A stretch of DNA of 64,000 bases from the NCBI RefSeq assembly GCF_030546645.1, contig NZ_JAUOTO010000001.1:496001-560000 (forward strand). Reading direction: 5' to 3'. Made by a program: the position numbers and the translations under genes. The notes beneath the pieces are model-generated. The model was not told the origin of the DNA. It searched no databases and saw nothing but the letters and a program-made list of their open reading frames with translations. Shown in pieces: positions 1 through 64,000 of this stretch; position 1 is the stretch's first letter, and each line of letters begins with the position of its first letter. The stretch comes from Flavitalea plasmicola. GTDB taxonomy: Bacteria; Bacteroidota; Bacteroidia; Chitinophagales; Chitinophagaceae.

Positions 1-2
1 CC

Positions 3-1388
3 CTCTTCTCTCGTCTCCAGTATAACTATGATGAAAAGTACCTGCTGACCGCGCTTATCCGCCGGGATGGGTCCTCCCGTTTTGGGTCCGACAACAGGTT
101 TGGCTACTTCCCCTCCGTGTCTGTAGGATGGGTACCCACCAGGGAGTCTTTCTTTCCATCCGGCAATGTGCTGAATAACCTGAAGATCCGCGCCAGCTAT
201 GGCGTCACCGGAAATGATGGCATCGGCGACTTCGCATATGTCACCACGGTAGACCCGGGCGGCCAGCGGAACTATTCATTTGGAACCACCGATGCCGTGT
301 ACCTGGGTTTCAGTCCCAGCGGACCCGCCCGCGCCGACCTGAAATGGGAAGAGACCCGTCAGACCGACATCGGCCTGGATGCCGTCCTGCTGAACAGCCT
401 GACATTTACAATGGACGTTTATAAAAAGAAGACGGTGGGCATCCTGCAAAACCCCACCATACCCGCCTATGCAGGCTACGGCAGCTTTGCCCAGAACTTC
501 GATGACATAGAGAATACGGGATTGGAAATGGAGCTGGGCTACAGAAAGAAGATCGGCGAGCTTAATTTTGGCGTCAATGGGAACATCTCCTTCTATAAGA
601 ACAAGGTGACGAAGATGATCCCCGGACAAAAGTTCATCGAGGACAACAGCGCCACCTTCCAGAATCTCGGCAATATCACCCGCACCGGTCTGGGGCTGCC
701 TTATCAACAATTTTATGGTTACAAAGCCCTCGGCGTCTTCCAGACACAGGACGAGATCGATCACTATACAGGCCCCAATGGAAATAAGCTGCAGCCCAAT
801 GCCAAACCCGGAGATATGAAATGGGCCAATCTGAATGGCGACAACAGCATTGGCGTGGACGACCGTACTTATCTGGGCAATCCCAATCCAACGGTGAGCT
901 ATGGAATGACCATCAACCTGGGATATAAGAACTTCGACTTTGTCATATTCGGCAGCGGCTCCGGCGGCAATAAGATCTTCCAGGGTCTCCGGAGATTGGA
1001 TATCGCCACAGCCAACTACACGAAAAAATATTTCAATGCCTGGACGGCCGCCAATACCAACACCAATGTAGCGAGGCTGGTGGATGGTGATCCAAATGGC
1101 AACTACGCCAAAATGTCCGGCTTCTACCTGGAAAGTGGAACTTTCTTCCGGCTGAGAACGATCCAGCTGGGTTACACCTTTCCCAAAGCGCTTGCCAACA
1201 GGTGGGGCATGAAGAACCTGCGCGCATATGTGTTGAGCGAAAACCTCTTCACCATCACGAAGTACAGCGGCTATAACCCCGAGATCGGCGTAAGCCCTGA
1301 TTCGGGCGGCGGTGCACAATATGGCATAGATCGCGGTACCTATGTGCAGCCCCGGGCTTTCCTGGTAGGTGTAAATGTTGGATTCTAA
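3..1388 (+). CDS. SusC-type TonB-dependent outer membrane receptor, C-terminal part
   Basis: The reading frame is already open at base 3 and contributes 461 residues, so only the C-terminal half of a SusC/RagA beta-barrel is present. The N-terminal carboxypeptidase-like domain and the plug lie outside the window. Barrel features seen are a run of alternating amphipathic strands, the stretch around SRFGSDNRFGYFPSVSVGW that is typical of SusC proteins, and a C-terminal phenylalanine (VGVNVGF), as expected for BamA-recognised barrels. A SusD gene begins 23 bases downstream, which fixes the role: TonB-driven import of oligosaccharides through the outer membrane. The substrate cannot be read from the barrel. 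The downstream GH5 gene suggests a beta-glucan or beta-mannan, which is inference. Confidence 0.95.
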   Translation, partial: LFSRLQYNYDEKYLLTALIRRDGSSRFGSDNRFGYFPSVSVGWVPTRESFFPSGNVLNNLKIRASYGVTGNDGIGDFAYVTTVDPGGQRNYSFGTTDAVYLGFSPSGPARADLKWEETRQTDIGLDAVLLNSLTFTMDVYKKKTVGILQNPTIPAYAGYGSFAQNFDDIENTGLEMELGYRKKIGELNFGVNGNISFYKNKVTKMIPGQKFIEDNSATFQNLGNITRTGLGLPYQQFYGYKALGVFQTQDEIDHYTGPNGNKLQPNAKPGDMKWANLNGDNSIGVDDRTYLGNPNPTVSYGMTINLGYKNFDFVIFGSGSGGNKIFQGLRRLDIATANYTKKYFNAWTAANTNTNVARLVDGDPNGNYAKMSGFYLESGTFFRLRTIQLGYTFPKALANRWGMKNLRAYVLSENLFTITKYSGYNPEIGVSPDSGGGAQYGIDRGTYVQPRAFLVGVNVGF

Positions 1389-1411
1389 TAACTACTTAAA
1401 CAAAAACTCAT

Positions 1412-2938
1412 ATGAAATCGAAGACTCTTGTATACATCGCAACGCTTATACTAAGCCTGCAGTGTATAAGTTCCTGTAAAAAAGAACTGGACGTCAATCC
1501 TCAAAACCGCATCCCCATCGGTGACTTTTATAAAACCCCGGCAGATGCATTCGCAGCCCTGGTCGCAGTGTATGACCGTTTTGCATTCCAGAGCGGCGGC
1601 CTCTACGACAAGGCGGCGATCATGGATGTAGCCGGCGACGACCAGCTGGCCGGCGGCGGCAACGCCACCGATATCAACGACCTGCAGGTAATGCAGCTGT
1701 ATACCCTGACACCCACCACGGGCCCGCAGGCCTATTTATGGAGCAGGGGCTATTCAGGTATCTACCGTGCCAACGTGCTGCTGTCGAAGCTGGGCGACTG
1801 TCACCTGGATGCCGCAACGCTGGCCCGGTATACCGCAGAGGTGAAGACCATGCGCGCCGCATTTTATTTTGACCTGGTCACCTTTTTCAGGAATATCCCT
1901 TTGATCGAAGGCACCGTGTCCATCGACAGCCTGTATTCCATTGTGCAGACTACGCCCGATAAAATATATGCCTATGTGGAGAAAAACCTCACCGAGGCCA
2001 TCCCGGATCTCCCTGCAACGGTCCCCGTAGCCACGGAGGGCGGTCGGCTCACCCAGGGCAGCGCCAAGGCCATCCTCGGCAAAGTATTGCTATACGAAAA
2101 GAAATGGCAGGCGGCCGCCGACCAGTTTGCGGATGTCAATGGCCCCAATCCCGGCGTGGACCCTTCTATCTATGGTTATAAATTGCTGGCCAGCTATGCC
2201 GACCTGTGGAACCCTTCTAAAAAGTTCAATGCAGAGTCAGTGGTGGAGTTCGTACATAGCAGCAAATCCAACGGCGGTTGGGCCGACGCCGGCGCCTCCG
2301 AAGGCAACCTGCTGTGTATCACCACCGGGCCAAGGTCCTATTCACAGCTGAAGGCGACCGCGCCCGATTATTTTTCCGGCTATAGCTTCCTTGTCTTCAC
2401 CAAGGACTTCGCTCAGAATGTCATGCATGGCGACCCAAGATATGTCGCCACCGTCGCCGACCTGGACAGCCTGAAGTCCAACGGCCTTGCTAACTATTCG
2501 GCAGGATATAACAACACCGGTTACTTCCTCGGTAAATTCATCGGACGCGTTTCAGCCAAGGCAGCCAACACGCCCGAGCTGAACTTCAGCCAGGATGAGT
2601 ATGAGATCCGGCTGGCGGATACGTACATGATGGAGGCCGAAGCCCTGATGAATGCGGGCGCCGACGTAAGCGCCGGCAGCAGGGCCTATAAGCTGCTGAA
2701 TGCAGTCCGGGCAAGGGTAGGCTTGCCGGAAGTGGCTGTCACCCAGGACAACATCGAGAAAGAAAGAAGGCTTGAGCTGGCTGGTGAAGGGCAACGCTGG
2801 CTGGACCTGGTACGCTGGGGCAAGGCCGCCACCGTACTGGCCTCAAAAGGCTTTGTCGCGCACAAGCACGAAATATTCCCCATTCCTCAGGCCGAGCTCA
2901 ATAATACGAAGCTTGTGCAAAACGATGAATGGAAATAG
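1412..2938 (+). CDS. SusD/RagB family glycan-binding lipoprotein
   Basis: A 508-residue outer-membrane lipoprotein that caps the SusC barrel and captures the glycan at the surface. The N-terminus is a lipoprotein signal with the lipidated cysteine at residue 22 (LQCISSCKK). The middle is the helical TPR-like SusD scaffold. The C-terminal RagB/SusD signature is clear: ERRLELAGEGQRWLDLVRWG, followed by the closing segment IFPIPQAELNNTKLVQN. Length is usual for the family. It starts 23 bases after the SusC stop, so the two are co-transcribed. The next gene (multiheme cytochrome) begins 5 bases after its stop, so the operon continues. Confidence 0.95.
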   Translation: MKSKTLVYIATLILSLQCISSCKKELDVNPQNRIPIGDFYKTPADAFAALVAVYDRFAFQSGGLYDKAAIMDVAGDDQLAGGGNATDINDLQVMQLYTLTPTTGPQAYLWSRGYSGIYRANVLLSKLGDCHLDAATLARYTAEVKTMRAAFYFDLVTFFRNIPLIEGTVSIDSLYSIVQTTPDKIYAYVEKNLTEAIPDLPATVPVATEGGRLTQGSAKAILGKVLLYEKKWQAAADQFADVNGPNPGVDPSIYGYKLLASYADLWNPSKKFNAESVVEFVHSSKSNGGWADAGASEGNLLCITTGPRSYSQLKATAPDYFSGYSFLVFTKDFAQNVMHGDPRYVATVADLDSLKSNGLANYSAGYNNTGYFLGKFIGRVSAKAANTPELNFSQDEYEIRLADTYMMEAEALMNAGADVSAGSRAYKLLNAVRARVGLPEVAVTQDNIEKERRLELAGEGQRWLDLVRWGKAATVLASKGFVAHKHEIFPIPQAELNNTKLVQNDEWK

Positions 2939-2943
2939 TTTTC

Positions 2944-4155
2944 ATGAGGAACCTCAGGATCATTTTCGTCATCAGCATGCTTATGGCGCTGACAGTCTTT
3001 TTTTCACGGTGCTTCAATGGTAATTCATTGACAGGCATCGATCCCAGAGGCGATCAGTATGCAGGCGCCAATGCGTGCATGAGCTGTCACCAAAGTGAAT
3101 GCAGCTCGTATACACATAGCAATCATTACAGGACATCATCGTCCGTCAATGGGCAGCGCCTGAAACAACTGATCGCCTCTTCGTCCAAGGAGCCCTTTTA
3201 CTTCTCCGACTCCAGCCATGTCAGCGTGGAAGAAAATGATAACGCCTTTTTCCAATCCAGCTTTTCGGCTGACAGGAGAACAGCTTCCGAAAAGTTCGAC
3301 ATTGCTTTCGGGTCGGGTGAAAAAGCGCAGACCTACGGCTATTGGAAGGATGATCAGCTCTATCAGCTTCCCCTCACCTGGTACGCCAGTATGCATGCCT
3401 GGGCGAATAGCCCCGGGTTTTCCCCCCGTCACGCAAGATATGAAAGGACCATCGGGGTCCGTTGTTTCGAATGCCACGCTTCCTATGCCAACAGGGTGGT
3501 GCAGCAGACGGGAGCGCTGACCACCGTCGAGGCCCTGGATAAGGCCTCCATCGTCTACGGAATAGATTGCGAAAGATGTCACGGACCTGCCCTGCAGCAT
3601 GTGAAGTACCAGCAGGAGAACCCCTCCGCAAAAACAGCAAAATACATCGTCCCCATAAGGTCCCTGACCCGGCAGCAGCAGCTGGATATCTGCGCCGTTT
3701 GTCATTCCGGGAATGACCGGGAACCACAATGGTCGCTTTTTGCTTTTGCGCCCGGCGACACCTTATCCCATTTCTATTTTCCCGATTTCGGGTCCGGCGC
3801 CGGCGAACCCGACGTACATGGCAAGCAGGTACAGCTGCTCCAGGCAAGCAGGTGCTTCATAAAGACAGCCATGACCTGCACGACCTGTCACTCCCCGCAT
3901 ATGCCGGAGGACAAGGACAACAGACCGACCGGCTTTGCAGCCAAATGCATGGACTGCCACCAGGGCTCCAGCCATGCAATAGACGTCCTGAAGGACAATG
4001 AACAAAAGAAAAGGGACTTCAACCTGGTCGGCGCAAACTGTATCGATTGCCATATGCCGTTACAAACTTCTAAAACCATATACTTTAATAATGGGATAGG
4101 GGTCAAAAACATTCCCTACCTGGTCAGAACACATAAAATCGGAATTTATAAATAG
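2944..4155 (+). CDS. Exported seven-heme c-type cytochrome
   Basis: A 403-residue protein with an N-terminal hydrophobic export segment (about residues 3-22) and seven CxxCH heme-binding motifs: CMSCH, CFECH, CERCH, CAVCH, CTTCH, CMDCH and CIDCH. Several free histidines could serve as distal ligands. It should be exported and carry covalent c-type hemes in the periplasm or on the membrane; a cysteine near residue 23 might be lipidated, but the lipobox (FFSRC) is poor. It resembles cytochrome c554-like multiheme proteins of Bacteroidota, but no catalytic signature such as the NrfA CxxCK is present, so electron transfer is the safest call. I chose ATG 2944, just after the SusD stop, over ATG 2929 inside susD, because the signal peptide then starts properly. 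Its place within a SusC/D operon is unusual. Confidence 0.9.
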   Translation: MRNLRIIFVISMLMALTVFFSRCFNGNSLTGIDPRGDQYAGANACMSCHQSECSSYTHSNHYRTSSSVNGQRLKQLIASSSKEPFYFSDSSHVSVEENDNAFFQSSFSADRRTASEKFDIAFGSGEKAQTYGYWKDDQLYQLPLTWYASMHAWANSPGFSPRHARYERTIGVRCFECHASYANRVVQQTGALTTVEALDKASIVYGIDCERCHGPALQHVKYQQENPSAKTAKYIVPIRSLTRQQQLDICAVCHSGNDREPQWSLFAFAPGDTLSHFYFPDFGSGAGEPDVHGKQVQLLQASRCFIKTAMTCTTCHSPHMPEDKDNRPTGFAAKCMDCHQGSSHAIDVLKDNEQKKRDFNLVGANCIDCHMPLQTSKTIYFNNGIGVKNIPYLVRTHKIGIYK

Positions 4156-4176
4156 CAGTATATTCGTTGATTAGGC

Positions 4177-7128
4177 ATGATGCAACACATGATAAAACAA
4201 TGGTCGACCATATTGCTGGCGCTGCTTACTACTACACATGTTCCTGCTCAGAACGGCATCCTGATCCCGGAGATCATCAACTATTCTAAAAAAGTGTATG
4301 AATCCGGTAACCAGAACAGGGCCGTTGACCAGGATAGGAGAGGGCTGCTGTATTTCGCCAATGACGATGGCCTCCTGGTCTTCGATGGCAATTACTGGAA
4401 AACCTACCCCTTACCCAACGGCAGCATCGTCAGGTCCCTGAAAGTCGCGGATGACAGGATCTACATTGGAGGACAGCAGGAGATCGGGTATTTCTTTTTT
4501 GACAAAAAAGGAGGCTTGACCTACCAGTCCCTGAAACAGCTGATACCACCCGGCGAGACCGAGTTCAGCGATGTCTGGCATGTAGTACAGTGCAGGAAAG
4601 ACATCTTCTTCCGGAGCAACAAAAGGATCTTCCGGTACCACGATGGCAGGATCACGGCTTTTAAAAGCATCAACTGGGGATTTCTGGGCGTAAGCAGGGG
4701 GGAGGTGATCGGCCAGCAATATGAGAAAGGCCTCGTCCTTTTCAAGGATGGACAATGGCAGCCCCTCGGCAATAAATTAGATTTTTCGAATGATAAGGTT
4801 TCAGTGAGGAGCGTCTCCGACTTTGGGACACAGGATATTTTATTAACGACCTTAAAAACCGGCGTATATATCATCCACGATAATGCCATTAATAAATTTG
4901 AAACGCCCTCCACCGCCATACTGGCGTCGGAGATCATAAATTTTGCGCAGGCCATCGATACTTCCCTCACCGTCATTGCTACCAGGTTAGGCGGGTATTA
5001 TGTCATCGATACCAGGGCCGGGATCGTACAGCACCTCACCAAACAGGAAGGACTTCAATCCAATACGGTGAACACGGCTTTTGTGGACAAGGAAAAGAAT
5101 ATATGGCTGGGGCTGAACAATGGCATTGACCTGGTGATCTATAATAGCCCCATCAACCATATCACCCCTAATCATGAGAGCAAAAGCCCTGGCTATTCCG
5201 CCGCCATCTACGACAACCAGCTTTATATAGGCACGGGTGTAGGACTTTATAATGTACCCGTCGGGCCGGGCAACGATATGAGTGGTATGCAGAAAAGTCT
5301 CAGCCTGGTGAAGAATGGCAACGGGCTGATCTGGGGGCTTTCCGTGGTCAACAACCAGCTGCTGGTAGGACGAAATGATGGCGCATACGCTGTCAGGAAC
5401 AACAGCTGCGTACCATTGGACACCTCCACAGGTTTCTGGTTCTTTCAACCCCTGGATGCCCGGGTTCCCTGCCCGCGTGTGATCGCCGGTACATACAATG
5501 GCGTCAACCTGTACCATTTTGCAGCCGGTGAGTTCCTGAACCCGAAAATCCATACCTCCTTCGAATCCGCTAAATACATTGTCGTCAGCGGAAGAGATAT
5601 ATGGGTTGCCCACCCTTACCAGGGCCTTTATAAGCTTTCCATCAACGATACAGGCGGACTGTCGAATCAGCCCTATAAAGATGTACATAACCTCCTGTCA
5701 GCCGGGCATAACCACCTTTTTAAGATCCGCGGCCAGATCGTATTGGCCACCAGGAAAGGGATATTCTCTTATGACAGCGCCATCGGCGATTTCAGGGAGT
5801 CGGAGTTTTTCAAAAAACTGTTCGGGGCCGCCCCCCCTTCCTATTTAAGGGAAGACACCCAGGGGAATATTTGGTTCGTGGAAGGGAAAAGCCCCGGCGT
5901 GGTGGACCTCTCATCGCCCGAAGATCCTGCTATCATTTATTTCTCTGAGCTCAACAACAGCATCCTGGGCAACGATGAGGAATTCATCTATCCGGTGAAT
6001 AAGAACAATGTGCTGATCGCGGGGGAAATAGGGTTCTATCACATCGACTATGAGAAATATAAGAAGACGGATCACAGCATCAATGTCCTCCTGCGGACAG
6101 TAACCGCCTCCCATAAAAGGGACAGCACGCTGTTTGGCGGGTATCTGGCAGGGCAGTCTGCGGGTGACACGGGCGACCTGGTCAAATTTCAGCATGACAT
6201 CAGGTATAAATGGAACTCGCTTCATTTTGAATTCTCTTCGCCCTGCTTCGGCGGCATAGTGGAGTACAAGTGCCGGCTGATGGGATATGAAAAGGAATGG
6301 TCATCCTGGTCCCGGAAAACAGAGCGGTCTTATACCAATCTGCCCGCAGGTAATTATATATTCCAGGTCAGGGCCAGGAACGACATTGGTCATCAGTCGT
6401 CGGTAAGCCAGTTCATATTCACGATCTCGCCGCCCTGGTACAATACCATTCTGGCGTATGGTATGTATGTGGTCCTGCTCACAGCCATTCTTTATTTCTT
6501 TTATAAACGCCAGCAGAAGAAATACCTCGTCCAGCATGCCAACCGGCTAAGGAAGCAAAGGGAAGCATTCGAGGAAGAGCAGCAACAGCTGCAGTACCGG
6601 CACCAGCTGGAAATGGAGAAGAACGAAAAAGAGATCATCCGGCTGAAAAATATCAAGCTGGAGGCAGAGGTAGAGCATAATAATGCACAGCTGGCCTCTA
6701 ATACGATGAACCTGTTGCAAAAACGGGAATTACTGAATAAGATAAAGGATGAAATATTGATCATCCAGGAAGAGCATGAGCCGGAAAAAAGAACAAGGAA
6801 CCTGCGCAGGATCATCAAGATCATTAACGAGCAGCTGGAGAGTATCGATGATTGGGAGCGGTTCTCACAGTATTTCGATAAATCCAATAACGATTTCTTA
6901 AAGATCCTGAAAGAGGATCACCCATTGCTTACGGCCGCCGACCTGAAGCTGTGCGCGTATCTGAGGCTCAATCTGTCTACAAAGGCCATCGCCGACCTGT
7001 TGAATCTTTCTGTCCGGGGCGTGGAGAGCAGCCGGTACAGGCTTAGAAAAAAGCTCTCCCTGGCCAATGATATCTCTTTATTTGATTTCCTCGCAGCAGT
7101 AGGAAATACAGATCAAAACAAGCTTTAA
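4177..7128 (+). CDS. Membrane-anchored propeller / Y_Y_Y / LuxR-type one-component regulator
   Basis: A 983-residue sensor-regulator. In order: signal peptide (about 1-25), a long region of two-component-regulator propeller repeats (about 30-650, with repeated elements such as DRRGLLYFANDDGLLVFDG), a triple-tyrosine (Y_Y_Y) domain (about 680-750), one transmembrane helix (about 758-778), a charged coiled coil (about 780-880), and a C-terminal LuxR/GerE-like helix-turn-helix (LSTKAIADLLNLSVRGVESS, near 940-965). There is no histidine-kinase HisKA or ATPase domain, so the periplasmic propeller must signal directly to the tethered DNA-binding domain. In Bacteroidota such proteins usually control the adjacent glycan locus. 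It lies 21 bases after the cytochrome gene and 10 bases before GH5, so it is probably encoded in the operon it regulates. Confidence 0.9.
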   Translation: MMQHMIKQWSTILLALLTTTHVPAQNGILIPEIINYSKKVYESGNQNRAVDQDRRGLLYFANDDGLLVFDGNYWKTYPLPNGSIVRSLKVADDRIYIGGQQEIGYFFFDKKGGLTYQSLKQLIPPGETEFSDVWHVVQCRKDIFFRSNKRIFRYHDGRITAFKSINWGFLGVSRGEVIGQQYEKGLVLFKDGQWQPLGNKLDFSNDKVSVRSVSDFGTQDILLTTLKTGVYIIHDNAINKFETPSTAILASEIINFAQAIDTSLTVIATRLGGYYVIDTRAGIVQHLTKQEGLQSNTVNTAFVDKEKNIWLGLNNGIDLVIYNSPINHITPNHESKSPGYSAAIYDNQLYIGTGVGLYNVPVGPGNDMSGMQKSLSLVKNGNGLIWGLSVVNNQLLVGRNDGAYAVRNNSCVPLDTSTGFWFFQPLDARVPCPRVIAGTYNGVNLYHFAAGEFLNPKIHTSFESAKYIVVSGRDIWVAHPYQGLYKLSINDTGGLSNQPYKDVHNLLSAGHNHLFKIRGQIVLATRKGIFSYDSAIGDFRESEFFKKLFGAAPPSYLREDTQGNIWFVEGKSPGVVDLSSPEDPAIIYFSELNNSILGNDEEFIYPVNKNNVLIAGEIGFYHIDYEKYKKTDHSINVLLRTVTASHKRDSTLFGGYLAGQSAGDTGDLVKFQHDIRYKWNSLHFEFSSPCFGGIVEYKCRLMGYEKEWSSWSRKTERSYTNLPAGNYIFQVRARNDIGHQSSVSQFIFTISPPWYNTILAYGMYVVLLTAILYFFYKRQQKKYLVQHANRLRKQREAFEEEQQQLQYRHQLEMEKNEKEIIRLKNIKLEAEVEHNNAQLASNTMNLLQKRELLNKIKDEILIIQEEHEPEKRTRNLRRIIKIINEQLESIDDWERFSQYFDKSNNDFLKILKEDHPLLTAADLKLCAYLRLNLSTKAIADLLNLSVRGVESSRYRLRKKLSLANDISLFDFLAAVGNTDQNKL

Positions 7129-7138
7129 AAAAAACATC

Positions 7139-8863
7139 GTGAAAAAAAGTATACCGTTTCTCGCAGCGCTGTCAATTTGTTCAATGCTTACATTTGGGCA
7201 GGTCAACGGATTTTTGAAAGCAAAGGGAAAGACGATCGTTGACGGCAATGGAAAGACATTCATCCTGAGGGGAATGGGGTTGGGCGGCTGGATGCTGCAG
7301 GAAGGTTATATGCTCCGCATCGGCGCCATCGGGCAGCAGCACCGTATAAGACAAAAGATAGCGGAGCTGATAGGAAATGAGAAGACAGACAGGTTTTACG
7401 ATGCCTGGCTGAAAAACCACACCACCAAAAGGGACATCGATTCATTGGCCGCCTGGGGCTTTAATTCCATCAGGCTGCCCATGCATTACGGGCTTTATAC
7501 CCTTCCGGTGGAGGCGGAGCCGGTGCCCGGACAAAATACCTGGCTGCCCAAAGGGTTTGCAATCACCGACAGCCTGCTGGCCTGGTGCAAGGTCAATCAT
7601 ATGTACCTTATATTGGATCTGCATGCCACGCCGGGCGGGCAGGGTAATGACCTCAACATATCGGACAGGGACCCTTCCAGGCCCTCTCTGTGGGAAAGCG
7701 AGGCCAATCAGGGAAAGACAATTGCACTATGGAGAAAGCTGGCTGAAAGATATGCCGGCGATCCGGCCATCGGCGGGTACGACATCATTAATGAGCCCAA
7801 TTGGGGGTTTGAAGACCCCCAGGACGTCAGGGGTACGAAAGAAAAGACGAATAAGCCTTTGCGGACGCTGATGATGCGGATCACTGCCGCCATCAGGGAA
7901 GTGGATACGACGCACATCATTATTGTTGAAGGCAATGGCTTCGGAAATAACTATAATGGCATCTTTCCATTGTGGGATGATAATATGGTGCTCAGCTTCC
8001 ATAAATACGGCAACTTCAACACCCGGGCCAGCATTCGGAATTTCCTCGATTGGCAGGACAAATACAACGTGCCGCTGTGGCTGGGTGAGTCAGGCGAAAA
8101 TTCGAATACATGGTTTACGCAGGCCATCCAGCTGGTGGAATCGAATAATATCGGGTGGTGCTGGTGGCCATTGAAAAAGATGGGCATTAGTAATCCCCTT
8201 GAAATAAAGGTGACGCCATCGTATCAGCTGTTGCTGGACTATTGGCTGAAGAATGGTCCCAAACCCTCTGTCCCTGCAGCAGAAGCCGCGCTTGATGAAC
8301 TCCTGCAGAATATTAAGATGGAGAACAACATCTGTCATAAGGAGGTAGTCGACGCGATGTTCAGGCAGGTTGCTTCCGCGGAGGCGATCCCCTTTAAACC
8401 CCACTGGATAAAAAATGGGTCCGTAGTAGCGGCAGTCGACTATGATCTGGGTCGCAATGGGTCGGCTTATCTGGACAACGATACCGCTCGCTACCAATAC
8501 GTTTCTCCGCCCATCCGTACGACAGGCAATCGCGGCGCGGCTTATCGCAATGACGGCGTGGACATTCAGAAAGACTCGCTGGGCTACAGTGTCTTTAGCA
8601 TCGAAGAGGGGGAATGGCTGCAATACACGGTGAATGTCACGGATCCCGGTACCTACACGGTCGTTTTTTCCTTTTCCCCGTCAGGGGACAACGGCCGGCT
8701 ATCCCTCCTGTCCGGGGGAAGGCCGTTGGCCGGGAATATCCCCGTCAGCGGCCAGTCTGTAGAAATAAAGCACATTTACTTAAAGGCAGGATTGAACAGG
8801 CTGAAGGTGATAGCCGTCAAAGGAGGGTTCGTTTTCAGGGAGATGCGGTTTGTCAGGAATTGA
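7139..8863 (+). CDS. GH5-family endoglycanase with C-terminal carbohydrate-binding module
   Basis: A 574-residue exported hydrolase starting with GTG, directly after the regulator gene. Residues 1-20 form a signal peptide. Residues about 23-360 are a GH5 (cellulase clan A) TIM barrel: the acid/base glutamate is Glu219 in IINEPNW and the nucleophile is Glu317 in WLGESGEN, with the usual RLPMHYG and FHKYGNF segments nearby. Residues about 430-574 form a CBM6/CBM35-like beta-sandwich (VFSIEEGEWLQYTVNV, then GTYTVVFSFS). Expected action is endo- or exo-cleavage of a beta-linked glucan or mannan; the GH5 subfamily, and so the substrate, cannot be fixed by eye. It fits as the enzyme partner of the SusC/D pair upstream. 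Confidence 0.92.
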   Translation: MKKSIPFLAALSICSMLTFGQVNGFLKAKGKTIVDGNGKTFILRGMGLGGWMLQEGYMLRIGAIGQQHRIRQKIAELIGNEKTDRFYDAWLKNHTTKRDIDSLAAWGFNSIRLPMHYGLYTLPVEAEPVPGQNTWLPKGFAITDSLLAWCKVNHMYLILDLHATPGGQGNDLNISDRDPSRPSLWESEANQGKTIALWRKLAERYAGDPAIGGYDIINEPNWGFEDPQDVRGTKEKTNKPLRTLMMRITAAIREVDTTHIIIVEGNGFGNNYNGIFPLWDDNMVLSFHKYGNFNTRASIRNFLDWQDKYNVPLWLGESGENSNTWFTQAIQLVESNNIGWCWWPLKKMGISNPLEIKVTPSYQLLLDYWLKNGPKPSVPAAEAALDELLQNIKMENNICHKEVVDAMFRQVASAEAIPFKPHWIKNGSVVAAVDYDLGRNGSAYLDNDTARYQYVSPPIRTTGNRGAAYRNDGVDIQKDSLGYSVFSIEEGEWLQYTVNVTDPGTYTVVFSFSPSGDNGRLSLLSGGRPLAGNIPVSGQSVEIKHIYLKAGLNRLKVIAVKGGFVFREMRFVRN

Positions 8864-8876
8864 ATATCTTGGCAGT

Positions 8877-9707
8877 ATGAAATTACTGGTGACCTTGTTG
8901 CTGGCAGTAGCTTTCATCCCTGCCTGGTCGCAAAAGGAGCAGGATCCTTCCGTCAGCTGCATAACATACTGGATAAAGGGTGAGACGAAGATCTACTCCA
9001 TCGTACATGAAAAGACCACGAACAGCAAGGATAACAAACATATTCTTTTTACCTATGAGGCGCATGTAACCGTGTTGGACTCTACGGCGGAGGATTTTAC
9101 AATAAAATGGGTGTTTCATAATCCTGCTTTACCTGGGCGCGAGCTTCCGGCATTGTCTCAGCCATTGCCCGTCTTTGAGGGTATGCAAATGATCTTTCGG
9201 ATATCATCGGTGGGAACTTTTATTGAGCTGCTCAACTGGGAAGAAGTGAGGGATAGCTATGTTCATCTCATGGAATTATCTCTTCCTGAAAAAATGGACA
9301 GCGCCATGACGGCCAGTGTGAACAATGCGAAAGCGCTTTTCAGCACAAGAGAAAGTGTTGAGGCCGCCTTGATCCGGGAGATCCAGCTATTTCATCGGCC
9401 GTATGGGTACAAGTTCACTACCTTGAAAGTGAGTGAAAATACGCAAATATCGAACCCATTTGGCGGGAACCCATTGCCGGCCGTACAAACGTACCAGGTG
9501 ACAGAGTTAGATAGCCGGCAGGACCGCTATACATTAGTTGTTCAGCAGAAGATCGACAGCAATAGCCTGCAGTTGGTCATAGATGACTCCAGCGAGTACC
9601 AGTTCATCTCCTCCAGTGGTTGGATCCGGCGCTTGTATTACCTCCGAAGGGCGGGCAGCGCGGCCCTCCAACAATCCGACGCCTATACCATCACTCTAAA
9701 GGACTGA
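8877..9707 (+). CDS. Exported protein of unknown function
   Basis: A 276-residue protein that I do not recognise. It has a good signal peptide (MKLLVTLLLAVAFIPAWS, cleaved about residue 19) and no further membrane segment. The rest is predicted mixed alpha/beta with threonine/glutamine-rich strands and no cysteine pairs or catalytic motif I can name. The ATG at 8877 is preferred to an in-frame TTG at 8850 because it starts the signal peptide exactly. It follows GH5 by 13 bases and ends the plus-strand run. Its 3' end overlaps the convergent amidohydrolase gene by 12 bases. It may be a periplasmic accessory, but nothing in the sequence shows this. Confidence 0.75.
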   Translation: MKLLVTLLLAVAFIPAWSQKEQDPSVSCITYWIKGETKIYSIVHEKTTNSKDNKHILFTYEAHVTVLDSTAEDFTIKWVFHNPALPGRELPALSQPLPVFEGMQMIFRISSVGTFIELLNWEEVRDSYVHLMELSLPEKMDSAMTASVNNAKALFSTRESVEAALIREIQLFHRPYGYKFTTLKVSENTQISNPFGGNPLPAVQTYQVTELDSRQDRYTLVVQQKIDSNSLQLVIDDSSEYQFISSSGWIRRLYYLRRAGSAALQQSDAYTITLKD

Positions 9708-10979
9708 GCTATACACTTTTCCTGCTTTGATCACCAGAACAACAGATCGGATGTTCTTTATATCCCCGAGCGGATCTTTATCCAGGACCATTAAGTTGGC
9801 CTTTTTTCCCGGCGCGATGGTGCCACAGGTTTTTTCGATGCCCAGCGCTTCTGCCCCATGTAAGGTGGCAGCAATAATAGCATCTCCCGTAGTAAGCCCC
9901 GCATCATGTACCAGCAGCTCCATTTCGTTTTGCACAAAACCTTGTTGATCATCATCGGTCCCTGCACAGATCTTTACACCCGCCAGGTAGGCCATCTTCG
10001 TACACCTTTTAGTGAGGTCATAGTTAAATCCCATCGTTGTATCCTGCCCGGCCCACTGCCGGTAAGTCGCCATGGTGGCATCCAGCAGGACATTGTTCTT
10101 CTTCATCAGCTGAAATAGGGACGACAGATCTGGCAGGCTATCCTTCAGGAACTGGTCATCGAGCCGGGGTCTTTTCCAACTGGGCGGGATAGTGGCTCTG
10201 GTCTCCCTTATTAAAAGAAGAGCGTGAGAAATGGAGCTTACGCCGGCTTTGACGAGGTCAGACGGCCGGGCCTGATTCAACCAGGCATGTCCCCATACGA
10301 GCATGCCCTGTTCTTTCGCCGTCCCCACGATCCTGGCCACGAGCGCTGCCGGAAGATCTGCGTACAGCTTGATGCCGGTGGCGCCGGTTCCTTTTGCTTC
10401 AGCTACCGCCAATGGGAGGTTCGTCGTGTCCGTCACCGCGCGCATGTAAGGCATATAGCCGCTGACGCCGCCCATGACGCTGGAGATGGAACGGGGGTCT
10501 TTGAAGAAGGAAGGGCCCGCGAAAAGCGCTGAAAAATAAATATCTGGCGAAGTGATATCCCCGACCAGGGCGTCCCTGGACAGGCCTGCCAGTGTACGCG
10601 CATCGCCCGCCATGTCCCTGACGGAAGTGATGCCAGAACGGAGCATGCGGTCCAGCACAGAGAGTGTGGATACCCTGTCGTTCGTTGTGGAAGGTTCCGT
10701 AGCCAGATGCACATGCGTATCAATCAGGCCAGGAAGGAGGAACTTCCCCTTCAGCCTGAGAACGGGTATCGAGTCGGGCAGCGATTGTGCATCATCCGGG
10801 AAGACACGGACAATGATGCCGTCATTGATAACAACGGTCTGTCTGTATGCGGGCTGGATATGCTGCGCATCGATGAGTGTTACGCCGGAGAGGGCAAATT
10901 GTTTCGCGGTTGTTTGTGCAAGTGCCGGTTGTCGGGCCCATCCCACGAGGAGAATGGCCGCCAGTAAATGTTTTCTCAT
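9696..10979 (-). CDS. Exported metal-dependent amidohydrolase (imidazolonepropionase-like)
   Basis: A 427-residue amidohydrolase-superfamily enzyme with a signal peptide (cleaved after about PALAQ, residue 22). Metal-binding features are His89 and His91 in GLIDTHVHL, a lysine in GIKLYAD that probably is the carbamylated bridge, histidines in VWGHAW and SISHA, and the aspartate in CAGTDDD. A small beta-sandwich is made by the N- and C-terminal ends (residues about 27-80 and 385-427), as is usual for this superfamily. Substrate is likely a peptide or cyclic amide; exported members include prolidase-like and Xaa-Pro/Arg carboxypeptidase enzymes. It lies 11 bases downstream of the polysaccharide deacetylase gene on the same strand, so they are probably co-transcribed. 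Confidence 0.9.
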   Translation of the reverse strand: MRKHLLAAILLVGWARQPALAQTTAKQFALSGVTLIDAQHIQPAYRQTVVINDGIIVRVFPDDAQSLPDSIPVLRLKGKFLLPGLIDTHVHLATEPSTTNDRVSTLSVLDRMLRSGITSVRDMAGDARTLAGLSRDALVGDITSPDIYFSALFAGPSFFKDPRSISSVMGGVSGYMPYMRAVTDTTNLPLAVAEAKGTGATGIKLYADLPAALVARIVGTAKEQGMLVWGHAWLNQARPSDLVKAGVSSISHALLLIRETRATIPPSWKRPRLDDQFLKDSLPDLSSLFQLMKKNNVLLDATMATYRQWAGQDTTMGFNYDLTKRCTKMAYLAGVKICAGTDDDQQGFVQNEMELLVHDAGLTTGDAIIAATLHGAEALGIEKTCGTIAPGKKANLMVLDKDPLGDIKNIRSVVLVIKAGKVYSSVL

Positions 10980-10990
10980 GTATCAGGGAG

Positions 10991-11797
10991 TTAATGCTGT
11001 TTTGTTAACGTTGCCTGCAACGCCCTCCACTGTGCCACATAATCCATGGCCTCCTGGAAGGTTGTGATCCAAAAAGAATCCCTGTTTTTCCGAAGATGAT
11101 CCAGCAGTTCCTGGTGCGCTTTGGACGAGGTGGTGATATAGTCCCCTCCGATCCCATGGAACATGATAACCCCCATGCCGGACCGCTGCCGCACGCTATC
11201 CACGAACCCGATCAATTTGTCAGCCGTGTCAGTGTTATCGTCCACCCCCATGGAGGGAACCCTGAAAAAATCCAGGTGGGAAAAGTCGGTGATGACCGCG
11301 CCGGTATCTCCGCCGATGCGGGCATATTTCGCCAGGTTATATTGCCGCAGCGTATCGACATAATCTACGCCCCCCACAGTCGTTTCGGTACAAGGGTAAG
11401 CATAGGTCCTGACACTCTTCCCGTCCAGGGCAAACAACAAATTATTCATCACGTCTATCTCGCAGGCCATTCGGCCCGGAGTGTAGTTATCTGAGAAGAC
11501 AGGGTTGTCCTTGGAGCTTAAACAAGGATGGAATAAACTATGATTGGCCAGCTCAAACCCTTTTTTGGCCAATGCGCGCCACCGGGGGATCGTGGCATAA
11601 TCGATATCGCTCGTCAGAAAAAAAGTGGCCTTGAACCCGGCATTCCGAAGCTGTGGGACAGCGACATCCAGCTGTGATTGCAACGCATCATCATAGGTCA
11701 GTACGATCACCGCCTTTTTATGGTTCGGCCATTCAATCGTTTGCGATTTTACGGCACAGCATGCAAATAGTCCTAACAGGTTCAAAATTTTCTTCAT
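10991..11797 (-). CDS. Polysaccharide deacetylase (NodB/CE4 fold), exported
   Basis: A 268-residue protein with a signal peptide (about 1-18). The NodB homology domain spans most of the mature part. Motif 1 is TYDDA (metal-binding and base aspartates), and motif 2 is the two-histidine metal site in ANHSLFHP. A later segment MFHGIGGD supplies the C-terminal histidine. Expected reaction is zinc-dependent removal of acetyl groups from N- or O-acetylated sugars, possibly in peptidoglycan or an external glycan. It is followed 11 bases later by the amidohydrolase and preceded by the L,D-transpeptidase gene at a gap of 72 bases, so the three may form one minus-strand unit. Confidence 0.9.
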   Translation of the reverse strand: MKKILNLLGLFACCAVKSQTIEWPNHKKAVIVLTYDDALQSQLDVAVPQLRNAGFKATFFLTSDIDYATIPRWRALAKKGFELANHSLFHPCLSSKDNPVFSDNYTPGRMACEIDVMNNLLFALDGKSVRTYAYPCTETTVGGVDYVDTLRQYNLAKYARIGGDTGAVITDFSHLDFFRVPSMGVDDNTDTADKLIGFVDSVRQRSGMGVIMFHGIGGDYITTSSKAHQELLDHLRKNRDSFWITTFQEAMDYVAQWRALQATLTKQH

Positions 11798-11869
11798 GGC
11801 GTCAGGGCGGCCAGTAGGACCGCCGGAGCCAAAGATAATGTATCCGGTACAATGTGCGTTACAGGGGGC

Positions 11870-13531
11870 TCAGTCCCTGAAAAGCTTTTTTGCCAGGCTT
11901 TCGTCGTGGCCGTAAATGTCCTTCCTGAACTCTGCGAAAGACTGATCCCCTTTCCAACAGGTGAAATAGCAGATGAGCACCGTCGCGGGATCCTGTAGCT
12001 TGACTGTTTCCTCTTTGTTGGTAGCCAGTATGCTGTCTATTTTCTTATCATTCCACTGAGGCATTGGCTGCAGGAGGTAGTCTGCCAGCTTTCTTGCATC
12101 TGCAACCCGGATGCAACCATGACTGTACGCTCTCTCTGCCGTGGAAAACAATTCCTTATGAGGAGAGTCGTGCAGGTATATATCAAAACTGTTGGGAAAA
12201 AGAAATTTCATTTGCCCCAGCTCGTTCGTTGGACCGGGGAGCTGACGGACCACGGGCAGCCCATCCCGTTGACCGGTGATCTCCATTTGATGCTGTTCGA
12301 GGTAGTGCTTATTTTTTTCGATTTCCGGCAACAATTCTTTTTCCACAATGGAAGCCGGAACATTCCAATAGGGGTTAAAAGTTATCCTGTCCAGCATACC
12401 CGAAAAAAGAACAGTGGAATGCCCTTCTTTCCCGACAACGATGTTCATGTCGAAAACTTTCTGCTGTCCTTCCTGCAGATGCAGCACAAATTCCGGTATA
12501 TTGATCAAAATGAGCCTTTCATTTCCTTCCCGCCTCACCGGCGGATGCGGTGGCATCCAGATCATCCGTTCCAGGTTCATTAAGATCTGCCTGATATAGG
12601 CGATGACAGGAACATGCAATGCACGAATGGTAGAAGGCCCAGGCCTTCCGTCCGGCCGTAGTCCATGGGTCGCCTGAAAGATCCTGAGCGCCTTTTCAAG
12701 CCGGTCGTCGAATATTTCCGTCGTGTCTCCCGGGTCCATGAGCTCGCCCGTAACCGCCAGGCGGTGTTTTAGTACAGAGATGAAATGACTTCGGGCCCCT
12801 TTTTTGAGACGTCGGGGGGCAGGGGGAAGGTCTTCCGGTTCGTGGGTTGATGCAAGGGCTGTGTATTTTTGCAGCTGGCTTTTCAGGGCATCATACCAGG
12901 GGTTCAACGTGCTGCCCATCTCCTGTTTTCCGGAGAGGATACTGGCGGCTATTTCCATGGGATCTCTTTTTCTGGCGGGTACAAACCGCAGCAGCGCTAC
13001 GTTCATCTCCTGCTCGTCCGGATAGCGATTAGACAGGTAAATGATAAATCTCCATGTCATCTGTAATTCTGTTCGCAATATGGAAGGGTCTGTAGCTAAA
13101 GGTCTCAGCGTATCGATCCCTTTCAACGAATCCAATTGACCATCCAGCCATTTGCGATGAGTACTGCTGTCCTTGTTGTAAGCATAAAGTGTGGAAAAAG
13201 CCAGTGCCTGCTCGGTCAGCCCATCGCTGGCAAACCAGGCGAATTGAAAGTTCCTGTTATTATAAAAATTCCGGAAGGCCCGGGTAAGGGTATCATTCAA
13301 TCTCTGCTGGTCAATGAATGTTTCCAGTTTGCCGCTGTCAAGGAAAAGATCGCTGTATGCATCCGCCGGCAGGATCGCCGTATTTCTGGGAATGACAATG
13401 CCTTTGCTGTTTGGCGCCGGCAATGGGCGGGCCCCTTCATCTTGCTTTTGCTCTTTTTCCCTGCAGCTGGAGACCAGGAGGATGACATACAACAGCTGTT
13501 TCGCAAGGAGTTGCCTACCTTTACACGACAT
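11870..13531 (-). CDS. L,D-transpeptidase lipoprotein (YcbB/LdtD-like, YkuD domain)
   Basis: A 553-residue lipoprotein with lipobox LVSSC (Cys23). Domain order: an N-terminal scaffolding domain typical of YcbB-type enzymes (about 60-260), a peptidoglycan-binding helix bundle (about 270-330, with ALRIFQATHGLRPDGRPGPS), and a YkuD catalytic domain (about 345-500). The catalytic motif SHGCIR is intact: His471 and Cys473. It would form 3-3 meso-diaminopimelate cross-links in peptidoglycan, or attach other groups there, from the periplasmic face. It lies upstream of the deacetylase and amidohydrolase genes on the same strand, which suggests a cell-envelope theme. An upstream minus-strand gap of 44 bases separates it from a small unknown gene. 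Confidence 0.93.
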   Translation of the reverse strand: MSCKGRQLLAKQLLYVILLVSSCREKEQKQDEGARPLPAPNSKGIVIPRNTAILPADAYSDLFLDSGKLETFIDQQRLNDTLTRAFRNFYNNRNFQFAWFASDGLTEQALAFSTLYAYNKDSSTHRKWLDGQLDSLKGIDTLRPLATDPSILRTELQMTWRFIIYLSNRYPDEQEMNVALLRFVPARKRDPMEIAASILSGKQEMGSTLNPWYDALKSQLQKYTALASTHEPEDLPPAPRRLKKGARSHFISVLKHRLAVTGELMDPGDTTEIFDDRLEKALRIFQATHGLRPDGRPGPSTIRALHVPVIAYIRQILMNLERMIWMPPHPPVRREGNERLILINIPEFVLHLQEGQQKVFDMNIVVGKEGHSTVLFSGMLDRITFNPYWNVPASIVEKELLPEIEKNKHYLEQHQMEITGQRDGLPVVRQLPGPTNELGQMKFLFPNSFDIYLHDSPHKELFSTAERAYSHGCIRVADARKLADYLLQPMPQWNDKKIDSILATNKEETVKLQDPATVLICYFTCWKGDQSFAEFRKDIYGHDESLAKKLFRD

Positions 13532-13575
13532 GGCAAGTTATTTATGCCGTGCGTAAAAAAACCATGCCAACCCGA

Positions 13576-13776
13576 TTAAGGGCAGGCAACCATAACAGGC
13601 TGGGGAACCAATCGGTATTCCGGGATCGGGATGCTTTCCGGCACGGCGCTGCCCGGGTATTGGAACAGGACAATGCACCGATGTGCCTCCGGATGATACG
13701 CCTGGACGATCGCAGAACCTGCGGGTTTGTGGGTAGTATCAAGTACAAGTACTTGTTGGCCGGGGGAGAACTTCAT
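13576..13776 (-). CDS. Small protein of unknown function (66 aa)
   Basis: A 66-residue soluble protein. It begins MKFSPGQQVLVLDTTHKPAG and contains a second strand-rich half (HRCIVLFQYPGSAVPESIPI). The spacing of hydrophobic residues and the conserved-looking PGQ..LVLDT start suggest a small SH3-like or KOW-like beta-barrel, but I do not recognise the family. The frame is open upstream to 13914, but that part overlaps the MFS gene, so I took the ATG at 13776. It has no signal peptide or membrane segment. It sits between the MFS gene (68 bases upstream) and the L,D-transpeptidase on the same strand. Confidence 0.6.
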   Translation of the reverse strand: MKFSPGQQVLVLDTTHKPAGSAIVQAYHPEAHRCIVLFQYPGSAVPESIPIPEYRLVPQPVMVACP

Positions 13777-13844
13777 GCCATTAAAGTAAATCTTTTGGTG
13801 CAACTGCACAAGGGAACTTATGAACAGGTTGTGTATATCGCCGA

Positions 13845-14993
13845 TCACTTTAATCTCCTGGTAATATAAAGCACCACCGCCATCATAATAAAAAACAAAC
13901 CCAGCGTAAAACAAAGCCCGATCCTAAGCCCAAATGCATCGGCCAGATAGCCTATCGAAGGCGGCCCCACAAAAAAACCACTGTACCCAATGGTGCTTGC
14001 AATAGCGATCCCCGCTGCCGGCTCGATACCTTTTATATTGCCTGCAGTGGAATAGGTGACGGGAACAACATTGGACAATCCCAGGCCCACCAGGAAAAGC
14101 CCCGACAGTACCGCCGGCGCAGATACAAAAAGCAAGGCCACGGACAAGCCGGCAATCGCCGCACAACAGCTGCAAAATAATATAAGCTGTTTCCCTGCCT
14201 TCCTGATAAGATGATCCCCGAACAGCCGGCCAATGGTCATCGCCGTACCAAAAGATCCGATAGCAAGCGCACTGAAAGCCTTTGTTTTGCCTACTACCGT
14301 ATGCATATAAATGGCCGACCAATCGACTACAGAGCCTTCCCCCGTCATTCCGCAAAAACCTATGATCGCGATCAGCCATATTAAAAAAGGGATCTTTTGC
14401 TTGCTGTCTTTCCCGCCTCTGTCCACGATGTTACCCGCCTGGTTCTTTAGAACGATGGGCGATACGATGGCCAGGACGATGATACTTGCCGCCGCCATAT
14501 AAAGCAGGTGAGGCCGCAGCGGATAGTGATAGTTGGCGAACAAGGCGCCCGATCCCGCACCCAGCGCCATACCGATGCTCCAGGCAGCATGAAAGGAGGA
14601 CATGATCGTTTTCTTATAGATCCTTTCGACGAACACAGCCTGTCCATTCATCGTTATATCCATGGCGCCTGAAAAAAAACCTGTCATAAAAAAGGCCGCA
14701 CGACCGACCCAAAGATTCTGAGAATAGGGGATAAAGGGTACAATACAACAAAATAAGAGCCCCGACCAGATCGTAAGCTTTCCGCTGTTGTATCTCGTAG
14801 TGAGCCAGCCCGTGAGAGGCATGGCCACCAGCGCCCCGATGGCCGTTGTAAAAAGCATCGTCCCCAGCACACTGTTGGATACGCCAAAATAATCCTTGAG
14901 CTCCGGCAACCTGCCGGTGCAGTTGGCATACAAAAAGCCGTTTACGAAAAAGAAAATAACGATGGACATTCTATATTGAAAGTTCCTGTTCAT
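13845..14993 (-). CDS. MFS transporter (YbjJ-like)
   Basis: A 382-residue major facilitator superfamily protein with about 12 hydrophobic helices and the usual charged central loop (residues about 195-210, rich in lysine and arginine). The first helix carries FFFVNGFLYANCTGRLPELK, typical of the YbjJ/sugar-efflux-like MFS group. The start at 14993 (MNRNFQYRM) is preferred to an upstream in-frame ATG at 15032, which would add a hydrophilic leader. The substrate is unknown; sugars, sugar alcohols and drugs are all known for this group. An AraC-type regulator is divergent across 125 bases and is the obvious candidate to control it. Confidence 0.88.
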   Translation of the reverse strand: MNRNFQYRMSIVIFFFVNGFLYANCTGRLPELKDYFGVSNSVLGTMLFTTAIGALVAMPLTGWLTTRYNSGKLTIWSGLLFCCIVPFIPYSQNLWVGRAAFFMTGFFSGAMDITMNGQAVFVERIYKKTIMSSFHAAWSIGMALGAGSGALFANYHYPLRPHLLYMAAASIIVLAIVSPIVLKNQAGNIVDRGGKDSKQKIPFLIWLIAIIGFCGMTGEGSVVDWSAIYMHTVVGKTKAFSALAIGSFGTAMTIGRLFGDHLIRKAGKQLILFCSCCAAIAGLSVALLFVSAPAVLSGLFLVGLGLSNVVPVTYSTAGNIKGIEPAAGIAIASTIGYSGFFVGPPSIGYLADAFGLRIGLCFTLGLFFIMMAVVLYITRRLK

Positions 14994-15118
14994 GTAAAAC
15001 TGATTGGATGACGATTGTCGGACAAAGATCACCCGGAGGCAGTTGCCCTTATTTCAGTCATTTTTCCAATAATTATACTAAATTGTCATTTGGAGGCCCA
15101 ATGAAGGCAATCAAATAG

Positions 15119-16009
15119 ATGAAAAAGGCAAAAATCGAGAAGATAAGACCGATGGAAGGCTCGTCCTTCTTTATGTCCCATAATAAGGCGCCCCTCTTAT
15201 GCCACCTGGACTTCTGGCATTTTCATCCCGAGTTTGAAATAGTATATGTGCCCCACGGAAAAGGCAGACGATTCGTCGGTCACAAGATCAGCCGGTATGA
15301 GGATGGCGATCTGATACTGTTAGGACCCAACATACCCCATAATGCTTTTAATTTCGGTTTCGAGTCGACAGGATATGAGGAATATGTCATTCAGTTCAAG
15401 AGCAGCCAGATCGAAGAAATGGCGGATAGCTTTCCGGAGTTTTCCAGGATAGCCAAACTGCTGGCCGCCGCCCGGACAGGTATATCTGTCAATGGAGAAG
15501 CCAGACATCGCATCGGGGAACTGATAAAAAAAATGTTTGAGCTGCCTTCTTCTTTCCAGCGTCTTATACAATTATTCATCGTATTGAGGGAAATGTCGTT
15601 GCTGTCCGGTGATTACGAAGACCTGGAGGCAAGTAAGTTCCTTTCCATTAATTCCGTGCATGCCAAACGCATCGGACGCGTATATGAGCTCATACAGCAG
15701 GAATACCAGAATAATATCTCCACCCGGCAGATAGCGGGAGAACTGGCGATGACAGAAAGTTCGTTTTGTCGGTTTTTCAAGAGTGCCACAGGCAAAAGCT
15801 TTAAACAGGCATTGACGGAAGTGAGGATCCAGAAAGCCAGCGCCTTGCTGACGCATTCCGAGTTTTCCGTTGCCAGCATCGCCTCTCTATGTGGGTTTAA
15901 TAATATCTCCTTGTTCAATAGATTTTTCAAAGAGACCACTCAAATGACGCCCAATGGGTATCGAAGATCGATCCGGGTGAAAATGGAGACGGTGAACAGT
16001 GCTAAATAA
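15119..16009 (+). CDS. AraC-family transcriptional regulator with cupin sensor domain
   Basis: A 296-residue regulator. Residues about 20-100 form a cupin-type sensing domain (LDFWHFHPEFEIVYVPHGKG, GDLILLGPNIPHN). Residues about 190-290 are the AraC DNA-binding domain with two helix-turn-helix units (ISTRQIAGELAMTESSFCRF and FSVASIASLCGFNNISLFNR), ending NGYRRS. This arrangement is typical of carbohydrate-responsive AraC regulators in Bacteroidota. It is transcribed away from the MFS transporter, so a shared intergenic control region is likely. It converges on the ABC permease gene with 11 bases between stops. Confidence 0.92.
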   Translation: MKKAKIEKIRPMEGSSFFMSHNKAPLLCHLDFWHFHPEFEIVYVPHGKGRRFVGHKISRYEDGDLILLGPNIPHNAFNFGFESTGYEEYVIQFKSSQIEEMADSFPEFSRIAKLLAAARTGISVNGEARHRIGELIKKMFELPSSFQRLIQLFIVLREMSLLSGDYEDLEASKFLSINSVHAKRIGRVYELIQQEYQNNISTRQIAGELAMTESSFCRFFKSATGKSFKQALTEVRIQKASALLTHSEFSVASIASLCGFNNISLFNRFFKETTQMTPNGYRRSIRVKMETVNSAK

Positions 16010-16020
16010 AACCCTGTGCG

Positions 16021-18411
16021 CTATTCCGTTCTCAGACTTTTCATCGGATTGGACCGTGCCGCCCTTATCGCCAGCACACCGACAGTGAGGAATGCGATCA
16101 TCACGGCGACGGCGCCCGCCAGGGCAAACATCCACCATTGTATCTTTATCCTGTAGGCAAAACCCTGAAGCCATTTGTTGATCAACCACCATGTCATCGG
16201 TGTAGCGATCGCAAAAGCAATGACCACCAGCCGGATGAACGCTCTTGAAAGTGTCATGACAACACCCGCTACCGACGCACCCAATACTTTCCGGATACTG
16301 ATCTCTTTTGCCCGCTTGACGATGACAAAGGCCGCCAGGCCGAAAAGACCAAGACAGGCAATGGATATTGCCAGAACACCGATGATGGCAATAATGGTCC
16401 CGGCATTTCTTTCCGAATCGTAGGTTCGTTTAAAATGTTCATCAAGGAATTGCGGCTCAAGGGTATTGTCTCCGGTGACGGCTTTCAATCTGGCAGTGAC
16501 CTCTTTCACCGTGGACATAATTCCGCTGGTGGAAACTTTGATATATAATTGGCTTTTCCACACGGGAACATAATTGATGGAGCTGATCAGCAGCGGTTCG
16601 ATGCCGCTGTGAAGCGAGCTGTAATTAAAGTCCTGTACAACGCCCACGACCCTGCCGGGAGGAAAGCTCGCCAGATTGATCTCCTTGCCTACCGGGTCTT
16701 TGTAACCGATCTTGTGGGCAAGGGTCTCATTGATCAGATATTCGTTGTTGGGGTTATCCCTTGTGAAGTCACGTCCGGCCAGGATCTTCATTCCGAAAAA
16801 ACCGGCATAGTTAGCTGCCCCATTCTCAAAATTGACAGATATATTCTTTCGCTGTCCGTCCGGGGCCAGATATTCTATTCCAAACAACGACCCTTTGCCG
16901 CCCAGCTCCATGAAACCACTGCTGATATCGCTGACCCCCTTTATTTTTAACAGTTCCGATCTGAGAATGCCCAATTTTGAGACCCCCTGCACGTCCAGGG
17001 GCGCTTTCATCACCTGCTCGTAAGCATATCCAAGGTTCTTATTCCCCAAAAATTGCAGCTGTCGCAAAAAGATAGTCAGGCCAATGATAAAAAACAGGGC
17101 GATAGTGAATTGACCGGTGACCAGCACATTTCGGAGCGAAGTACGGGATCCTCCGAACAGCACTTTGCTCTTAAGCGCCTGGTTGATCTTTGAGCCGGAG
17201 ACAAGCAAGGCGGGATACAGCCCGGCAAACAGGGTGGTGGTCAGCAGGATGGCCGTATAGATACCAGCGACAGGCCATCCGTAAAGATTACTCACTGGTA
17301 TCTGTCGGCCAACGACATCATTCATGGAGGGAAGGAAGATCGCCGTCAGCAGGATGGAAAGCGCTACCGCACCCGCGACACCAATGAACGTCTCTGCCAG
17401 CACCTGGAAAAAGATGTGCGATCTGCCTGCGCCCATGATCTTCTTTACTGCGATCTCCTTCCCTCTGTAAGCTGCAATGGCAATGCTAAGGTTGATAAAA
17501 TTACAGCAAGCGATCAGGAAAATGGCAAGCGCAATAATCATAAAGACCGTGATATATTTCCCGTCCACCCGATTGTAGTTGTAGTAATCATAGTTGATGT
17601 CCGAAGATGCCATATGGATCTTCTTCACGGGCTGCAACTGCAGATCAATGAACTTATTCTTGGAATGAAGCGTTGCAGTAAGCCTCGTCTGCAGCGTATT
17701 GATATCAGTACCTGGCCTCAGCCTCAAATAGGTGGGCCCTAAAAGGGCGCCCCAGCTCTGGCCCATGAATTTTTTTTCAAATTCGTCGGAAATGGGCAGC
17801 AGCCCTTCGACCTGCAAATGCGAGGAGGCCGGAAGCTCCTCTATAATATTACATACAGTGACATTCCTGACCGTCGAATCATCCGTGATCATCCGGAGCG
17901 TTTTATGCAGGGCGGACTGTGTGCCGAAGAGCCTGGTGGCCAGGTTTTGCGTAAGGACGATACTGTTCCTGTCGCGGACAAAGTCCTGCTTATCGCCTTC
18001 TGATATCGTGACCCCAAACATACCGGCAAAAGTGGTATCCGTACAACCAATATTATTTGTCTTTATCTTTTTCCCTTCATACGCAAGGGTTACTGACGGA
18101 TATATATAAGGGGTGGCAGGGAAAACACGGGTATAGCGCTCAATCTCGTTGTGGTTGTCTTTACAGAAACGGGCGATCGGCGCACCCGTGGCCGCAGAGA
18201 CTTGCGGAGCAGTGCCGTCATAATGAATGTACTCGTTTAGCCGGTATACTTGAGATACGTTGGGAATATGACTGTCGAAACTGCGTTCGTTTTGCACGAA
18301 CAAGCCAATGAGGATACAGGCGGAAATGGCCAGGCCAAGACCGGCGATGTTGATGACCGTGTAATTCCTATTATAGACCAGGTTGCGCCAGGCAGCTTTG
18401 AAGTATTTCAT
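16021..18411 (-). CDS. ABC-type FtsX/MacB-family permease
   Basis: A permease of 796 residues (798 if the upstream ATG at 18417 is used). Domain order: N-terminal transmembrane helix (about 20-40), a MacB-type periplasmic core domain (about 50-240), an FtsX block of three helices (about 285-420), a second helix and periplasmic core domain (about 430-640), and a second FtsX block (about 675-790). I prefer ATG 18411 because a GAAGGGGA ribosome-binding sequence lies at suitable spacing before it. No ABC ATPase gene lies next to it, as is common for this 'two-FtsX' family in Bacteroidota, so its energy partner must be encoded elsewhere. Export of peptides, lipoproteins or antimicrobial compounds is typical; the substrate is unknown. 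Confidence 0.9.
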   Translation of the reverse strand: MKYFKAAWRNLVYNRNYTVINIAGLGLAISACILIGLFVQNERSFDSHIPNVSQVYRLNEYIHYDGTAPQVSAATGAPIARFCKDNHNEIERYTRVFPATPYIYPSVTLAYEGKKIKTNNIGCTDTTFAGMFGVTISEGDKQDFVRDRNSIVLTQNLATRLFGTQSALHKTLRMITDDSTVRNVTVCNIIEELPASSHLQVEGLLPISDEFEKKFMGQSWGALLGPTYLRLRPGTDINTLQTRLTATLHSKNKFIDLQLQPVKKIHMASSDINYDYYNYNRVDGKYITVFMIIALAIFLIACCNFINLSIAIAAYRGKEIAVKKIMGAGRSHIFFQVLAETFIGVAGAVALSILLTAIFLPSMNDVVGRQIPVSNLYGWPVAGIYTAILLTTTLFAGLYPALLVSGSKINQALKSKVLFGGSRTSLRNVLVTGQFTIALFFIIGLTIFLRQLQFLGNKNLGYAYEQVMKAPLDVQGVSKLGILRSELLKIKGVSDISSGFMELGGKGSLFGIEYLAPDGQRKNISVNFENGAANYAGFFGMKILAGRDFTRDNPNNEYLINETLAHKIGYKDPVGKEINLASFPPGRVVGVVQDFNYSSLHSGIEPLLISSINYVPVWKSQLYIKVSTSGIMSTVKEVTARLKAVTGDNTLEPQFLDEHFKRTYDSERNAGTIIAIIGVLAISIACLGLFGLAAFVIVKRAKEISIRKVLGASVAGVVMTLSRAFIRLVVIAFAIATPMTWWLINKWLQGFAYRIKIQWWMFALAGAVAVMIAFLTVGVLAIRAARSNPMKSLRTE

Positions 18412-18522
18412 AGGCATTCCCCTTCAGAAATTGTTCCGGTTTTATAATTTGTTCTAAATCAATTAGAATCAGCTGTTTGAGGAGCGAGACCGTCCGTTTT
18501 TGATACAACGGACGTCCGGTTG

Positions 18523-19539
18523 CTATCCCCGCATGGTTGACTCCCGCACGATCAGCTTCGTCGGCAGCGTCAGCTCCTGCACCTGGAAATGCTTCTTGTT
18601 GATATGATTCAGCAAAAATTCACAACTTTTCCTGCCGATCTCCAACGCCGGCTCCTCCACCGTCGTCAGTGAAGGAGAGATGATCTCGCACATGGGGTCG
18701 TTGGTAAAACCAATAATACCTATCTGCTTCCCGATCCTGATATTCTTCTTTTTTAAAGCCAGCATGGCCCCGATGGCCTTCCTGTCATTGACGGCGAAAA
18801 TGGCATCGGGTCTGGTCCTGGATTGTAGTAATTGCAAGGCATCCTTTTCCCCGAAATCCCTGGAAAAGCCGGAATGGATGATCCATTCTTTTTTCACCGG
18901 AAGCCGGTGATCCTTCATGGCCGCCAGGAATCCTTCCATTCTCCTCTCTGTAAAAAGCAGGCCGGCAGGACCTGCGATATGGGCGATCTTCTTATATCCC
19001 TGCTGGATCAGATGCTCTACAGCCTGATAGGCCCCATGATAATCATCCTGCATGATCTTCGACGCCTTGATATCGTGCGCCACCCTGTCAAAGAAGACAA
19101 TGGGTATACCATCCGCGATGATCTGCTCGAAATGATCGTTCTGCCGCGAGTCGGAAGAGACGCATACGAGCAGGCCGTCCATATTTCCCAGGGAAAGCTC
19201 GTTGAGGATATCCATTTCCCGCTCGGCCGAGTCATTGGTGATATACAGTACGATGTTATAGCCTTTCTTATAGGCGACTTCCTGGATACCAGTGATGACA
19301 GTGGAGAAATAGTAATTGGTAATGGTCGGCAATACGACGCCGATGTTATGACTACTGTTCTTTACGAGACCAGTGGCATTGAAGTTGGGTTTATAGTTCA
19401 GCTCCTGGGCCTTTTTCAGCACCAGCTGCCTCGTTTCCTGGTTGACATCATACGTGTCTCTCATGGCCCGGGAAACGGTGGCGACAGAGATGTTCAGCTC
19501 CCGGGCGATGTCTTTAATAGTAACGAAGTGACGCTTCAT
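18523..19539 (-). CDS. LacI/GalR-family transcriptional repressor
   Basis: A 338-residue regulator. Residues 1-60 hold the LacI headpiece (TIKDIARELNISVATVSRAM, then the hinge region with YKPNFNATGLV). Residues about 62-335 form a periplasmic-binding-protein-like sugar sensor (HNIGVVLPTITNYYFSTVI, KIAHIAGP). ATG 19539 gives a normal headpiece; an upstream in-frame ATG at 19551 adds four residues. The gene faces the hexosamine/uronate operon starting at 19666. A perfect CG-centred palindrome at 19570-19583, 30 bases before its own start, is the expected operator, so it probably represses both itself and the operon. The inducer is probably a hexosamine, a uronic acid or a derived disaccharide. 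Confidence 0.93.
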   Translation of the reverse strand: MKRHFVTIKDIARELNISVATVSRAMRDTYDVNQETRQLVLKKAQELNYKPNFNATGLVKNSSHNIGVVLPTITNYYFSTVITGIQEVAYKKGYNIVLYITNDSAEREMDILNELSLGNMDGLLVCVSSDSRQNDHFEQIIADGIPIVFFDRVAHDIKASKIMQDDYHGAYQAVEHLIQQGYKKIAHIAGPAGLLFTERRMEGFLAAMKDHRLPVKKEWIIHSGFSRDFGEKDALQLLQSRTRPDAIFAVNDRKAIGAMLALKKKNIRIGKQIGIIGFTNDPMCEIISPSLTTVEEPALEIGRKSCEFLLNHINKKHFQVQELTLPTKLIVRESTMRG

Positions 19540-19569
19540 ACGGTACCCCAAGATAACGAAAAAAGACTT

Positions 19570-19583
19570 CGAGAACGTTCTCG
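19570..19583. promoter_or_regulatory. LacI-family operator, perfect 14-bp palindrome
   Basis: CGAGAACGTTCTCG reads the same on both strands and has the central CG step typical of LacI/GalR operators. It lies in the 126-base gap between the divergent LacI-type regulator (start 19539) and the GH109-first operon (start 19666), close enough to block either promoter. Binding is inferred from position and symmetry. Confidence 0.75.
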
Positions 19584-19665
19584 CTGATATATTCCCCGCG
19601 TTTCACGCCACGTAATGTTTTTCAGCCGAATTTAGTTGCGTTAACTGTTTATAAAAAATTAACTG

Positions 19666-21087
19666 ATGAGCAATCGCAGGAACTTTTTAAAGTATACCGG
19701 GCTTGTCGCGGGTGGGCTTGCCGCCGGGCCGGCGAAAATATTTGCTTCCGGACACGATGGTGATTCCTCAGCGGCAGCCGTCATCCCCCCCCAACCTCCC
19801 GGATCACAGGTCTTCAATATGTGTGGATATGCGGCTCCGAAGATAGAGACGGTGCGTATAGGCTTCATCGGTCTGGGCAACAGGGGATCGGAAGCCGTCC
19901 CCCGGATCATCCATATCGAGGGCGTGGATGTCAGGGCCCTTTGCGATATAAAAGATGCCCAGGTCCAGCTGGCCAAGAACGAGCTGATAGGCACTTCGCA
20001 TAACCCCGCCCTTTACTCCGGCAGTGAAGACGAATGGAGGAAGCTTTGCGAACGGGACGATATTGATGTTGTCTACATCGCCACCCCCTGGAAATGGCAC
20101 ACGACCATGGCCGTATACGCCATGCAGCATGGCAAGCATGTGGCGGTGGAAGTGCCGGCGGCAAAAACCCTGGAAGAGTGCTGGGAGCTGGTCAATACAT
20201 CCGAAAAGACCAAACGTCATTGTATCTTCCTGGAGAACGAATGCTATGATTTTTTTGAATTGCTGACGCTGAATATGGCCCGCCAGGGGTTTTTCGGTGA
20301 GATCATCCATGGGGAAGGGGCCTATATCCACAGCATCGGGGAAAGCCTTTTCGATCCCGTCCGGCGGCCCGGTCTCTGGCGCCTGGATGAGAATGCGCAC
20401 CGGAATGGCAACCTTTACCCCACACACGGCCTGGGCCCTGTATGCGTGATCATGAACATCAACAGGGGCGACAAAATGGAATACCTGACCTCGATGAGCA
20501 GCAATGACTTTTCCCTGCATCCCTATGCAGTGCAGCTGGCGGCCAAAGATCCCGCCTATAATAAATATACTGACAAGCATTTCCGGGGGAATATGAACAC
20601 GACGACCATCCGTACGAACCTGGGCCGGACCATCATGTTGCAGCATGATACTTCTTCACCCCGTGTGAAATCATCCCGCTACCTGATCAGTGGTACCAAA
20701 GGTACTGCGCAGTGCGATGCCGATGCGCCGCGGATCGCCACCAGTCATGAAGGATGGGTATCTCAGGACGTGTTCAATCAACTGGAGAAACAATATACCC
20801 CTGCCATCGTTCAGAAAATGGGGGAGATGGCCAGGCTGGTAGGCGGACATGGCGGTATGGACTTCCTGACGGACTGGCGCTGGATCGACTGCATTCGGAA
20901 CGGTCTGCCCATCGACCATGATGTCTATGACGCTGCACTCTGGAGCTCCATGGCTCCCCTCAGCGAATGGTCCGTCGCCCACCGCTCCAGTCCCATCGAC
21001 ATTCCGGACTTTACCCGGGGAGCCTGGCGGAAGAATGCCCCTGTCGACATCTCTATCGACCATCCTAATCTCACAAACGCTAAATAA
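19666..21087 (+). CDS. GH109-type NAD-dependent alpha-N-acetylhexosaminidase (Gfo/Idh/MocA fold), Tat-exported
   Basis: A 473-residue protein of the Gfo/Idh/MocA superfamily. A Tat signal begins with twin arginines at residues 4-5 (RRNFLKYTG). A Rossmann fold follows (IGFIGLGNRG, residues 65-74). It carries the GH109 signature rather than the normal oxidoreductase one: the EKP lysine is replaced by Glu162 (VEVP), and YPTHGLGP places Tyr251 and His254 where GH109 enzymes have catalytic residues. Known GH109 enzymes use NAD in a redox-assisted elimination to cleave alpha-N-acetylgalactosaminides. It is the first gene of the LacI-controlled operon, 27 bases before nagB, and should act in the periplasm. 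An ordinary dehydrogenase activity remains possible. Confidence 0.85.
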   Translation: MSNRRNFLKYTGLVAGGLAAGPAKIFASGHDGDSSAAAVIPPQPPGSQVFNMCGYAAPKIETVRIGFIGLGNRGSEAVPRIIHIEGVDVRALCDIKDAQVQLAKNELIGTSHNPALYSGSEDEWRKLCERDDIDVVYIATPWKWHTTMAVYAMQHGKHVAVEVPAAKTLEECWELVNTSEKTKRHCIFLENECYDFFELLTLNMARQGFFGEIIHGEGAYIHSIGESLFDPVRRPGLWRLDENAHRNGNLYPTHGLGPVCVIMNINRGDKMEYLTSMSSNDFSLHPYAVQLAAKDPAYNKYTDKHFRGNMNTTTIRTNLGRTIMLQHDTSSPRVKSSRYLISGTKGTAQCDADAPRIATSHEGWVSQDVFNQLEKQYTPAIVQKMGEMARLVGGHGGMDFLTDWRWIDCIRNGLPIDHDVYDAALWSSMAPLSEWSVAHRSSPIDIPDFTRGAWRKNAPVDISIDHPNLTNAK

Positions 21088-21114
21088 AAACCTGAAATAA
21101 TAAAAGTTCATCTG

Positions 21115-21885
21115 ATGAAAGTACATGTGGAAAAGAATGCCAAGGGACTGGGCATTGCTGCAGGAAAAGCTGCCGCCGCGCTGATCGCGGACGCCATCGG
21201 GCAAAAAGGACAGGCCAATATCATCCTGGGCACGGGGGCCAGCCAGTTCGAGACGCTGCGCCAGCTGACAGCTTCAAAGGATATCGAATGGAATAAAGTG
21301 GTGATGTTCCACCTGGACGAATACATCGGCCTGCCCGTTACGCATCCGGCCAGCTTCCGGAAATATCTTAAGGAAAGATTCCTGGATAAAGTGCCGCTCC
21401 TGAAAGCTTATCACCTGATAAATGGGGACACGGATCCCGAAGAGGAGTGCCGGCGCCTGGGAGCGTTGATCAGCGCCCATCCGATTGATGTCGCGCTGGC
21501 AGGAGTGGGGGAAAACGGTCACCTCGCTTTTAATGATCCCCCCGCTGACTTTGAAACGACCCAACCCTATATTATTGCACACCTCGACGAAGCCTGCAGG
21601 ATGCAACAGCTGGGCGAAGGCTGGTTCAAGTCCATCGATGAAGTGCCCCCCACCGCCATCAGCATGTCCGTACAGCAGCTGATGAAGTCGAAGCATATCA
21701 TTTGTTCCGTACCGGACCAACGCAAAGCCAAGGCTTTAAAGGACAGCTTCGAGCAGCCGGTAAGCAATATTTACCCTGCCAGCATATTGAGAAGGCATCC
21801 CGACTGTCAGTTCTTCCTGGACGTTTTCTCGGTATCCATGCTTTCCAGGGATGCGTCCGCTTATGAGCACCTAATAGAAAAATAA
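21115..21885 (+). CDS. nagB: Glucosamine-6-phosphate deaminase (NagB family)
   Basis: A 256-residue cytosolic enzyme of the NagB/6-phosphogluconolactonase fold. Expected reaction: glucosamine-6-phosphate to fructose-6-phosphate plus ammonia. The active-site Asp68 lies in FHLDEYIGL, and the catalytic histidine His136 in GVGENGHLAFNDPP. Compared with E. coli NagB, Asp141 is replaced by Asn134 and Glu148 by Asp141; Asn at the first site also occurs in Bacillus-type NagB, so activity is not in doubt on that ground. Galactosamine-6-phosphate as substrate is an alternative. It lies 27 bases after the GH109 gene and 7 bases before GH20, supplying the intracellular end of hexosamine breakdown. No nagA deacetylase or hexosamine kinase is seen nearby. 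Confidence 0.9.
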   Translation: MKVHVEKNAKGLGIAAGKAAAALIADAIGQKGQANIILGTGASQFETLRQLTASKDIEWNKVVMFHLDEYIGLPVTHPASFRKYLKERFLDKVPLLKAYHLINGDTDPEEECRRLGALISAHPIDVALAGVGENGHLAFNDPPADFETTQPYIIAHLDEACRMQQLGEGWFKSIDEVPPTAISMSVQQLMKSKHIICSVPDQRKAKALKDSFEQPVSNIYPASILRRHPDCQFFLDVFSVSMLSRDASAYEHLIEK

Positions 21886-21892
21886 CACCGGT

Positions 21893-23968
21893 ATGCGCGG
21901 CCCCCAGTCCATCTTATTTGCCTTTCTTCTTCTTCCCGCCATGACCTTTGCCGGGCCGGCTGACCCGTTGGGGCCGCACTTTGCATTGTTCCCTGCGCCT
22001 CAGAAGATCGAGATCGGGCAAGGCAATGGATTACGGTATACGGATCTGAAGGAGGTGTTCGTCGAAAGCGTGGACCAGGCACGGCTGCTGTCTGGCTATC
22101 CTGGACGCTTGCCCGTGCATTTTTCAGGAAATGAAGCCGCTGGCGCCCTCAGCCTGCACATAGACACCTCCCTGGATGTCCCATCCCCCGAAGGATACAT
22201 CCTCCACCTGCGCGACAACCAGGTGTCCATCCGCGCAAAGGCGCAAGTAGGCCTGTTCTATGGCCTCCAAACCCTGGATCAACTATTGGAAGACGCCAGG
22301 GACCAGGATCTCGCGATACCCGCCTGCACGATCACCGACTACCCTTCGATAGCTGTAAGGGCTGTGCACCTGGACCTCAAACACCATCTCGATGCAGGCT
22401 TTTATTACTATCATATCATCGATGTCCTGTCGAGCCTTAAGATAAACACGATCATCCTCGAATTGGAGGACAAGCTCAGATACCGGAAAGCCCCCGTGGT
22501 AGGCGCTCCACAGGCCATCTCCATCGAAGAGTTTGCCGCACTGTGCAAATACGCCCATGACCGTTTTATTGAGATAAGCCCGTTGGTGCAGGGGCTGGGT
22601 CATGCTTCCTTTATTCTAAAACATGAACAGTATAAATCGTTAAGGGATGATCCAAAGTCCGACTGGGCATTCGATCCCTTGAACCCTGAAACCTATAGGC
22701 TGCAGTTCGCCCTGTACGAAGACGCGATGGCCGCAACGCCTTTTGGAAAATACCTGCACATCGGCGGCGATGAGGTAGGGACATTGGGCAGATCACCGCT
22801 GGCCAGGGCGTCGGGCATGACGGCCATCCAGCTCCAGATGTACTGGCTGAAGAAAGTGACGGACTTCGCCATACAGCATCACAGGACACCGATCTTCTGG
22901 GACGATATGGTCTTCAAGCTGTCAGGACTGTACAGGACCACGTATGATCCGGAGATGAAGGCCCCCGAAGTCGCCGCGCTCTGGAAGAAGAATGAACCGA
23001 AGCTCAACGCGAATATTGCTCTCTTCCCTGCCAACTGTATCTATATGCGGTGGAACTATGAGGCGCCGGACGTACCTGGCAACCGGCTGGCCATCGATTG
23101 GTACCGCGCTCACCAGCTGGATGTAATGCCCGCCACCTCCGCCCAGCAATCCTATGCCATGCTGCAGCGTAACCATTCCAACTTCCCCTTTATCAGGGAT
23201 TTTTGCCTCATCGCCAAAGACCGCGGTCTGGATAAGATCCTATGTACCGTATGGGATGACAGCTCTCCCCATTTCGAGACCATCTGGCGCGGTCTCTATG
23301 ATTTTGCCTGGTTCTCCTGGAATGGTGCCGACACCACCGAACAAAATGTGCATGCCGCCTTCCGCCACCGGTTTTTCTCCCCCGCGCTGGCCGGGGCCGG
23401 ATATGAATGCAGGGACTCGCTGGAGACGGCCGTCACATTCTGGGAGACGGCATTCTTACAGGAGGGCGATCGCGAAAGCTATTATCCCACCTACAAACTG
23501 ATGGGCTTGCCCGATCCTGCCAGCAAAGGACGGTGGAGCAGTCAGTACCTGAAAAAGCTGGAAGGCGCTGCGCAGACCATGCAGATCTATCAGCTCGTAA
23601 AGGACCGTATCCAACGTTGCATCGTCCTGGCAAGAAGGAACCGGTACGCCCTCGAAGTATTGGACCAGATCAATGAGCTGCAGGGGTATTCCACCCGCCT
23701 CCTGCTATTGCTGAAGGAATATGATGAAGGCAAAGTTGGTCTGCGGCAGATCAGGGAATGTGTCAACAGCTTCCCTGACATCCGCAAGCGGCTGGAACAA
23801 GTGTTTGCCAGGACCCGGATGATGGGTAATCCCGCAGGTTATATACGGGATGCCAACCTTCATCTGCACCTTGCCAATGGAACGAATAACACTGACTGGA
23901 TGTATTTCTATGAGCTGCCTATGAACAGGAAGGTAGATCAATGGCTGCATCTCCAGGGAATAAATTGA
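21893..23968 (+). CDS. GH20 beta-N-acetylhexosaminidase
   Basis: A 691-residue exported enzyme. Signal peptide about 1-20; N-terminal GH20b alpha/beta domain about 28-150 (FPAPQKIEIG); catalytic TIM barrel about 155-500 with the diagnostic Asp293-Glu294 pair in HIGGDEV (substrate-assisted catalysis). Residues about 510-691 are a helical C-terminal extension, unlike the short end of classic GH20 enzymes. It removes terminal beta-linked GlcNAc or GalNAc from non-reducing ends. The stop codon overlaps the start of the SusC gene by one base (ATGA), so the two are translationally linked. With the upstream GH109 gene, the operon covers both alpha- and beta-linked N-acetylhexosamines. Confidence 0.92.
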   Translation: MRGPQSILFAFLLLPAMTFAGPADPLGPHFALFPAPQKIEIGQGNGLRYTDLKEVFVESVDQARLLSGYPGRLPVHFSGNEAAGALSLHIDTSLDVPSPEGYILHLRDNQVSIRAKAQVGLFYGLQTLDQLLEDARDQDLAIPACTITDYPSIAVRAVHLDLKHHLDAGFYYYHIIDVLSSLKINTIILELEDKLRYRKAPVVGAPQAISIEEFAALCKYAHDRFIEISPLVQGLGHASFILKHEQYKSLRDDPKSDWAFDPLNPETYRLQFALYEDAMAATPFGKYLHIGGDEVGTLGRSPLARASGMTAIQLQMYWLKKVTDFAIQHHRTPIFWDDMVFKLSGLYRTTYDPEMKAPEVAALWKKNEPKLNANIALFPANCIYMRWNYEAPDVPGNRLAIDWYRAHQLDVMPATSAQQSYAMLQRNHSNFPFIRDFCLIAKDRGLDKILCTVWDDSSPHFETIWRGLYDFAWFSWNGADTTEQNVHAAFRHRFFSPALAGAGYECRDSLETAVTFWETAFLQEGDRESYYPTYKLMGLPDPASKGRWSSQYLKKLEGAAQTMQIYQLVKDRIQRCIVLARRNRYALEVLDQINELQGYSTRLLLLLKEYDEGKVGLRQIRECVNSFPDIRKRLEQVFARTRMMGNPAGYIRDANLHLHLANGTNNTDWMYFYELPMNRKVDQWLHLQGIN

Positions 23969-26900
23969 TGAAGGCTCTTATAGTTTATAAAACCAAAACT
24001 CCGCTTATGCAACGGATCAGCAACACATGGAAGGCCTTCGCGCCTGCGTGCCGGATCAGAATTTGTATCCTGCTCGTATCCCTGCCTTCCTTTCTCCTTG
24101 CGCAGACAAGAACGATTTCCGGCACGGTCCGGGATGAAAAAGGCCAGCCGATGGCCGGAGCTTCCGCAACAGTTAAAAAGACGGGGATAGGCACCAGCAC
24201 GGATGCCGCGGGGAAATTCTCCCTGCAGGCGGCCACCGGCGCCGTCATCGTGCTTTCCGCCGTCAACTACGAGGATGTGGAGATCGTAGTGGGGCAGGAT
24301 GCCAGCTATAACGTCGTATTCAAACAGAAAGCTTCCCAGCTGAACGATGTCGTCGTAGTTGGGTACGGCACGCAGAAAAAGGCGGATCTCACGGGCGCCA
24401 TAGCGACCGTAGATAAACGCCTGCTGGAGAACAGGCCAGTGACCAATGCCGTGGCTGCCTTGCAAGGGGCGGCTCCTGGTCTGATCATCACCCGTTTCAG
24501 CGGACAACCGGGAAAGGAGGACTATGCCGCCAATGTCCGCGGGTATTCTTCTGTCAACGGGACAAACACCGCGCTCGTGCTGGTCGATGGCGTGGAAGGC
24601 GACCTGGCGCTGCTGAACCCCAATGACATCGAATCCATCTCTGTCCTGAAAGACGCCGCTGCCGTGTCCATCTATGGCGCGAAAGCCGCCGGGGGCGCTA
24701 TCCTGGTGACAACCAAAAAGGGCACAGCCGACAGGCTGACCGTCACCTATTCCGGGTTGACCACTTTCAATCATAAATTTGGGATCCCCCAGCGCCTCCA
24801 TTCCTGGCAGGACGCTGAAATGCAGAACGAAGCCTTTAAAAATGCAGGCTTTAACCCAGCTTATACCCAACAGGAACTGGATTGGATGAAGGATCCCAAT
24901 ATCAACTACATCGTCAATCCTTCCAATCCCAGCGTGTATAAATATTATTATGACCTGAACCAGATCAACCTCCTGATGAGAAAGACGGCCTTTAGCCAGA
25001 CCCATAATGTTTCCTTGCGAGGCGGGTCCGACAAAACCCAGTACCTGTTCTCCGTCGGGTATTTCGACCAGGACGGCGTCTTCAAATTCGGACCGGATGG
25101 CACCAAACGTTACAACGCAAGGCTCAACCTGACGACAAAGCTGAGCAATATTTTCAGTCTGGATGCGAGGGTGGCCTATACGCAGACCCATACCATGTCC
25201 CCCAGCGGGGACACCTATGCAGACTATGGCCTGCTGTACGGTATCTACCAGCTGAGGACGATCTATCCCGTCTTTCTTCCGGGCTCCAACGAAACAAAAT
25301 ATGCCAGGGCGGGCAGCGCTCCCACGACCTACCAGATCCTGAAGGACGGCGGGTACAACGAGGATCTTCGCCACAATCTGGACGGAGTGTTTACGCTTAA
25401 GGCGGAGAATTTTGTAAAGGGCCTGTCCGTACGGCTGCTGTATAGCCCCCAGCTGACCTTTGCGGAGAACAATATGTTCGAGAAGACCATCCCGCTCTAT
25501 GACATCGGTCCGGAACCCACCAAGTTCATCTTCAACCCGAATTCATTCACGAAGTTCCGGGGCGTGCTGGACAGAACGAATGTACAGGCCCTGGCCGACT
25601 ATGACCTGGAGATAGCCGACAGGCACCATTTCCATCTGTTGGGAGGTTACCAGTACCAATATTTCCACGCAGATACCACCAGCGCTACTGCGAGCGCGCT
25701 GATCTCGAATGACGTCCCCTCCCTCAACCTGAGCGGCGACCCCACCGTGCCCCCGACGGTAGGAGATAATGTCCAGGCCAATGCCCTCGTCTCTTATTTC
25801 GGCCGGTTCAACTATAATTTCGACGGGAAATATTTTGTTGAGGCGACTTTGCGCAATGATGCCAGCTCCCAGCTGGCGCCCTCCAGGAGAAGCCAGTATT
25901 TTCCCTCCGTGTCGGCTGCCTGGCGGCTGGCCAAAGAAGGCTGGTTCAGGGACGCCGCTCCCTTTTTCGATGAACTAAAAATAAGGGGGTCCTGGGGCAA
26001 GCTGGGCAATTCCAACGTCCTTGGCAACTACGATTATATTTCCATGCTGAACAGGGGCCCCGTCTATCCCTTTAACAATACGAGGAACAATTCCCTTTAC
26101 CAGGCCGTGCTGGCCTCGCCCGAAAAGACATGGGAAAGAATAGCCACCACGGATGGAGGGATCGATATAGGGTTGCTGCAGAGCAGGCTCACGGCCAGCT
26201 TTGACTATTATGTCCGCACCAATGAGAATATGCTGGTAGTGGTGAATGTCCCTTCCACGCTGGGGCTTATTCCCAGCGCAACCAATTCCGCCCGTCTCAG
26301 GACCAGGGGTTGGGAAGCCTCCATCGGCTGGAAAGACAGGACGCGCAAGCTGAACTACTGGATCAATTTCAATATCTCGGATAATAAGGATGTCGTTACC
26401 CGCTATGACGGACAGAATGTGATTGCCGAAGGCCTGAACACCGTGATACAGGGCATGCCCATCAATTCCATTTACGGGTATGAATCGCAGGGTTATTTCA
26501 AGACGGACGCCGACGTGGCGGCGCACGCTTTCCAGGACAGCCGGACGGGTGCGGGAGACCTGATCTATAAGGACCAGGATAAGAACGGCGTCGTCAATGG
26601 CGGACTAAACCGCCCCGACGATCATGGCGACCTGGTATACCTCGGCAATACCAGCCCGCGATTCACCTTTGGTCTGAACCTGGGCGCCGAATGGAATGGT
26701 TTCGATCTGTCCGCCCTGTTCCAGGGAGTGGGCAAAAGGAATATGCTGATCTATCCTTCCGCGGTGGTGCCATTTGTCGACGCATGGAGACAGCCCTGGG
26801 CCATCAACACGGACTACTGGACGCCTACGCACACGGACGCCCTGTTCCCCCGTCTTTACGTGGGTGGCACACAGAATGTGCTGACCAGCACCAAATGGGT

Positions 26901-27132
26901 GCAGAATGCCGCCTACATCCGCCTGAAGAACCTGCAGGTAGGCTATACACTGCCACAGCGATGGACCAGCAAAGCAAAGATCCAAAAGGCAAGGATCTTC
27001 TTCTCCGGACAGGATATATGGGAGCACAGCAAGATGTGGTATAAATACTTCGACGCGGAGAGCCCCAACAACGCGGCTTACAACTATCCTTTCTTCCGTA
27101 GCTATGCCGCCGGGCTGAATATCACTTTCTAA
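23968..27132 (+). CDS. SusC-type TonB-dependent outer membrane receptor
   Basis: A complete SusC/RagA protein of 1054 residues. In order: signal segment (about 1-45), carboxypeptidase-like regulatory domain (about 50-125; ISGTVRDEKGQPMAGASATV), plug with the TonB-box-like start VVVVGYGTQKKADLTGA (about 128-240), and a 22-strand-type barrel ending in phenylalanine. The start at 23968 (MKALIVYK) shares the A of the GH20 stop codon and is preferred to ATG 23941 inside GH20; ATG 24007 is another possibility. It imports the oligosaccharide with its SusD partner 22 bases downstream. Having SusC/D in the middle of an operon after the enzymes is less usual than at its head. Confidence 0.95.
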   Translation: MKALIVYKTKTPLMQRISNTWKAFAPACRIRICILLVSLPSFLLAQTRTISGTVRDEKGQPMAGASATVKKTGIGTSTDAAGKFSLQAATGAVIVLSAVNYEDVEIVVGQDASYNVVFKQKASQLNDVVVVGYGTQKKADLTGAIATVDKRLLENRPVTNAVAALQGAAPGLIITRFSGQPGKEDYAANVRGYSSVNGTNTALVLVDGVEGDLALLNPNDIESISVLKDAAAVSIYGAKAAGGAILVTTKKGTADRLTVTYSGLTTFNHKFGIPQRLHSWQDAEMQNEAFKNAGFNPAYTQQELDWMKDPNINYIVNPSNPSVYKYYYDLNQINLLMRKTAFSQTHNVSLRGGSDKTQYLFSVGYFDQDGVFKFGPDGTKRYNARLNLTTKLSNIFSLDARVAYTQTHTMSPSGDTYADYGLLYGIYQLRTIYPVFLPGSNETKYARAGSAPTTYQILKDGGYNEDLRHNLDGVFTLKAENFVKGLSVRLLYSPQLTFAENNMFEKTIPLYDIGPEPTKFIFNPNSFTKFRGVLDRTNVQALADYDLEIADRHHFHLLGGYQYQYFHADTTSATASALISNDVPSLNLSGDPTVPPTVGDNVQANALVSYFGRFNYNFDGKYFVEATLRNDASSQLAPSRRSQYFPSVSAAWRLAKEGWFRDAAPFFDELKIRGSWGKLGNSNVLGNYDYISMLNRGPVYPFNNTRNNSLYQAVLASPEKTWERIATTDGGIDIGLLQSRLTASFDYYVRTNENMLVVVNVPSTLGLIPSATNSARLRTRGWEASIGWKDRTRKLNYWINFNISDNKDVVTRYDGQNVIAEGLNTVIQGMPINSIYGYESQGYFKTDADVAAHAFQDSRTGAGDLIYKDQDKNGVVNGGLNRPDDHGDLVYLGNTSPRFTFGLNLGAEWNGFDLSALFQGVGKRNMLIYPSAVVPFVDAWRQPWAINTDYWTPTHTDALFPRLYVGGTQNVLTSTKWVQNAAYIRLKNLQVGYTLPQRWTSKAKIQKARIFFSGQDIWEHSKMWYKYFDAESPNNAAYNYPFFRSYAAGLNITF

Positions 27133-27154
27133 CAGACACCCTAAAAATAATTTT

Positions 27155-28792
27155 ATGAATACGCTTCATACAAGAACGTTCCTGCTCCTCCTCCCGGCAC
27201 TCCTGTTCTTCGGCTGCTCCAAAAAGCTGGACCAGGTGCCGAAAACAGACTTGTCCGACGTCAATTTCTGGAATACCACCAACGATATGAAATTGGCATG
27301 TAACTACCTGTATTCCTTCTTACCCCCTATCAATAGCCATACCGACGACGACATGTCCGCGGATGCTTTTGGGCTCAGCGCGAATTCCGTCAGCGACGGC
27401 TCCTGGCTGCCGCCCGCGACGGCTGACAGCTGGACGGGCAATTACAATCTGATCAGAGCCTGTAACAATATCCTGGAGAAATCCGTGAAAGTAAAGGGCG
27501 ACCAGGGTGAGATCAGTAAATATCTCGGAGAGACGCGGTTCTTCCGGGCCTGGGGATATTTCGACCTGGTAAAACGCTATGGTGACGTTCCCTTTGTGAC
27601 GAAGACGCTGCAGCTGACCGACACTTTATTGTATACAGGCAGGACGAACAGGGAAATAGTGCTGGACTCCGTTTACGCAGACCTGGATTTTGCCGTGGCG
27701 CATCTTCCTGGCGCCAGTCAGCAGGCCAGTGAGGAATACGGCCGGATCACCAGCACAGCGGCCCTGGCCTTTAAATCAAGGGTAGCCCTTTTCGAAGGGA
27801 CCCGGATGAAGTTCTTTGGTCAGGCTGGCTACCAGACCCACCTGCAGAAGGCCATCGACGCCAGCGATGCGATCATCGGGCAAGGCAACAACGGGCTGTT
27901 TACGTACGCAGCCAACCCGGACAGCAGCTACTATTACCTCTTCCAGTATACGGGAGAAGGACAGGCTAACCCGGAAAATATCCTCGTCCGGATCTATGGA
28001 GAGAACCAGGTCAACGATATCTCCGCCAACAATTACACCCGGGAAGTCCTCGATGAAGGACTGCTGATGCCCACCAGTAATTTCACGTCCTCCTACCTGT
28101 ATAAGGATGGATTACCTTCGGATAAATCACCTTATTACCAGACCCAGACCAATACGTACACAGAGTTTGAAAACCGCGACCCCAGGATGGCCATGACGAT
28201 CTTTAATAAATACTCCTGGTACGTATCCGGTCTCTATGTGCCTACCTTTGAATATTCCCAGACAGGTTACAGATCCTGTAAGTATTATATTGCAGCCGAC
28301 TGGACCATCAATGTAAGCTATATCGACAACATCATTATTCGCTACGCGGAAGTCCTGCTCAATAACCTGGAAGCCCGTTTTGAGCTGAATGGCTCCGTCA
28401 CGGATGACGAGCTGAATGCCACCCTCAACCTGATCCGGGCAAGAGCGAAGATGCCGGCGCTGACCAATAACTTCGTTTCGTCCAATGGCCTGGACATGCG
28501 TACGGAGATCAGGCGCGAGAGAAGGATCGAGCTGGCTTTCGAAGGGTTCCGGTATTGGGACCTGCTGCGTTGGAAGACGGCGGAGACGGAATTGCCGCAG
28601 GCCATCATCGGTGTAAAGTATTTCCCGGCCGAACAAGGGCAGCTGGATGATCCGCACCTGACCTCGGATGGATTTATCATCACACAGGATGCGAACAAAC
28701 GTCATTTTAATCCGGAAAGAGATTATCTCTGGCCCATCCCCACCCAGGAGCTGGGTCTGAACCCTAAACTAACCCCCAACCCTAAATGGTAA
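27155..28792 (+). CDS. SusD/RagB family glycan-binding lipoprotein
   Basis: A 545-residue outer-membrane lipoprotein, partner of the preceding SusC. Signal and lipobox are LLFFGCSKK, with the lipidated cysteine about residue 22. The helical SusD core includes NYLYSFLPP and the TPR-like repeats, followed by the typical RRERRIELAFEGFRYWDLLRWK segment (about 446-467). The C-terminus YLWPIPTQELGLNPKLTPNP is standard. The operon continues: the fusion-enzyme gene either overlaps its end by seven bases or begins 20 bases after it, depending on the start chosen. Confidence 0.95.
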   Translation: MNTLHTRTFLLLLPALLFFGCSKKLDQVPKTDLSDVNFWNTTNDMKLACNYLYSFLPPINSHTDDDMSADAFGLSANSVSDGSWLPPATADSWTGNYNLIRACNNILEKSVKVKGDQGEISKYLGETRFFRAWGYFDLVKRYGDVPFVTKTLQLTDTLLYTGRTNREIVLDSVYADLDFAVAHLPGASQQASEEYGRITSTAALAFKSRVALFEGTRMKFFGQAGYQTHLQKAIDASDAIIGQGNNGLFTYAANPDSSYYYLFQYTGEGQANPENILVRIYGENQVNDISANNYTREVLDEGLLMPTSNFTSSYLYKDGLPSDKSPYYQTQTNTYTEFENRDPRMAMTIFNKYSWYVSGLYVPTFEYSQTGYRSCKYYIAADWTINVSYIDNIIIRYAEVLLNNLEARFELNGSVTDDELNATLNLIRARAKMPALTNNFVSSNGLDMRTEIRRERRIELAFEGFRYWDLLRWKTAETELPQAIIGVKYFPAEQGQLDDPHLTSDGFIITQDANKRHFNPERDYLWPIPTQELGLNPKLTPNPKW

Positions 28793-28812
28793 GACAGATG
28801 ATCGATGGACGG

Positions 28813-31800
28813 ATGAAGCAATGGTTGTTGGTCCTGTTTTGTGGCCTGGTCATGAAGGTGAATGTTCATGGCCAGGCATCCCGTCCGGCCCTGCTCCAAC
28901 CCTCCCGTCCGGCCCTGCTCCACCCCCCCCGTTCCGCCCTGCTCAAAATGGTGGAAGACGACCTGGTATTTGCAGCGGACCAATACAAGTCCCTGCTGCA
29001 ACATCTCCCACCCGGCCTGATTCCCCGAACGTACGACAAACGATCAGATACCCTCGTCACCAGCGGCGCGGATTGGTGGTGCAGCGGCTTCTTTCCCGGT
29101 ACGCTCTGGTACCTGTACGAATATGGGCATGACCCTGCCTTCAAACAGGAGGCGGAGAAAAGAATGCAGCTGATCGAAGGTCAGCAATTCAACACGGGAG
29201 ACCATGATCTCGGGTTCAGGATATTCTGCAGCTATGGGAATGCTTACCGGATCACAGGCAACCCGGCGTATAAAAAAGTATTGATGGAAGCCGCCCGGTC
29301 ACTATCCACCAGGTTCCGGCCTTCGATCCGGTCCATACAATCCTGGGATGCTTCTTCCCGGTACCATTGCCCCGTGATCATCGACAACCTGATGAACCTG
29401 GAACTATTGGAATGGCGTGACCCCTTCGACACGATGGCCATGCAGCATGCGTATACGGCCATGCGCAATCATTTCCGGAAAGACTACAGCACCTGGCATG
29501 TGGTGGATTATGACAGCGCGACGGGCCGGCCGATGCGAAAGATCACCCGGCAGGGGGCGTCTGATGCTTCCACCTGGAGCCGGGGAGAGGCGTGGGCATT
29601 GTATGCGTATACCATGCTTTTCCGCTACACAAAGGATCCGGCCTACCTGTCCCAGGCCGAACATATTGCCCATTTTATATGGAGCCGGTTGCCACCGGAT
29701 GGCATCCCTTATTGGGATTTTGATGCGCCGGGTATTCCTCAGGCTTATAAGGACGCATCCGCGGCAGCCGTCATGGCTTCCGCCTTTCTTGAGCTGGCCG
29801 GTTATACTTCGGCAGCCAACAGTGACACCTGTATCCACGTGGCGGAAAAGATCCTTCAGACCCTTTCTTCCACCGCTTACAGAGCCGCTCCCGGAACAAA
29901 CGGAGGTTTTTTGCTGATGCATAGTGTGGGTGCGCTTCCTTTTAATGCTGAAGTGGATCAGCCGCTGACATATGCGGATTATTATTTTCTCGAAGCGTTA
30001 TTAAAGCTTCGCAGCAACCTCGCCGACTCGATGAAATATTTCGATGGCCAAAGTCTTTCGGTCATTGGCCGGATGCACGATGAGAACAACTATCATCGCC
30101 TGCCTTGGAAATTCAGGAACGTTGTAAGAGACCCCGTATGGGACGAAAGTCTTTCGTCTGCCGGCATATCCATTCGTTTCAGGACAAACGCAGTGACCTT
30201 ACGCGTCAGATGGAGCCTGGCCGAAAAGGGAAGGTCCTGGAACCTGAATCCCGCCGGCGCAGACGGAATGGACCTGTACGCCCATACGGATAAAGGATGG
30301 CAGTATGTCAATACGGCGCTGGCGAAGGATACGGTAAACGAGTTTACGCTCCTGCGCAACGGCGAACCCTTATACCGGGAATACCTTTTAAACCTGCCGC
30401 TTTATAATTGTGTCACCGGCCTTTCCGTCGGGATCAACCAGGGGGCCGTCATCGGCCCGCCGGCGTCCAGGTATCTCCTGGATAAAAAGCCCGTCGTATA
30501 TTACGGCAGCAGCATTGCCCAGGGTGCATCCGCCAGCCGCCCCGGTCTGGCCTATACCAATATACTTTCCCGCCAGCTGGACAGGAGTTTCATCAACCTG
30601 GGGTTCAGCGGCGAAGGCACTTTCGACGCGTCGGTAGGACAAGCTATGTCGGAGATCGATGCGACGCTGTATGTCATCGACTGTACGCCGAATTCGAAGA
30701 AGGAGATCATTTATGACCGTGCCGTGAACCTCGTCAGAATGTTGAAGCAGCAGCGGCCGGCGACACCTGTGCTGCTGGTGGAAGGATCTTATTACGACGA
30801 TCTTACTTTTGAGAAAGATGGTAACGGGAATATCGATGCGAAAAGAAAAGAACTGAAGAAAGCCTATGATACACTCATCCGCGCAGGTGTAAAAGGGCTC
30901 TATTATAAGACGGGACAAGGCCTCACCGGCTACGATCACGAAGGTACGGTGGACGGCGTCCACCCTGATGACATCGGGATGCAGCGATTCGCTGGACAGC
31001 TATTACCCGTGATCCGGTCGATCCTGCAAAAGGAGCAACACGAAATTCCTGCTCCCCCGCAATACTATTCTCCGGATGATTTTTATTCCGTGAAAAAGAT
31101 AGATGCGCACACGCACATCACCGAAGAGGCGGATACTGCCTTTGTCAGGCAGGCGGAGGCCGACAATTTCCGGTTCCTGAACATTAATGTGTACGCGTCA
31201 TCAGGTACGCCATTGGAAGAACAGCAGGAATTTGCGCTCCGGGAGATAAAGGCATTTCCCGGAAGGATGGCCTATGCGACGGCATTTTCATTGGAACATT
31301 TCAATGACACGGGATGGCAGCGTGAGGTGATAGGGTATCTTGACAGCTCGTTCTCCAAAGGAGCCATCGCGGTGAAGGTGTGGAAGAACATAGGTATGGA
31401 ATTACGTGATTCCAGCGGTCAGCTGGTCTTGATCGACGATCCCCGGTTTGATCCAATATTAAGCTTCCTGGCAAAGAAAGGGATACCATTGATCGGACAT
31501 TTAGGGGAGCACAGGAATTCCTGGCTACCCCTGGATAAAATGACCGTCAAAGGCAACAGGGACTATGCGGCGGCCCATCCGCAGGAGTATATGTATCTCC
31601 ATCCCGAACGACCTTCCTATGAGACCTATATCAGGGCCCGGGATCATATGCTGGAGAAGCACCCTGACCTTCGATTCGTGGGCGCCCACCTGGGAAGCCT
31701 CGAATGGAGTGTGGATGAGCTGGCACGCCGGCTGGATAAATATCCCAATATGGCCGTGGATATGGCGGAACGGATCTCGCACCTGCAATACCAGGCCCTG

Positions 31801-32106
31801 ACCCAGTGGCAGAAAGTACATGACTTCTTTATCAAATACCAGGACAGGTTGATCTATGGAACGGATATGCGCAGTTCCGCGATGGATATAGCGAACGAAC
31901 ATATCACCGGGTACGAAGGTCTGAAACAACATGCACATGAGGTCTGGCTGCGGCATTGGAGATTCTTTACAACAGATGACAGTATGCGCGTGCCGAAAGT
32001 GCAGGGCGCGTTCAAAGGATTAAAGCTGCCCCGAAGGGTAGTGGATAAGATCTATTACGGGAATGCTGTAAGGTGGTACCCCGGTTTGGCAGGCAGGATC
32101 GATTAA
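28813..32106 (+). CDS. Triple-domain exported enzyme: GH88 unsaturated glycuronidase + SGNH esterase + amidohydrolase
   Basis: A 1097-residue three-enzyme fusion. Signal peptide about 1-21 (ATG 28813 starts it cleanly; 28786 and 28798 are alternatives), then three 8-residue repeats. Domain 1 (about 50-405) is GH88: WWCSGFFPGTLWYLYEYG, FNTGDHDLGF, PVIIDNLMNLELL and STWSRGEAWALYAY match unsaturated glucuronyl hydrolases. Domain 2 (about 410-740) is a GxDLY-type beta domain (GMDLYAHTD) plus SGNH esterase, with Ser567 in YYGSSIAQG and Asp714/His717 in DGVHPDD. Domain 3 (about 757-1095) is an Amidohydro_2-type TIM barrel with His766/His768 in IDAHTHI, GHLGE, GAHLGS and YGTDM. All active-site motifs look intact. 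It predicts removal of unsaturated uronate, ester groups and a further amide, lactone or carboxyl group in the periplasm. It lies 10 bases before the hexuronate-type transporter. Confidence 0.9.
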   Translation: MKQWLLVLFCGLVMKVNVHGQASRPALLQPSRPALLHPPRSALLKMVEDDLVFAADQYKSLLQHLPPGLIPRTYDKRSDTLVTSGADWWCSGFFPGTLWYLYEYGHDPAFKQEAEKRMQLIEGQQFNTGDHDLGFRIFCSYGNAYRITGNPAYKKVLMEAARSLSTRFRPSIRSIQSWDASSRYHCPVIIDNLMNLELLEWRDPFDTMAMQHAYTAMRNHFRKDYSTWHVVDYDSATGRPMRKITRQGASDASTWSRGEAWALYAYTMLFRYTKDPAYLSQAEHIAHFIWSRLPPDGIPYWDFDAPGIPQAYKDASAAAVMASAFLELAGYTSAANSDTCIHVAEKILQTLSSTAYRAAPGTNGGFLLMHSVGALPFNAEVDQPLTYADYYFLEALLKLRSNLADSMKYFDGQSLSVIGRMHDENNYHRLPWKFRNVVRDPVWDESLSSAGISIRFRTNAVTLRVRWSLAEKGRSWNLNPAGADGMDLYAHTDKGWQYVNTALAKDTVNEFTLLRNGEPLYREYLLNLPLYNCVTGLSVGINQGAVIGPPASRYLLDKKPVVYYGSSIAQGASASRPGLAYTNILSRQLDRSFINLGFSGEGTFDASVGQAMSEIDATLYVIDCTPNSKKEIIYDRAVNLVRMLKQQRPATPVLLVEGSYYDDLTFEKDGNGNIDAKRKELKKAYDTLIRAGVKGLYYKTGQGLTGYDHEGTVDGVHPDDIGMQRFAGQLLPVIRSILQKEQHEIPAPPQYYSPDDFYSVKKIDAHTHITEEADTAFVRQAEADNFRFLNINVYASSGTPLEEQQEFALREIKAFPGRMAYATAFSLEHFNDTGWQREVIGYLDSSFSKGAIAVKVWKNIGMELRDSSGQLVLIDDPRFDPILSFLAKKGIPLIGHLGEHRNSWLPLDKMTVKGNRDYAAAHPQEYMYLHPERPSYETYIRARDHMLEKHPDLRFVGAHLGSLEWSVDELARRLDKYPNMAVDMAERISHLQYQALTQWQKVHDFFIKYQDRLIYGTDMRSSAMDIANEHITGYEGLKQHAHEVWLRHWRFFTTDDSMRVPKVQGAFKGLKLPRRVVDKIYYGNAVRWYPGLAGRID
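28880..28951 (+). repeat. Three tandem 24-base coding repeats
   Basis: Units begin at 28880, 28904 and 28928. The first two share the 19-base core CCCGTCCGGCCCTGCTCCA; the third is diverged (CCCGTTCCGCCCTGCTCAA). They encode the octapeptide series SRPALLQP, SRPALLHP and PRSALLK between the signal peptide and the GH88 domain. A run of eight C (28923-28930) joins units two and three. Confidence 0.9.
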
Positions 32107-32116
32107 ATTTATTTAT

Positions 32117-33394
32117 ATGAATGGTACGAGGACGGGGAACTATCGCTGGTTTATTTGCTTTCTGCTTTTTGCCGCGACGACGATCAATTACATCGACCGC
32201 CAGATCTTCGGACTGCTGAAGCCGGAGCTGGAGAAGGTCTTTGGCTGGTCCGAAATGGATTACAGCAGGATCGTGATGGCTTTCACCATTTGCTATGCCT
32301 GCGGACTGCTGGTGTATGGGAGGATCATCGACAGGATAGGTACCCGGCTGGGCTATACCATCTCCGTCACGATCTGGAGCGCCGTAGCCATGCTGCATTC
32401 GGCTGTGAGGAGCACCTTTGGGTTCGGTGTGGTGCGGGCCTTGCTGGGCATCGGCGAATCAGGGAATTATCCGGCGGGTGTGAAGACCGTCGGGGAATGG
32501 TTCCCACCCAAAGAAAGAGCGCTGGCCATCGGGATCCTGGATTCCGGCTGTAACATCGGAGCTTGCGTGGGGCCGCTGCTGGTCCCCTGGATCCTGGCAA
32601 CCTATGGCTGGCAGACTGCTTTTCTCGTGACGGGTGCGCTGGGCTTTATCTGGCTCATCTGCTGGCTTCGTTTCTATCAACTGCCGGCAAAACACAAACG
32701 CTTATCGGCCGCAGAATTGGAATATATACGCGGTGATGAAGAAGAGGTGGTGGCTCCAGTACGCCTTTCCTGGGCAAAGCTGCTACGGTATAAGCAGACA
32801 TGGGCGTTTATCATTGGGAAGTTCTTCACCGATCCGATCTGGTTCTTCTTTCTTTTCTGGCTCCCTTCTTACTTCAGCACGCATTTTCACCTTGACCTTC
32901 GAAAACCGAGCCTGCCCCTCGTCATCGTCTATGGAGGGACGATGATCGGCAGTCTGGGGGGAGGGTATCTGTCGTCATGGCTTATTAAGAAAGGCTGGCC
33001 AGTCTATAAGGCACGGAAGGCGGCATTATTGGTGTCGGCGATCTGTGTGGTGCCCATCATCATCACGAGATATACGGTCGATATCCGCGTGGTTGTCGCT
33101 TTGATCAGCTTGTCAGCGGCAGCCAACCAGGCATGGAGCGCCAATATCTTCGCCATAGTTCCGGACATGTTCCCTAAGAATGCCATCAGCTCTGTGGTGG
33201 GATTGGGTGGCATGGCAGGCGCCATCGGCAGCGTGCTCTTCCCGCTGTTCATCGGATTTATATTGGATTTTTATAAGCATGCAGGCAATATAGTCGCCGG
33301 CTATAATATCATTTTCCTGGTTTGCGGCAGCTCCTTTCTCCTGGCCTGGATCCTTATACATTATGTCACACCAAAAATGGGAAAGATCCAATGA
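32117..33394 (+). CDS. MFS transporter, hexuronate (ExuT-like) type
   Basis: A 425-residue major facilitator protein of the anion:cation symporter family, with 12 predicted helices. The first helix motif INYIDRQIFGLLKPELEKVFGWSE and YGRIIDRIGTRLG in loop 2-3 are characteristic of Bacteroidota ExuT-type hexuronate transporters. It would import galacturonate, glucuronate or related keto-acids through the inner membrane after periplasmic release by the GH88 domain of the preceding gene. It lies 10 bases after that gene, and its stop overlaps the next start (ATGA). The exact substrate is inferred from family and context. Confidence 0.88.
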   Translation: MNGTRTGNYRWFICFLLFAATTINYIDRQIFGLLKPELEKVFGWSEMDYSRIVMAFTICYACGLLVYGRIIDRIGTRLGYTISVTIWSAVAMLHSAVRSTFGFGVVRALLGIGESGNYPAGVKTVGEWFPPKERALAIGILDSGCNIGACVGPLLVPWILATYGWQTAFLVTGALGFIWLICWLRFYQLPAKHKRLSAAELEYIRGDEEEVVAPVRLSWAKLLRYKQTWAFIIGKFFTDPIWFFFLFWLPSYFSTHFHLDLRKPSLPLVIVYGGTMIGSLGGGYLSSWLIKKGWPVYKARKAALLVSAICVVPIIITRYTVDIRVVVALISLSAAANQAWSANIFAIVPDMFPKNAISSVVGLGGMAGAIGSVLFPLFIGFILDFYKHAGNIVAGYNIIFLVCGSSFLLAWILIHYVTPKMGKIQ

Positions 33395-34497
33395 ACACAT
33401 CCACATGCCCATCGTCTCAACGATTGCTCTCCCTCGATTTTATGCGCGGACTGATCATGATCCTGCTGATGCTGGAAGCCTCAGATCTTTACGAGCGGCT
33501 GGCAGATGCTTCCCGGGGGACGCTGTTTGCCCCGCTTGTCGACCAGTTCTTTCATCACCCCTGGAATGGACTTCGATTCTGGGATCTCATCCAGCCCGGG
33601 TTCATGTTCATCGCAGGAACGGCGATGGCTTATTCACTGCATCATCAGGGGGAGAAAGGAGTATCCCGCCGGCAGATGGCTTCAAAAGTCCTGAAACGCT
33701 CCGGGCTGTTGTTTTTCTGGGGCGTCTGGATACGGTCGGTGCATGGGGGAGGCCTTAGCTTCGAGTTATGGAATGTGCTGGTGCAGCTGGCATTCACAAC
33801 GCTGGTCGCCTTCCTTATTTTTCATTGGTCCATCCGGTGGCAGATCATTTTCAGTATTGCCTTATTAGCGCTGACAGAATTATTATACCGTGGTTTCCAT
33901 CTGCCCGGCTTTGACCAGCCCTTCACAGACCAGCACAATTTTGGCAATTATGTCGATCTGCTCCTCATGCACAAGACCAGTAAAGGGGGATGGGTAGCCA
34001 TCAATTGTATCCCGACGGCCTGCCATACCATCTGGGGCGCGCTGGGAGGCAAGCTGCTGCTCTCGCAAAGGACTGCCATGGAGAAATTCAAATGGATAGG
34101 CCTGGCAGGCCTGGCGGCGCTGCTGGCGGGATATGCACTCGGATGGACTTTCACCCCTATTATCAAGCGGATCGCCACCTCTTCCTTTGTCCTGGCATCC
34201 GGCGGATGGTGCTTGCTGGCGCTCGCCCTGTTCTATGGATGGATCGATCTGCGGGGCCACAAGAAGTTTGTATGGTTTTTCTCCGTGGTGGGAGTCAACT
34301 CCCTTTTTATTTATCTGTTCATGAATACCCTGGCCGGAGGGATCAATGAATATGTGGACAAGGTTACATCCGGGTACTTGCAGGCTATCCATGTGCCCGC
34401 GTTAACAATAGGGATTGTCGCTTCGCTCCTCACATTTATGGTTGAATGGTATCTCTGCTGGTTTCTCTTTAAGAGGAAGATCTTTATCAAGATATGA
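33391..34497 (+). CDS. NagX/DUF5009-type membrane protein (heparan-glucosaminide acetyltransferase-like)
   Basis: A 368-residue integral membrane protein with about 10 helices. The start MNTSTCPSSQRLLSLDFMRG, with LDFMRG before helix 1, and the overall pattern match the COG4299 group that includes NagX and relatives of human HGSNAT. Bacterial NagX members occur in GlcNAc/chitobiose loci and may help import or acylate amino sugars; the reaction is not settled. Conserved-looking asparagine and histidine positions occur in INCIPTACHTIWG. ATG 33391 overlaps the transporter stop and is preferred to the in-frame upstream ATG at 33322. This is the last gene of the operon; I see no strong terminator in the 39 bases after it. 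Confidence 0.85.
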   Translation: MNTSTCPSSQRLLSLDFMRGLIMILLMLEASDLYERLADASRGTLFAPLVDQFFHHPWNGLRFWDLIQPGFMFIAGTAMAYSLHHQGEKGVSRRQMASKVLKRSGLLFFWGVWIRSVHGGGLSFELWNVLVQLAFTTLVAFLIFHWSIRWQIIFSIALLALTELLYRGFHLPGFDQPFTDQHNFGNYVDLLLMHKTSKGGWVAINCIPTACHTIWGALGGKLLLSQRTAMEKFKWIGLAGLAALLAGYALGWTFTPIIKRIATSSFVLASGGWCLLALALFYGWIDLRGHKKFVWFFSVVGVNSLFIYLFMNTLAGGINEYVDKVTSGYLQAIHVPALTIGIVASLLTFMVEWYLCWFLFKRKIFIKI

Positions 34498-34536
34498 ATA
34501 TAACGACCCTGAAACAGGTATACCCTTCAGACCGGC

Positions 34537-34863
34537 TCATTTCTTATTGATTTTATTATTTAATAATACCTCCAATTTTTTCAGTTTCGTTTTCCAGAAT
34601 CCATCGAAGTAGTCGATCCACTCCTGCAGCGCATTGAACCCGTCCTGTTTCAGCGTGCAGTACCTTTCGCGTCCAATGTCTTCAATCGAGATGAAGCCTG
34701 CATACTCCAGGATCTTTATATGCTTGGAGACAGCGGGCCGGCTCATGTCAAAATTTTCAGCCAGCGCGTTGATGGTCAGGCTGTCATTGGAAAGGAGCTT
34801 CAGGATCTGCCTCCTGCTGGGATCGGCGACCACCTGGAAGACGTCAAGCGTGGGTTGAGCCAT
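34537..34863 (-). CDS. ArsR-family transcriptional repressor
   Basis: A 108-residue winged-helix repressor. The helix-turn-helix is clear (SLTINALAENFDMSRPAVSKHIKIL, residues about 28-52), followed by a wing (GFISIEDIGRERYCTL). There are no metal-binding CxC or CVCDL motifs, so it belongs to the non-metal SdpR/autorepressor-like group often paired with AHSA1 proteins. Its start lies 20 bases inside the 3' end of the AHSA1 gene, so translation is coupled. Two 16-base palindromes upstream of the pair (35302-35345) are the likely autoregulatory operators. Confidence 0.93.
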   Translation of the reverse strand: MAQPTLDVFQVVADPSRRQILKLLSNDSLTINALAENFDMSRPAVSKHIKILEYAGFISIEDIGRERYCTLKQDGFNALQEWIDYFDGFWKTKLKKLEVLLNNKINKK

Positions 34864-35296
34864 GTTTTGCGGTGTTGATGTGTTCGGCGATCTTTTTCAT
34901 ATTTTTCAGCCAGCCCTCTTCCATGGCCTGGAAAATAGGAAGGTTTGTCAATACCTTAAAACCACTATGTTCCAGGGAGAGATCCGTACCTCCGTCTTTT
35001 TCAGTCAAGGTCCAGACGACGATGGAGTCCATTGTAAAGGTGCCGTCCCCGGGGCCCCCTTTCCAGGAATAGCTGAGCTTTTTGTTCGCAACAACTTCTA
35101 ATACCTTGCAATAGACGATCCCGTCAAAGTCAAATTTTGGGATCGGGTTCGTCCTGAACTGAAAGTCAAACCCGACAATAGGCTGAAAGTCAGTAGGCAT
35201 CAGCCATTGGGCCATCAGTTCAGGCGTTGTCAGGTATTCCCAGACGATGGCGGGGGGATGTGGGTAGAACAGCTGGTGTTGAATGCTTTTCGTCAT
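34844..35296 (-). CDS. SRPBCC/AHSA1-domain protein
   Basis: A 150-residue START-like (SRPBCC) protein of the AHSA1 type, with a hydrophobic ligand cavity made by an antiparallel sheet wrapped round a C-terminal helix. Typical segments are FYPHPPAIVWEYLTTPELMAQWLMP near the N-terminus and LEHSGFKVL near the C-terminus. The family binds lipids or other small hydrophobic molecules; the ligand here is unknown. It is the first gene of a two-gene unit with the ArsR repressor, which is the reverse of the more familiar repressor-first order. Its ATG lies 5 bases from the nearest operator palindrome. Confidence 0.9.
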   Translation of the reverse strand: MTKSIQHQLFYPHPPAIVWEYLTTPELMAQWLMPTDFQPIVGFDFQFRTNPIPKFDFDGIVYCKVLEVVANKKLSYSWKGGPGDGTFTMDSIVVWTLTEKDGGTDLSLEHSGFKVLTNLPIFQAMEEGWLKNMKKIAEHINTAKHGSTHA

Positions 35297-35301
35297 AATA
35301 A

Positions 35302-35317
35302 GTAACTTTTAAGTTAC
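35302..35317. promoter_or_regulatory. ArsR operator palindrome, proximal copy
   Basis: GTAACTTTTAAGTTAC: two perfect 7-base arms (GTAACTT/AAGTTAC) around TT, ending 5 bases upstream of the AHSA1 start on the minus strand. It is the same arm sequence as the copy at 35330-35345. ArsR dimers bind symmetric sites of this length next to their own promoters. Confidence 0.8.
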
Positions 35318-35329
35318 CTAAAGGTAAGA

Positions 35330-35345
35330 GTAACTTTCAAGTTAC
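35330..35345. promoter_or_regulatory. ArsR operator palindrome, distal copy
   Basis: GTAACTTTCAAGTTAC repeats the 7-base arms of the site at 35302-35317, with TC in the centre. The two centres are 28 bases apart, so two repressor dimers could sit on the same promoter region. Confidence 0.8.
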
Positions 35346-35366
35346 GCAAATTTTTTTTGAACTTTT

Positions 35367-36893
35367 TTATTTCTTCACATAAGGGCTCAACCCTAAGCGC
35401 TGCGCGCTACTGTTACCAGGCTGTCCGACTTTTGTAGGCAGGTCCGGCAAGGCGGGATCGTTGGAGTTATTACATTTACCTGCCAGCTGGCAGTCGATCC
35501 AATACATGAGGTCCCGGTCCATTTTTATCAGGTCATAGATCCAGTCGGCCTTCTTTTTAAAGTTTGTCGGGTTTAAGGCCGCTTTGAGCCCGGCATTAAT
35601 ACGTTCCTGCGCAGCTTTTTCATTCAGATATTCGTCATAGTCTTTGAGCTTGTCAGCTTCGTCCAACCTTTTGGCCCAGTCGATAGCTTCTTTGGCCTGA
35701 TCATATCGCTGCTTTGCGTCTTTGTATCTGGCATATGCATCACTCCAGCTGATGTTCTCTTTAGCCTGCAGAGGTTTTGAACCTTCATTTTCCTCAAAAA
35801 AAGGAGCGCCCGGCTGCGGGGCCTGTGTAGATATGGCTCCGAAGGAATGGGAGAGATCATCCAATGCCCCGCGGAGTATCCAACCCTTGTTGCTGAGGGA
35901 TTCCGTGATCCCTTTATCCGTATTTGTATAGGTAAAGCGCTTAAATCGCCAAATGGGCACCGATGCATGTTCCTTGCTTGTTAGGACATCGGCGCCTGGA
36001 TCATCGTCATATTCGATGGCTACTTTTTCTGCACTTCTTTCAAAGGAGATGATCCTGCCTTTATCGTCTTTCTTCACAGAAAAATTGCCGGGCCTATAGA
36101 TCTCCAGGTCTGTCGTGGTATAGTTCCTGGGGAACACCCGGATAAAAAAGCCATTGCCGATGTAGGACCACAGCCCCTCCCTGATATCGAGACTACCCAG
36201 GCCTGTAGGCGGTACACCCGCCTTTACCGCCACTTTTTCGATGTCATCATAGCTCATCTGTGCGCTATTCATTTTGTTCCGCAGGGACTCGTAAGTTTCG
36301 ACCATATCTTTCAACGGCGAGGGCACCAGCTTTTCAGCGGCATGATCTATTTTCACCTGCATTTGGACCAGGTCCCTTTCCGTTAGCAACGGTTTTACCC
36401 GTACCTGAAAGTCTGCCGGAAAATCGGTGAATTTATTGCCTGCTTCTATGCCCCAGATCAACAATTGCACATCCTGTTGGCTTATCTCGGGATGATCCGC
36501 TGACCTTTCCAATAGGGCGCTGATCAGGGATGCGCGATTGCCTTTCAACCGGGCGACCTGGTATCCGCTGCCCTTTGTCGCTTCATGGGTTCCGGCATGT
36601 AAGCAATACGAGCGTATAGTAGTCCGGTAATATCCTGGCCTGAGATGGAAGGATACCAGCGAGTCCGCCTGTGCCGGGTCGAAATCTGCGTTATTCAGTA
36701 TCCTGAAGGCCGGTAAGGAATCTTTTATGGAAGTGGTGATGGCTGCGCCGGGTTTCCAGCTGGCATTGTCCACCCCCGGGGCGAGCTTATTGAGCTTTTC
36801 GAGGATCTTATTGGACTTGATCAACTGTGCGTGGGCGAGAGAGGCGGTCAATAGCAGCAAAAAAAGAACGAAAGGTCTAAGGCGATAGGTCAT
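35367..36893 (-). CDS. Large exported protein of unknown function
   Basis: A 508-residue protein that I do not recognise. A signal peptide is clear (residues 1-22, ending AHAQ). The mature part contains YCLHAGTHEATKGSGYQVARL (about residues 95-115), then SADHPEISQQDVQLLIWGIE (about 130-150), which look conserved and helical, and a middle beta-rich part with DLEIYRPGNFSV. The last third has a charged coiled-coil-like stretch (YARYKDAKQRYDQAKEAIDW, about 388-407). A single-cysteine pair DCQLAGKCN is near the C-terminus. There are no membrane helices after the signal, so it is periplasmic or secreted. It lies 74 bases downstream of the next exported-protein gene and may be co-transcribed with it. 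Confidence 0.75.
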   Translation of the reverse strand: MTYRLRPFVLFLLLLTASLAHAQLIKSNKILEKLNKLAPGVDNASWKPGAAITTSIKDSLPAFRILNNADFDPAQADSLVSFHLRPGYYRTTIRSYCLHAGTHEATKGSGYQVARLKGNRASLISALLERSADHPEISQQDVQLLIWGIEAGNKFTDFPADFQVRVKPLLTERDLVQMQVKIDHAAEKLVPSPLKDMVETYESLRNKMNSAQMSYDDIEKVAVKAGVPPTGLGSLDIREGLWSYIGNGFFIRVFPRNYTTTDLEIYRPGNFSVKKDDKGRIISFERSAEKVAIEYDDDPGADVLTSKEHASVPIWRFKRFTYTNTDKGITESLSNKGWILRGALDDLSHSFGAISTQAPQPGAPFFEENEGSKPLQAKENISWSDAYARYKDAKQRYDQAKEAIDWAKRLDEADKLKDYDEYLNEKAAQERINAGLKAALNPTNFKKKADWIYDLIKMDRDLMYWIDCQLAGKCNNSNDPALPDLPTKVGQPGNSSAQRLGLSPYVKK

Positions 36894-36967
36894 GTTGGTG
36901 CATTTAGGTCAGATGCCAACCCATGCAATTAAAGTGCCATTTTCTCCTATACGAGTGTGGAAGTCCG

Positions 36968-37996
36968 TTACATTTTTGTGATCAGCAGCCGGGTAGTACC
37001 GGTTGTAGATGGGACAGCGGTTAAACTGTTGGTGACAACCATGATCTGAACCACATCGCCGGCGCTCAGGGGATACAAAGTGCTGACACTGGCAGTGCTG
37101 GTAGTGGCGTATGAACCAGGGAAGGTGACCGAGCCAGTGCCGGAGGCACCAGTGAACACATCGGTCCCATTGACATTGATGGCCAGGAATCGCGCTCCTG
37201 TACCTGAAAGGTTCGCAGAAGCTGAAATATTATACAAGCCGCCGGCTGCCGCTGTAAAGGAGCCGGTCGACGTATTCATCTGGCTGCTTACATTGGTGGT
37301 GGCGGAATTGAAGATTACAACGCTTTCCGTGGTCCCCGAATAGCTCGCACTATTGGTTAAAGTGCCATGGAATTGAACCGCCGCACCTACCGTTGACCAC
37401 TGCATGGAGCCACTGTCGACATTGTTGCTGGTGGCAAGGGTGAGCGCCTGTCCCACCGAACCGACTATGGCAGGTAATACATAGTTGCCATTGTTGGCCA
37501 CCGATGGGGCTCTGAGACCTACATATTGGGTGCCGGTTCCGCTGGGCTCCTGGAGCCGGATATCCCTCGCATTATTATCGCTATTGGTCATGGCAATACG
37601 CGAATTCGAGACGATCAGGAAGGTGCCGGCGAAAGTCTGGTTGGCTGTCCAGGTGTTGGCGTTGGCAAGATTGATACCCAGCGGACTGGCGGGCGCGCCA
37701 GTCCCCGTAAGCGTAGCGTTCCTGGTAACAGTCGTTGCTCCGTAGGCCACCCATGCGCTCCCATTGTAGTAATAAAAGCCGGGGGTGCCATCCGTTTGGT
37801 ATACCAGGAGCCCTGTAGCAGGACTTGCAATGGCGGTGCGCTGGGCGGTGGTCATCCGGGGCGGCAACAGACCCTGGCTGGTGCTGGTAAGATCCAGTAT
37901 GGATGATGCGTCCGGAGCGGTGGTGCCAATGCCCACCTGCGCAAAAGCAGCACAGGAGAAAGCAAGGAACGCAAACGGGAAAAGCAACTTCTTCAT
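36968..37996 (-). CDS. Exported fibre-like protein with C1q/TNF-like C-terminal domain
   Basis: A 342-residue exported protein. Signal peptide about 1-19 (ending AAFAQ). The start of the mature protein, [29 protein letters not shown], is the standard N-terminal module of Bacteroidota tail-fibre-like surface proteins, followed by [23 protein letters not shown] repetitive Thr/Asn/Ser-rich stalk (about 90-200) leads to a predicted jelly-roll of the C1q/TNF kind (about 205-342; [25 protein letters not shown], ending LLITKM). Such proteins are thought to be trimeric surface adhesins; the partner is unknown. No T9SS C-terminal sorting domain is visible. Confidence 0.82.
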
Positions 37997-38250
37997 TGCA
38001 AAAGATTTTGTGGTCTTTTAAATGCGAAGCATGTTGTATTGGGTAATCTTGTTGCGGAAGGTGCTGTACGGGCAATAGCGAGATGCTGGTTGATCTGCGC
38101 TATGCCGCTAAGGGATACAAATATCGAGTTTATTTTTGATCTGCCAAATTTCGATGATCCCACCAAATAGTAGCTTTCGTAAAAAGGAAAGCTAATGACT
38201 TCCACGCCGGTGATGGATGGAAGATCTGCGCTGTAAGAAAGAAAATAAAA

Positions 38251-38264
38251 TGCAATCGGTTGCA
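38251..38264. promoter_or_regulatory. LacI/GalR-type operator-like site
   Basis: TGCAATCGGTTGCA is a near-palindrome with 5-base arms TGCAA/TTGCA and a central CG step, the usual LacI/GalR format. Its half-site differs from the one next to the local LacI gene (GAGAA), so a different, unlinked regulator is more likely. It overlaps the proposed -33 element of the GH43 promoter, which would suit repression. Confidence 0.6.
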
Positions 38265-38289
38265 ATTTTGGGTATTTTCTATATATTTA
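38260..38289 (+). promoter_or_regulatory. Candidate promoter of the GH43 gene
   Basis: TTG at 38260-38262 and TATATTTA at 38282-38289 are 19 bases apart. This fits the Bacteroidota housekeeping pattern TTG-N19-TAnnTTTG with one mismatch. Transcription would start about 38296, giving a leader of about 20 bases before the GH43 start. Confidence 0.5.
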
Positions 38290-38314
38290 CCCAATACTAA
38301 ACGATTGTATGGTT

Positions 38315-39400
38315 ATGAAAGCATCACTATTTGCAATAATCGGACTGGTGATAATCGCCGGCTGCGGCCAGCCCGCCGAACAGACATCGACCCCTGCCAA
38401 AGACACCACAGCGCCCGTTAAGGAACAGAAACACTATCTGTCCCAGCCCCTGGTCAGCCATATTTACACCGCCGATCCTTCGGCCCATGTATTTAACGGA
38501 CGTATTTATATCTACCCTTCTCACGATACGGCGACAGGGATTCCCGAAGATGACCTGGGGAGCCATTTCGATATGCGGGATTTTCACATCCTCTCTATGG
38601 ATTCGGTAGGCGGCAAGGTCACCGATCATGGAGTGGCGCTGGATATCCGCCATATTCCCTGGGCCGGCCGGCAGTTATGGGCGCCGGATGCGGCGTTTGC
38701 GAACAATACCTATTTTCTTTACTTTCCCGTGAAGGATAAAAAGGATGTTTTTCACATCGGCGTAGCTACGAGTGATAAGCCCGAGGGGCCTTTCACAGCA
38801 GAAAAGACCCCCATCAAAGGAAGTTACAGCATCGACCCCTGTGTTTTCAGGGACGAGGACGGCAGCTATTATATGTATTTCGGCGGTATCTGGGGTGGAC
38901 AGCTGCAGCGGTGGAATGATAATAAATATGACTCCACAAAAGGCAACCGAAAACCGCAGGAACTGGCAATACTGCCCAGGATGGCAAAGATCGGCGCGGA
39001 TATGAAAAGCTTTTCCGGACCCGTACAGGAGGTAAAGATCCTGGATGAAAAAGGGCAGCCTTTTCACGAGAAGGACAATGACAAACGTTTTTTCGAGGCC
39101 TCATGGATGTTCAGGTACAACGGGAAATATTACTTCTCGTACTCCACAGGCGACACGCATAATATCTGTTACGCCATTGGCGATAGCCCGTATGGTCCGT
39201 TTACTTACAAAGGCATTATCTTAAATCCCGTGGAAGGCTGGACCAGCCATCACTCCATCATCGAAAAGGATGGCAAATGGTATCTCTTCTATCACGATGT
39301 TCAGCTTTCCGGGAAGACATATCTCCGGAATGTGAAGGTGACGGAGCTGCATTTCAACGCGGATGGGAGCATCCGGACGGTGACGGCCATGAAGGATTAG
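38315..39400 (+). CDS. GH43-family glycoside hydrolase lipoprotein
   Basis: A 361-residue lipoprotein (363 if ATG 38309 is used). The signal and lipobox are IIAGCG, cysteine at about residue 17. Residues about 45-355 form a five-bladed beta-propeller of the GH43 family. Candidate catalytic residues are the base Asp in TADPSAHVFNGRIYIYPSHD, the pKa-modulating Asp in SIDPCVFRDEDG and the acid Glu in FFEASWMFRYNGKY. The family acts on arabinans, xylans and galactans; the subfamily and substrate are not readable here. It stands alone, between divergent and co-directional unrelated genes, with its own operator-like promoter. Confidence 0.9.
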   Translation: MKASLFAIIGLVIIAGCGQPAEQTSTPAKDTTAPVKEQKHYLSQPLVSHIYTADPSAHVFNGRIYIYPSHDTATGIPEDDLGSHFDMRDFHILSMDSVGGKVTDHGVALDIRHIPWAGRQLWAPDAAFANNTYFLYFPVKDKKDVFHIGVATSDKPEGPFTAEKTPIKGSYSIDPCVFRDEDGSYYMYFGGIWGGQLQRWNDNKYDSTKGNRKPQELAILPRMAKIGADMKSFSGPVQEVKILDEKGQPFHEKDNDKRFFEASWMFRYNGKYYFSYSTGDTHNICYAIGDSPYGPFTYKGIILNPVEGWTSHHSIIEKDGKWYLFYHDVQLSGKTYLRNVKVTELHFNADGSIRTVTAMKD

Positions 39401-39448
39401 CGGTCAGAACTGCTTATTTTTGCGTTCAACCAATAATCAGCATAGGCA

Positions 39449-39661
39449 ATGAACGGCCAATACAGGAAAGATATTCATCCCGGACTGGAAGTAGCGATCA
39501 TCCTGAAGAAAGATCAAAGGAACGGTAAACTGACGTACGGTGTAGTAAAAGACATCCTGACGTCCGCCGCTTTTCATTCCCGGGGGATAAAGGTGCGCCT
39601 GGAAGACGGGCAGGTAGGCAGAGTGGCGGCAACCGATGTGGTCGACCCGGATGGTGAATGA
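39449..39661 (+). CDS. YwbE-family protein (DUF2196)
   Basis: A 70-residue soluble protein. The pattern YRKDIHPGLEVAIILKKDQR, followed by GKLTYGVVKDILTSAAFHSRGIKVRLEDGQVGRV, is the YwbE/DUF2196 signature, a small beta-barrel of unknown biochemical role. It starts 48 bases after GH43 and ends 6 bases before the DUF1810 gene, so those two small genes are probably co-transcribed. No signal or membrane segment is present. Confidence 0.88.
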   Translation: MNGQYRKDIHPGLEVAIILKKDQRNGKLTYGVVKDILTSAAFHSRGIKVRLEDGQVGRVAATDVVDPDGE

Positions 39662-39667
39662 TTATTT

Positions 39668-40090
39668 ATGAAAAATAATGATCTGAACAGGTTCATCGAT
39701 GCGCAACAGCATGACTATGCGATAGCCCTCCAGGAAATAAAAAATGGCAGGAAGCGAAGTCATTGGATGTGGTATATCTTCCCACAGGTGCAGGGACTCG
39801 GCTTCAGTGAAATGTCAAGACGTTATGCCATCAACGATCTGGAGGAGGCGGTCGCCTACCTCGCTGACCCTGTATTGGGACAACGGCTGGTCGAGATCTC
39901 CGGAGCGTTACTTGACCTGCAGGGTGCGGACGCAGGAGCCATATTTGGAAACCCCGATGATATGAAACTCCGCTCTTCTATGACCTTATTCGCATCGGTC
40001 CCCGGCGCCAATCCTGTCTTCGATAAGGTTCTCCAAAAGTTCTTCAAAGGTGTAAAAGATATAAAAACCCTGCGATTGTTAGGCCTGTGA
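39668..40090 (+). CDS. DUF1810 family protein
   Basis: A 140-residue cytosolic protein. Motifs typical of DUF1810 are LNRFIDAQQHDYAIALQEIK at the start, then RSHWMWYIFPQVQGLG (about 33-48) and DDMKLRSSMTLFA (about 97-109). The family contains ADP-ribosyl-binding-like folds in some analyses, but no reaction is established. It follows YwbE by 6 bases. A gap of 108 bases without an obvious gene separates it from the ECF sigma factor. Confidence 0.9.
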   Translation: MKNNDLNRFIDAQQHDYAIALQEIKNGRKRSHWMWYIFPQVQGLGFSEMSRRYAINDLEEAVAYLADPVLGQRLVEISGALLDLQGADAGAIFGNPDDMKLRSSMTLFASVPGANPVFDKVLQKFFKGVKDIKTLRLLGL

Positions 40091-40198
40091 GCCCCTGAAA
40101 AAAGGATGCGTTATGTACCCGAAAGATGCTGCTGAAATGTTAAAACCATTTCAATAGTATTGTGCAAATGAAAATAATGATCTTACTTGGACGCATAA

Positions 40199-40777
40199 AT
40201 GATCTCATCCGACGGCGAAAAAATACTATTTCAACAGGCAGCAGAAGGTAATGAGCAGGCATTTGGCGCCTTGTTCAATTTGTTTCTCCCCAGACTTTAT
40301 CCTTTTATCATAAAGCTTACAAGATCTGAATCTGCCGTGCAGGAGATCATCCAGGAAACCTTCATCAAGGCGTGGTTAAACAGGGACAAGCTGGCCGAAA
40401 TGGAAAACCCCGGCGGCTGGTTGTTCAGGGTCGCTTCCAATAAATGTTATGATCATCTGCGTGCGCGCGTATTAAATGATAAATTCTTTAAACCCATTAC
40501 TACGGACCCCGAACAACAAAACGCTCCCCACGAATGGCTGGATGCAAAAGAGCTGATGCGCCTGGTGGGAGAGGCCGTGCATACCTTACCGGCGCAGCGT
40601 AAAAAGATCTACCTGATGAGCCGGGAACAGGGCAAAACCATCCCGGAAATTGCCGCGGCGCTCCAGATTTCTCCCCATACAGTTAAAAACGCGCTTGTCA
40701 CATCATTGAAGCTCATACGCGAATACCTCGCCAGGCACGGCGTGATCTTTTTTATATTAAATTTTTTCCTCTTCTGA
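40199..40777 (+). CDS. ECF RNA polymerase sigma-70 factor
   Basis: A 192-residue ECF sigma factor with the sigma-2 region (LYPFIIKLTRSESAVQEIIQETFIKAWLNR, about 35-64, with the -10-binding segment) and sigma-4 helix-turn-helix (KTIPEIAAALQISPHTVKNAL, about 142-162). The C-terminal tail is strongly hydrophobic (VIFFILNFFLF), which is common in Bacteroidota ECF factors paired with FecR. It directs transcription of the adjacent TonB-receptor gene set. FecR follows after 81 bases. Activation should come from the receptor through FecR. Confidence 0.92.
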   Translation: MISSDGEKILFQQAAEGNEQAFGALFNLFLPRLYPFIIKLTRSESAVQEIIQETFIKAWLNRDKLAEMENPGGWLFRVASNKCYDHLRARVLNDKFFKPITTDPEQQNAPHEWLDAKELMRLVGEAVHTLPAQRKKIYLMSREQGKTIPEIAAALQISPHTVKNALVTSLKLIREYLARHGVIFFILNFFLF

Positions 40778-40858
40778 TAAAAAATTGTTGATCCCGATAG
40801 TCCTAACCATCCGCTCAACCGTTTAGTGACAGCGCCCAGGCATAAAAGGGCAAAAAAA

Positions 40859-41869
40859 ATGGATCAACAGCGCCTGAATTATTTATTGCAGCAGTACATG
40901 GCTGAAAGTGCAACCGCAGAGGAACTGGAGGAGCTTTCAACTATGGTAAGGTCTGATGCCCACAGCGACTTATTTAAGTCCCTGCTGGCGGAAATGATGC
41001 ATAAAGAGGCTCCCGCTTTCCCGGCGGACAGAGAACGTTGGCAGCAAATGCAACAGGATATCATGCAGGCCGACAGACATAGTGTTCAGCCGCAGCATGC
41101 TGCCCCTGCCAGGGTTGTTAAATTATACCGATGGTCTGCCGCGGCAGCTGTCCTCTTCTTGATAGGATTAGGAGGATACTTTTGGGCGGATCAAAGGCAC
41201 AGCCGTCTTTTGTCGGCTGCTGAAACGACCATTCGGGATAGTGTCATTTCAACCGCACGGGGCGAACAACGCGGGGTAATATTGCCTGACGGCAGCCAGG
41301 TATGGCTTAACTCGGCATCTTCCATCCGTTTTCCCGTCTCTTTTGCCAGTTCAGAACGGGCAGTGGAACTTTCCGGCGAAGGATTCTTTGATGTAAAAAA
41401 CGCCGGCAGGCTGCCTTTCGTCATTCACTCCGGCGCCATCACGACCACGGTATTGGGAACAGCTTTTGATATCACGGCCTATCCGCAGCAGAAAACCATG
41501 ATGGTTGCCGTTCAAAGCGGAAAAGTAAAAGTGGAGGCCGGCAGCAGGCTGCTGGCGGTGCTGGAAAAAGGTCGCCAGGTGAAGGTCATTTCGGACACCG
41601 TCTCCCTGCTACGGAACCTCGATACCTTATCCATCGCAGCCTGGAGGACAGGCAACCTGATCTATAAAGACGAATGCGTGGAAGACATCGCTGCCGATCT
41701 GCAAAGAGCCTTTAAGGACTCCATCTCGATAAAAAACTCCTCGTTGAAGCAAACAATGATCACCCTTTCATTCAATAAACGCGATGGGTTGCAGCATGCG
41801 CTCGAAATGATCTCCCGGACGACGGACAGCCGGCTCTCCAGGAAGAATGGAATTTTCACAATTGAATAA
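40859..41869 (+). CDS. FecR-family anti-sigma factor
   Basis: A 336-residue inner-membrane anti-sigma factor. The cytoplasmic N-terminus (about 1-90) is helical and binds the sigma factor, a transmembrane helix lies at about 95-115 (SAAAAVLFLIGLGGYFW), and the periplasmic FecR domain (about 140-240; RGEQRGVILPDGSQVWLNSA) is followed by a DUF4974 domain (about 255-336). ATG 40859 is preferred to a GTG at 40826 because it gives the standard start MDQQRLNYLLQQY. It receives the signal from the STN domain of the receptor, 21 bases downstream. Confidence 0.92.
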   Translation: MDQQRLNYLLQQYMAESATAEELEELSTMVRSDAHSDLFKSLLAEMMHKEAPAFPADRERWQQMQQDIMQADRHSVQPQHAAPARVVKLYRWSAAAAVLFLIGLGGYFWADQRHSRLLSAAETTIRDSVISTARGEQRGVILPDGSQVWLNSASSIRFPVSFASSERAVELSGEGFFDVKNAGRLPFVIHSGAITTTVLGTAFDITAYPQQKTMMVAVQSGKVKVEAGSRLLAVLEKGRQVKVISDTVSLLRNLDTLSIAAWRTGNLIYKDECVEDIAADLQRAFKDSISIKNSSLKQTMITLSFNKRDGLQHALEMISRTTDSRLSRKNGIFTIE

Positions 41870-41890
41870 TAATGCCCGACAAACTCCCTT

Positions 41891-44518
41891 ATGAACCGAA
41901 TCACACCAGCGCTGGCTTTTTTGCTATGCGCCTTATTGAGCACCCAAAGCACCCATGCCCAGGACCTAAACAAGGTCATCATTGACCTCGAATTGAAAGA
42001 CGCTTCACTTGCTGAGGCCTTTACTAAGATAGAATCACTCACTTCATTCAGATTTACCTACAAGACGGAAGACATAGCCGGTGTAAAAGGCATCTCTTTC
42101 CGGCTGCGGCAGGTCTCCCTCAAAAAGGTGCTGACTGAGCTGCTGGGCCGCACGCCCTTGCATTACGAACAGTCTAAACTATATATCCTGATAAAAAAGA
42201 TCCCCGGACATTCTTCGCGCGGTCTGACCCTGTATGGTTTTGTGACATCCGGTCAATCAGGAGAGACTTTGACAGGCGCCACTATCAGCATCTCCGGCGA
42301 AAAGACCTACTTTACCACTACCAATACCTATGGATTTTATTCATTGACGGCGCCTGCCGGCACATATCAGCTCAACTGCTCCTACATAGGCCTCGCGGAA
42401 TATGATAAGAAGTTAGACCTTCAGGAGACATCCAGGAACAATATCGAGCTGGCTGGAAAAGAACACAATGATCTGCAGACCGTCATTGTGGCTACCGCCA
42501 GCAATAAAAGTAACATAAGAAGACCCATCACCGGCAGTCACCGCCTGGATATTGCCGAGATCAAAAAGATCGCCATGGCGGGCGGCGAGCCGGATGTGTT
42601 AAAGAGCCTGCAGTTCCTGCCGGGTATCCAGACTTCCAACGAAGGGACCACGAATGTATCCGTCAGAGGCGGCTCGTATGACCAGAACCTGGTTTTGCTG
42701 GACGAAGCGCCCGTGTACAATCCCACGCATACACTGGGTTTTTTTTCCGCCTTTAATACAGATGCGATAAAGGATGTTGCGATTTATAAAGGCGTTTTCC
42801 CTACCCAGTATGGCGGACGATTGTCTTCTGTGGTAGATGTGAGGATGAAGGAAGGCAACAGCAAGGAGCAGTCGGTTTCCGGCGGCGTCGGCTTATTGGC
42901 TAGCCGGTTGACCTGGGAGGGTCCGATAAAGAAAGATAAGTCTTCTTTTATGGTTTCCGGCAGGTACAGCAACATCGGCGCCTTATTGAACCTGTCTAAG
43001 AATTTTCATTTCTTGAATTTTCACACCACCAACAGTAGTGTGGCATTTTATGATCTGAATGCAAAGTTCAACCCCATCTTAGGAGATAAAGACCGCCTCT
43101 ATTTATCCGGCTATACAGGTCATGATAATTTTTTTCTCGATCTTATTGACGGATCCCGCCGGATGAAATGGGGAAATACGACCATCAGCGCCCGGTGGAA
43201 CCATGTTTCCAATCCTTCCTTTTTTGCCAATACGTCGCTGCTCTACAGTAATTACAGGTCTTCCAATATCAATCTGGCTGCAGGCGGAAGCTATGAGCTG
43301 CAAGGCCGTCTGCGGGAGATAACCTTAAAGACCGACATGGAATGGATGATGGATCCGAAAAACCTCATTAGGTTCGGAGGAGGTATCACGGGACAGGAGA
43401 TCTCACCGGGCAATATCGTACCCATCGATACCAATGCTGTTGCAAAGGGCGTATCGCTGAAAGATCGCAGGTCTGCCCAGCTCTTCGCCTACATCAGTAA
43501 TGAGCAAAGATTGGGCAAGTGGTTAAGCCTCTCTTATGGGGTCCGGGCGACGGGTTTTGCGACCCTGGGCGATGCGATGGTTTACAGATACAATGCCGAT
43601 ACTACCGCCGTGATCGACAGCGTTCATTACGGCAAAGGAAAAATTGTCAAAGCCTATTTTGGCGCCGAGCCAAGGATCACCGCCAGGCTCTTACTAACCA
43701 ATACAACCTCTTTAAAGCTCTCGTACGGCCGGAATTATCAGTTTCAGCACCTGCTGACAAACGCTTCCGTGGGATTGCCAACGGACATATGGATACCTTC
43801 CGATGCTTATTTTAAACCGCAGTATTCCGATCAGGTTGCTGCCGGCGGTTATAAGACCTTCCGGGACGGCACGTATGAAGGAAGTGTCGAACTCTATTAT
43901 AGAAAATCGCATAATATCATAGATTTCAGGGATAATGCCGAAATATTCCTGAATGAAAAGATCGAGACCCAGGTCCTGACGGGTCAGGCAAAGGGATATG
44001 GGCTTGAATTCCTGTTGAAAAAGAACAAGGGCGCCTCCAATGGATGGATCAGCTATACCTATTCGAGATCTTTGCGCCAGATCAATGGTGTCAATAAGAA
44101 CGAATGGTACCCGGCCAACTACGATCATCGGCACAACCTTTCTCTCGTGTACAACCAATCGGTCAGTAAAAGATTAAGCTTCTCCGCCAACTGGGTATTC
44201 CGCACCGGCGGGCGTACCACTATCCCTGAGGGAAGCTATGTATTCAATGGCAACAGGTTCATGTACTACAGCTCGAGGAATGGATACACCATGCCGTCCT
44301 ACCACAGGCTGGATCTCAGCGTGACTTTACAGGGCCGCCGCAATGACAAGAGGAAATGGCAGGGTGAATGGGTCCTCAGTGTTTATAATGTCTATAACAG
44401 GAAGAATGTCTTCGCTATTTATACCCGCCAGGATGAAATAGATTTTACAGATGTAAAAGCATCCATGGTCTATCTGGTAGGAGCGCTGCCCACTATAACC
44501 TACAATTTTAAATTTTAA
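41891..44518 (+). CDS. STN-type TonB-dependent receptor (FecA-like signalling transducer)
   Basis: An 875-residue outer-membrane receptor. Domain order: signal peptide (about 1-24), STN secretin/TonB N-terminal signalling domain (about 30-100; LKDASLAEAFTKIESLTSFRF), carboxypeptidase-like regulatory domain (about 115-185), plug (about 205-320), and barrel ending in ...TYNFKF. The STN domain explains the linked sigma/FecR genes: ligand binding at the surface should activate the sigma factor. It is not a SusC protein, as it is shorter and has no SusD partner. Instead a DUF4249 lipoprotein gene follows after 10 bases, the usual pairing for this receptor type. Substrate unknown. Confidence 0.92.
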   Translation: MNRITPALAFLLCALLSTQSTHAQDLNKVIIDLELKDASLAEAFTKIESLTSFRFTYKTEDIAGVKGISFRLRQVSLKKVLTELLGRTPLHYEQSKLYILIKKIPGHSSRGLTLYGFVTSGQSGETLTGATISISGEKTYFTTTNTYGFYSLTAPAGTYQLNCSYIGLAEYDKKLDLQETSRNNIELAGKEHNDLQTVIVATASNKSNIRRPITGSHRLDIAEIKKIAMAGGEPDVLKSLQFLPGIQTSNEGTTNVSVRGGSYDQNLVLLDEAPVYNPTHTLGFFSAFNTDAIKDVAIYKGVFPTQYGGRLSSVVDVRMKEGNSKEQSVSGGVGLLASRLTWEGPIKKDKSSFMVSGRYSNIGALLNLSKNFHFLNFHTTNSSVAFYDLNAKFNPILGDKDRLYLSGYTGHDNFFLDLIDGSRRMKWGNTTISARWNHVSNPSFFANTSLLYSNYRSSNINLAAGGSYELQGRLREITLKTDMEWMMDPKNLIRFGGGITGQEISPGNIVPIDTNAVAKGVSLKDRRSAQLFAYISNEQRLGKWLSLSYGVRATGFATLGDAMVYRYNADTTAVIDSVHYGKGKIVKAYFGAEPRITARLLLTNTTSLKLSYGRNYQFQHLLTNASVGLPTDIWIPSDAYFKPQYSDQVAAGGYKTFRDGTYEGSVELYYRKSHNIIDFRDNAEIFLNEKIETQVLTGQAKGYGLEFLLKKNKGASNGWISYTYSRSLRQINGVNKNEWYPANYDHRHNLSLVYNQSVSKRLSFSANWVFRTGGRTTIPEGSYVFNGNRFMYYSSRNGYTMPSYHRLDLSVTLQGRRNDKRKWQGEWVLSVYNVYNRKNVFAIYTRQDEIDFTDVKASMVYLVGALPTITYNFKF

Positions 44519-44528
44519 CCGGCCCAGC

Positions 44529-45521
44529 ATGAATAAACAATGCTATTTTTTTCTTTGCGCCTTTTTTGTCTTCTTCGCAGGCTGCACCAGGGATTTTCCA
44601 ATCACCAAGGGGAAAATATCACCGACCTACGTGATAGAAGGGAGGATAAGTAATTTACGCGGTGCTTATTATGTAAGGATAACAAAGGCGCAGGATCTGG
44701 CAAGCTCTTACGTCAGGGATACGATGGGACTGGACTATGCCGAGGGGGTAACAGGGGCCCGGGTAATTATTTCAGACGATAGGGGGACTGCAGATACGCT
44801 AAAGCCGGCCGATGCTTTGCCCAGCCGGCGTGAATACTTTTACAGGAACGATAAAATTGATTCCGAATGGATGCCTAATGAGCACTACGAGTTTACCACT
44901 GCGCGGGGATACTATGGAACGACGAAGATCACCGGCATTCCCGGCCACACCTATCACCTGCAGGTGTACATAGGGAACGGGCAATTCGAAGCGTCCGCCT
45001 ATATGCCGCTGAATGCGCCTCCGGTCGACTCCGCAGCAATAGGAAAAGATATGGTTACCGATGCCTTCATGTCTAATGGCAACCCCGTCTTTACCTGGTT
45101 TAATGAGCCGCAGGACGAGGTGAACTATTATCTGCTGCAAGCCGCCAACATTAACGGCTACACTTATGACAGGACAGATCTGCTATATAATACCAATGCG
45201 GCCTTTCCCTATGAAATACTGGATGAAAAAACACTACCCCCTTATGTCAATGGCCTGGAAATACAGGCGATCATGGCTGATTACATGTATCGCAAGTCCC
45301 CGCGCTATTATCCTATTGCCTTTCAGGGAACTTCCGTGCAGGTGAGGCTGTTTTCTATTGACAGGAACACCCACGAATATTTCAAGACATTGGAAAAGCA
45401 GTTCCTGAACGATGGGAATGTTTATAAGCCCGCACCCGCATCGGCTGCGGGAAATATCAGTGGAGGTGCCCTTGGATTATTCTGGGCGCCAAATATTTCG
45501 TATAAGCTGGTCCTGCGCTAA
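44529..45521 (+). CDS. DUF4249 lipoprotein, receptor partner
   Basis: A 330-residue lipoprotein with lipobox FFAGC (cysteine about residue 19). The DUF4249 domain covers nearly all of the mature protein: TYVIEGRISN at the start, then the conserved ITKAQDL and GHTYHLQVYI segments, and the C-terminal GGALGLFWAPNIS. It is an outer-membrane protein almost always encoded next to an STN/carboxypeptidase-type TonB receptor, probably forming a surface lid, as SusD does for SusC. It starts 10 bases after the receptor stop and is the last gene of the sigma-linked unit. Confidence 0.9.
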   Translation: MNKQCYFFLCAFFVFFAGCTRDFPITKGKISPTYVIEGRISNLRGAYYVRITKAQDLASSYVRDTMGLDYAEGVTGARVIISDDRGTADTLKPADALPSRREYFYRNDKIDSEWMPNEHYEFTTARGYYGTTKITGIPGHTYHLQVYIGNGQFEASAYMPLNAPPVDSAAIGKDMVTDAFMSNGNPVFTWFNEPQDEVNYYLLQAANINGYTYDRTDLLYNTNAAFPYEILDEKTLPPYVNGLEIQAIMADYMYRKSPRYYPIAFQGTSVQVRLFSIDRNTHEYFKTLEKQFLNDGNVYKPAPASAAGNISGGALGLFWAPNISYKLVLR

Positions 45522-45565
45522 ACTGGCTCAATTGACATATATTTAGGCCAGAGAAAAGACCCGTT

Positions 45566-47266
45566 ATGCCAACTGACAGCACGCACCTGAACATCAAGGC
45601 CACCCCCAAAAATACCTATGACGTGATCGTTGTCGGATCCGGCATCAGCGGGGGATGGGCCGCTAAAGAACTTTGCGAAAAAGGCCTGAAAGTATTATTG
45701 CTGGAGCGTGGGCGCCCCATGGAACACCCCAGCTATCCCACCGCCACCATGGATCCATGGGACTTTTCGCATCACCTGCGGCTTTCGCAGGAAGATGTCA
45801 AAAGCCATCCCATCCAAAGCCGGCATTACTCCTTTAAAGAAGACAATAAGCATTTTTATATCAGCGACCTGGAGAACCCTTACGAGGAAACAAAGCGATT
45901 CGACTGGATCAGGGGCGACACCGTCGGAGGACGATCCCTTCTCTGGGCCAGGGCCTGCTACAGATGGAGCGATCTCGATTTTGAAGCCAATGTAAAGGAT
46001 GGTCACGGTGTCGACTGGCCCATACGCTACAAGGACCTGGCGCCCTGGTACGATCATGTCGAAAGCTTCATCGGCGTCAGCGGTAGCAATGATGGCATCC
46101 CCCATTTGCCTGATGGCAAGTTCCTGCCGCCCTTCGAGATGAACTGCGCAGAAAAGGATTTTAAACAAAGAATTGAAGAACATTACAAGGACAGAAAGGT
46201 GATCATTGGCCGAACGGCCAATCTGACCCGCCCTGTGAAAGGCCGGGGACAGTGTCAGGCCAGGAATCTTTGTCATCGTGGATGCCCCTATGGCGCCTAT
46301 TTCAGCACCAATGCCAGCACACTGCCCGCGGCCCACGCCACCGGCAATCTCACCCTGCGACCCTATTCGCTGGTGAACCGGGTGCTGTACGACGAACAGC
46401 GGCAGCGGGCCACGGGCGTGGAGATCATCGACACCGAAACAAAACAGACAGAAGAGTTCCATGCCCGGCTGATTTTCTTAAATGCCGCCACCATGGCCAC
46501 GGCTTTTATATTGCTCAATAGCACCAGCCGCCGTTTTCCAAACGGCCTGGGTAATGGCAGCGACCAGGTAGGCCGCAACCTGATGGATCACCACAAAGGA
46601 CTCACCATCACCGCGGACGTACCGGGTTTTGAAAATAGTTATTACTATGGCCGCAGACCCAACGTAATTTATATTCCCCGGTGGCAGAATGTAACAGCAC
46701 AAACGCATGGTTTTTTACGGGGCTATCATTTTGCCGGCGATGCTTACCGCAGCAATGCAGGAGAGAATATTGGCATCGGTGCCCCTTTAAAACAAGCTAT
46801 GTCCGAACCCGGTCCCTGGCGCATGGGCCTTTATGCCTTTGGCGAGTGCCTGCCTTATCAGGACAACCGGGTGACGCTGCACGCCTCCAAAAAGGATGCC
46901 TTTGGCAGGCCGCAGCTGGTGATGGATTGCAGCTTTCGGGACAACGAAAAAGCCATGCATGCCAATATGGGGCCCAGCGCTACGGAAATGCTTACCGCCG
47001 CCGGTTATACGAATGTCCGGGTCGAAGGCAGCATCAGCTACCCCGGCAATGCCAATCACGAAATGGGTATTGCACGCATGGGCCGTGATCCCCGCACCAG
47101 CGTATTGAATGCCCATAACCAGATGCATGAAGTGCCCAACGTGTTTATTACGGACGGCAGCTGCATGACTTCCGGTGCCTGCCTTAATCCAAGCTTAACC
47201 TATATGGCCCTGACAGCCCGCGCCTGCGATTATGCCGTAGGGGAATTGAAGAAGGGAAATATATAA
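45566..47266 (+). CDS. GMC-family FAD-dependent oxidoreductase
   Basis: A 566-residue flavoenzyme. The N-terminal FAD-binding motif is VIVVGSGISGGWAAKELCEKG (about residues 20-40), the second flavin segment is GGRSLLWARACYRW (about 120-133), and the C-terminal GMC domain holds the active-site histidine region (SYPGNANHEMG, about 491-501) and DGSCMTSGACLNPSLT. A cysteine-rich stretch, CQARNLCHRGCPYGAYF, occurs in the middle. This group in Bacteroidota is related to glucoside-3-dehydrogenase and gluconate-2-dehydrogenase large subunits. Such enzymes usually have a small partner with a Tat signal, encoded next to them; none is present here. No signal peptide is visible, so export would need a partner. 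It may be read from its own promoter or from the unit upstream (gap 44 bases). Confidence 0.9.
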   Translation: MPTDSTHLNIKATPKNTYDVIVVGSGISGGWAAKELCEKGLKVLLLERGRPMEHPSYPTATMDPWDFSHHLRLSQEDVKSHPIQSRHYSFKEDNKHFYISDLENPYEETKRFDWIRGDTVGGRSLLWARACYRWSDLDFEANVKDGHGVDWPIRYKDLAPWYDHVESFIGVSGSNDGIPHLPDGKFLPPFEMNCAEKDFKQRIEEHYKDRKVIIGRTANLTRPVKGRGQCQARNLCHRGCPYGAYFSTNASTLPAAHATGNLTLRPYSLVNRVLYDEQRQRATGVEIIDTETKQTEEFHARLIFLNAATMATAFILLNSTSRRFPNGLGNGSDQVGRNLMDHHKGLTITADVPGFENSYYYGRRPNVIYIPRWQNVTAQTHGFLRGYHFAGDAYRSNAGENIGIGAPLKQAMSEPGPWRMGLYAFGECLPYQDNRVTLHASKKDAFGRPQLVMDCSFRDNEKAMHANMGPSATEMLTAAGYTNVRVEGSISYPGNANHEMGIARMGRDPRTSVLNAHNQMHEVPNVFITDGSCMTSGACLNPSLTYMALTARACDYAVGELKKGNI

Positions 47267-47274
47267 GATAGTCG

Positions 47275-48453
47275 CTAAATATAGCTTAGCCACCATTGCC
47301 CGTGCGCCTTTTTGTAATGGCTGAACCATTTGCATGGCCGGTATAATAGGGTTATCACCACGAGCCATACGACATACACCCCCGCCAGGCTTATGCCGAA
47401 ATCAGGCGGCGCAAAAAGAAAGGGGCTTTGAGGCGTAATGATCTGATGGCCCGTGTAGCCCATGGCAAAGAAAATGCAGATCGTTATCGCCTGGATGAGG
47501 TACCAATGACATATGTAATAGAAAAAAGGAACACTGCCATACACCGTCAATATGGATGCAAACCTGTTTTTCACCTGCTCAGTGCGACTGAGGACCACCA
47601 GCGCCACACCCAATGTCATACACAGGTACAATAAGGAGCAGGGATACTTGGTAACGTTAAAAAAAGAGATGACCGTCAGGGCCGTAGTTTTTTGTACGGA
47701 CCAGGGCGCAGGATCCCCATACATATTGAATCCCCGGAAAATAAAAAAGAAGGCCAGCAAGGCCATGCCCGAATACAATAATAATCTCCTTCGTCTGAGG
47801 GCATCCGATCCGGGCGCGTATATCGACCCGACAGCATATCCCATCAGCATTACCCCTGTCCAGGGCAGCAGGGGGTAGGGTACGTTGATAAAATGACTGC
47901 CACCGAGGGCAATGACCCCATCCCATCCGTTGCCGGAAACCAACAGCTGCCAGACAGCCGTCCTGGCTATCGCACCGGGTTGAATGATATCGAATAGATT
48001 ATGACCGATAAAAATGATGACCCCGATGATTCCGATGACAGCCGGAGAGGCTTTCAGCCTGATCAGCAAACCCAGAAGGATCATGCTGCCGCCAATGGCC
48101 CATATCACCTGGAAGATGATAAGATGATAGAAAGGATTGAGCGTGATAGCAAAGGATATCACTAATACCTCGATAAGGAGGAGCCATACACCACGCTTCA
48201 CCAAAAAGAGGGCCTGCTGGGATTTTGTACGTTTTGCACCGGAAAGACAGGCGGAAATGCCACTGAGGAATACGAAAGTGGGCGCGCAAAAATGGGTGAT
48301 GAACCGGGTAAAGAACAAAAAAGGGGTGGTGACATCGAGATCGGTAGGGGAAGGGTGGCCTTTGTGCAGGGCATCCCTGACATGATCGATGGCCATGATC
48401 AGCATGACCAGCCCCCGCAATATATCGATGGAGGCAACGCGATGTTTAGGCAT
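47275..48453 (-). CDS. DUF1624/HGSNAT-like integral membrane protein
   Basis: A 392-residue membrane protein with about 10 helices. The start MPKHRVASIDILRGLVMLIMAIDHVRD, with the conserved D-x-x-RG and IDH pair, defines the heparan-glucosaminide N-acetyltransferase-like DUF1624 group. The histidine in IDHVRDALH is the usual acyl-transfer candidate. ATG 48453 is preferred over an upstream start at 48477 that only adds a hydrophobic leader. It is different from the NagX-type protein at 33391, although distantly related. It converges on the GMC gene with 8 bases between stops. Its acyl donor and acceptor are unknown. Confidence 0.85.
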   Translation of the reverse strand: MPKHRVASIDILRGLVMLIMAIDHVRDALHKGHPSPTDLDVTTPFLFFTRFITHFCAPTFVFLSGISACLSGAKRTKSQQALFLVKRGVWLLLIEVLVISFAITLNPFYHLIIFQVIWAIGGSMILLGLLIRLKASPAVIGIIGVIIFIGHNLFDIIQPGAIARTAVWQLLVSGNGWDGVIALGGSHFINVPYPLLPWTGVMLMGYAVGSIYAPGSDALRRRRLLLYSGMALLAFFFIFRGFNMYGDPAPWSVQKTTALTVISFFNVTKYPCSLLYLCMTLGVALVVLSRTEQVKNRFASILTVYGSVPFFYYICHWYLIQAITICIFFAMGYTGHQIITPQSPFLFAPPDFGISLAGVYVVWLVVITLLYRPCKWFSHYKKAHGQWWLSYI

Positions 48454-48588
48454 ACTCAAATATATTTTAAAAAACAAGTAGGACCATCATCATCTTTTCC
48501 TGTCTTAGGTGTGAAGAGAGGCAACATCTTCCTGTAAGATGCTTTAAGTCCGTGAGAATATTTAATTAACATATTAAATAAACATTAT

Positions 48589-49398
48589 ATGAAAACTATG
48601 CGCGCGTTATGGATCATTTTGACAGTATTCTTAGGCGGGAGCTTTATCTTCCTATCCTGCAATAAGAATTCAAGTGGGACGGGTGGGGGGGTGAGTCACC
48701 TCCAGGTAATGTTGACGGATGCACCTGCGGACTACGATGCCGTCAACATCGATATTCAGAAAGTAGAGGTTAACGTTTCCTCCGATACGAGTGATGCGGG
48801 ATGGAAAACAGTAAATGTTGTGCGTCCAGGCATTTATAACCTGCTCGACTTCAAAAATGGTATCGATACGATGCTGGCCGCAGTCGATCTGCCCGCGCCG
48901 GTGACTTTGTCCCAGATTCGGCTGGTCCTCGGGGATAATAATTCCGTTGTGATAGACGGCCAATCCTATCCCTTGAAGACGCCTTCTGCGCAGCAATCTG
49001 GCCTGAAGCTGAACATTCATTCCACCCTGACGGCAGGCATCGTCTACCACCTCTGGATAGATTTCGATGCCAGCCGGTCTATCGTTACAACAGGCTCCGG
49101 TAAATACATACTGAAGCCGGTCATCAGGACCTATGCGGATGCCGTCGGCGGCAGCGTTAAAGGAATGGTGCTGCCTGCAGCGGCTAAACCACAGGTGTGG
49201 GCAACGATGGGTACTGATACGCTCATGGCATTGCCGGATTCCACAACAGGCAATTATTTCTTTGGCGGTATGAATGCGGGCAGCTGGAACCTGCTGTTCC
49301 ATGCCCAGGATTCGACTTACAAGGATACGGCCTTCGCAGTGACAGTGACCACAGGAGTAGTGACGAATGCCGGAACAGTGACCTTATCAGCAAAATAA
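48589..49398 (+). CDS. DUF4382 lipoprotein
   Basis: A 269-residue lipoprotein with lipobox FIFLSC (cysteine about residue 24). The DUF4382 domain spans about 37-175: HLQVMLTDAPADYDAVNIDI at its start and QIRLVLGDNNSVVIDG in its middle. A second beta-sandwich (about 180-269), like a carboxypeptidase-regulatory or Ig fold, follows. It should sit on a membrane facing the periplasm or surface; the ligand is unknown. The next gene starts 21 bases later on the same strand, so they probably share a message that ends at the hairpin terminator after that gene. Confidence 0.88.
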   Translation: MKTMRALWIILTVFLGGSFIFLSCNKNSSGTGGGVSHLQVMLTDAPADYDAVNIDIQKVEVNVSSDTSDAGWKTVNVVRPGIYNLLDFKNGIDTMLAAVDLPAPVTLSQIRLVLGDNNSVVIDGQSYPLKTPSAQQSGLKLNIHSTLTAGIVYHLWIDFDASRSIVTTGSGKYILKPVIRTYADAVGGSVKGMVLPAAAKPQVWATMGTDTLMALPDSTTGNYFFGGMNAGSWNLLFHAQDSTYKDTAFAVTVTTGVVTNAGTVTLSAK

Positions 49399-49419
49399 TG
49401 CAATCATAAAAATTGGATC

Positions 49420-49902
49420 ATGTACAGATTAATCGTTTTTTTCCTGTGGGCCGCCAGTGTTCTTTGCGTACACCAAACCATGGGTCAGGTGCAGGTCCGC
49501 GTGAATGTCAACGTGGGCTCCCAGCCTCAGTGGGGACCAGTAGGATACGATCATGTGGACTATTATTATATGCCGGATATTGATGTCTATTATTCCGTGC
49601 CCAGGCACCGTTATATCTATCTGGAAGGAGGCCGCTGGGTTTTTGGCGTGGCCTTACCCGCACGCTACCAGTCCTATGATATTTACAGGGGATATAAGGT
49701 CGTGGTAAATGAACCGGAACCTTACAGGCATTGCGAGGTGTATAGAGAAAGATATGGAAGATACAGAGGGAACTATGGACAACAAGTTGTGATCCGTGAT
49801 CACCATCATACGGAAGGCGAGGAAGATCCTTACGATCATCCTGGTCGAAACGGGAGAGGCCATGCATATGGCCACTACAAGCATGGCCGCGGGCACGATT
49901 AG
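49420..49902 (+). CDS. Small exported Tyr/His/Arg-rich protein
   Basis: A 160-residue exported protein with a signal peptide (about 1-22, ending TMGQ). The mature start VQVRVNVNVGSQPQWGPVGYD and the centre YYYMPDIDVYYSVPRHRYIYL are typical of a family seen in soil Bacteroidota with no assigned role. The C-terminal 40 residues are dominated by His, Gly, Arg and Asp (HHHTEGEEDPYD, HAYGHYKHGRGHD), which suggests metal or polyanion binding, but this is inference. It follows the DUF4382 gene by 21 bases and is followed by a strong terminator. Confidence 0.85.
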   Translation: MYRLIVFFLWAASVLCVHQTMGQVQVRVNVNVGSQPQWGPVGYDHVDYYYMPDIDVYYSVPRHRYIYLEGGRWVFGVALPARYQSYDIYRGYKVVVNEPEPYRHCEVYRERYGRYRGNYGQQVVIRDHHHTEGEEDPYDHPGRNGRGHAYGHYKHGRGHD

Positions 49903-49945
49903 CCGTGGTTTGACAAATTCATCTTCGTCCACCCGGCTAAACGGG

Positions 49946-49973
49946 AAAAACCCTCTTGAGGCGAGGGTTTTTT
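49946..49973. terminator. Bidirectional hairpin terminator
   Basis: AAAAACCCTC (49946-49955), a 7-base loop, and GAGGGTTTTT (49963-49972) form a 10-bp stem with A and T runs on both sides. It serves the plus-strand small exported protein gene (ends 49902) and the minus-strand rhomboid gene (ends 49991). Confidence 0.92.
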
Positions 49974-49990
49974 CTTGCCCCTCACCATCA

Positions 49991-50833
49991 TCAACGAACT
50001 TGCTTCGAATAGGCCTCAAGCGTCTCTTTTTCCTTCTTACTCAGGCTTCCCATGCCTTTCTTGCTGATCTTGTCCAGGATCTTGTCTACCTCCTGCTGCC
50101 GGTCGGTCAGCTCAGCATTGTACTTGTGATCGATGGAATAGAAGTCCTTGTGTGTCTTGTAAAAGAGATTATCGACGAGCAACGCGCCAGGGCGGGTGAT
50201 GATCAAATAAATAAAAACGACGGTAGGAACTAAAATGATGAGGATCTTGCCGTAATTGTAAATAATGACCGAGGGGTTCATGGCCAGCGCCAGCAGCATG
50301 CCCGCCAGGGCGCCGCCAAGATGAGCGTCATGACCTATATTGTTCTTTTGGGATCTTATGCCATAGATACTGAACAGTACATATAAAAGGGCAAAGACCC
50401 ACCCCGGAATGGAAGGCAGCAGAAAAAGGCCGATGCCCATGTCCGGATAGATCGCAACAGAGGCGAACATCACGCCGCAGACCGCTCCCGTTGCACCAAC
50501 AGAGCTATAATCTCCCTCATTTCGGTGGATCAGCAGGGAAAGCAGCTCTCCGCCCACCATACTGGCAAAATAAATGATGAGAAAATTAAGGCTGCCAAGC
50601 GTTGATTCCACCACCCCGCTGAAGACGTACAGCCCGAACATATTGAAGATAAGGTGTGTCCAGCTGACGTGCAGGAAGCCAGACGTGAACAGGCGCTTGT
50701 AATCCTTGTTGATAAGGATGCGGTCTACTTCAAATTTGTATTTATCAAAGAACAGGCTATTGGAAAAGCCCTTGTATGATATCAAGGCGGTGATGACAAC
50801 GAGTATCAATACGATAAATCCTGCGTTCGACAT
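49991..50833 (-). CDS. Rhomboid-family membrane protein with Thr at the nucleophile position
   Basis: A 280-residue membrane protein of the rhomboid fold, with about seven hydrophobic segments and a soluble, charged C-terminal tail (about 235-280; KKGMGSLSKKEKETLEAYS). ATG 50833 is used; the longer frame to 50848 would start with TTG. Family motifs are present: HLIFNMFGLYVF (His and Asn of the first motif) and DAHLGGALAGM (catalytic His of the last motif). However, the normal GASG with nucleophile serine reads GATG here, with Thr115 encoded by ACG. Most active rhomboids need Ser, so this is either a pseudoprotease or an unusual Thr enzyme. It is divergent to a DUF5996 gene. Confidence 0.88.
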   Translation of the reverse strand: MSNAGFIVLILVVITALISYKGFSNSLFFDKYKFEVDRILINKDYKRLFTSGFLHVSWTHLIFNMFGLYVFSGVVESTLGSLNFLIIYFASMVGGELLSLLIHRNEGDYSSVGATGAVCGVMFASVAIYPDMGIGLFLLPSIPGWVFALLYVLFSIYGIRSQKNNIGHDAHLGGALAGMLLALAMNPSVIIYNYGKILIILVPTVVFIYLIITRPGALLVDNLFYKTHKDFYSIDHKYNAELTDRQQEVDKILDKISKKGMGSLSKKEKETLEAYSKQVR

Positions 50834-50998
50834 TGGGACGTTATTCAAGAGTTAGAGGAAATATAAATATAAATTCTGAAATAATCATAAAGGCGCTGGT
50901 TGCATTTTAGTCGATTGGTTATTAATCTTTTATGAATTTTATTTCCGTCTAATAAAAACGCCTTAACTTAAGACGATTGACATAAACCATTTATAAAC

Positions 50999-51931
50999 AT
51001 GACCAATACAACCAATACGCCCTGGCCGAAGCTTATTTATGAAGCTTACGGGGACACCATAGCTACGGTCCACTTGTGGACGCAGATCATCGGGAAAATA
51101 AGATTGAAGAATATGCCATGGCTCAACCACTCCTGGCATGTAACCCTGTATGTTTCTGCACGGGGATTGACCACCGGAAGTATACCTTACGACGAAGGCG
51201 TTTTCCAGATCGATATGGATTTCATAGAACATGAAGTGATCATCTCGTCAAGCGACGGGAAAAAGGGAACGGTAAAGCTTTATCCGCGCACGGTGGCCGA
51301 TTTTTATAGGGAATTGTTTTCCAAACTGGGTTCAATGGGCATTCAGGTCACTATTCATGATGCACCCAACGAAATTGATCCGGCCATTCCCTTTCAGCAG
51401 GACACGGTTCATCGAAGCTACGACGCCATGCAAATGCACCTGATCTGGCAGGCGCTGGTACATACGGAGATCGTATTTACAAGATTTCGTTCCGGGTTTC
51501 TCGGGAAAACAAGTCCGGTGCATCTTTTCTGGGGTTCATTTGATTTAGCGGTAACCCGGTTTTCAGGCCGGAAAGCGCCAAAATACCAGGGGGCAGTCCC
51601 GAATATACCTAAGGAGGTAATGGAGGAAGCCTATTCTCATGAAGTGAGCAGTTGCGGCTTTTGGGCAGGCAATGAAAAAAGTCGTTTGCCGGTGTTTTAC
51701 TCCTACTGCTATCCCACTCCCCCGGATTTCGGCCAACAGCCGGTTGCTCCGGCAGAAGCTTTCTACAATAAGGAAATGGGAGAATTCATGTTGCCCTACG
51801 AAGTCGTTCAGCAATCCGAAGATCCCACAGAGACCCTGCTTCGGTTTCTAAGATCGACGTACACGGCGGCCGCTAAGATGGGCAATTGGAGCAGTAACCT
51901 GGAATGCGATCTTACTTATTTGGAAAAGTGA
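50999..51931 (+). CDS. DUF5996 family protein
   Basis: A 310-residue cytosolic protein of the DUF5996 family. Diagnostic stretches: TVHLWTQIIGKIRLKNMPWLNHSWH near the start, TGSIPYDEGVFQIDMDFIEHE in the second quarter, and LFWGSFDLAVTRFSGR in the centre. Two well-preserved segments near the end, EVSSCGFWAGNE and FYNKEMGEFMLPYE, complete the pattern. No reaction is known. There is no signal peptide or membrane segment. It stands alone, 165 bases from the divergent rhomboid start and 197 bases before the next gene; I see no regulatory site in those gaps. Confidence 0.88.
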   Translation: MTNTTNTPWPKLIYEAYGDTIATVHLWTQIIGKIRLKNMPWLNHSWHVTLYVSARGLTTGSIPYDEGVFQIDMDFIEHEVIISSSDGKKGTVKLYPRTVADFYRELFSKLGSMGIQVTIHDAPNEIDPAIPFQQDTVHRSYDAMQMHLIWQALVHTEIVFTRFRSGFLGKTSPVHLFWGSFDLAVTRFSGRKAPKYQGAVPNIPKEVMEEAYSHEVSSCGFWAGNEKSRLPVFYSYCYPTPPDFGQQPVAPAEAFYNKEMGEFMLPYEVVQQSEDPTETLLRFLRSTYTAAAKMGNWSSNLECDLTYLEK

Positions 51932-52128
51932 TCTGCTCTCGGTAGAATATATGGACATATCTCTATAAATGAATCGATATGCTCACTTCCATCCCGATAT
52001 TGGGGAGATTTGGCTACATCTTCGCTAAAATTACAACGGCAACCCGCTGGCATTAAATTTTAATGATTTATTAAGGTATTCTATTAACGGCAGATTTTCA
52101 ATTTACAAATCATTTTAAACATGTGATT

Positions 52129-53166
52129 ATGAAAGCAAACCTAAATGTATTGATAGCCACTGCCGGTATTGCCACGATTTTGTTGACGGGATGCGTATCC
52201 AGCAAGAAGTATAAATCATCTCAGGCGGCCCTTGCACAGATGAGAAATGACAGCGCACGGCTGGCCCAACAGGTGACTTCACTCAATGAGAATGTACAGA
52301 ACCTGGAGCAAAAGAACACCACCCTGCAACGTACGCTCGACAGCACTACCGGCAACTATGCTACCCAGCAAAAGTCTCTTGACTACTATCAGGAGTATTT
52401 CAACAAGCAGCAAGGCACCCTCTCTCAGGTGAGCGATGCGCTTAAAGGAGCGCTGTCTCAGACGGGCGTTGCAAATGAAGATATTCAACAGGTGAACAAT
52501 GCCATTTACGTAAACCTTGATGAAAATAAGATCTTCAAAAAGAATAGCACAGCCGTTACCACCAGCGGAAAGCAGGCGTTGAGCAGTCTCGCCCAGGTAA
52601 TTAAAAGCCGGTCCGATGTCAATGTCGTCGTTAGCGATGGCGATTCTTCCGGCGGTCAAAGCAGCAACATGGGCAATCCTTCTTCCACTATGGGGAATGC
52701 AACCTCGGCAAACAACGTCACATCTGATAATATGTCAGATAATGCAGCCCCCAGGCACCATCGGGCTCACCATATGATGGCCCACCGGAAAACTGAAGCC
52801 AAGGGCGCTGCTGCGGCAGGCGGTCAAAACGCCGGAGCAACCGTCAAGACGGACAATAGCGGCAAAAGCGATGTCGCAGTAACACATAGAAAAACAAAAA
52901 GAAAATACGCCAGTTCAGAAGGATCGATGACGTTTTACAACAGTCCGACCCGGTATTCGAAGAACAGGGCATGGATGTTAAAGCAAGGGCGTGTGAATTC
53001 TGTCGCAAATGGCCTCCTGCAAAATGGTGTTCCAAAAGTGAATTTATTGATGCAGCAGCCGATTTCAAATGGTCTTACACCGGGTAATGGTATCAAAGTG
53101 ATCATTACGCCCACCATGAGCGATTTCACCCCGCAAAATAGTTCCGCTGCGAAAGGTGGAGAATAA
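52129..53166 (+). CDS. Altered OmpA-like lipoprotein with low-complexity insertion
   Basis: A 345-residue lipoprotein with lipobox LLTGC (Cys22), a coiled coil (about 27-108) and an OmpA-like C-terminal domain split in two. The first half is at about 121-170 (NAIYVNLDENKIF, KQALSSLAQVIKS). Then a low-complexity insertion of about 100 residues (171-272) follows, rich in Ser, Asn, Gly and His. The second half is about 275-331. In normal OmpA domains the insertion site carries the peptidoglycan-binding TD..D and the end carries NRR; here those positions read SDGDSSGG and GNGIKVII, so the binding residues seem lost. ATG 52129 is preferred over GTG 52123. A terminator follows. Confidence 0.85.
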   Translation: MKANLNVLIATAGIATILLTGCVSSKKYKSSQAALAQMRNDSARLAQQVTSLNENVQNLEQKNTTLQRTLDSTTGNYATQQKSLDYYQEYFNKQQGTLSQVSDALKGALSQTGVANEDIQQVNNAIYVNLDENKIFKKNSTAVTTSGKQALSSLAQVIKSRSDVNVVVSDGDSSGGQSSNMGNPSSTMGNATSANNVTSDNMSDNAAPRHHRAHHMMAHRKTEAKGAAAAGGQNAGATVKTDNSGKSDVAVTHRKTKRKYASSEGSMTFYNSPTRYSKNRAWMLKQGRVNSVANGLLQNGVPKVNLLMQQPISNGLTPGNGIKVIITPTMSDFTPQNSSAAKGGE

Positions 53167-53190
53167 TTAACCTTGACTATGATTTCGTGA

Positions 53191-53219
53191 ACCTTCTGCC
53201 TGATGCAGAAGGTTTTTTT
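53191..53219 (+). terminator. Hairpin terminator after the OmpA-like gene
   Basis: ACCTTCTGC (53191-53199), loop CTGA(T), and GCAGAAGGT (53204-53212) form a 9-bp stem followed by a run of seven T. It ends the plus-strand OmpA-like gene 25 bases after its stop. Confidence 0.93.
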
Positions 53220-53243
53220 CACTCACCTTAAATAGTCTAAGAT

Positions 53244-54098
53244 ATGAAGTGGCTAGGTGACAGGGAAAGCTCCAACGTAGAGGACCGTCGCGGGATATCA
53301 GGCGGACATGTCGCGGCCGGCGGAGGGATCGTCGGTCTGATCATCTACCTGATCTACTCCTTCATGGGCGGAAGCGGCCCGGCTCCGCAAATGCCGCAGA
53401 TGCCCGGCCAGGCGCAGTCGACGGAACAAACGCCGGAACAAAAAGCCGCGGATGACGAGCAGGCGAAATTCGTCAAGGTGGTGCTGGCGGACACAGAAGA
53501 CGTCTGGGGCAAGTTATTTGCTGAGCAGGGAAAAACCTATGAGGATCCTACCCTGGTGCTGTTTCGGGACCAGGTGGAGTCTGCTTGCGGCTTGGCAAAT
53601 TCAGCCGTCGGACCATTTTATTGCCCTGGCGACCACAAGTTGTATTTGGACCTCGCTTTCTGCCAGGAACTTCGGGACCGCTTTAAAGCGCCTGGGGATT
53701 TTGCTGTTGCATATGTCATCGCTCATGAAGTAGGCCACCATATTCAAAACCTCAACGGCACATCGGCAAAAATGGAGCGGCTGCGATCGCAGGTAGGCAA
53801 AACAGAATACAACAAATACTCCGTTAAGTTAGAGCTGCAGGCGGATTTTCTCGCGGGCGTATGGGCGTATCATGCGAATAAGATGAAAAATATTCTTGAG
53901 CCAGGCGATATCGAAGAGGCCTTAAAGGCTGCAAACGCCATCGGCGACGACAGGCTGCAGAAGCAGGCTACGGGGACGGTGGTGCCGGATGCATTTACGC
54001 ATGGGACCTCGGCCCAGCGGGTGTATTGGTTTAAAAAAGGCTTTGAAACGGGAGATGTGAAACAGGGCGATACGTTCAATGATCCTTCACTAAATTAA
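53244..54098 (+). CDS. Neutral zinc metallopeptidase (YpfJ family)
   Basis: A 284-residue protein of the YpfJ/KPN_02809 family. It has a short cytoplasmic start (MKWLGDRESSNVEDRRG), one membrane helix (about 25-45), a Pro/Gln-rich linker (about 48-75) and the peptidase domain (about 80-284). The zinc site HEVGHHIQN (HEXXH) is intact, and the later ELQADFLAGVWA supplies the third ligand region. Further typical segments are GPFYCPGDHKLYLDLAFC and FTHGTSAQRVYWFKKGF. The substrate is unknown; it should act outside the inner membrane. It starts 24 bases after the upstream terminator and has its own terminator, so it is a single-gene unit. Confidence 0.92.
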   Translation: MKWLGDRESSNVEDRRGISGGHVAAGGGIVGLIIYLIYSFMGGSGPAPQMPQMPGQAQSTEQTPEQKAADDEQAKFVKVVLADTEDVWGKLFAEQGKTYEDPTLVLFRDQVESACGLANSAVGPFYCPGDHKLYLDLAFCQELRDRFKAPGDFAVAYVIAHEVGHHIQNLNGTSAKMERLRSQVGKTEYNKYSVKLELQADFLAGVWAYHANKMKNILEPGDIEEALKAANAIGDDRLQKQATGTVVPDAFTHGTSAQRVYWFKKGFETGDVKQGDTFNDPSLN

Positions 54099-54100
54099 AA

Positions 54101-54130
54101 AAGCCCCCCTCGCAAAGCAAGGAGGGCTTT
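54101..54130. terminator. Shared hairpin terminator between zinc peptidase and katG
   Basis: AAGCCCCCCT (54101-54110) pairs with AGGAGGGCTT (54120-54129) with one mismatch, flanked by A and T runs. It lies between the convergent peptidase (ends 54098) and katG (ends 54143) genes and can serve both. Confidence 0.85.
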
Positions 54131-54142
54131 ATATTTGGCAGA

Positions 54143-58068
<3,926 letters not shown>

Positions 58069-58090
58069 TATAACGATAAAAATAAACGAT

Positions 58091-58951
58091 ATGGGAACGA
58101 TCAACCGTCGCCGGTTTCTTGGCAGGATAGCCACAGGGGCGGGCGCTGCCTTTGCCTTGTCTCACCTGCCCTCGCAATTGCTGGCGAACGCCCGGATGCT
58201 GGATATTCCCCTTGGGTTCCAGACATTTCCCATCAGGGATATGCTGGCGAAAGACTTTTCAGGCACCTTAAAAATGATGGCTGCGCAGGGCTACCAGCTC
58301 ACCGAAATGTGTTCGCCGAAAGGATATGCTGACATCGGGTATGGACCGCTTGTAAGCATGAAGACGTCCGACATGCGTAAGATCATCAGCGATGCAGGGC
58401 TCAGCTGCCCCAGCTGCCATTTCGGGTTTCCTGAGTTTGGCAGCGCACTGGATCAAAGTATCGGGTTTGCACATGACCTGGGATTGAGCCAGATGATCTG
58501 TTCCACCTTCTGGCTGCCTAAAACCGCTACCCTAAATGACTATCTCGCTGCGGCAGATCAGCTGAATAGGGCGGCTGAAAAAATAAAAAAGGCCGGCATG
58601 CAGACAGGATTCCACAACCATGATTTTGAATTCCACGCGCTCGACGGCCAGCTGATCTATGATGCGTTGATGAAACGCCTGGACCCTGAGCTTGTAAAAA
58701 TGCAATTTCAGACGGAAGTGATCAACCTCGGATATAAAGCATCCAGATATTTCAATAAATATCCCGGCAGGTTCATCTCCGCACATCTGTCCGACTGGAC
58801 CGCAGACAAAAAGCAGGTACCCGTAGGGCAGGGCGTCATCGACTGGAAAGATTTTTTTGCAGCCGCAAGAACCGGGGGAGTAAAAAACTTCTTTGTGGAA
58901 ATGGACCTGGACAAGTACAAGGACAGCGCCGCATATATCCATTCATTATAA
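58091..58951 (+). CDS. Tat-exported sugar phosphate isomerase/epimerase-like TIM barrel
   Basis: A 286-residue protein of the xylose-isomerase-like TIM barrel (AP_endonuc_2) superfamily. The twin-arginine signal is NRRRFLGRIATGAGAAFALS (residues 5-24); ATG 58091 starts it properly, while a longer in-frame start at 58031 overlaps the previous gene. The barrel shows IPLGFQTFPIRD (strand 1), TGFHNHDFEF (metal and substrate histidines) and FFVEMDLDKY (glutamate near the end). Exported members next to Gfo/Idh oxidoreductases are often linked to keto-sugar breakdown. It lies 22 bases after the oxidoreductase gene and 144 bases before the GH106-type gene. Confidence 0.9.
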   Translation: MGTINRRRFLGRIATGAGAAFALSHLPSQLLANARMLDIPLGFQTFPIRDMLAKDFSGTLKMMAAQGYQLTEMCSPKGYADIGYGPLVSMKTSDMRKIISDAGLSCPSCHFGFPEFGSALDQSIGFAHDLGLSQMICSTFWLPKTATLNDYLAAADQLNRAAEKIKKAGMQTGFHNHDFEFHALDGQLIYDALMKRLDPELVKMQFQTEVINLGYKASRYFNKYPGRFISAHLSDWTADKKQVPVGQGVIDWKDFFAAARTGGVKNFFVEMDLDKYKDSAAYIHSL

Positions 58952-59095
58952 ACCAATCTAACCCATATATGCCGCTGGAATACACTCCTGCGCATGGGAG
59001 GCTCCATTGCCGTCGACCGAATAAAGAATTATGCTTTCTGGCCGGAGGCAAAGGCTACCTTGAATTTTCAATATAACTTGTGGCCGACGATCATT

Positions 59096-62000
59096 ATGAA
59101 AAGACCCCTACTCTGCATAGCCGGCTGGCTGGCATGTCTGCCATTGACGGCACAAAAGCTGGCCTATTCATTGCACACCTCCGATACAATCCCGTATGCC
59201 GCCGTACAAAAAGGCTTCTTAAACCCGCCCGCCGAAGCAAGGCTGAGATGCTATTGGTGGTGGCTGAACAGCATGGCCACCAAAGCGTCCATCACCCGCG
59301 ACCTGGAGCAAATGAAGGCAAAAGGCTATGGGGGCGCGTCCATTGTAGACGCCGGGAGCTCGAACTACGAGGTGGCACATAAAACCAAGGCGGGCCCTGT
59401 ATTCATGAGCCCGGCCTGGATGGAACTATACAGGCATGCCGTGAAGGAAGCCCAGCGACTTGGCATAGAGCTGAGCGTCAACGTGCAAAGCGGCTGGAAC
59501 CCTGGTGGTCCGACCATCACCCCGGAGCTGGCCTTAAAAGCGATCACTTATTCAGAGCTAACGGTACAAGGTGGCCGCAAAATACAGGTGACACTGCCGC
59601 AGCCGCCATTCAAGCTGCTGTACACGGACATCGTGGTGCAGGCGTTCAAACAGCCCGCCGGCATGCCATTGAAGGACAGCGCCATCAAAAATTGGGGTAT
59701 TAAATCATTCAATCAGTCTTTTGGTTTCAGGGGAACTTACCCTTTGTATAAATTACGCGAAGAATATCCCGGTGCAGAAAGTAAAGAAGGTATTAGAAAA
59801 GACGGGATCATTGATCTCACAGCCCAATGTAAGGACGGCGTATTGACCTGGGAAGCGCCGGAAGGTACCTGGACAGTCATCCGGTATGGATGGACCTGCA
59901 CAGGCGCCAGCACATCCACCAGCAGTGATGGATGGAGCGGACTATCGCTTGATCACCTGAACCCGCAGGCATTTAAAAAATTCAGCGACGATGTGATTAT
60001 TCCCCTGATAAATAACGCTCGGGCCGCAGGTAACAGCGTTCATTTTTTGCAAACCGACAGCTGGGAAATGGGCAATGTAGGCTGGACAAATGACTTCCCT
60101 GCAGAATTTAAGAGATTCAGAGGTTATGACCTGCGGCCTTACCTGCCTGTCCTCACCGGGCGCATAGTAGAAACAGTCGACCAGAGTGACCGCTTCCTGC
60201 ATGACTATAGGCAGACGGTGGGCGATTGTATCGCGACCTACCATTATCAGCTCTTCAGCGACCTGGCGCATGCCAATGGCATGGGCATTCATCCCGAATC
60301 GGGAGGACCGCATTCCGCCCCTGTCGACGCCCTGAAAGTAATGGCCATCAGTGACTTTCCGCAGGGTGAGTTCTGGGCCACTTCCAATACCCATAGAATA
60401 AAAGATGATGAAAGGCTGGCCGTAAAGCAAAGCGCCAGTGTCGCGCATACGAATGGTAAAAGATTTGTTGGCGCGGAAGGCCCTACCACCATCGGTCCGC
60501 AATGGGAGCGGGCTCCCAGAGAGCTGAAGGCCAACATCGACCGGGTATTCTGCTCGGGCGTGAACAGGATCGTGTGGCATACTTTCACTTCCTCACCCAA
60601 AGAATTCGGTCTCCCTGGGAACGAATATTTTGCCGGCACTCACCTGAATCCCAATGTCACCTGGTGGAAACAGGCGGGCGATTTTATCAGCTATCTCAAC
60701 AGGTGCAGTTACCTTTTGTCACAGGGCCTGTTTGTGGCCGACGTCCTGTATTACTATGGCGATGATGTTCCTTCTTTTGTCTTTATAAAAGAAGATGTCA
60801 AAGACCTGGCATTTGGCCATGATTGGGATAAATGTTCGAAGCAAGCGCTGTTGAACAGGGTCTCCGTAAAAGACAGCCAGCTGCAGTTCCCCGATGGCAT
60901 GCGCTACCGCCTGTTGGTGCTGCCGGACGAAAATGCCATTGACCTCGCTGTATTGCGCAAACTGGAAACACTGGTAAAGGATGGATTGACCATCGTGGCG
61001 CCACGCCCGGCGAAAGCTACCTCGCTGACAGGCTTTCCTGCCGCCGATAAGGAGATCAATGCCATCGCAGCGCGTATGTGGGGTAATATCGACGGCGTTA
61101 CGATCACGGAGAATAAATATGGCAAAGGAAGCGTGATCTTCGGCAAAGACGTCAACACCGTGTTGAAAGAGCAGAATGCGCTGCCCGACTTCTCGTTCAC
61201 CAGCACACGGGAAAACACGGCGCTGGATTATATTCATCGCACCGGGGAAGGAATGGATATTTATTTTGTGGCCAACCGCTTTGGCAAAAGAGCGATCAAT
61301 GATTTCGAGTTCCGGTATGACCCTTCCCTTCCCGACCGGTACGAGCAGGTGGAATGCGCATTCAGGGTGAAAGGCATGACGCCGGAGCTATGGGACCCTA
61401 TGACAGGGCAGATGGAGGAAATAGTCACCTGGCGGGAAGAAAATGGCCGCATATTTATTCCCCTCTACCTCGAGCCGGAAGGATCCCGGTTTATCGTGTT
61501 CCGGAAAAAGACCCCATCCCCCCATGTTATTAAACTGGTCAAAGATGGCAGATCACTCTTTCCCGGAAATGAATACAAGGACACAGACAGGCCCATGATC
61601 GAGATCTTTAAAACAGGTGCCAGCACTTCCTCCGTTACATCGGCGCCGGGAAATTATACCCTTACCTGGTCCGACGGGAAAACAAGCACGGTCACCTGCA
61701 CCCAGCCCAATACGGTATTGCCCATGACGGGCACATGGCAGATCAGTTTTGACACCGCCTGGGGCGGCCCGGCACAGATCCAGACGGATACACTGCAGTC
61801 ATGGACAGCTTTTAAAGACTCAGGTATCAAATTTTATTCCGGTACAGCGATCTATAGGAAGCGCTTCACCCTCAGCGGGGACTATGATAAGGAGAAGAAA
61901 GCAGTGCTGGACCTGGGAAATGTGCTGGAAATGGCGTCGGTCTCCGTCAATGGACATAAAATGGCCGTACGGTGGTGTGCACCGTTCCAGTTTGATATTA

Positions 62001-62221
62001 CGCCATATGTTCATGCCGGCGACAATCAGTTGGAAGTGGAAGTAGTAAATCTCTGGCCCAATCGTCTCATCGGAGACGGCAGATTGCCGCAGGAGCAAAG
62101 ACGCACGCAAACAAATATCAAAAAATTTGAACAGCCTGGTTCCGAAAAGTACCTGAGGGAATCCGGACTGCTGGGCCCGGTGACGCTGCGGTTTTATCCA
62201 AGGGAAAACATAAGTTATTGA
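59096..62221 (+). CDS. GH106-type alpha-L-rhamnosidase-like glycoside hydrolase
   Basis: A 1041-residue exported enzyme. ATG 59096 starts the signal peptide (MKRPLLCIAGWLACLPLTAQ); an in-frame upstream ATG at 58994 would add a non-signal leader. The N-terminal TIM barrel has the family start RLRCYWWWLNSMATKASITRDLEQMK, then GIELSVNVQSGWNPGGPTI and LQTDSWEMGNVGWT; this matches the Glyco_hydro_106 family, known for alpha-L-rhamnosidases that need calcium. The C-terminal beta-sandwich domain (about 900-1025) contains LDLGNVLEMASVSVNGHKM and HAGDNQLEVEVVNLWPNRL, a sugar-binding jelly roll. It may finish the pathway begun by the two exported enzymes upstream, but the 144-base gap leaves room for its own promoter. 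Confidence 0.88.
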   Translation: MKRPLLCIAGWLACLPLTAQKLAYSLHTSDTIPYAAVQKGFLNPPAEARLRCYWWWLNSMATKASITRDLEQMKAKGYGGASIVDAGSSNYEVAHKTKAGPVFMSPAWMELYRHAVKEAQRLGIELSVNVQSGWNPGGPTITPELALKAITYSELTVQGGRKIQVTLPQPPFKLLYTDIVVQAFKQPAGMPLKDSAIKNWGIKSFNQSFGFRGTYPLYKLREEYPGAESKEGIRKDGIIDLTAQCKDGVLTWEAPEGTWTVIRYGWTCTGASTSTSSDGWSGLSLDHLNPQAFKKFSDDVIIPLINNARAAGNSVHFLQTDSWEMGNVGWTNDFPAEFKRFRGYDLRPYLPVLTGRIVETVDQSDRFLHDYRQTVGDCIATYHYQLFSDLAHANGMGIHPESGGPHSAPVDALKVMAISDFPQGEFWATSNTHRIKDDERLAVKQSASVAHTNGKRFVGAEGPTTIGPQWERAPRELKANIDRVFCSGVNRIVWHTFTSSPKEFGLPGNEYFAGTHLNPNVTWWKQAGDFISYLNRCSYLLSQGLFVADVLYYYGDDVPSFVFIKEDVKDLAFGHDWDKCSKQALLNRVSVKDSQLQFPDGMRYRLLVLPDENAIDLAVLRKLETLVKDGLTIVAPRPAKATSLTGFPAADKEINAIAARMWGNIDGVTITENKYGKGSVIFGKDVNTVLKEQNALPDFSFTSTRENTALDYIHRTGEGMDIYFVANRFGKRAINDFEFRYDPSLPDRYEQVECAFRVKGMTPELWDPMTGQMEEIVTWREENGRIFIPLYLEPEGSRFIVFRKKTPSPHVIKLVKDGRSLFPGNEYKDTDRPMIEIFKTGASTSSVTSAPGNYTLTWSDGKTSTVTCTQPNTVLPMTGTWQISFDTAWGGPAQIQTDTLQSWTAFKDSGIKFYSGTAIYRKRFTLSGDYDKEKKAVLDLGNVLEMASVSVNGHKMAVRWCAPFQFDITPYVHAGDNQLEVEVVNLWPNRLIGDGRLPQEQRRTQTNIKKFEQPGSEKYLRESGLLGPVTLRFYPRENISY

Positions 62222-62274
62222 GTATTATTATATTATATTGTAGGTGTAATTTTAGGAATGCCATTGTTTTTATT

Positions 62275-62290
62275 AGTTATAATTATAACT
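62275..62290. promoter_or_regulatory. Perfect AT-rich palindrome before the ATPase gene
   Basis: AGTTATAATTATAACT is a perfect 16-base palindrome 44 bases before the ATPase start. A related half (AGTTATAAATATAATTATAA) follows at 62315-62334. The surrounding 110 bases are extremely AT-rich. It is probably an operator or promoter element, but AT-richness makes chance symmetry more likely than for the GC-containing sites. Confidence 0.45.
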
Positions 62291-62333
62291 ATAATAAACG
62301 TAATTTCGTGTAATAGTTATAAATATAATTATA

Positions 62334-63554
62334 ATGATTTTCCCAGAGACAATTTCAAGAGCTACCTACATCGATCGAATAAAGCCTTTCGTCAGAAAAA
62401 GCCTGATTAAAGTATTGTCCGGGCAGCGTAGGGTAGGGAAAAGTTATTTGCTCTTCCAGATCATCAGCTTCATACAATCGCTCGATCCCCGCGCGAACAT
62501 CATTTATATCAATAAGGAAGACTTTCAATTCGATATGATCAGGGATGCCGCCAGCCTTCATGAATATATTCTTTCCAAATCTAAAACTGACATTCACAAT
62601 TATATCTTCATTGATGAAGTCCAGGATATCGCAGAATTTGAGAAGACCTTGCGTTCCCTTCTTCTTGACGAGAATAATGACCTCTATGTTACTGGAAGTA
62701 ATGCCAACTTGCTTTCCGGAGAGTTAGCCACTTATTTAAGCGGTCGTTATATTGAATTTAAAGTGTATAGTTTGTCCTATTCTGAATTTCTTCATTTTCA
62801 TAAATTGAATGATAATGCACCTGCCCTTGAATCCTATATCAAATTCGGAGGGTTGCCTTACCTGATCCACCTGGGACTTACCGACACTTCCTTGGAATAC
62901 CTGTACAGCATCTATAATACAATAGTATATAGAGATGTTGTAACTCGATATAGTTTACGCAATAACCAGTTCCTTGAAAAACTAATAGAGTTCCTTGCCG
63001 ATAATATTGGAAGCCTGTTTTCCGCCAAACGCATCAGCGATTTCCTGAAATCCCAGCATACAAACATGCCTCCTAACCAGATTCAGCAATATTGCGCTCA
63101 TCTTGCTAATGCTTTTATTATTCATGAAGTAAACCGTTACGATCTTATTGGTCGGAAAATATTCGAGATCGGGAGCAAATTTTATTTTGAAAATACTGGC
63201 ATACGGAATGTAATAATAGGATATAAGATCAAAGACAGAGGTAAACTTTTGGAGAATATAGTTTACAATCAATTGCTTTATTTGGGCTATGATGTCAAGG
63301 TGGGCTCATTCCATGCGCAGGAAATTGATTTCGTTTGCGAACGAGACAACGAACGCCTATACATCCAGGTAGCCTTGCGCCTGGACGGACAGGCAACGAT
63401 TGAACGGGAATTCGGCAATTTGCTGGCTATATCAGATAACTATCCCAAAATTGTAATAAGTGAAGATCATTTTAGCGGAAATACCTACCAGGGGATCAGA
63501 CATATGCAGATACGGGATTTTTTGTTGGTCAAGTCTCCTTTCGAAACAACATAG
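62334..63554 (+). CDS. AAA-family ATPase with DUF4143 C-terminal domain
   Basis: A 406-residue protein. The N-terminal P-loop ATPase has Walker A GQRRVGKS (about residues 30-37) and Walker B IFIDEVQ (about 90-96), followed by sensor TGSNANLLSGEL. Residues about 205-290 form a winged-helix-like linker, and about 300-390 a DUF4143 domain of the PD-(D/E)XK-like fold (EIDFVCERDNERLYIQVALRL has the D..xVx pattern of nuclease-like sites). These proteins are widespread in Bacteroidota and archaea, possibly toxin-antitoxin or repair-like; the function is not known. The gene is more AT-rich than its neighbours to the left, which suggests transfer. Its 3' end overlaps the convergent flippase gene by 26 bases. 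Confidence 0.9.
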   Translation: MIFPETISRATYIDRIKPFVRKSLIKVLSGQRRVGKSYLLFQIISFIQSLDPRANIIYINKEDFQFDMIRDAASLHEYILSKSKTDIHNYIFIDEVQDIAEFEKTLRSLLLDENNDLYVTGSNANLLSGELATYLSGRYIEFKVYSLSYSEFLHFHKLNDNAPALESYIKFGGLPYLIHLGLTDTSLEYLYSIYNTIVYRDVVTRYSLRNNQFLEKLIEFLADNIGSLFSAKRISDFLKSQHTNMPPNQIQQYCAHLANAFIIHEVNRYDLIGRKIFEIGSKFYFENTGIRNVIIGYKIKDRGKLLENIVYNQLLYLGYDVKVGSFHAQEIDFVCERDNERLYIQVALRLDGQATIEREFGNLLAISDNYPKIVISEDHFSGNTYQGIRHMQIRDFLLVKSPFETT

Positions 63555-64000
63555 CTCTTAAACGCCCCCATTCGAAGTAATAAGCGATAAACGCAAACAG
63601 GAAAAACAACAAGTTGCCGATATAGATATTCCGGTGAAATACATAGGCGGATAGATAAACGAGGAGAATGGATAATAGGATATAAGTGAGATTCTTTTTG
63701 GTATGATAGGGGATAGGGTGGTTCTTTTGACCCAAAATGTAGGATAGGATCATCATGGTCGAATAGGCAAAGAAGGAAGCCCAGGCGGAGGCCATATAAC
63801 TATATCGGGGAATAAATGCCACGTTTAATAGAATGGTGACGATAGCTCCTATCCCTGATATGTATAGACCGTAGCGAGTTTGATCCGACAGCTTATACCA
63901 TACGGAAAGATTCATATAAATACCTAAACTGACATAGCCAAACAGCAGCGGGGGGACGACATCTAAACCTACCCAATAAGATTTGTTGATATAATACTTT
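63529..64000 (-). CDS. Polysaccharide flippase (Wzx/MOP family), C-terminal part
   Basis: The minus-strand frame is open to the right-hand edge, giving 156 residues of the C-terminus of an oligosaccharide flippase; its start lies beyond the window. The visible part contains about four membrane helices: VVPPLLFGYVSLGIYMNLSV, then GAIVTILLNVAFIPRYSYMA, SFFAYSTMMILSYIL and YILLSILLVYLSAYVF. The block RYSYMASAWASFFAY is typical of MATE-like Wzx proteins, which move lipid-linked O-antigen or exopolysaccharide units across the inner membrane. A surface-polysaccharide gene cluster probably continues to the right. The coding sequence is AT-rich (23 G or C in bases 63661-63720). Confidence 0.85.
   Translation of the reverse strand, partial: KYYINKSYWVGLDVVPPLLFGYVSLGIYMNLSVWYKLSDQTRYGLYISGIGAIVTILLNVAFIPRYSYMASAWASFFAYSTMMILSYILGQKNHPIPYHTKKNLTYILLSILLVYLSAYVFHRNIYIGNLLFFLFAFIAYYFEWGRLRAMLFRKET

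Follow-up and report, generated by a model that had tools for sequence, protein, structure and literature searches.

A rare GH88, SGNH and amidohydrolase fusion in a PUL of Flavitalea plasmicola, with a third domain that may act on amino sugars

Within a 64,000-nucleotide stretch of the Flavitalea plasmicola genome (the window), a single open reading frame encodes a protein of four Pfam-type units, three of which are catalytic: a GH88 domain, an SGNH domain and an Amidohydro_2 domain. Joining at least two catalytic domains in one chain beside SusC/SusD is what characterises a multicatalytic PUL enzyme, and the fusion does so. Our tentative reading, held with rather less than even confidence, is that this enzyme is periplasmic and processes chondroitin-like uronate-HexNAc oligosaccharides, its third domain being most likely a HexNAc N-deacetylase. 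The location, the substrate and every reaction, and above all the deacetylase activity, are what we infer from the analyses below.

The frame is free of stops from 28813 to 32106 on the forward strand (1097 residues by translation), and the first in-frame ATG, at 28786, gives a product of 1106 residues. A sequence-only reading of the window had proposed one chain with three catalytic domains and intact motifs. Translation, Pfam, matches to solved structures and residue mapping bore this out: the residues that it named (Ser567, Asp714, His717, His766 and His768) are all present, and neither a stop nor a frameshift separates the domains. The parts of the fusion are:

28786..32106, forward strand: whole fusion frame, GH88-SGNH-amidohydrolase, probably exported (translation, Pfam, PDB profile matches)
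28813..28941, forward strand: signal-peptide-like start and short tandem repeat (SRPALLQP-like), recognised by eye
28942..30018, forward strand: GH88 domain, residues ~44-402, with Asp132/Asp191 (3wiw at E 4e-94, residue mapping, domain alignment)
30031..30453, forward strand: GxDLY, N-terminal part of the SGNH unit, residues 407-547 (PF14607, 117.7 bits; 4lhs)
30484..31017, forward strand: Lipase_GDSL_3, SGNH catalytic domain, residues 558-735 (PF14606, 197.6 bits against a cut-off of 27)
31060..32103, forward strand: Amidohydro_2 TIM barrel, residues 750-1097 (PF04909, 51.4 bits; model pLDDT 96.1, fold matches, invariant residues)

Judged by eye, export probably proceeds through a Sec-type signal peptide; the N-terminal repeat is absent from both orthologues of the fusion. 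A full-length model built from 3 sequences reached a pLDDT of 31.5, at which the facing of the active sites is not readable.

The fusion architecture is rare. It is present in 3 of the 33 genomes of the genus and, across a family-wide sample of 394 genomes, in one; the 79 GTDB loci gave one full-length match. The sequence-only reading knew of no described protein with the order GH88-SGNH-Amidohydro_2, and a search of the CC-licensed PMC literature likewise listed no such fusion. Domain order is identical in the two further species (orthologues in G396 and G409/L006), and in all three species the gene lies in the same 8-gene PUL operon with the same gene order. In the window this operon and its regulator comprise, besides the fusion:

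18523..19551, reverse strand: LacI-type regulator, divergent from the operon (domain matches)
19666..21087, forward strand: Gfo/Idh protein, GH109-like (best PDB match 6t2b, E 3.6e-97)
21115..21885, forward strand: NagB-like amino-sugar-6-phosphate deaminase (PF01182; TIGR00502 at 139.6 bits, under its cut-off)
21893..23968, forward strand: GH20-like protein (two GH20 Pfam domains)
23941..27132, forward strand: SusC/RagA (TIGR04056)
27155..28792, forward strand: SusD (PF07980)
32117..33394, forward strand: MFS transporter (domain matches)
33391..34497, forward strand: NagX-like transmembrane N-acetyltransferase (124.8 bits against a cut-off of 480; no Pfam match)

Because 3 of 33 genus genomes carry the fusion inside the same operon, it is no assembly accident; an assembly or frameshift artefact, contradicted by the orthologues, was rejected, its likelihood being negligible. 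Between the two orthologues, dN/dS was 0.07-0.11 in each domain, the stretches without constraint being the N-terminus and 10 codons preceding the third domain; comparisons involving the window protein are partly at or near synonymous saturation. The retention of both fusion and operon by three species, together with these ratios, argues against a chance joining of PUL genes in which the three activities are not sequential and stoichiometric co-export brings no functional coupling. We consider such a joining quite improbable, even though some multicatalytic enzymes show no inter-domain synergy (according to the available part of PMC8417218) and GH88 is fused to an alpha-L-fucosidase domain elsewhere in this genome.

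Among solved structures, the GH88 domain matched 3wiw (E 4e-94 over residues 60-398) and 1vd5 (E 1e-43). The Pfam GH88 model (PF07470) scored 18.3 bits on the window protein, under its cut-off of 26.6; the same model passes at locus L125 (29.9 against 26.6) and has no listed match for L122. The catalytic residues of Bacillus UGL, which we take to be numbered Asp88 and Asp149, align with Asp132 and Asp191 of the fusion, a pair that is conserved against 1vd5 and unchanged in all 18 aligned GH88 domains. The structural matches and this pair support the earlier assignment to the unsaturated-uronyl-hydrolase type, and a domain of this predicted type fits an unsaturated uronyl unit. 3WIW, presumably a heparin-specific unsaturated glucuronyl hydrolase, resembles the fusion in sequence and in the catalytic Asp pair, but it is a 402-residue chain whereas GH88 forms only the first third of the fusion. 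A paper on heparin-specific UGL stands among the references in the available part of PMC12269599.

The SGNH unit has the Ser, Gly, Asn and Asp-His blocks of its class, and Ser567, Asn627, Asp714 and His717 are present and invariant in 5 of 5 aligned sequences. The structure 4LHS covers the whole GxDLY/Lipase_GDSL_3 unit (E 3e-58, residues 404-739), but it is a free-standing, uncharacterised protein without assigned function, whereas the unit of the fusion is part of a longer chain. Ester hydrolysis by this domain is only an assumption: a 2022 review (PMC9487903, in its available part) knew of no functionally characterised Lipase_GDSL_3 protein.

The Pfam match of the third domain (residues 862-1090) is partial, spanning profile positions 110-288 of 289, and its fold matches agree with the TIM barrel of the predicted structure (pLDDT 96.1). 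In the amidohydrolase superfamily the metal ligands are HxH, Lys, His, His and Asp, a set generic to the superfamily as a whole. The putative counterparts in the fusion (H766, H768, K855, H896, H959 and D1018) are, together with K858, invariant in 85 of 85 aligned sequences, namely the window protein, its two orthologues and 82 others. A sequence-profile search of the PDB gave no relative of this domain at E<=0.001. By fold, its neighbours carry annotations as decarboxylases, hydratases or lactonase-type proteins, or are unknowns; only a few Z units separate the COG3618 proteins from the decarboxylases and the unknowns, and none of the best 50 fold matches is titled as a sugar deacetylase. The deacetylases NagA and AgaA, which act on 6-phosphates, belong to the same superfamily. 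Should the third domain be a deacetylase, they would share its type of reaction, but they differ in Pfam family: theirs is Amidohydro_1, which matches the NagA-like protein of L149 and has no match in the window fusion at E<=0.01.

Evidence on the substrate of the third domain came from gene neighbourhoods. Its free-standing relatives adjoin AgaS/PfkB/class II aldolase cassettes and GH109-like, NagX-like and GH36 genes. Across 73 loci, matches within 2.5 kb against matches at 5-7.5 kb numbered 14 and 1 for aldolase, 14 and 1 for PfkB, 12 and 1 for Gfo/Idh, 10 and 0 for AgaS, 7 and 0 for GH36 and 5 and 0 for NagX-like proteins, in a set where the queries were picked after some loci had been seen, many loci are mutually related and many have none of these neighbours. 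At L149 (genome G352) separate genes encode counterparts of five of the operon's parts: a NagX-like protein, the third domain (57%), the GH109-like protein (58%), GH20 (54%) and NagB (65%). The GH109-like proteins near relatives at L012, L013, L030, L080, L098 and L100 share 57-62% identity with that of the window. Of the 7 GH36 neighbours, the two that were checked against the PDB are both nearest FpGalNase (L062: 8x1b at 1.4e-82 and 9awt at 1.2e-80, the next different protein at 3.2e-15; L079: 1.9e-68), an enzyme that acts in partnership with a GalNAc deacetylase (PMC11762096, available part). None of 18 AgaS loci, two of which are one contig, showed a NagA/AgaA-like ORF within the DNA stretches examined; agaS without agaA has been taken as a mark of GalN, not GalNAc, utilisation (PMC5583593, available part). 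The tagatose route is not proven: for the PfkB neighbour the best scores come from models of 5-dehydro-2-deoxygluconokinase and of ribokinase, and the aldolase only ties with, or comes narrowly ahead of, fructose-bisphosphate models. Counting against our reading, the nearest free-standing relatives (L127 and L087, on the contigs of L008 and L009) have no AgaS, GH36, GH109 or NagX within 2.5 kb. In the portions examined of two NagX-GH109 clusters, L150 and L152, an AXE-like esterase occurs and an amidohydrolase of the third domain's family does not. A beta-propeller neighbour of the relative at L032 had no PDB match at E<=0.001.

The contexts of these relatives and the fusion's own operon favour GalNAc/GlcNAc, and suggest that the third domain handles amino sugars such as GalNAc, from which it perhaps removes the acetyl group. 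The sequence-only reading had placed this domain on the released uronate product, as a lactonase or decarboxylase; that part was not supported, while the single chain, its motifs, the PUL and the GH88 type were. A COG3618-like sugar lactonase, opening lactones from the adjacent Gfo/Idh-family proteins, is kept as a rival, though an unlikely one: the Gfo/Idh protein of the window is GH109-like, as are its counterparts near several relatives, published work treats GH109 enzymes as glycosidases (PMC12269599, available part), and the AgaS/aldolase and FpGalNase-like GH36 neighbours would be left unexplained. The same neighbourhoods apply equally to a different reaction on the amino sugar (hydrolysis of another amide or ester, isomerisation or deamination), and the generic His/Lys/Asp set and the lack of a characterised sequence relative also leave room for it. 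We regard it as somewhat unlikely, given that the adjacent FpGalNase-like GH36 is, judging by how its PDB relatives are named, a galactosaminidase and is partnered with a deacetylase (PMC11762096, available part). Against deacetylation itself stands the operon's NagX-like acetyltransferase, which would restore the acetyl group. A role as stand-in for a missing NagA was not supported: a NagA-like gene occurs in this genome (68% to the NagA-like protein of L149), and a search of 13 genomes found one in all 13, so there is no gap that calls for a periplasmic deacetylase.

Under the deacetylase reading, a lyase from another part of the genome would leave a terminal unsaturated uronic acid, which the GH88 domain would strip from short uronate-amino-sugar oligosaccharides. 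The SGNH domain would take off an O-acyl group. The N-acetylhexosamine left exposed would be the substrate of the amidohydrolase domain, which would most likely cleave the N-acetyl amide. The amino sugar would then be released, imported and catabolised by the GH109-like, GH20-like, MFS and NagB-like proteins. Inspection of the operon showed neither a lyase nor a sulfatase gene. A PL8 gene of this genome carries Lyase_N, Lyase_catalyt and Lyase_8 domains, which we take to be those of chondroitin ABC lyase, and the genome also gave two Hepar_II_III matches.

Among known systems, PUL25 of Bacteroides caccae (PL35, GH88, GH109, GH154), which targets chondroitin (PMC12269599, available part), is likewise a single PUL that directs GH88 together with GH109 at a uronate-GalNAc polymer, but with separate proteins and a lyase of its own; in the text of PMC12269599 'amidohydrolase' and 'SGNH' each occur 0 times. 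BeCE15A-Rex8A (PMC8417218) and the acetyl-feruloyl esterase fusions (PMC7110780) resemble our protein in joining catalytic domains within a single PUL-encoded chain, in a short linker and in a rare architecture; they are xylan enzymes with two catalytic domains, and no amidohydrolase is named in the available parts of these sources. FpGalNAcDeAc and FpGalNase (PMC11762096, available part) are linked to our system through the GH36 partner, FpGalNase-like in two free-standing relatives. None of the titles listed from the CC-licensed PMC literature names a GalNAc or galactosamine deacetylase of amidohydrolase type in Bacteroidetes.

More tentatively still, the Amidohydro_2 domain may represent a large and so far uncharacterised group of exported GalNAc/HexNAc deacetylases. 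These would give environmental Bacteroidota, along with a small number of further phyla, a 'deacetylate first' route for GalNAc outside the cytoplasm, a step that the fusion would weld to uronate removal. FpGalNase-like GH36 enzymes and AgaS/kinase/aldolase cassettes are the proposed partners of the free-standing members.

As a domain fusion of the 'Rosetta stone' kind, the protein is a direct clue to two enzyme groups without known activity, Lipase_GDSL_3 (none characterised in the 2022 review) and this Amidohydro_2 branch (no PDB sequence relative). The amidohydrolase family of the third domain is a better lead than the fusion itself. If its members are GalNAc deacetylases, they would shed light on the use of galactosamine glycans by environmental Bacteroidota, and would add new enzymes to the type employed in A antigen removal.

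The frame at 28813-32106 (+) of the window translates into 1097 codons without a stop and its earliest ATG lies at 28786. Thus, the single uninterrupted chain proposed by the sequence-only reading was borne out, and residue mapping placed every catalytic residue it had named (SGNH Ser567/Asp714/His717 and amidohydrolase His766/His768) where it had put them. The SGNH set is completed by Asn627 and the amidohydrolase set by K855, H896, H959 and D1018. Pfam located these domains within the fusion (+ strand):

Residues 407-547, GxDLY domain
Residues 558-735, Lipase_GDSL_3 domain
Residues 862-1090, Amidohydro_2 domain

The Pfam GH88 model scored under its cut-off, and a search of solved structures matched GH88 enzymes strongly (3wiw, E 4e-94; 1vd5, E 1e-43). 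Asp132 and Asp191 of this domain are the counterparts of the UGL catalytic pair, numbered 88/149. Directly after the putative signal peptide (window 28879-28944) there is a short tandem repeat, SRPALLQP / SRPALLHP / PRSALL, that is missing from both orthologues.

We then determined how widely the fusion occurs. Within the genus, 3 of 33 genomes carry it: the own genome (G000), G396 and G409. In the GTDB scan, where the best 80 of 377 relatives were retained (79 loci) and own-genome records may be excluded, one full-length relative was found (L006); its contig and that of G409 are equally long (167,201 bases), and the two count as one occurrence. Among 84 loci, only the window ORF (L001) and L006 combine at least two of the three domains (BLAST, E<=1e-8). 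In the family, one of 394 sampled genomes (the own genome) had the fusion among the matches listed, a ranking that any full-length match would head. By itself, the third domain was found in 10 of 396 genomes sampled from the order (E<=1e-70). The window protein is 79% and 78% identical to its orthologues. Between the orthologues, dN/dS was 0.105 for GH88, 0.082 for GxDLY, 0.089 for SGNH and 0.072 for the amidohydrolase, and 0.05-0.12 for these domains against the window (unsaturated synonymous sites only); the N-terminus is loose and a 10-codon linker ahead of the third domain exceeded 1 in comparisons with the window. The GH88-SGNH-amidohydrolase fusion is real, and three species carry it.

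Other composite frames were seen. The own genome encodes a second GH88 fusion of 1151 aa (L126:10450-13902, contig C1), in which an alpha-L-fucosidase domain (PF01120, 174-510) precedes a GH88 relative (817-1148, by BLAST). In two congeners, GH88 matches fall within very long open frames (1920 aa for G409:C27:446011 and 2023 aa for G411:C382:5825), which suggests putative additional GH88 fusions in the genus. Two third-domain-family amidohydrolase domains stand in tandem in one 709-aa ORF adjoining a Gfo/Idh gene (L018:9893-12019 and L130). About 32 kb from the G396 fusion gene, a 1100-aa ORF joins a third-domain-type amidohydrolase to BNR/Sortilin-Vps10 repeats (L121:5552-8851).

The AlphaFold model of the third domain (85 aligned sequences) is a TIM barrel predicted with confidence (pLDDT 96.1, pTM 0.94). 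By VIA, the fold matched a wide range of amidohydrolases (lactonase-type proteins, decarboxylases, hydratases and unknowns), the Foldseek rows also included allantoinase, dihydroorotase and metallopeptidases, and the profile matched no PDB chain at E<=0.001. Given such diverse matches and no PDB profile match, the function of the domain rests on gene context.

Genes near relatives of the third domain (<=4 kb vs 5.5-9.5 kb) were counted in 76 loci, two of them doubled (L010 = L129, L008 = L127): aldolase 16 vs 1, PfkB 16 vs 1, AgaS 15 vs 1, Gfo/Idh 12 vs 2 and NagX-like 5 vs 0 (two queries). A second count with extra queries and doubled loci removed (73 loci, <=2.5 kb vs 5-7.5 kb) gave aldolase 14 vs 1, PfkB 14 vs 1, Gfo/Idh 12 vs 1, AgaS 10 vs 0, GH36 7 vs 0 (two queries), AXE-like esterase 7 vs 1, NagX-like 5 vs 0 and GH20 3 vs 1, while SusC was commoner farther off (6 vs 11). 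Queries were picked after some of the same loci had been read, and many loci belong to related MAGs, so a binomial value for these counts is no more than indicative. In a scan of 37 further loci chosen for an incomplete AgaS/PfkB/aldolase cassette, several same-genus near-duplicates being dropped, the first 25 families listed for 110 near neighbours included 6 Gfo/Idh, 6 Melibiase, 3 GH109_C and many singletons; the first 25 for 90 more distant control genes were led by SusD/SusC and sulfatases, with 2 Gfo/Idh.

The SIS protein of the cassette is of the AgaS family (386 and 359 bits vs a cut-off of 529). Its aldolase passes the general ketose-bisphosphate cut-off only, the tagatose-bisphosphate score equalling (L124) or narrowly exceeding (L029, L012) the fructose-bisphosphate scores, and its PfkB protein scores highest as 5-dehydro-2-deoxygluconokinase and ribokinase. 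No NagA/AgaA-like ORF was found in the 18 AgaS loci (17 distinct; L046 and L079 without the full cassette), in stretches of 3.8-24 kb. Two or three of Nramp, epimerase-like and DHDPS-like genes recur near amidohydrolase and AgaS genes (L033, L036, L039, L042, L046, L124). In L034, L041, L043 and L062 the relative is followed, at a distance of no more than 123 bases, by a GH36 gene of like orientation. Of the seven GH36 proteins, two were compared with PDB: that of L062 matched FpGalNase chains (1.4e-82 and 1.2e-80; next other protein 3.2e-15), and FpGalNase was also closest to that of L079 (1.9e-68). FpGalNase and a GalNAc deacetylase act jointly on A antigens, according to PMC11762096.

The fusion itself lies in an eight-gene order common to all three genomes (GH109-like, NagB-like, GH20-like, SusC, SusD, fusion, MFS, NagX-like). 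In each, a LacI gene points away from the operon, and in the window the intergenic gaps measure -28 to +27 bases. The leading Gfo/Idh protein is GH109-like (6t2b, E 3.6e-97; 2ixa, E 1e-70) and shares 57-62% identity with its counterparts in the vicinity of relatives in L012, L013, L030, L080, L098 and L100. GH109 enzymes are N-acetylgalactosaminidases in PMC12269599 and PMC11992087, the former of which describes a B. caccae PUL that combines GH88 and GH109 for chondroitin, a pairing resembling that of GH88 and GH109-like proteins here. After the Gfo/Idh gene the operon encodes NagB-like, GH20-like and NagX-like proteins; NCBIfam scores fell under the curated cut-offs (NagB 139.6 vs 236.9; NagX 124.8 vs 480), so any exact substrate assignment is tentative. 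No lyase was found among the operon genes read; elsewhere in the own genome there are two Hepar_II_III matches and a PL8 gene whose domains are Lyase_N, Lyase_catalyt and Lyase_8.

Relatives of the operon GH20 gene were found in 11 of 394 family genomes. One of ten such neighbourhoods read (L149) carries relatives of five operon parts as separate genes: NagX, third domain (57%), GH109-like (58%), GH20 (54%) and NagB (65%). No GH88 or SGNH counterpart was found there. In L148 and L149 (2/10) a NagA-like gene, Amidohydro_1 by Pfam in L149, sits between NagB and GH20, together with one additional gene in L148; no such gene is present in the fusion operon. L147, L149, L155 and own-genome locus L005 contain members of another Amidohydro_2 subfamily, only distantly related (22-28% identity); in the first three loci they lie near NagX-like, GH20 or BNR genes. 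The clusters of L150 and L152 read NagX-like / AXE-like esterase / GH109-like / GH20, the esterase (27-28% identity to the query) being flanked by NagX-like and GH109-like genes where other loci have the amidohydrolase, and no third-domain relative was found in the stretches read. This replacement could reflect a shared deacylating role, or the amidohydrolase could be dispensable.

Other observations weigh against an amino-sugar deacetylase. The fused domains form one clade (support 99) adjoining L127 and L087, which have no cassette, GH36, GH109 or NagX-type neighbour within 2.5 kb (same contigs: L008, L009). Within their 15-row tree group, no row bears a hand-set AgaS, GH36 or NagX/GH109 label and 4 adjoin a different Gfo/Idh gene. 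Hence, the fusion's own operon excepted, the gene contexts relied on belong to more distant relatives and not to the nearest ones. NagA-like genes were present in the own genome and in all 13 genomes searched. Finally, a NagX-type acetyltransferase next to a deacetylase speaks against the deacetylase reading and is left unexplained.

The GH88-SGNH-amidohydrolase order was not found in a search of CC-licensed PMC literature. PMC8417218 and PMC7110780 describe PUL enzymes in which two catalytic domains are fused, so the kind is already known. Lipase_GDSL_3 had no characterised member as of 2022, according to PMC9487903. The PUL SGNH acetyl xylan esterase of PMC5863359, whose text mentions neither PF14606 (Lipase_GDSL_3) nor GxDLY, carries PF13472. 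Taken together, the amidohydrolase family of the third domain is a more valuable lead than the fusion.
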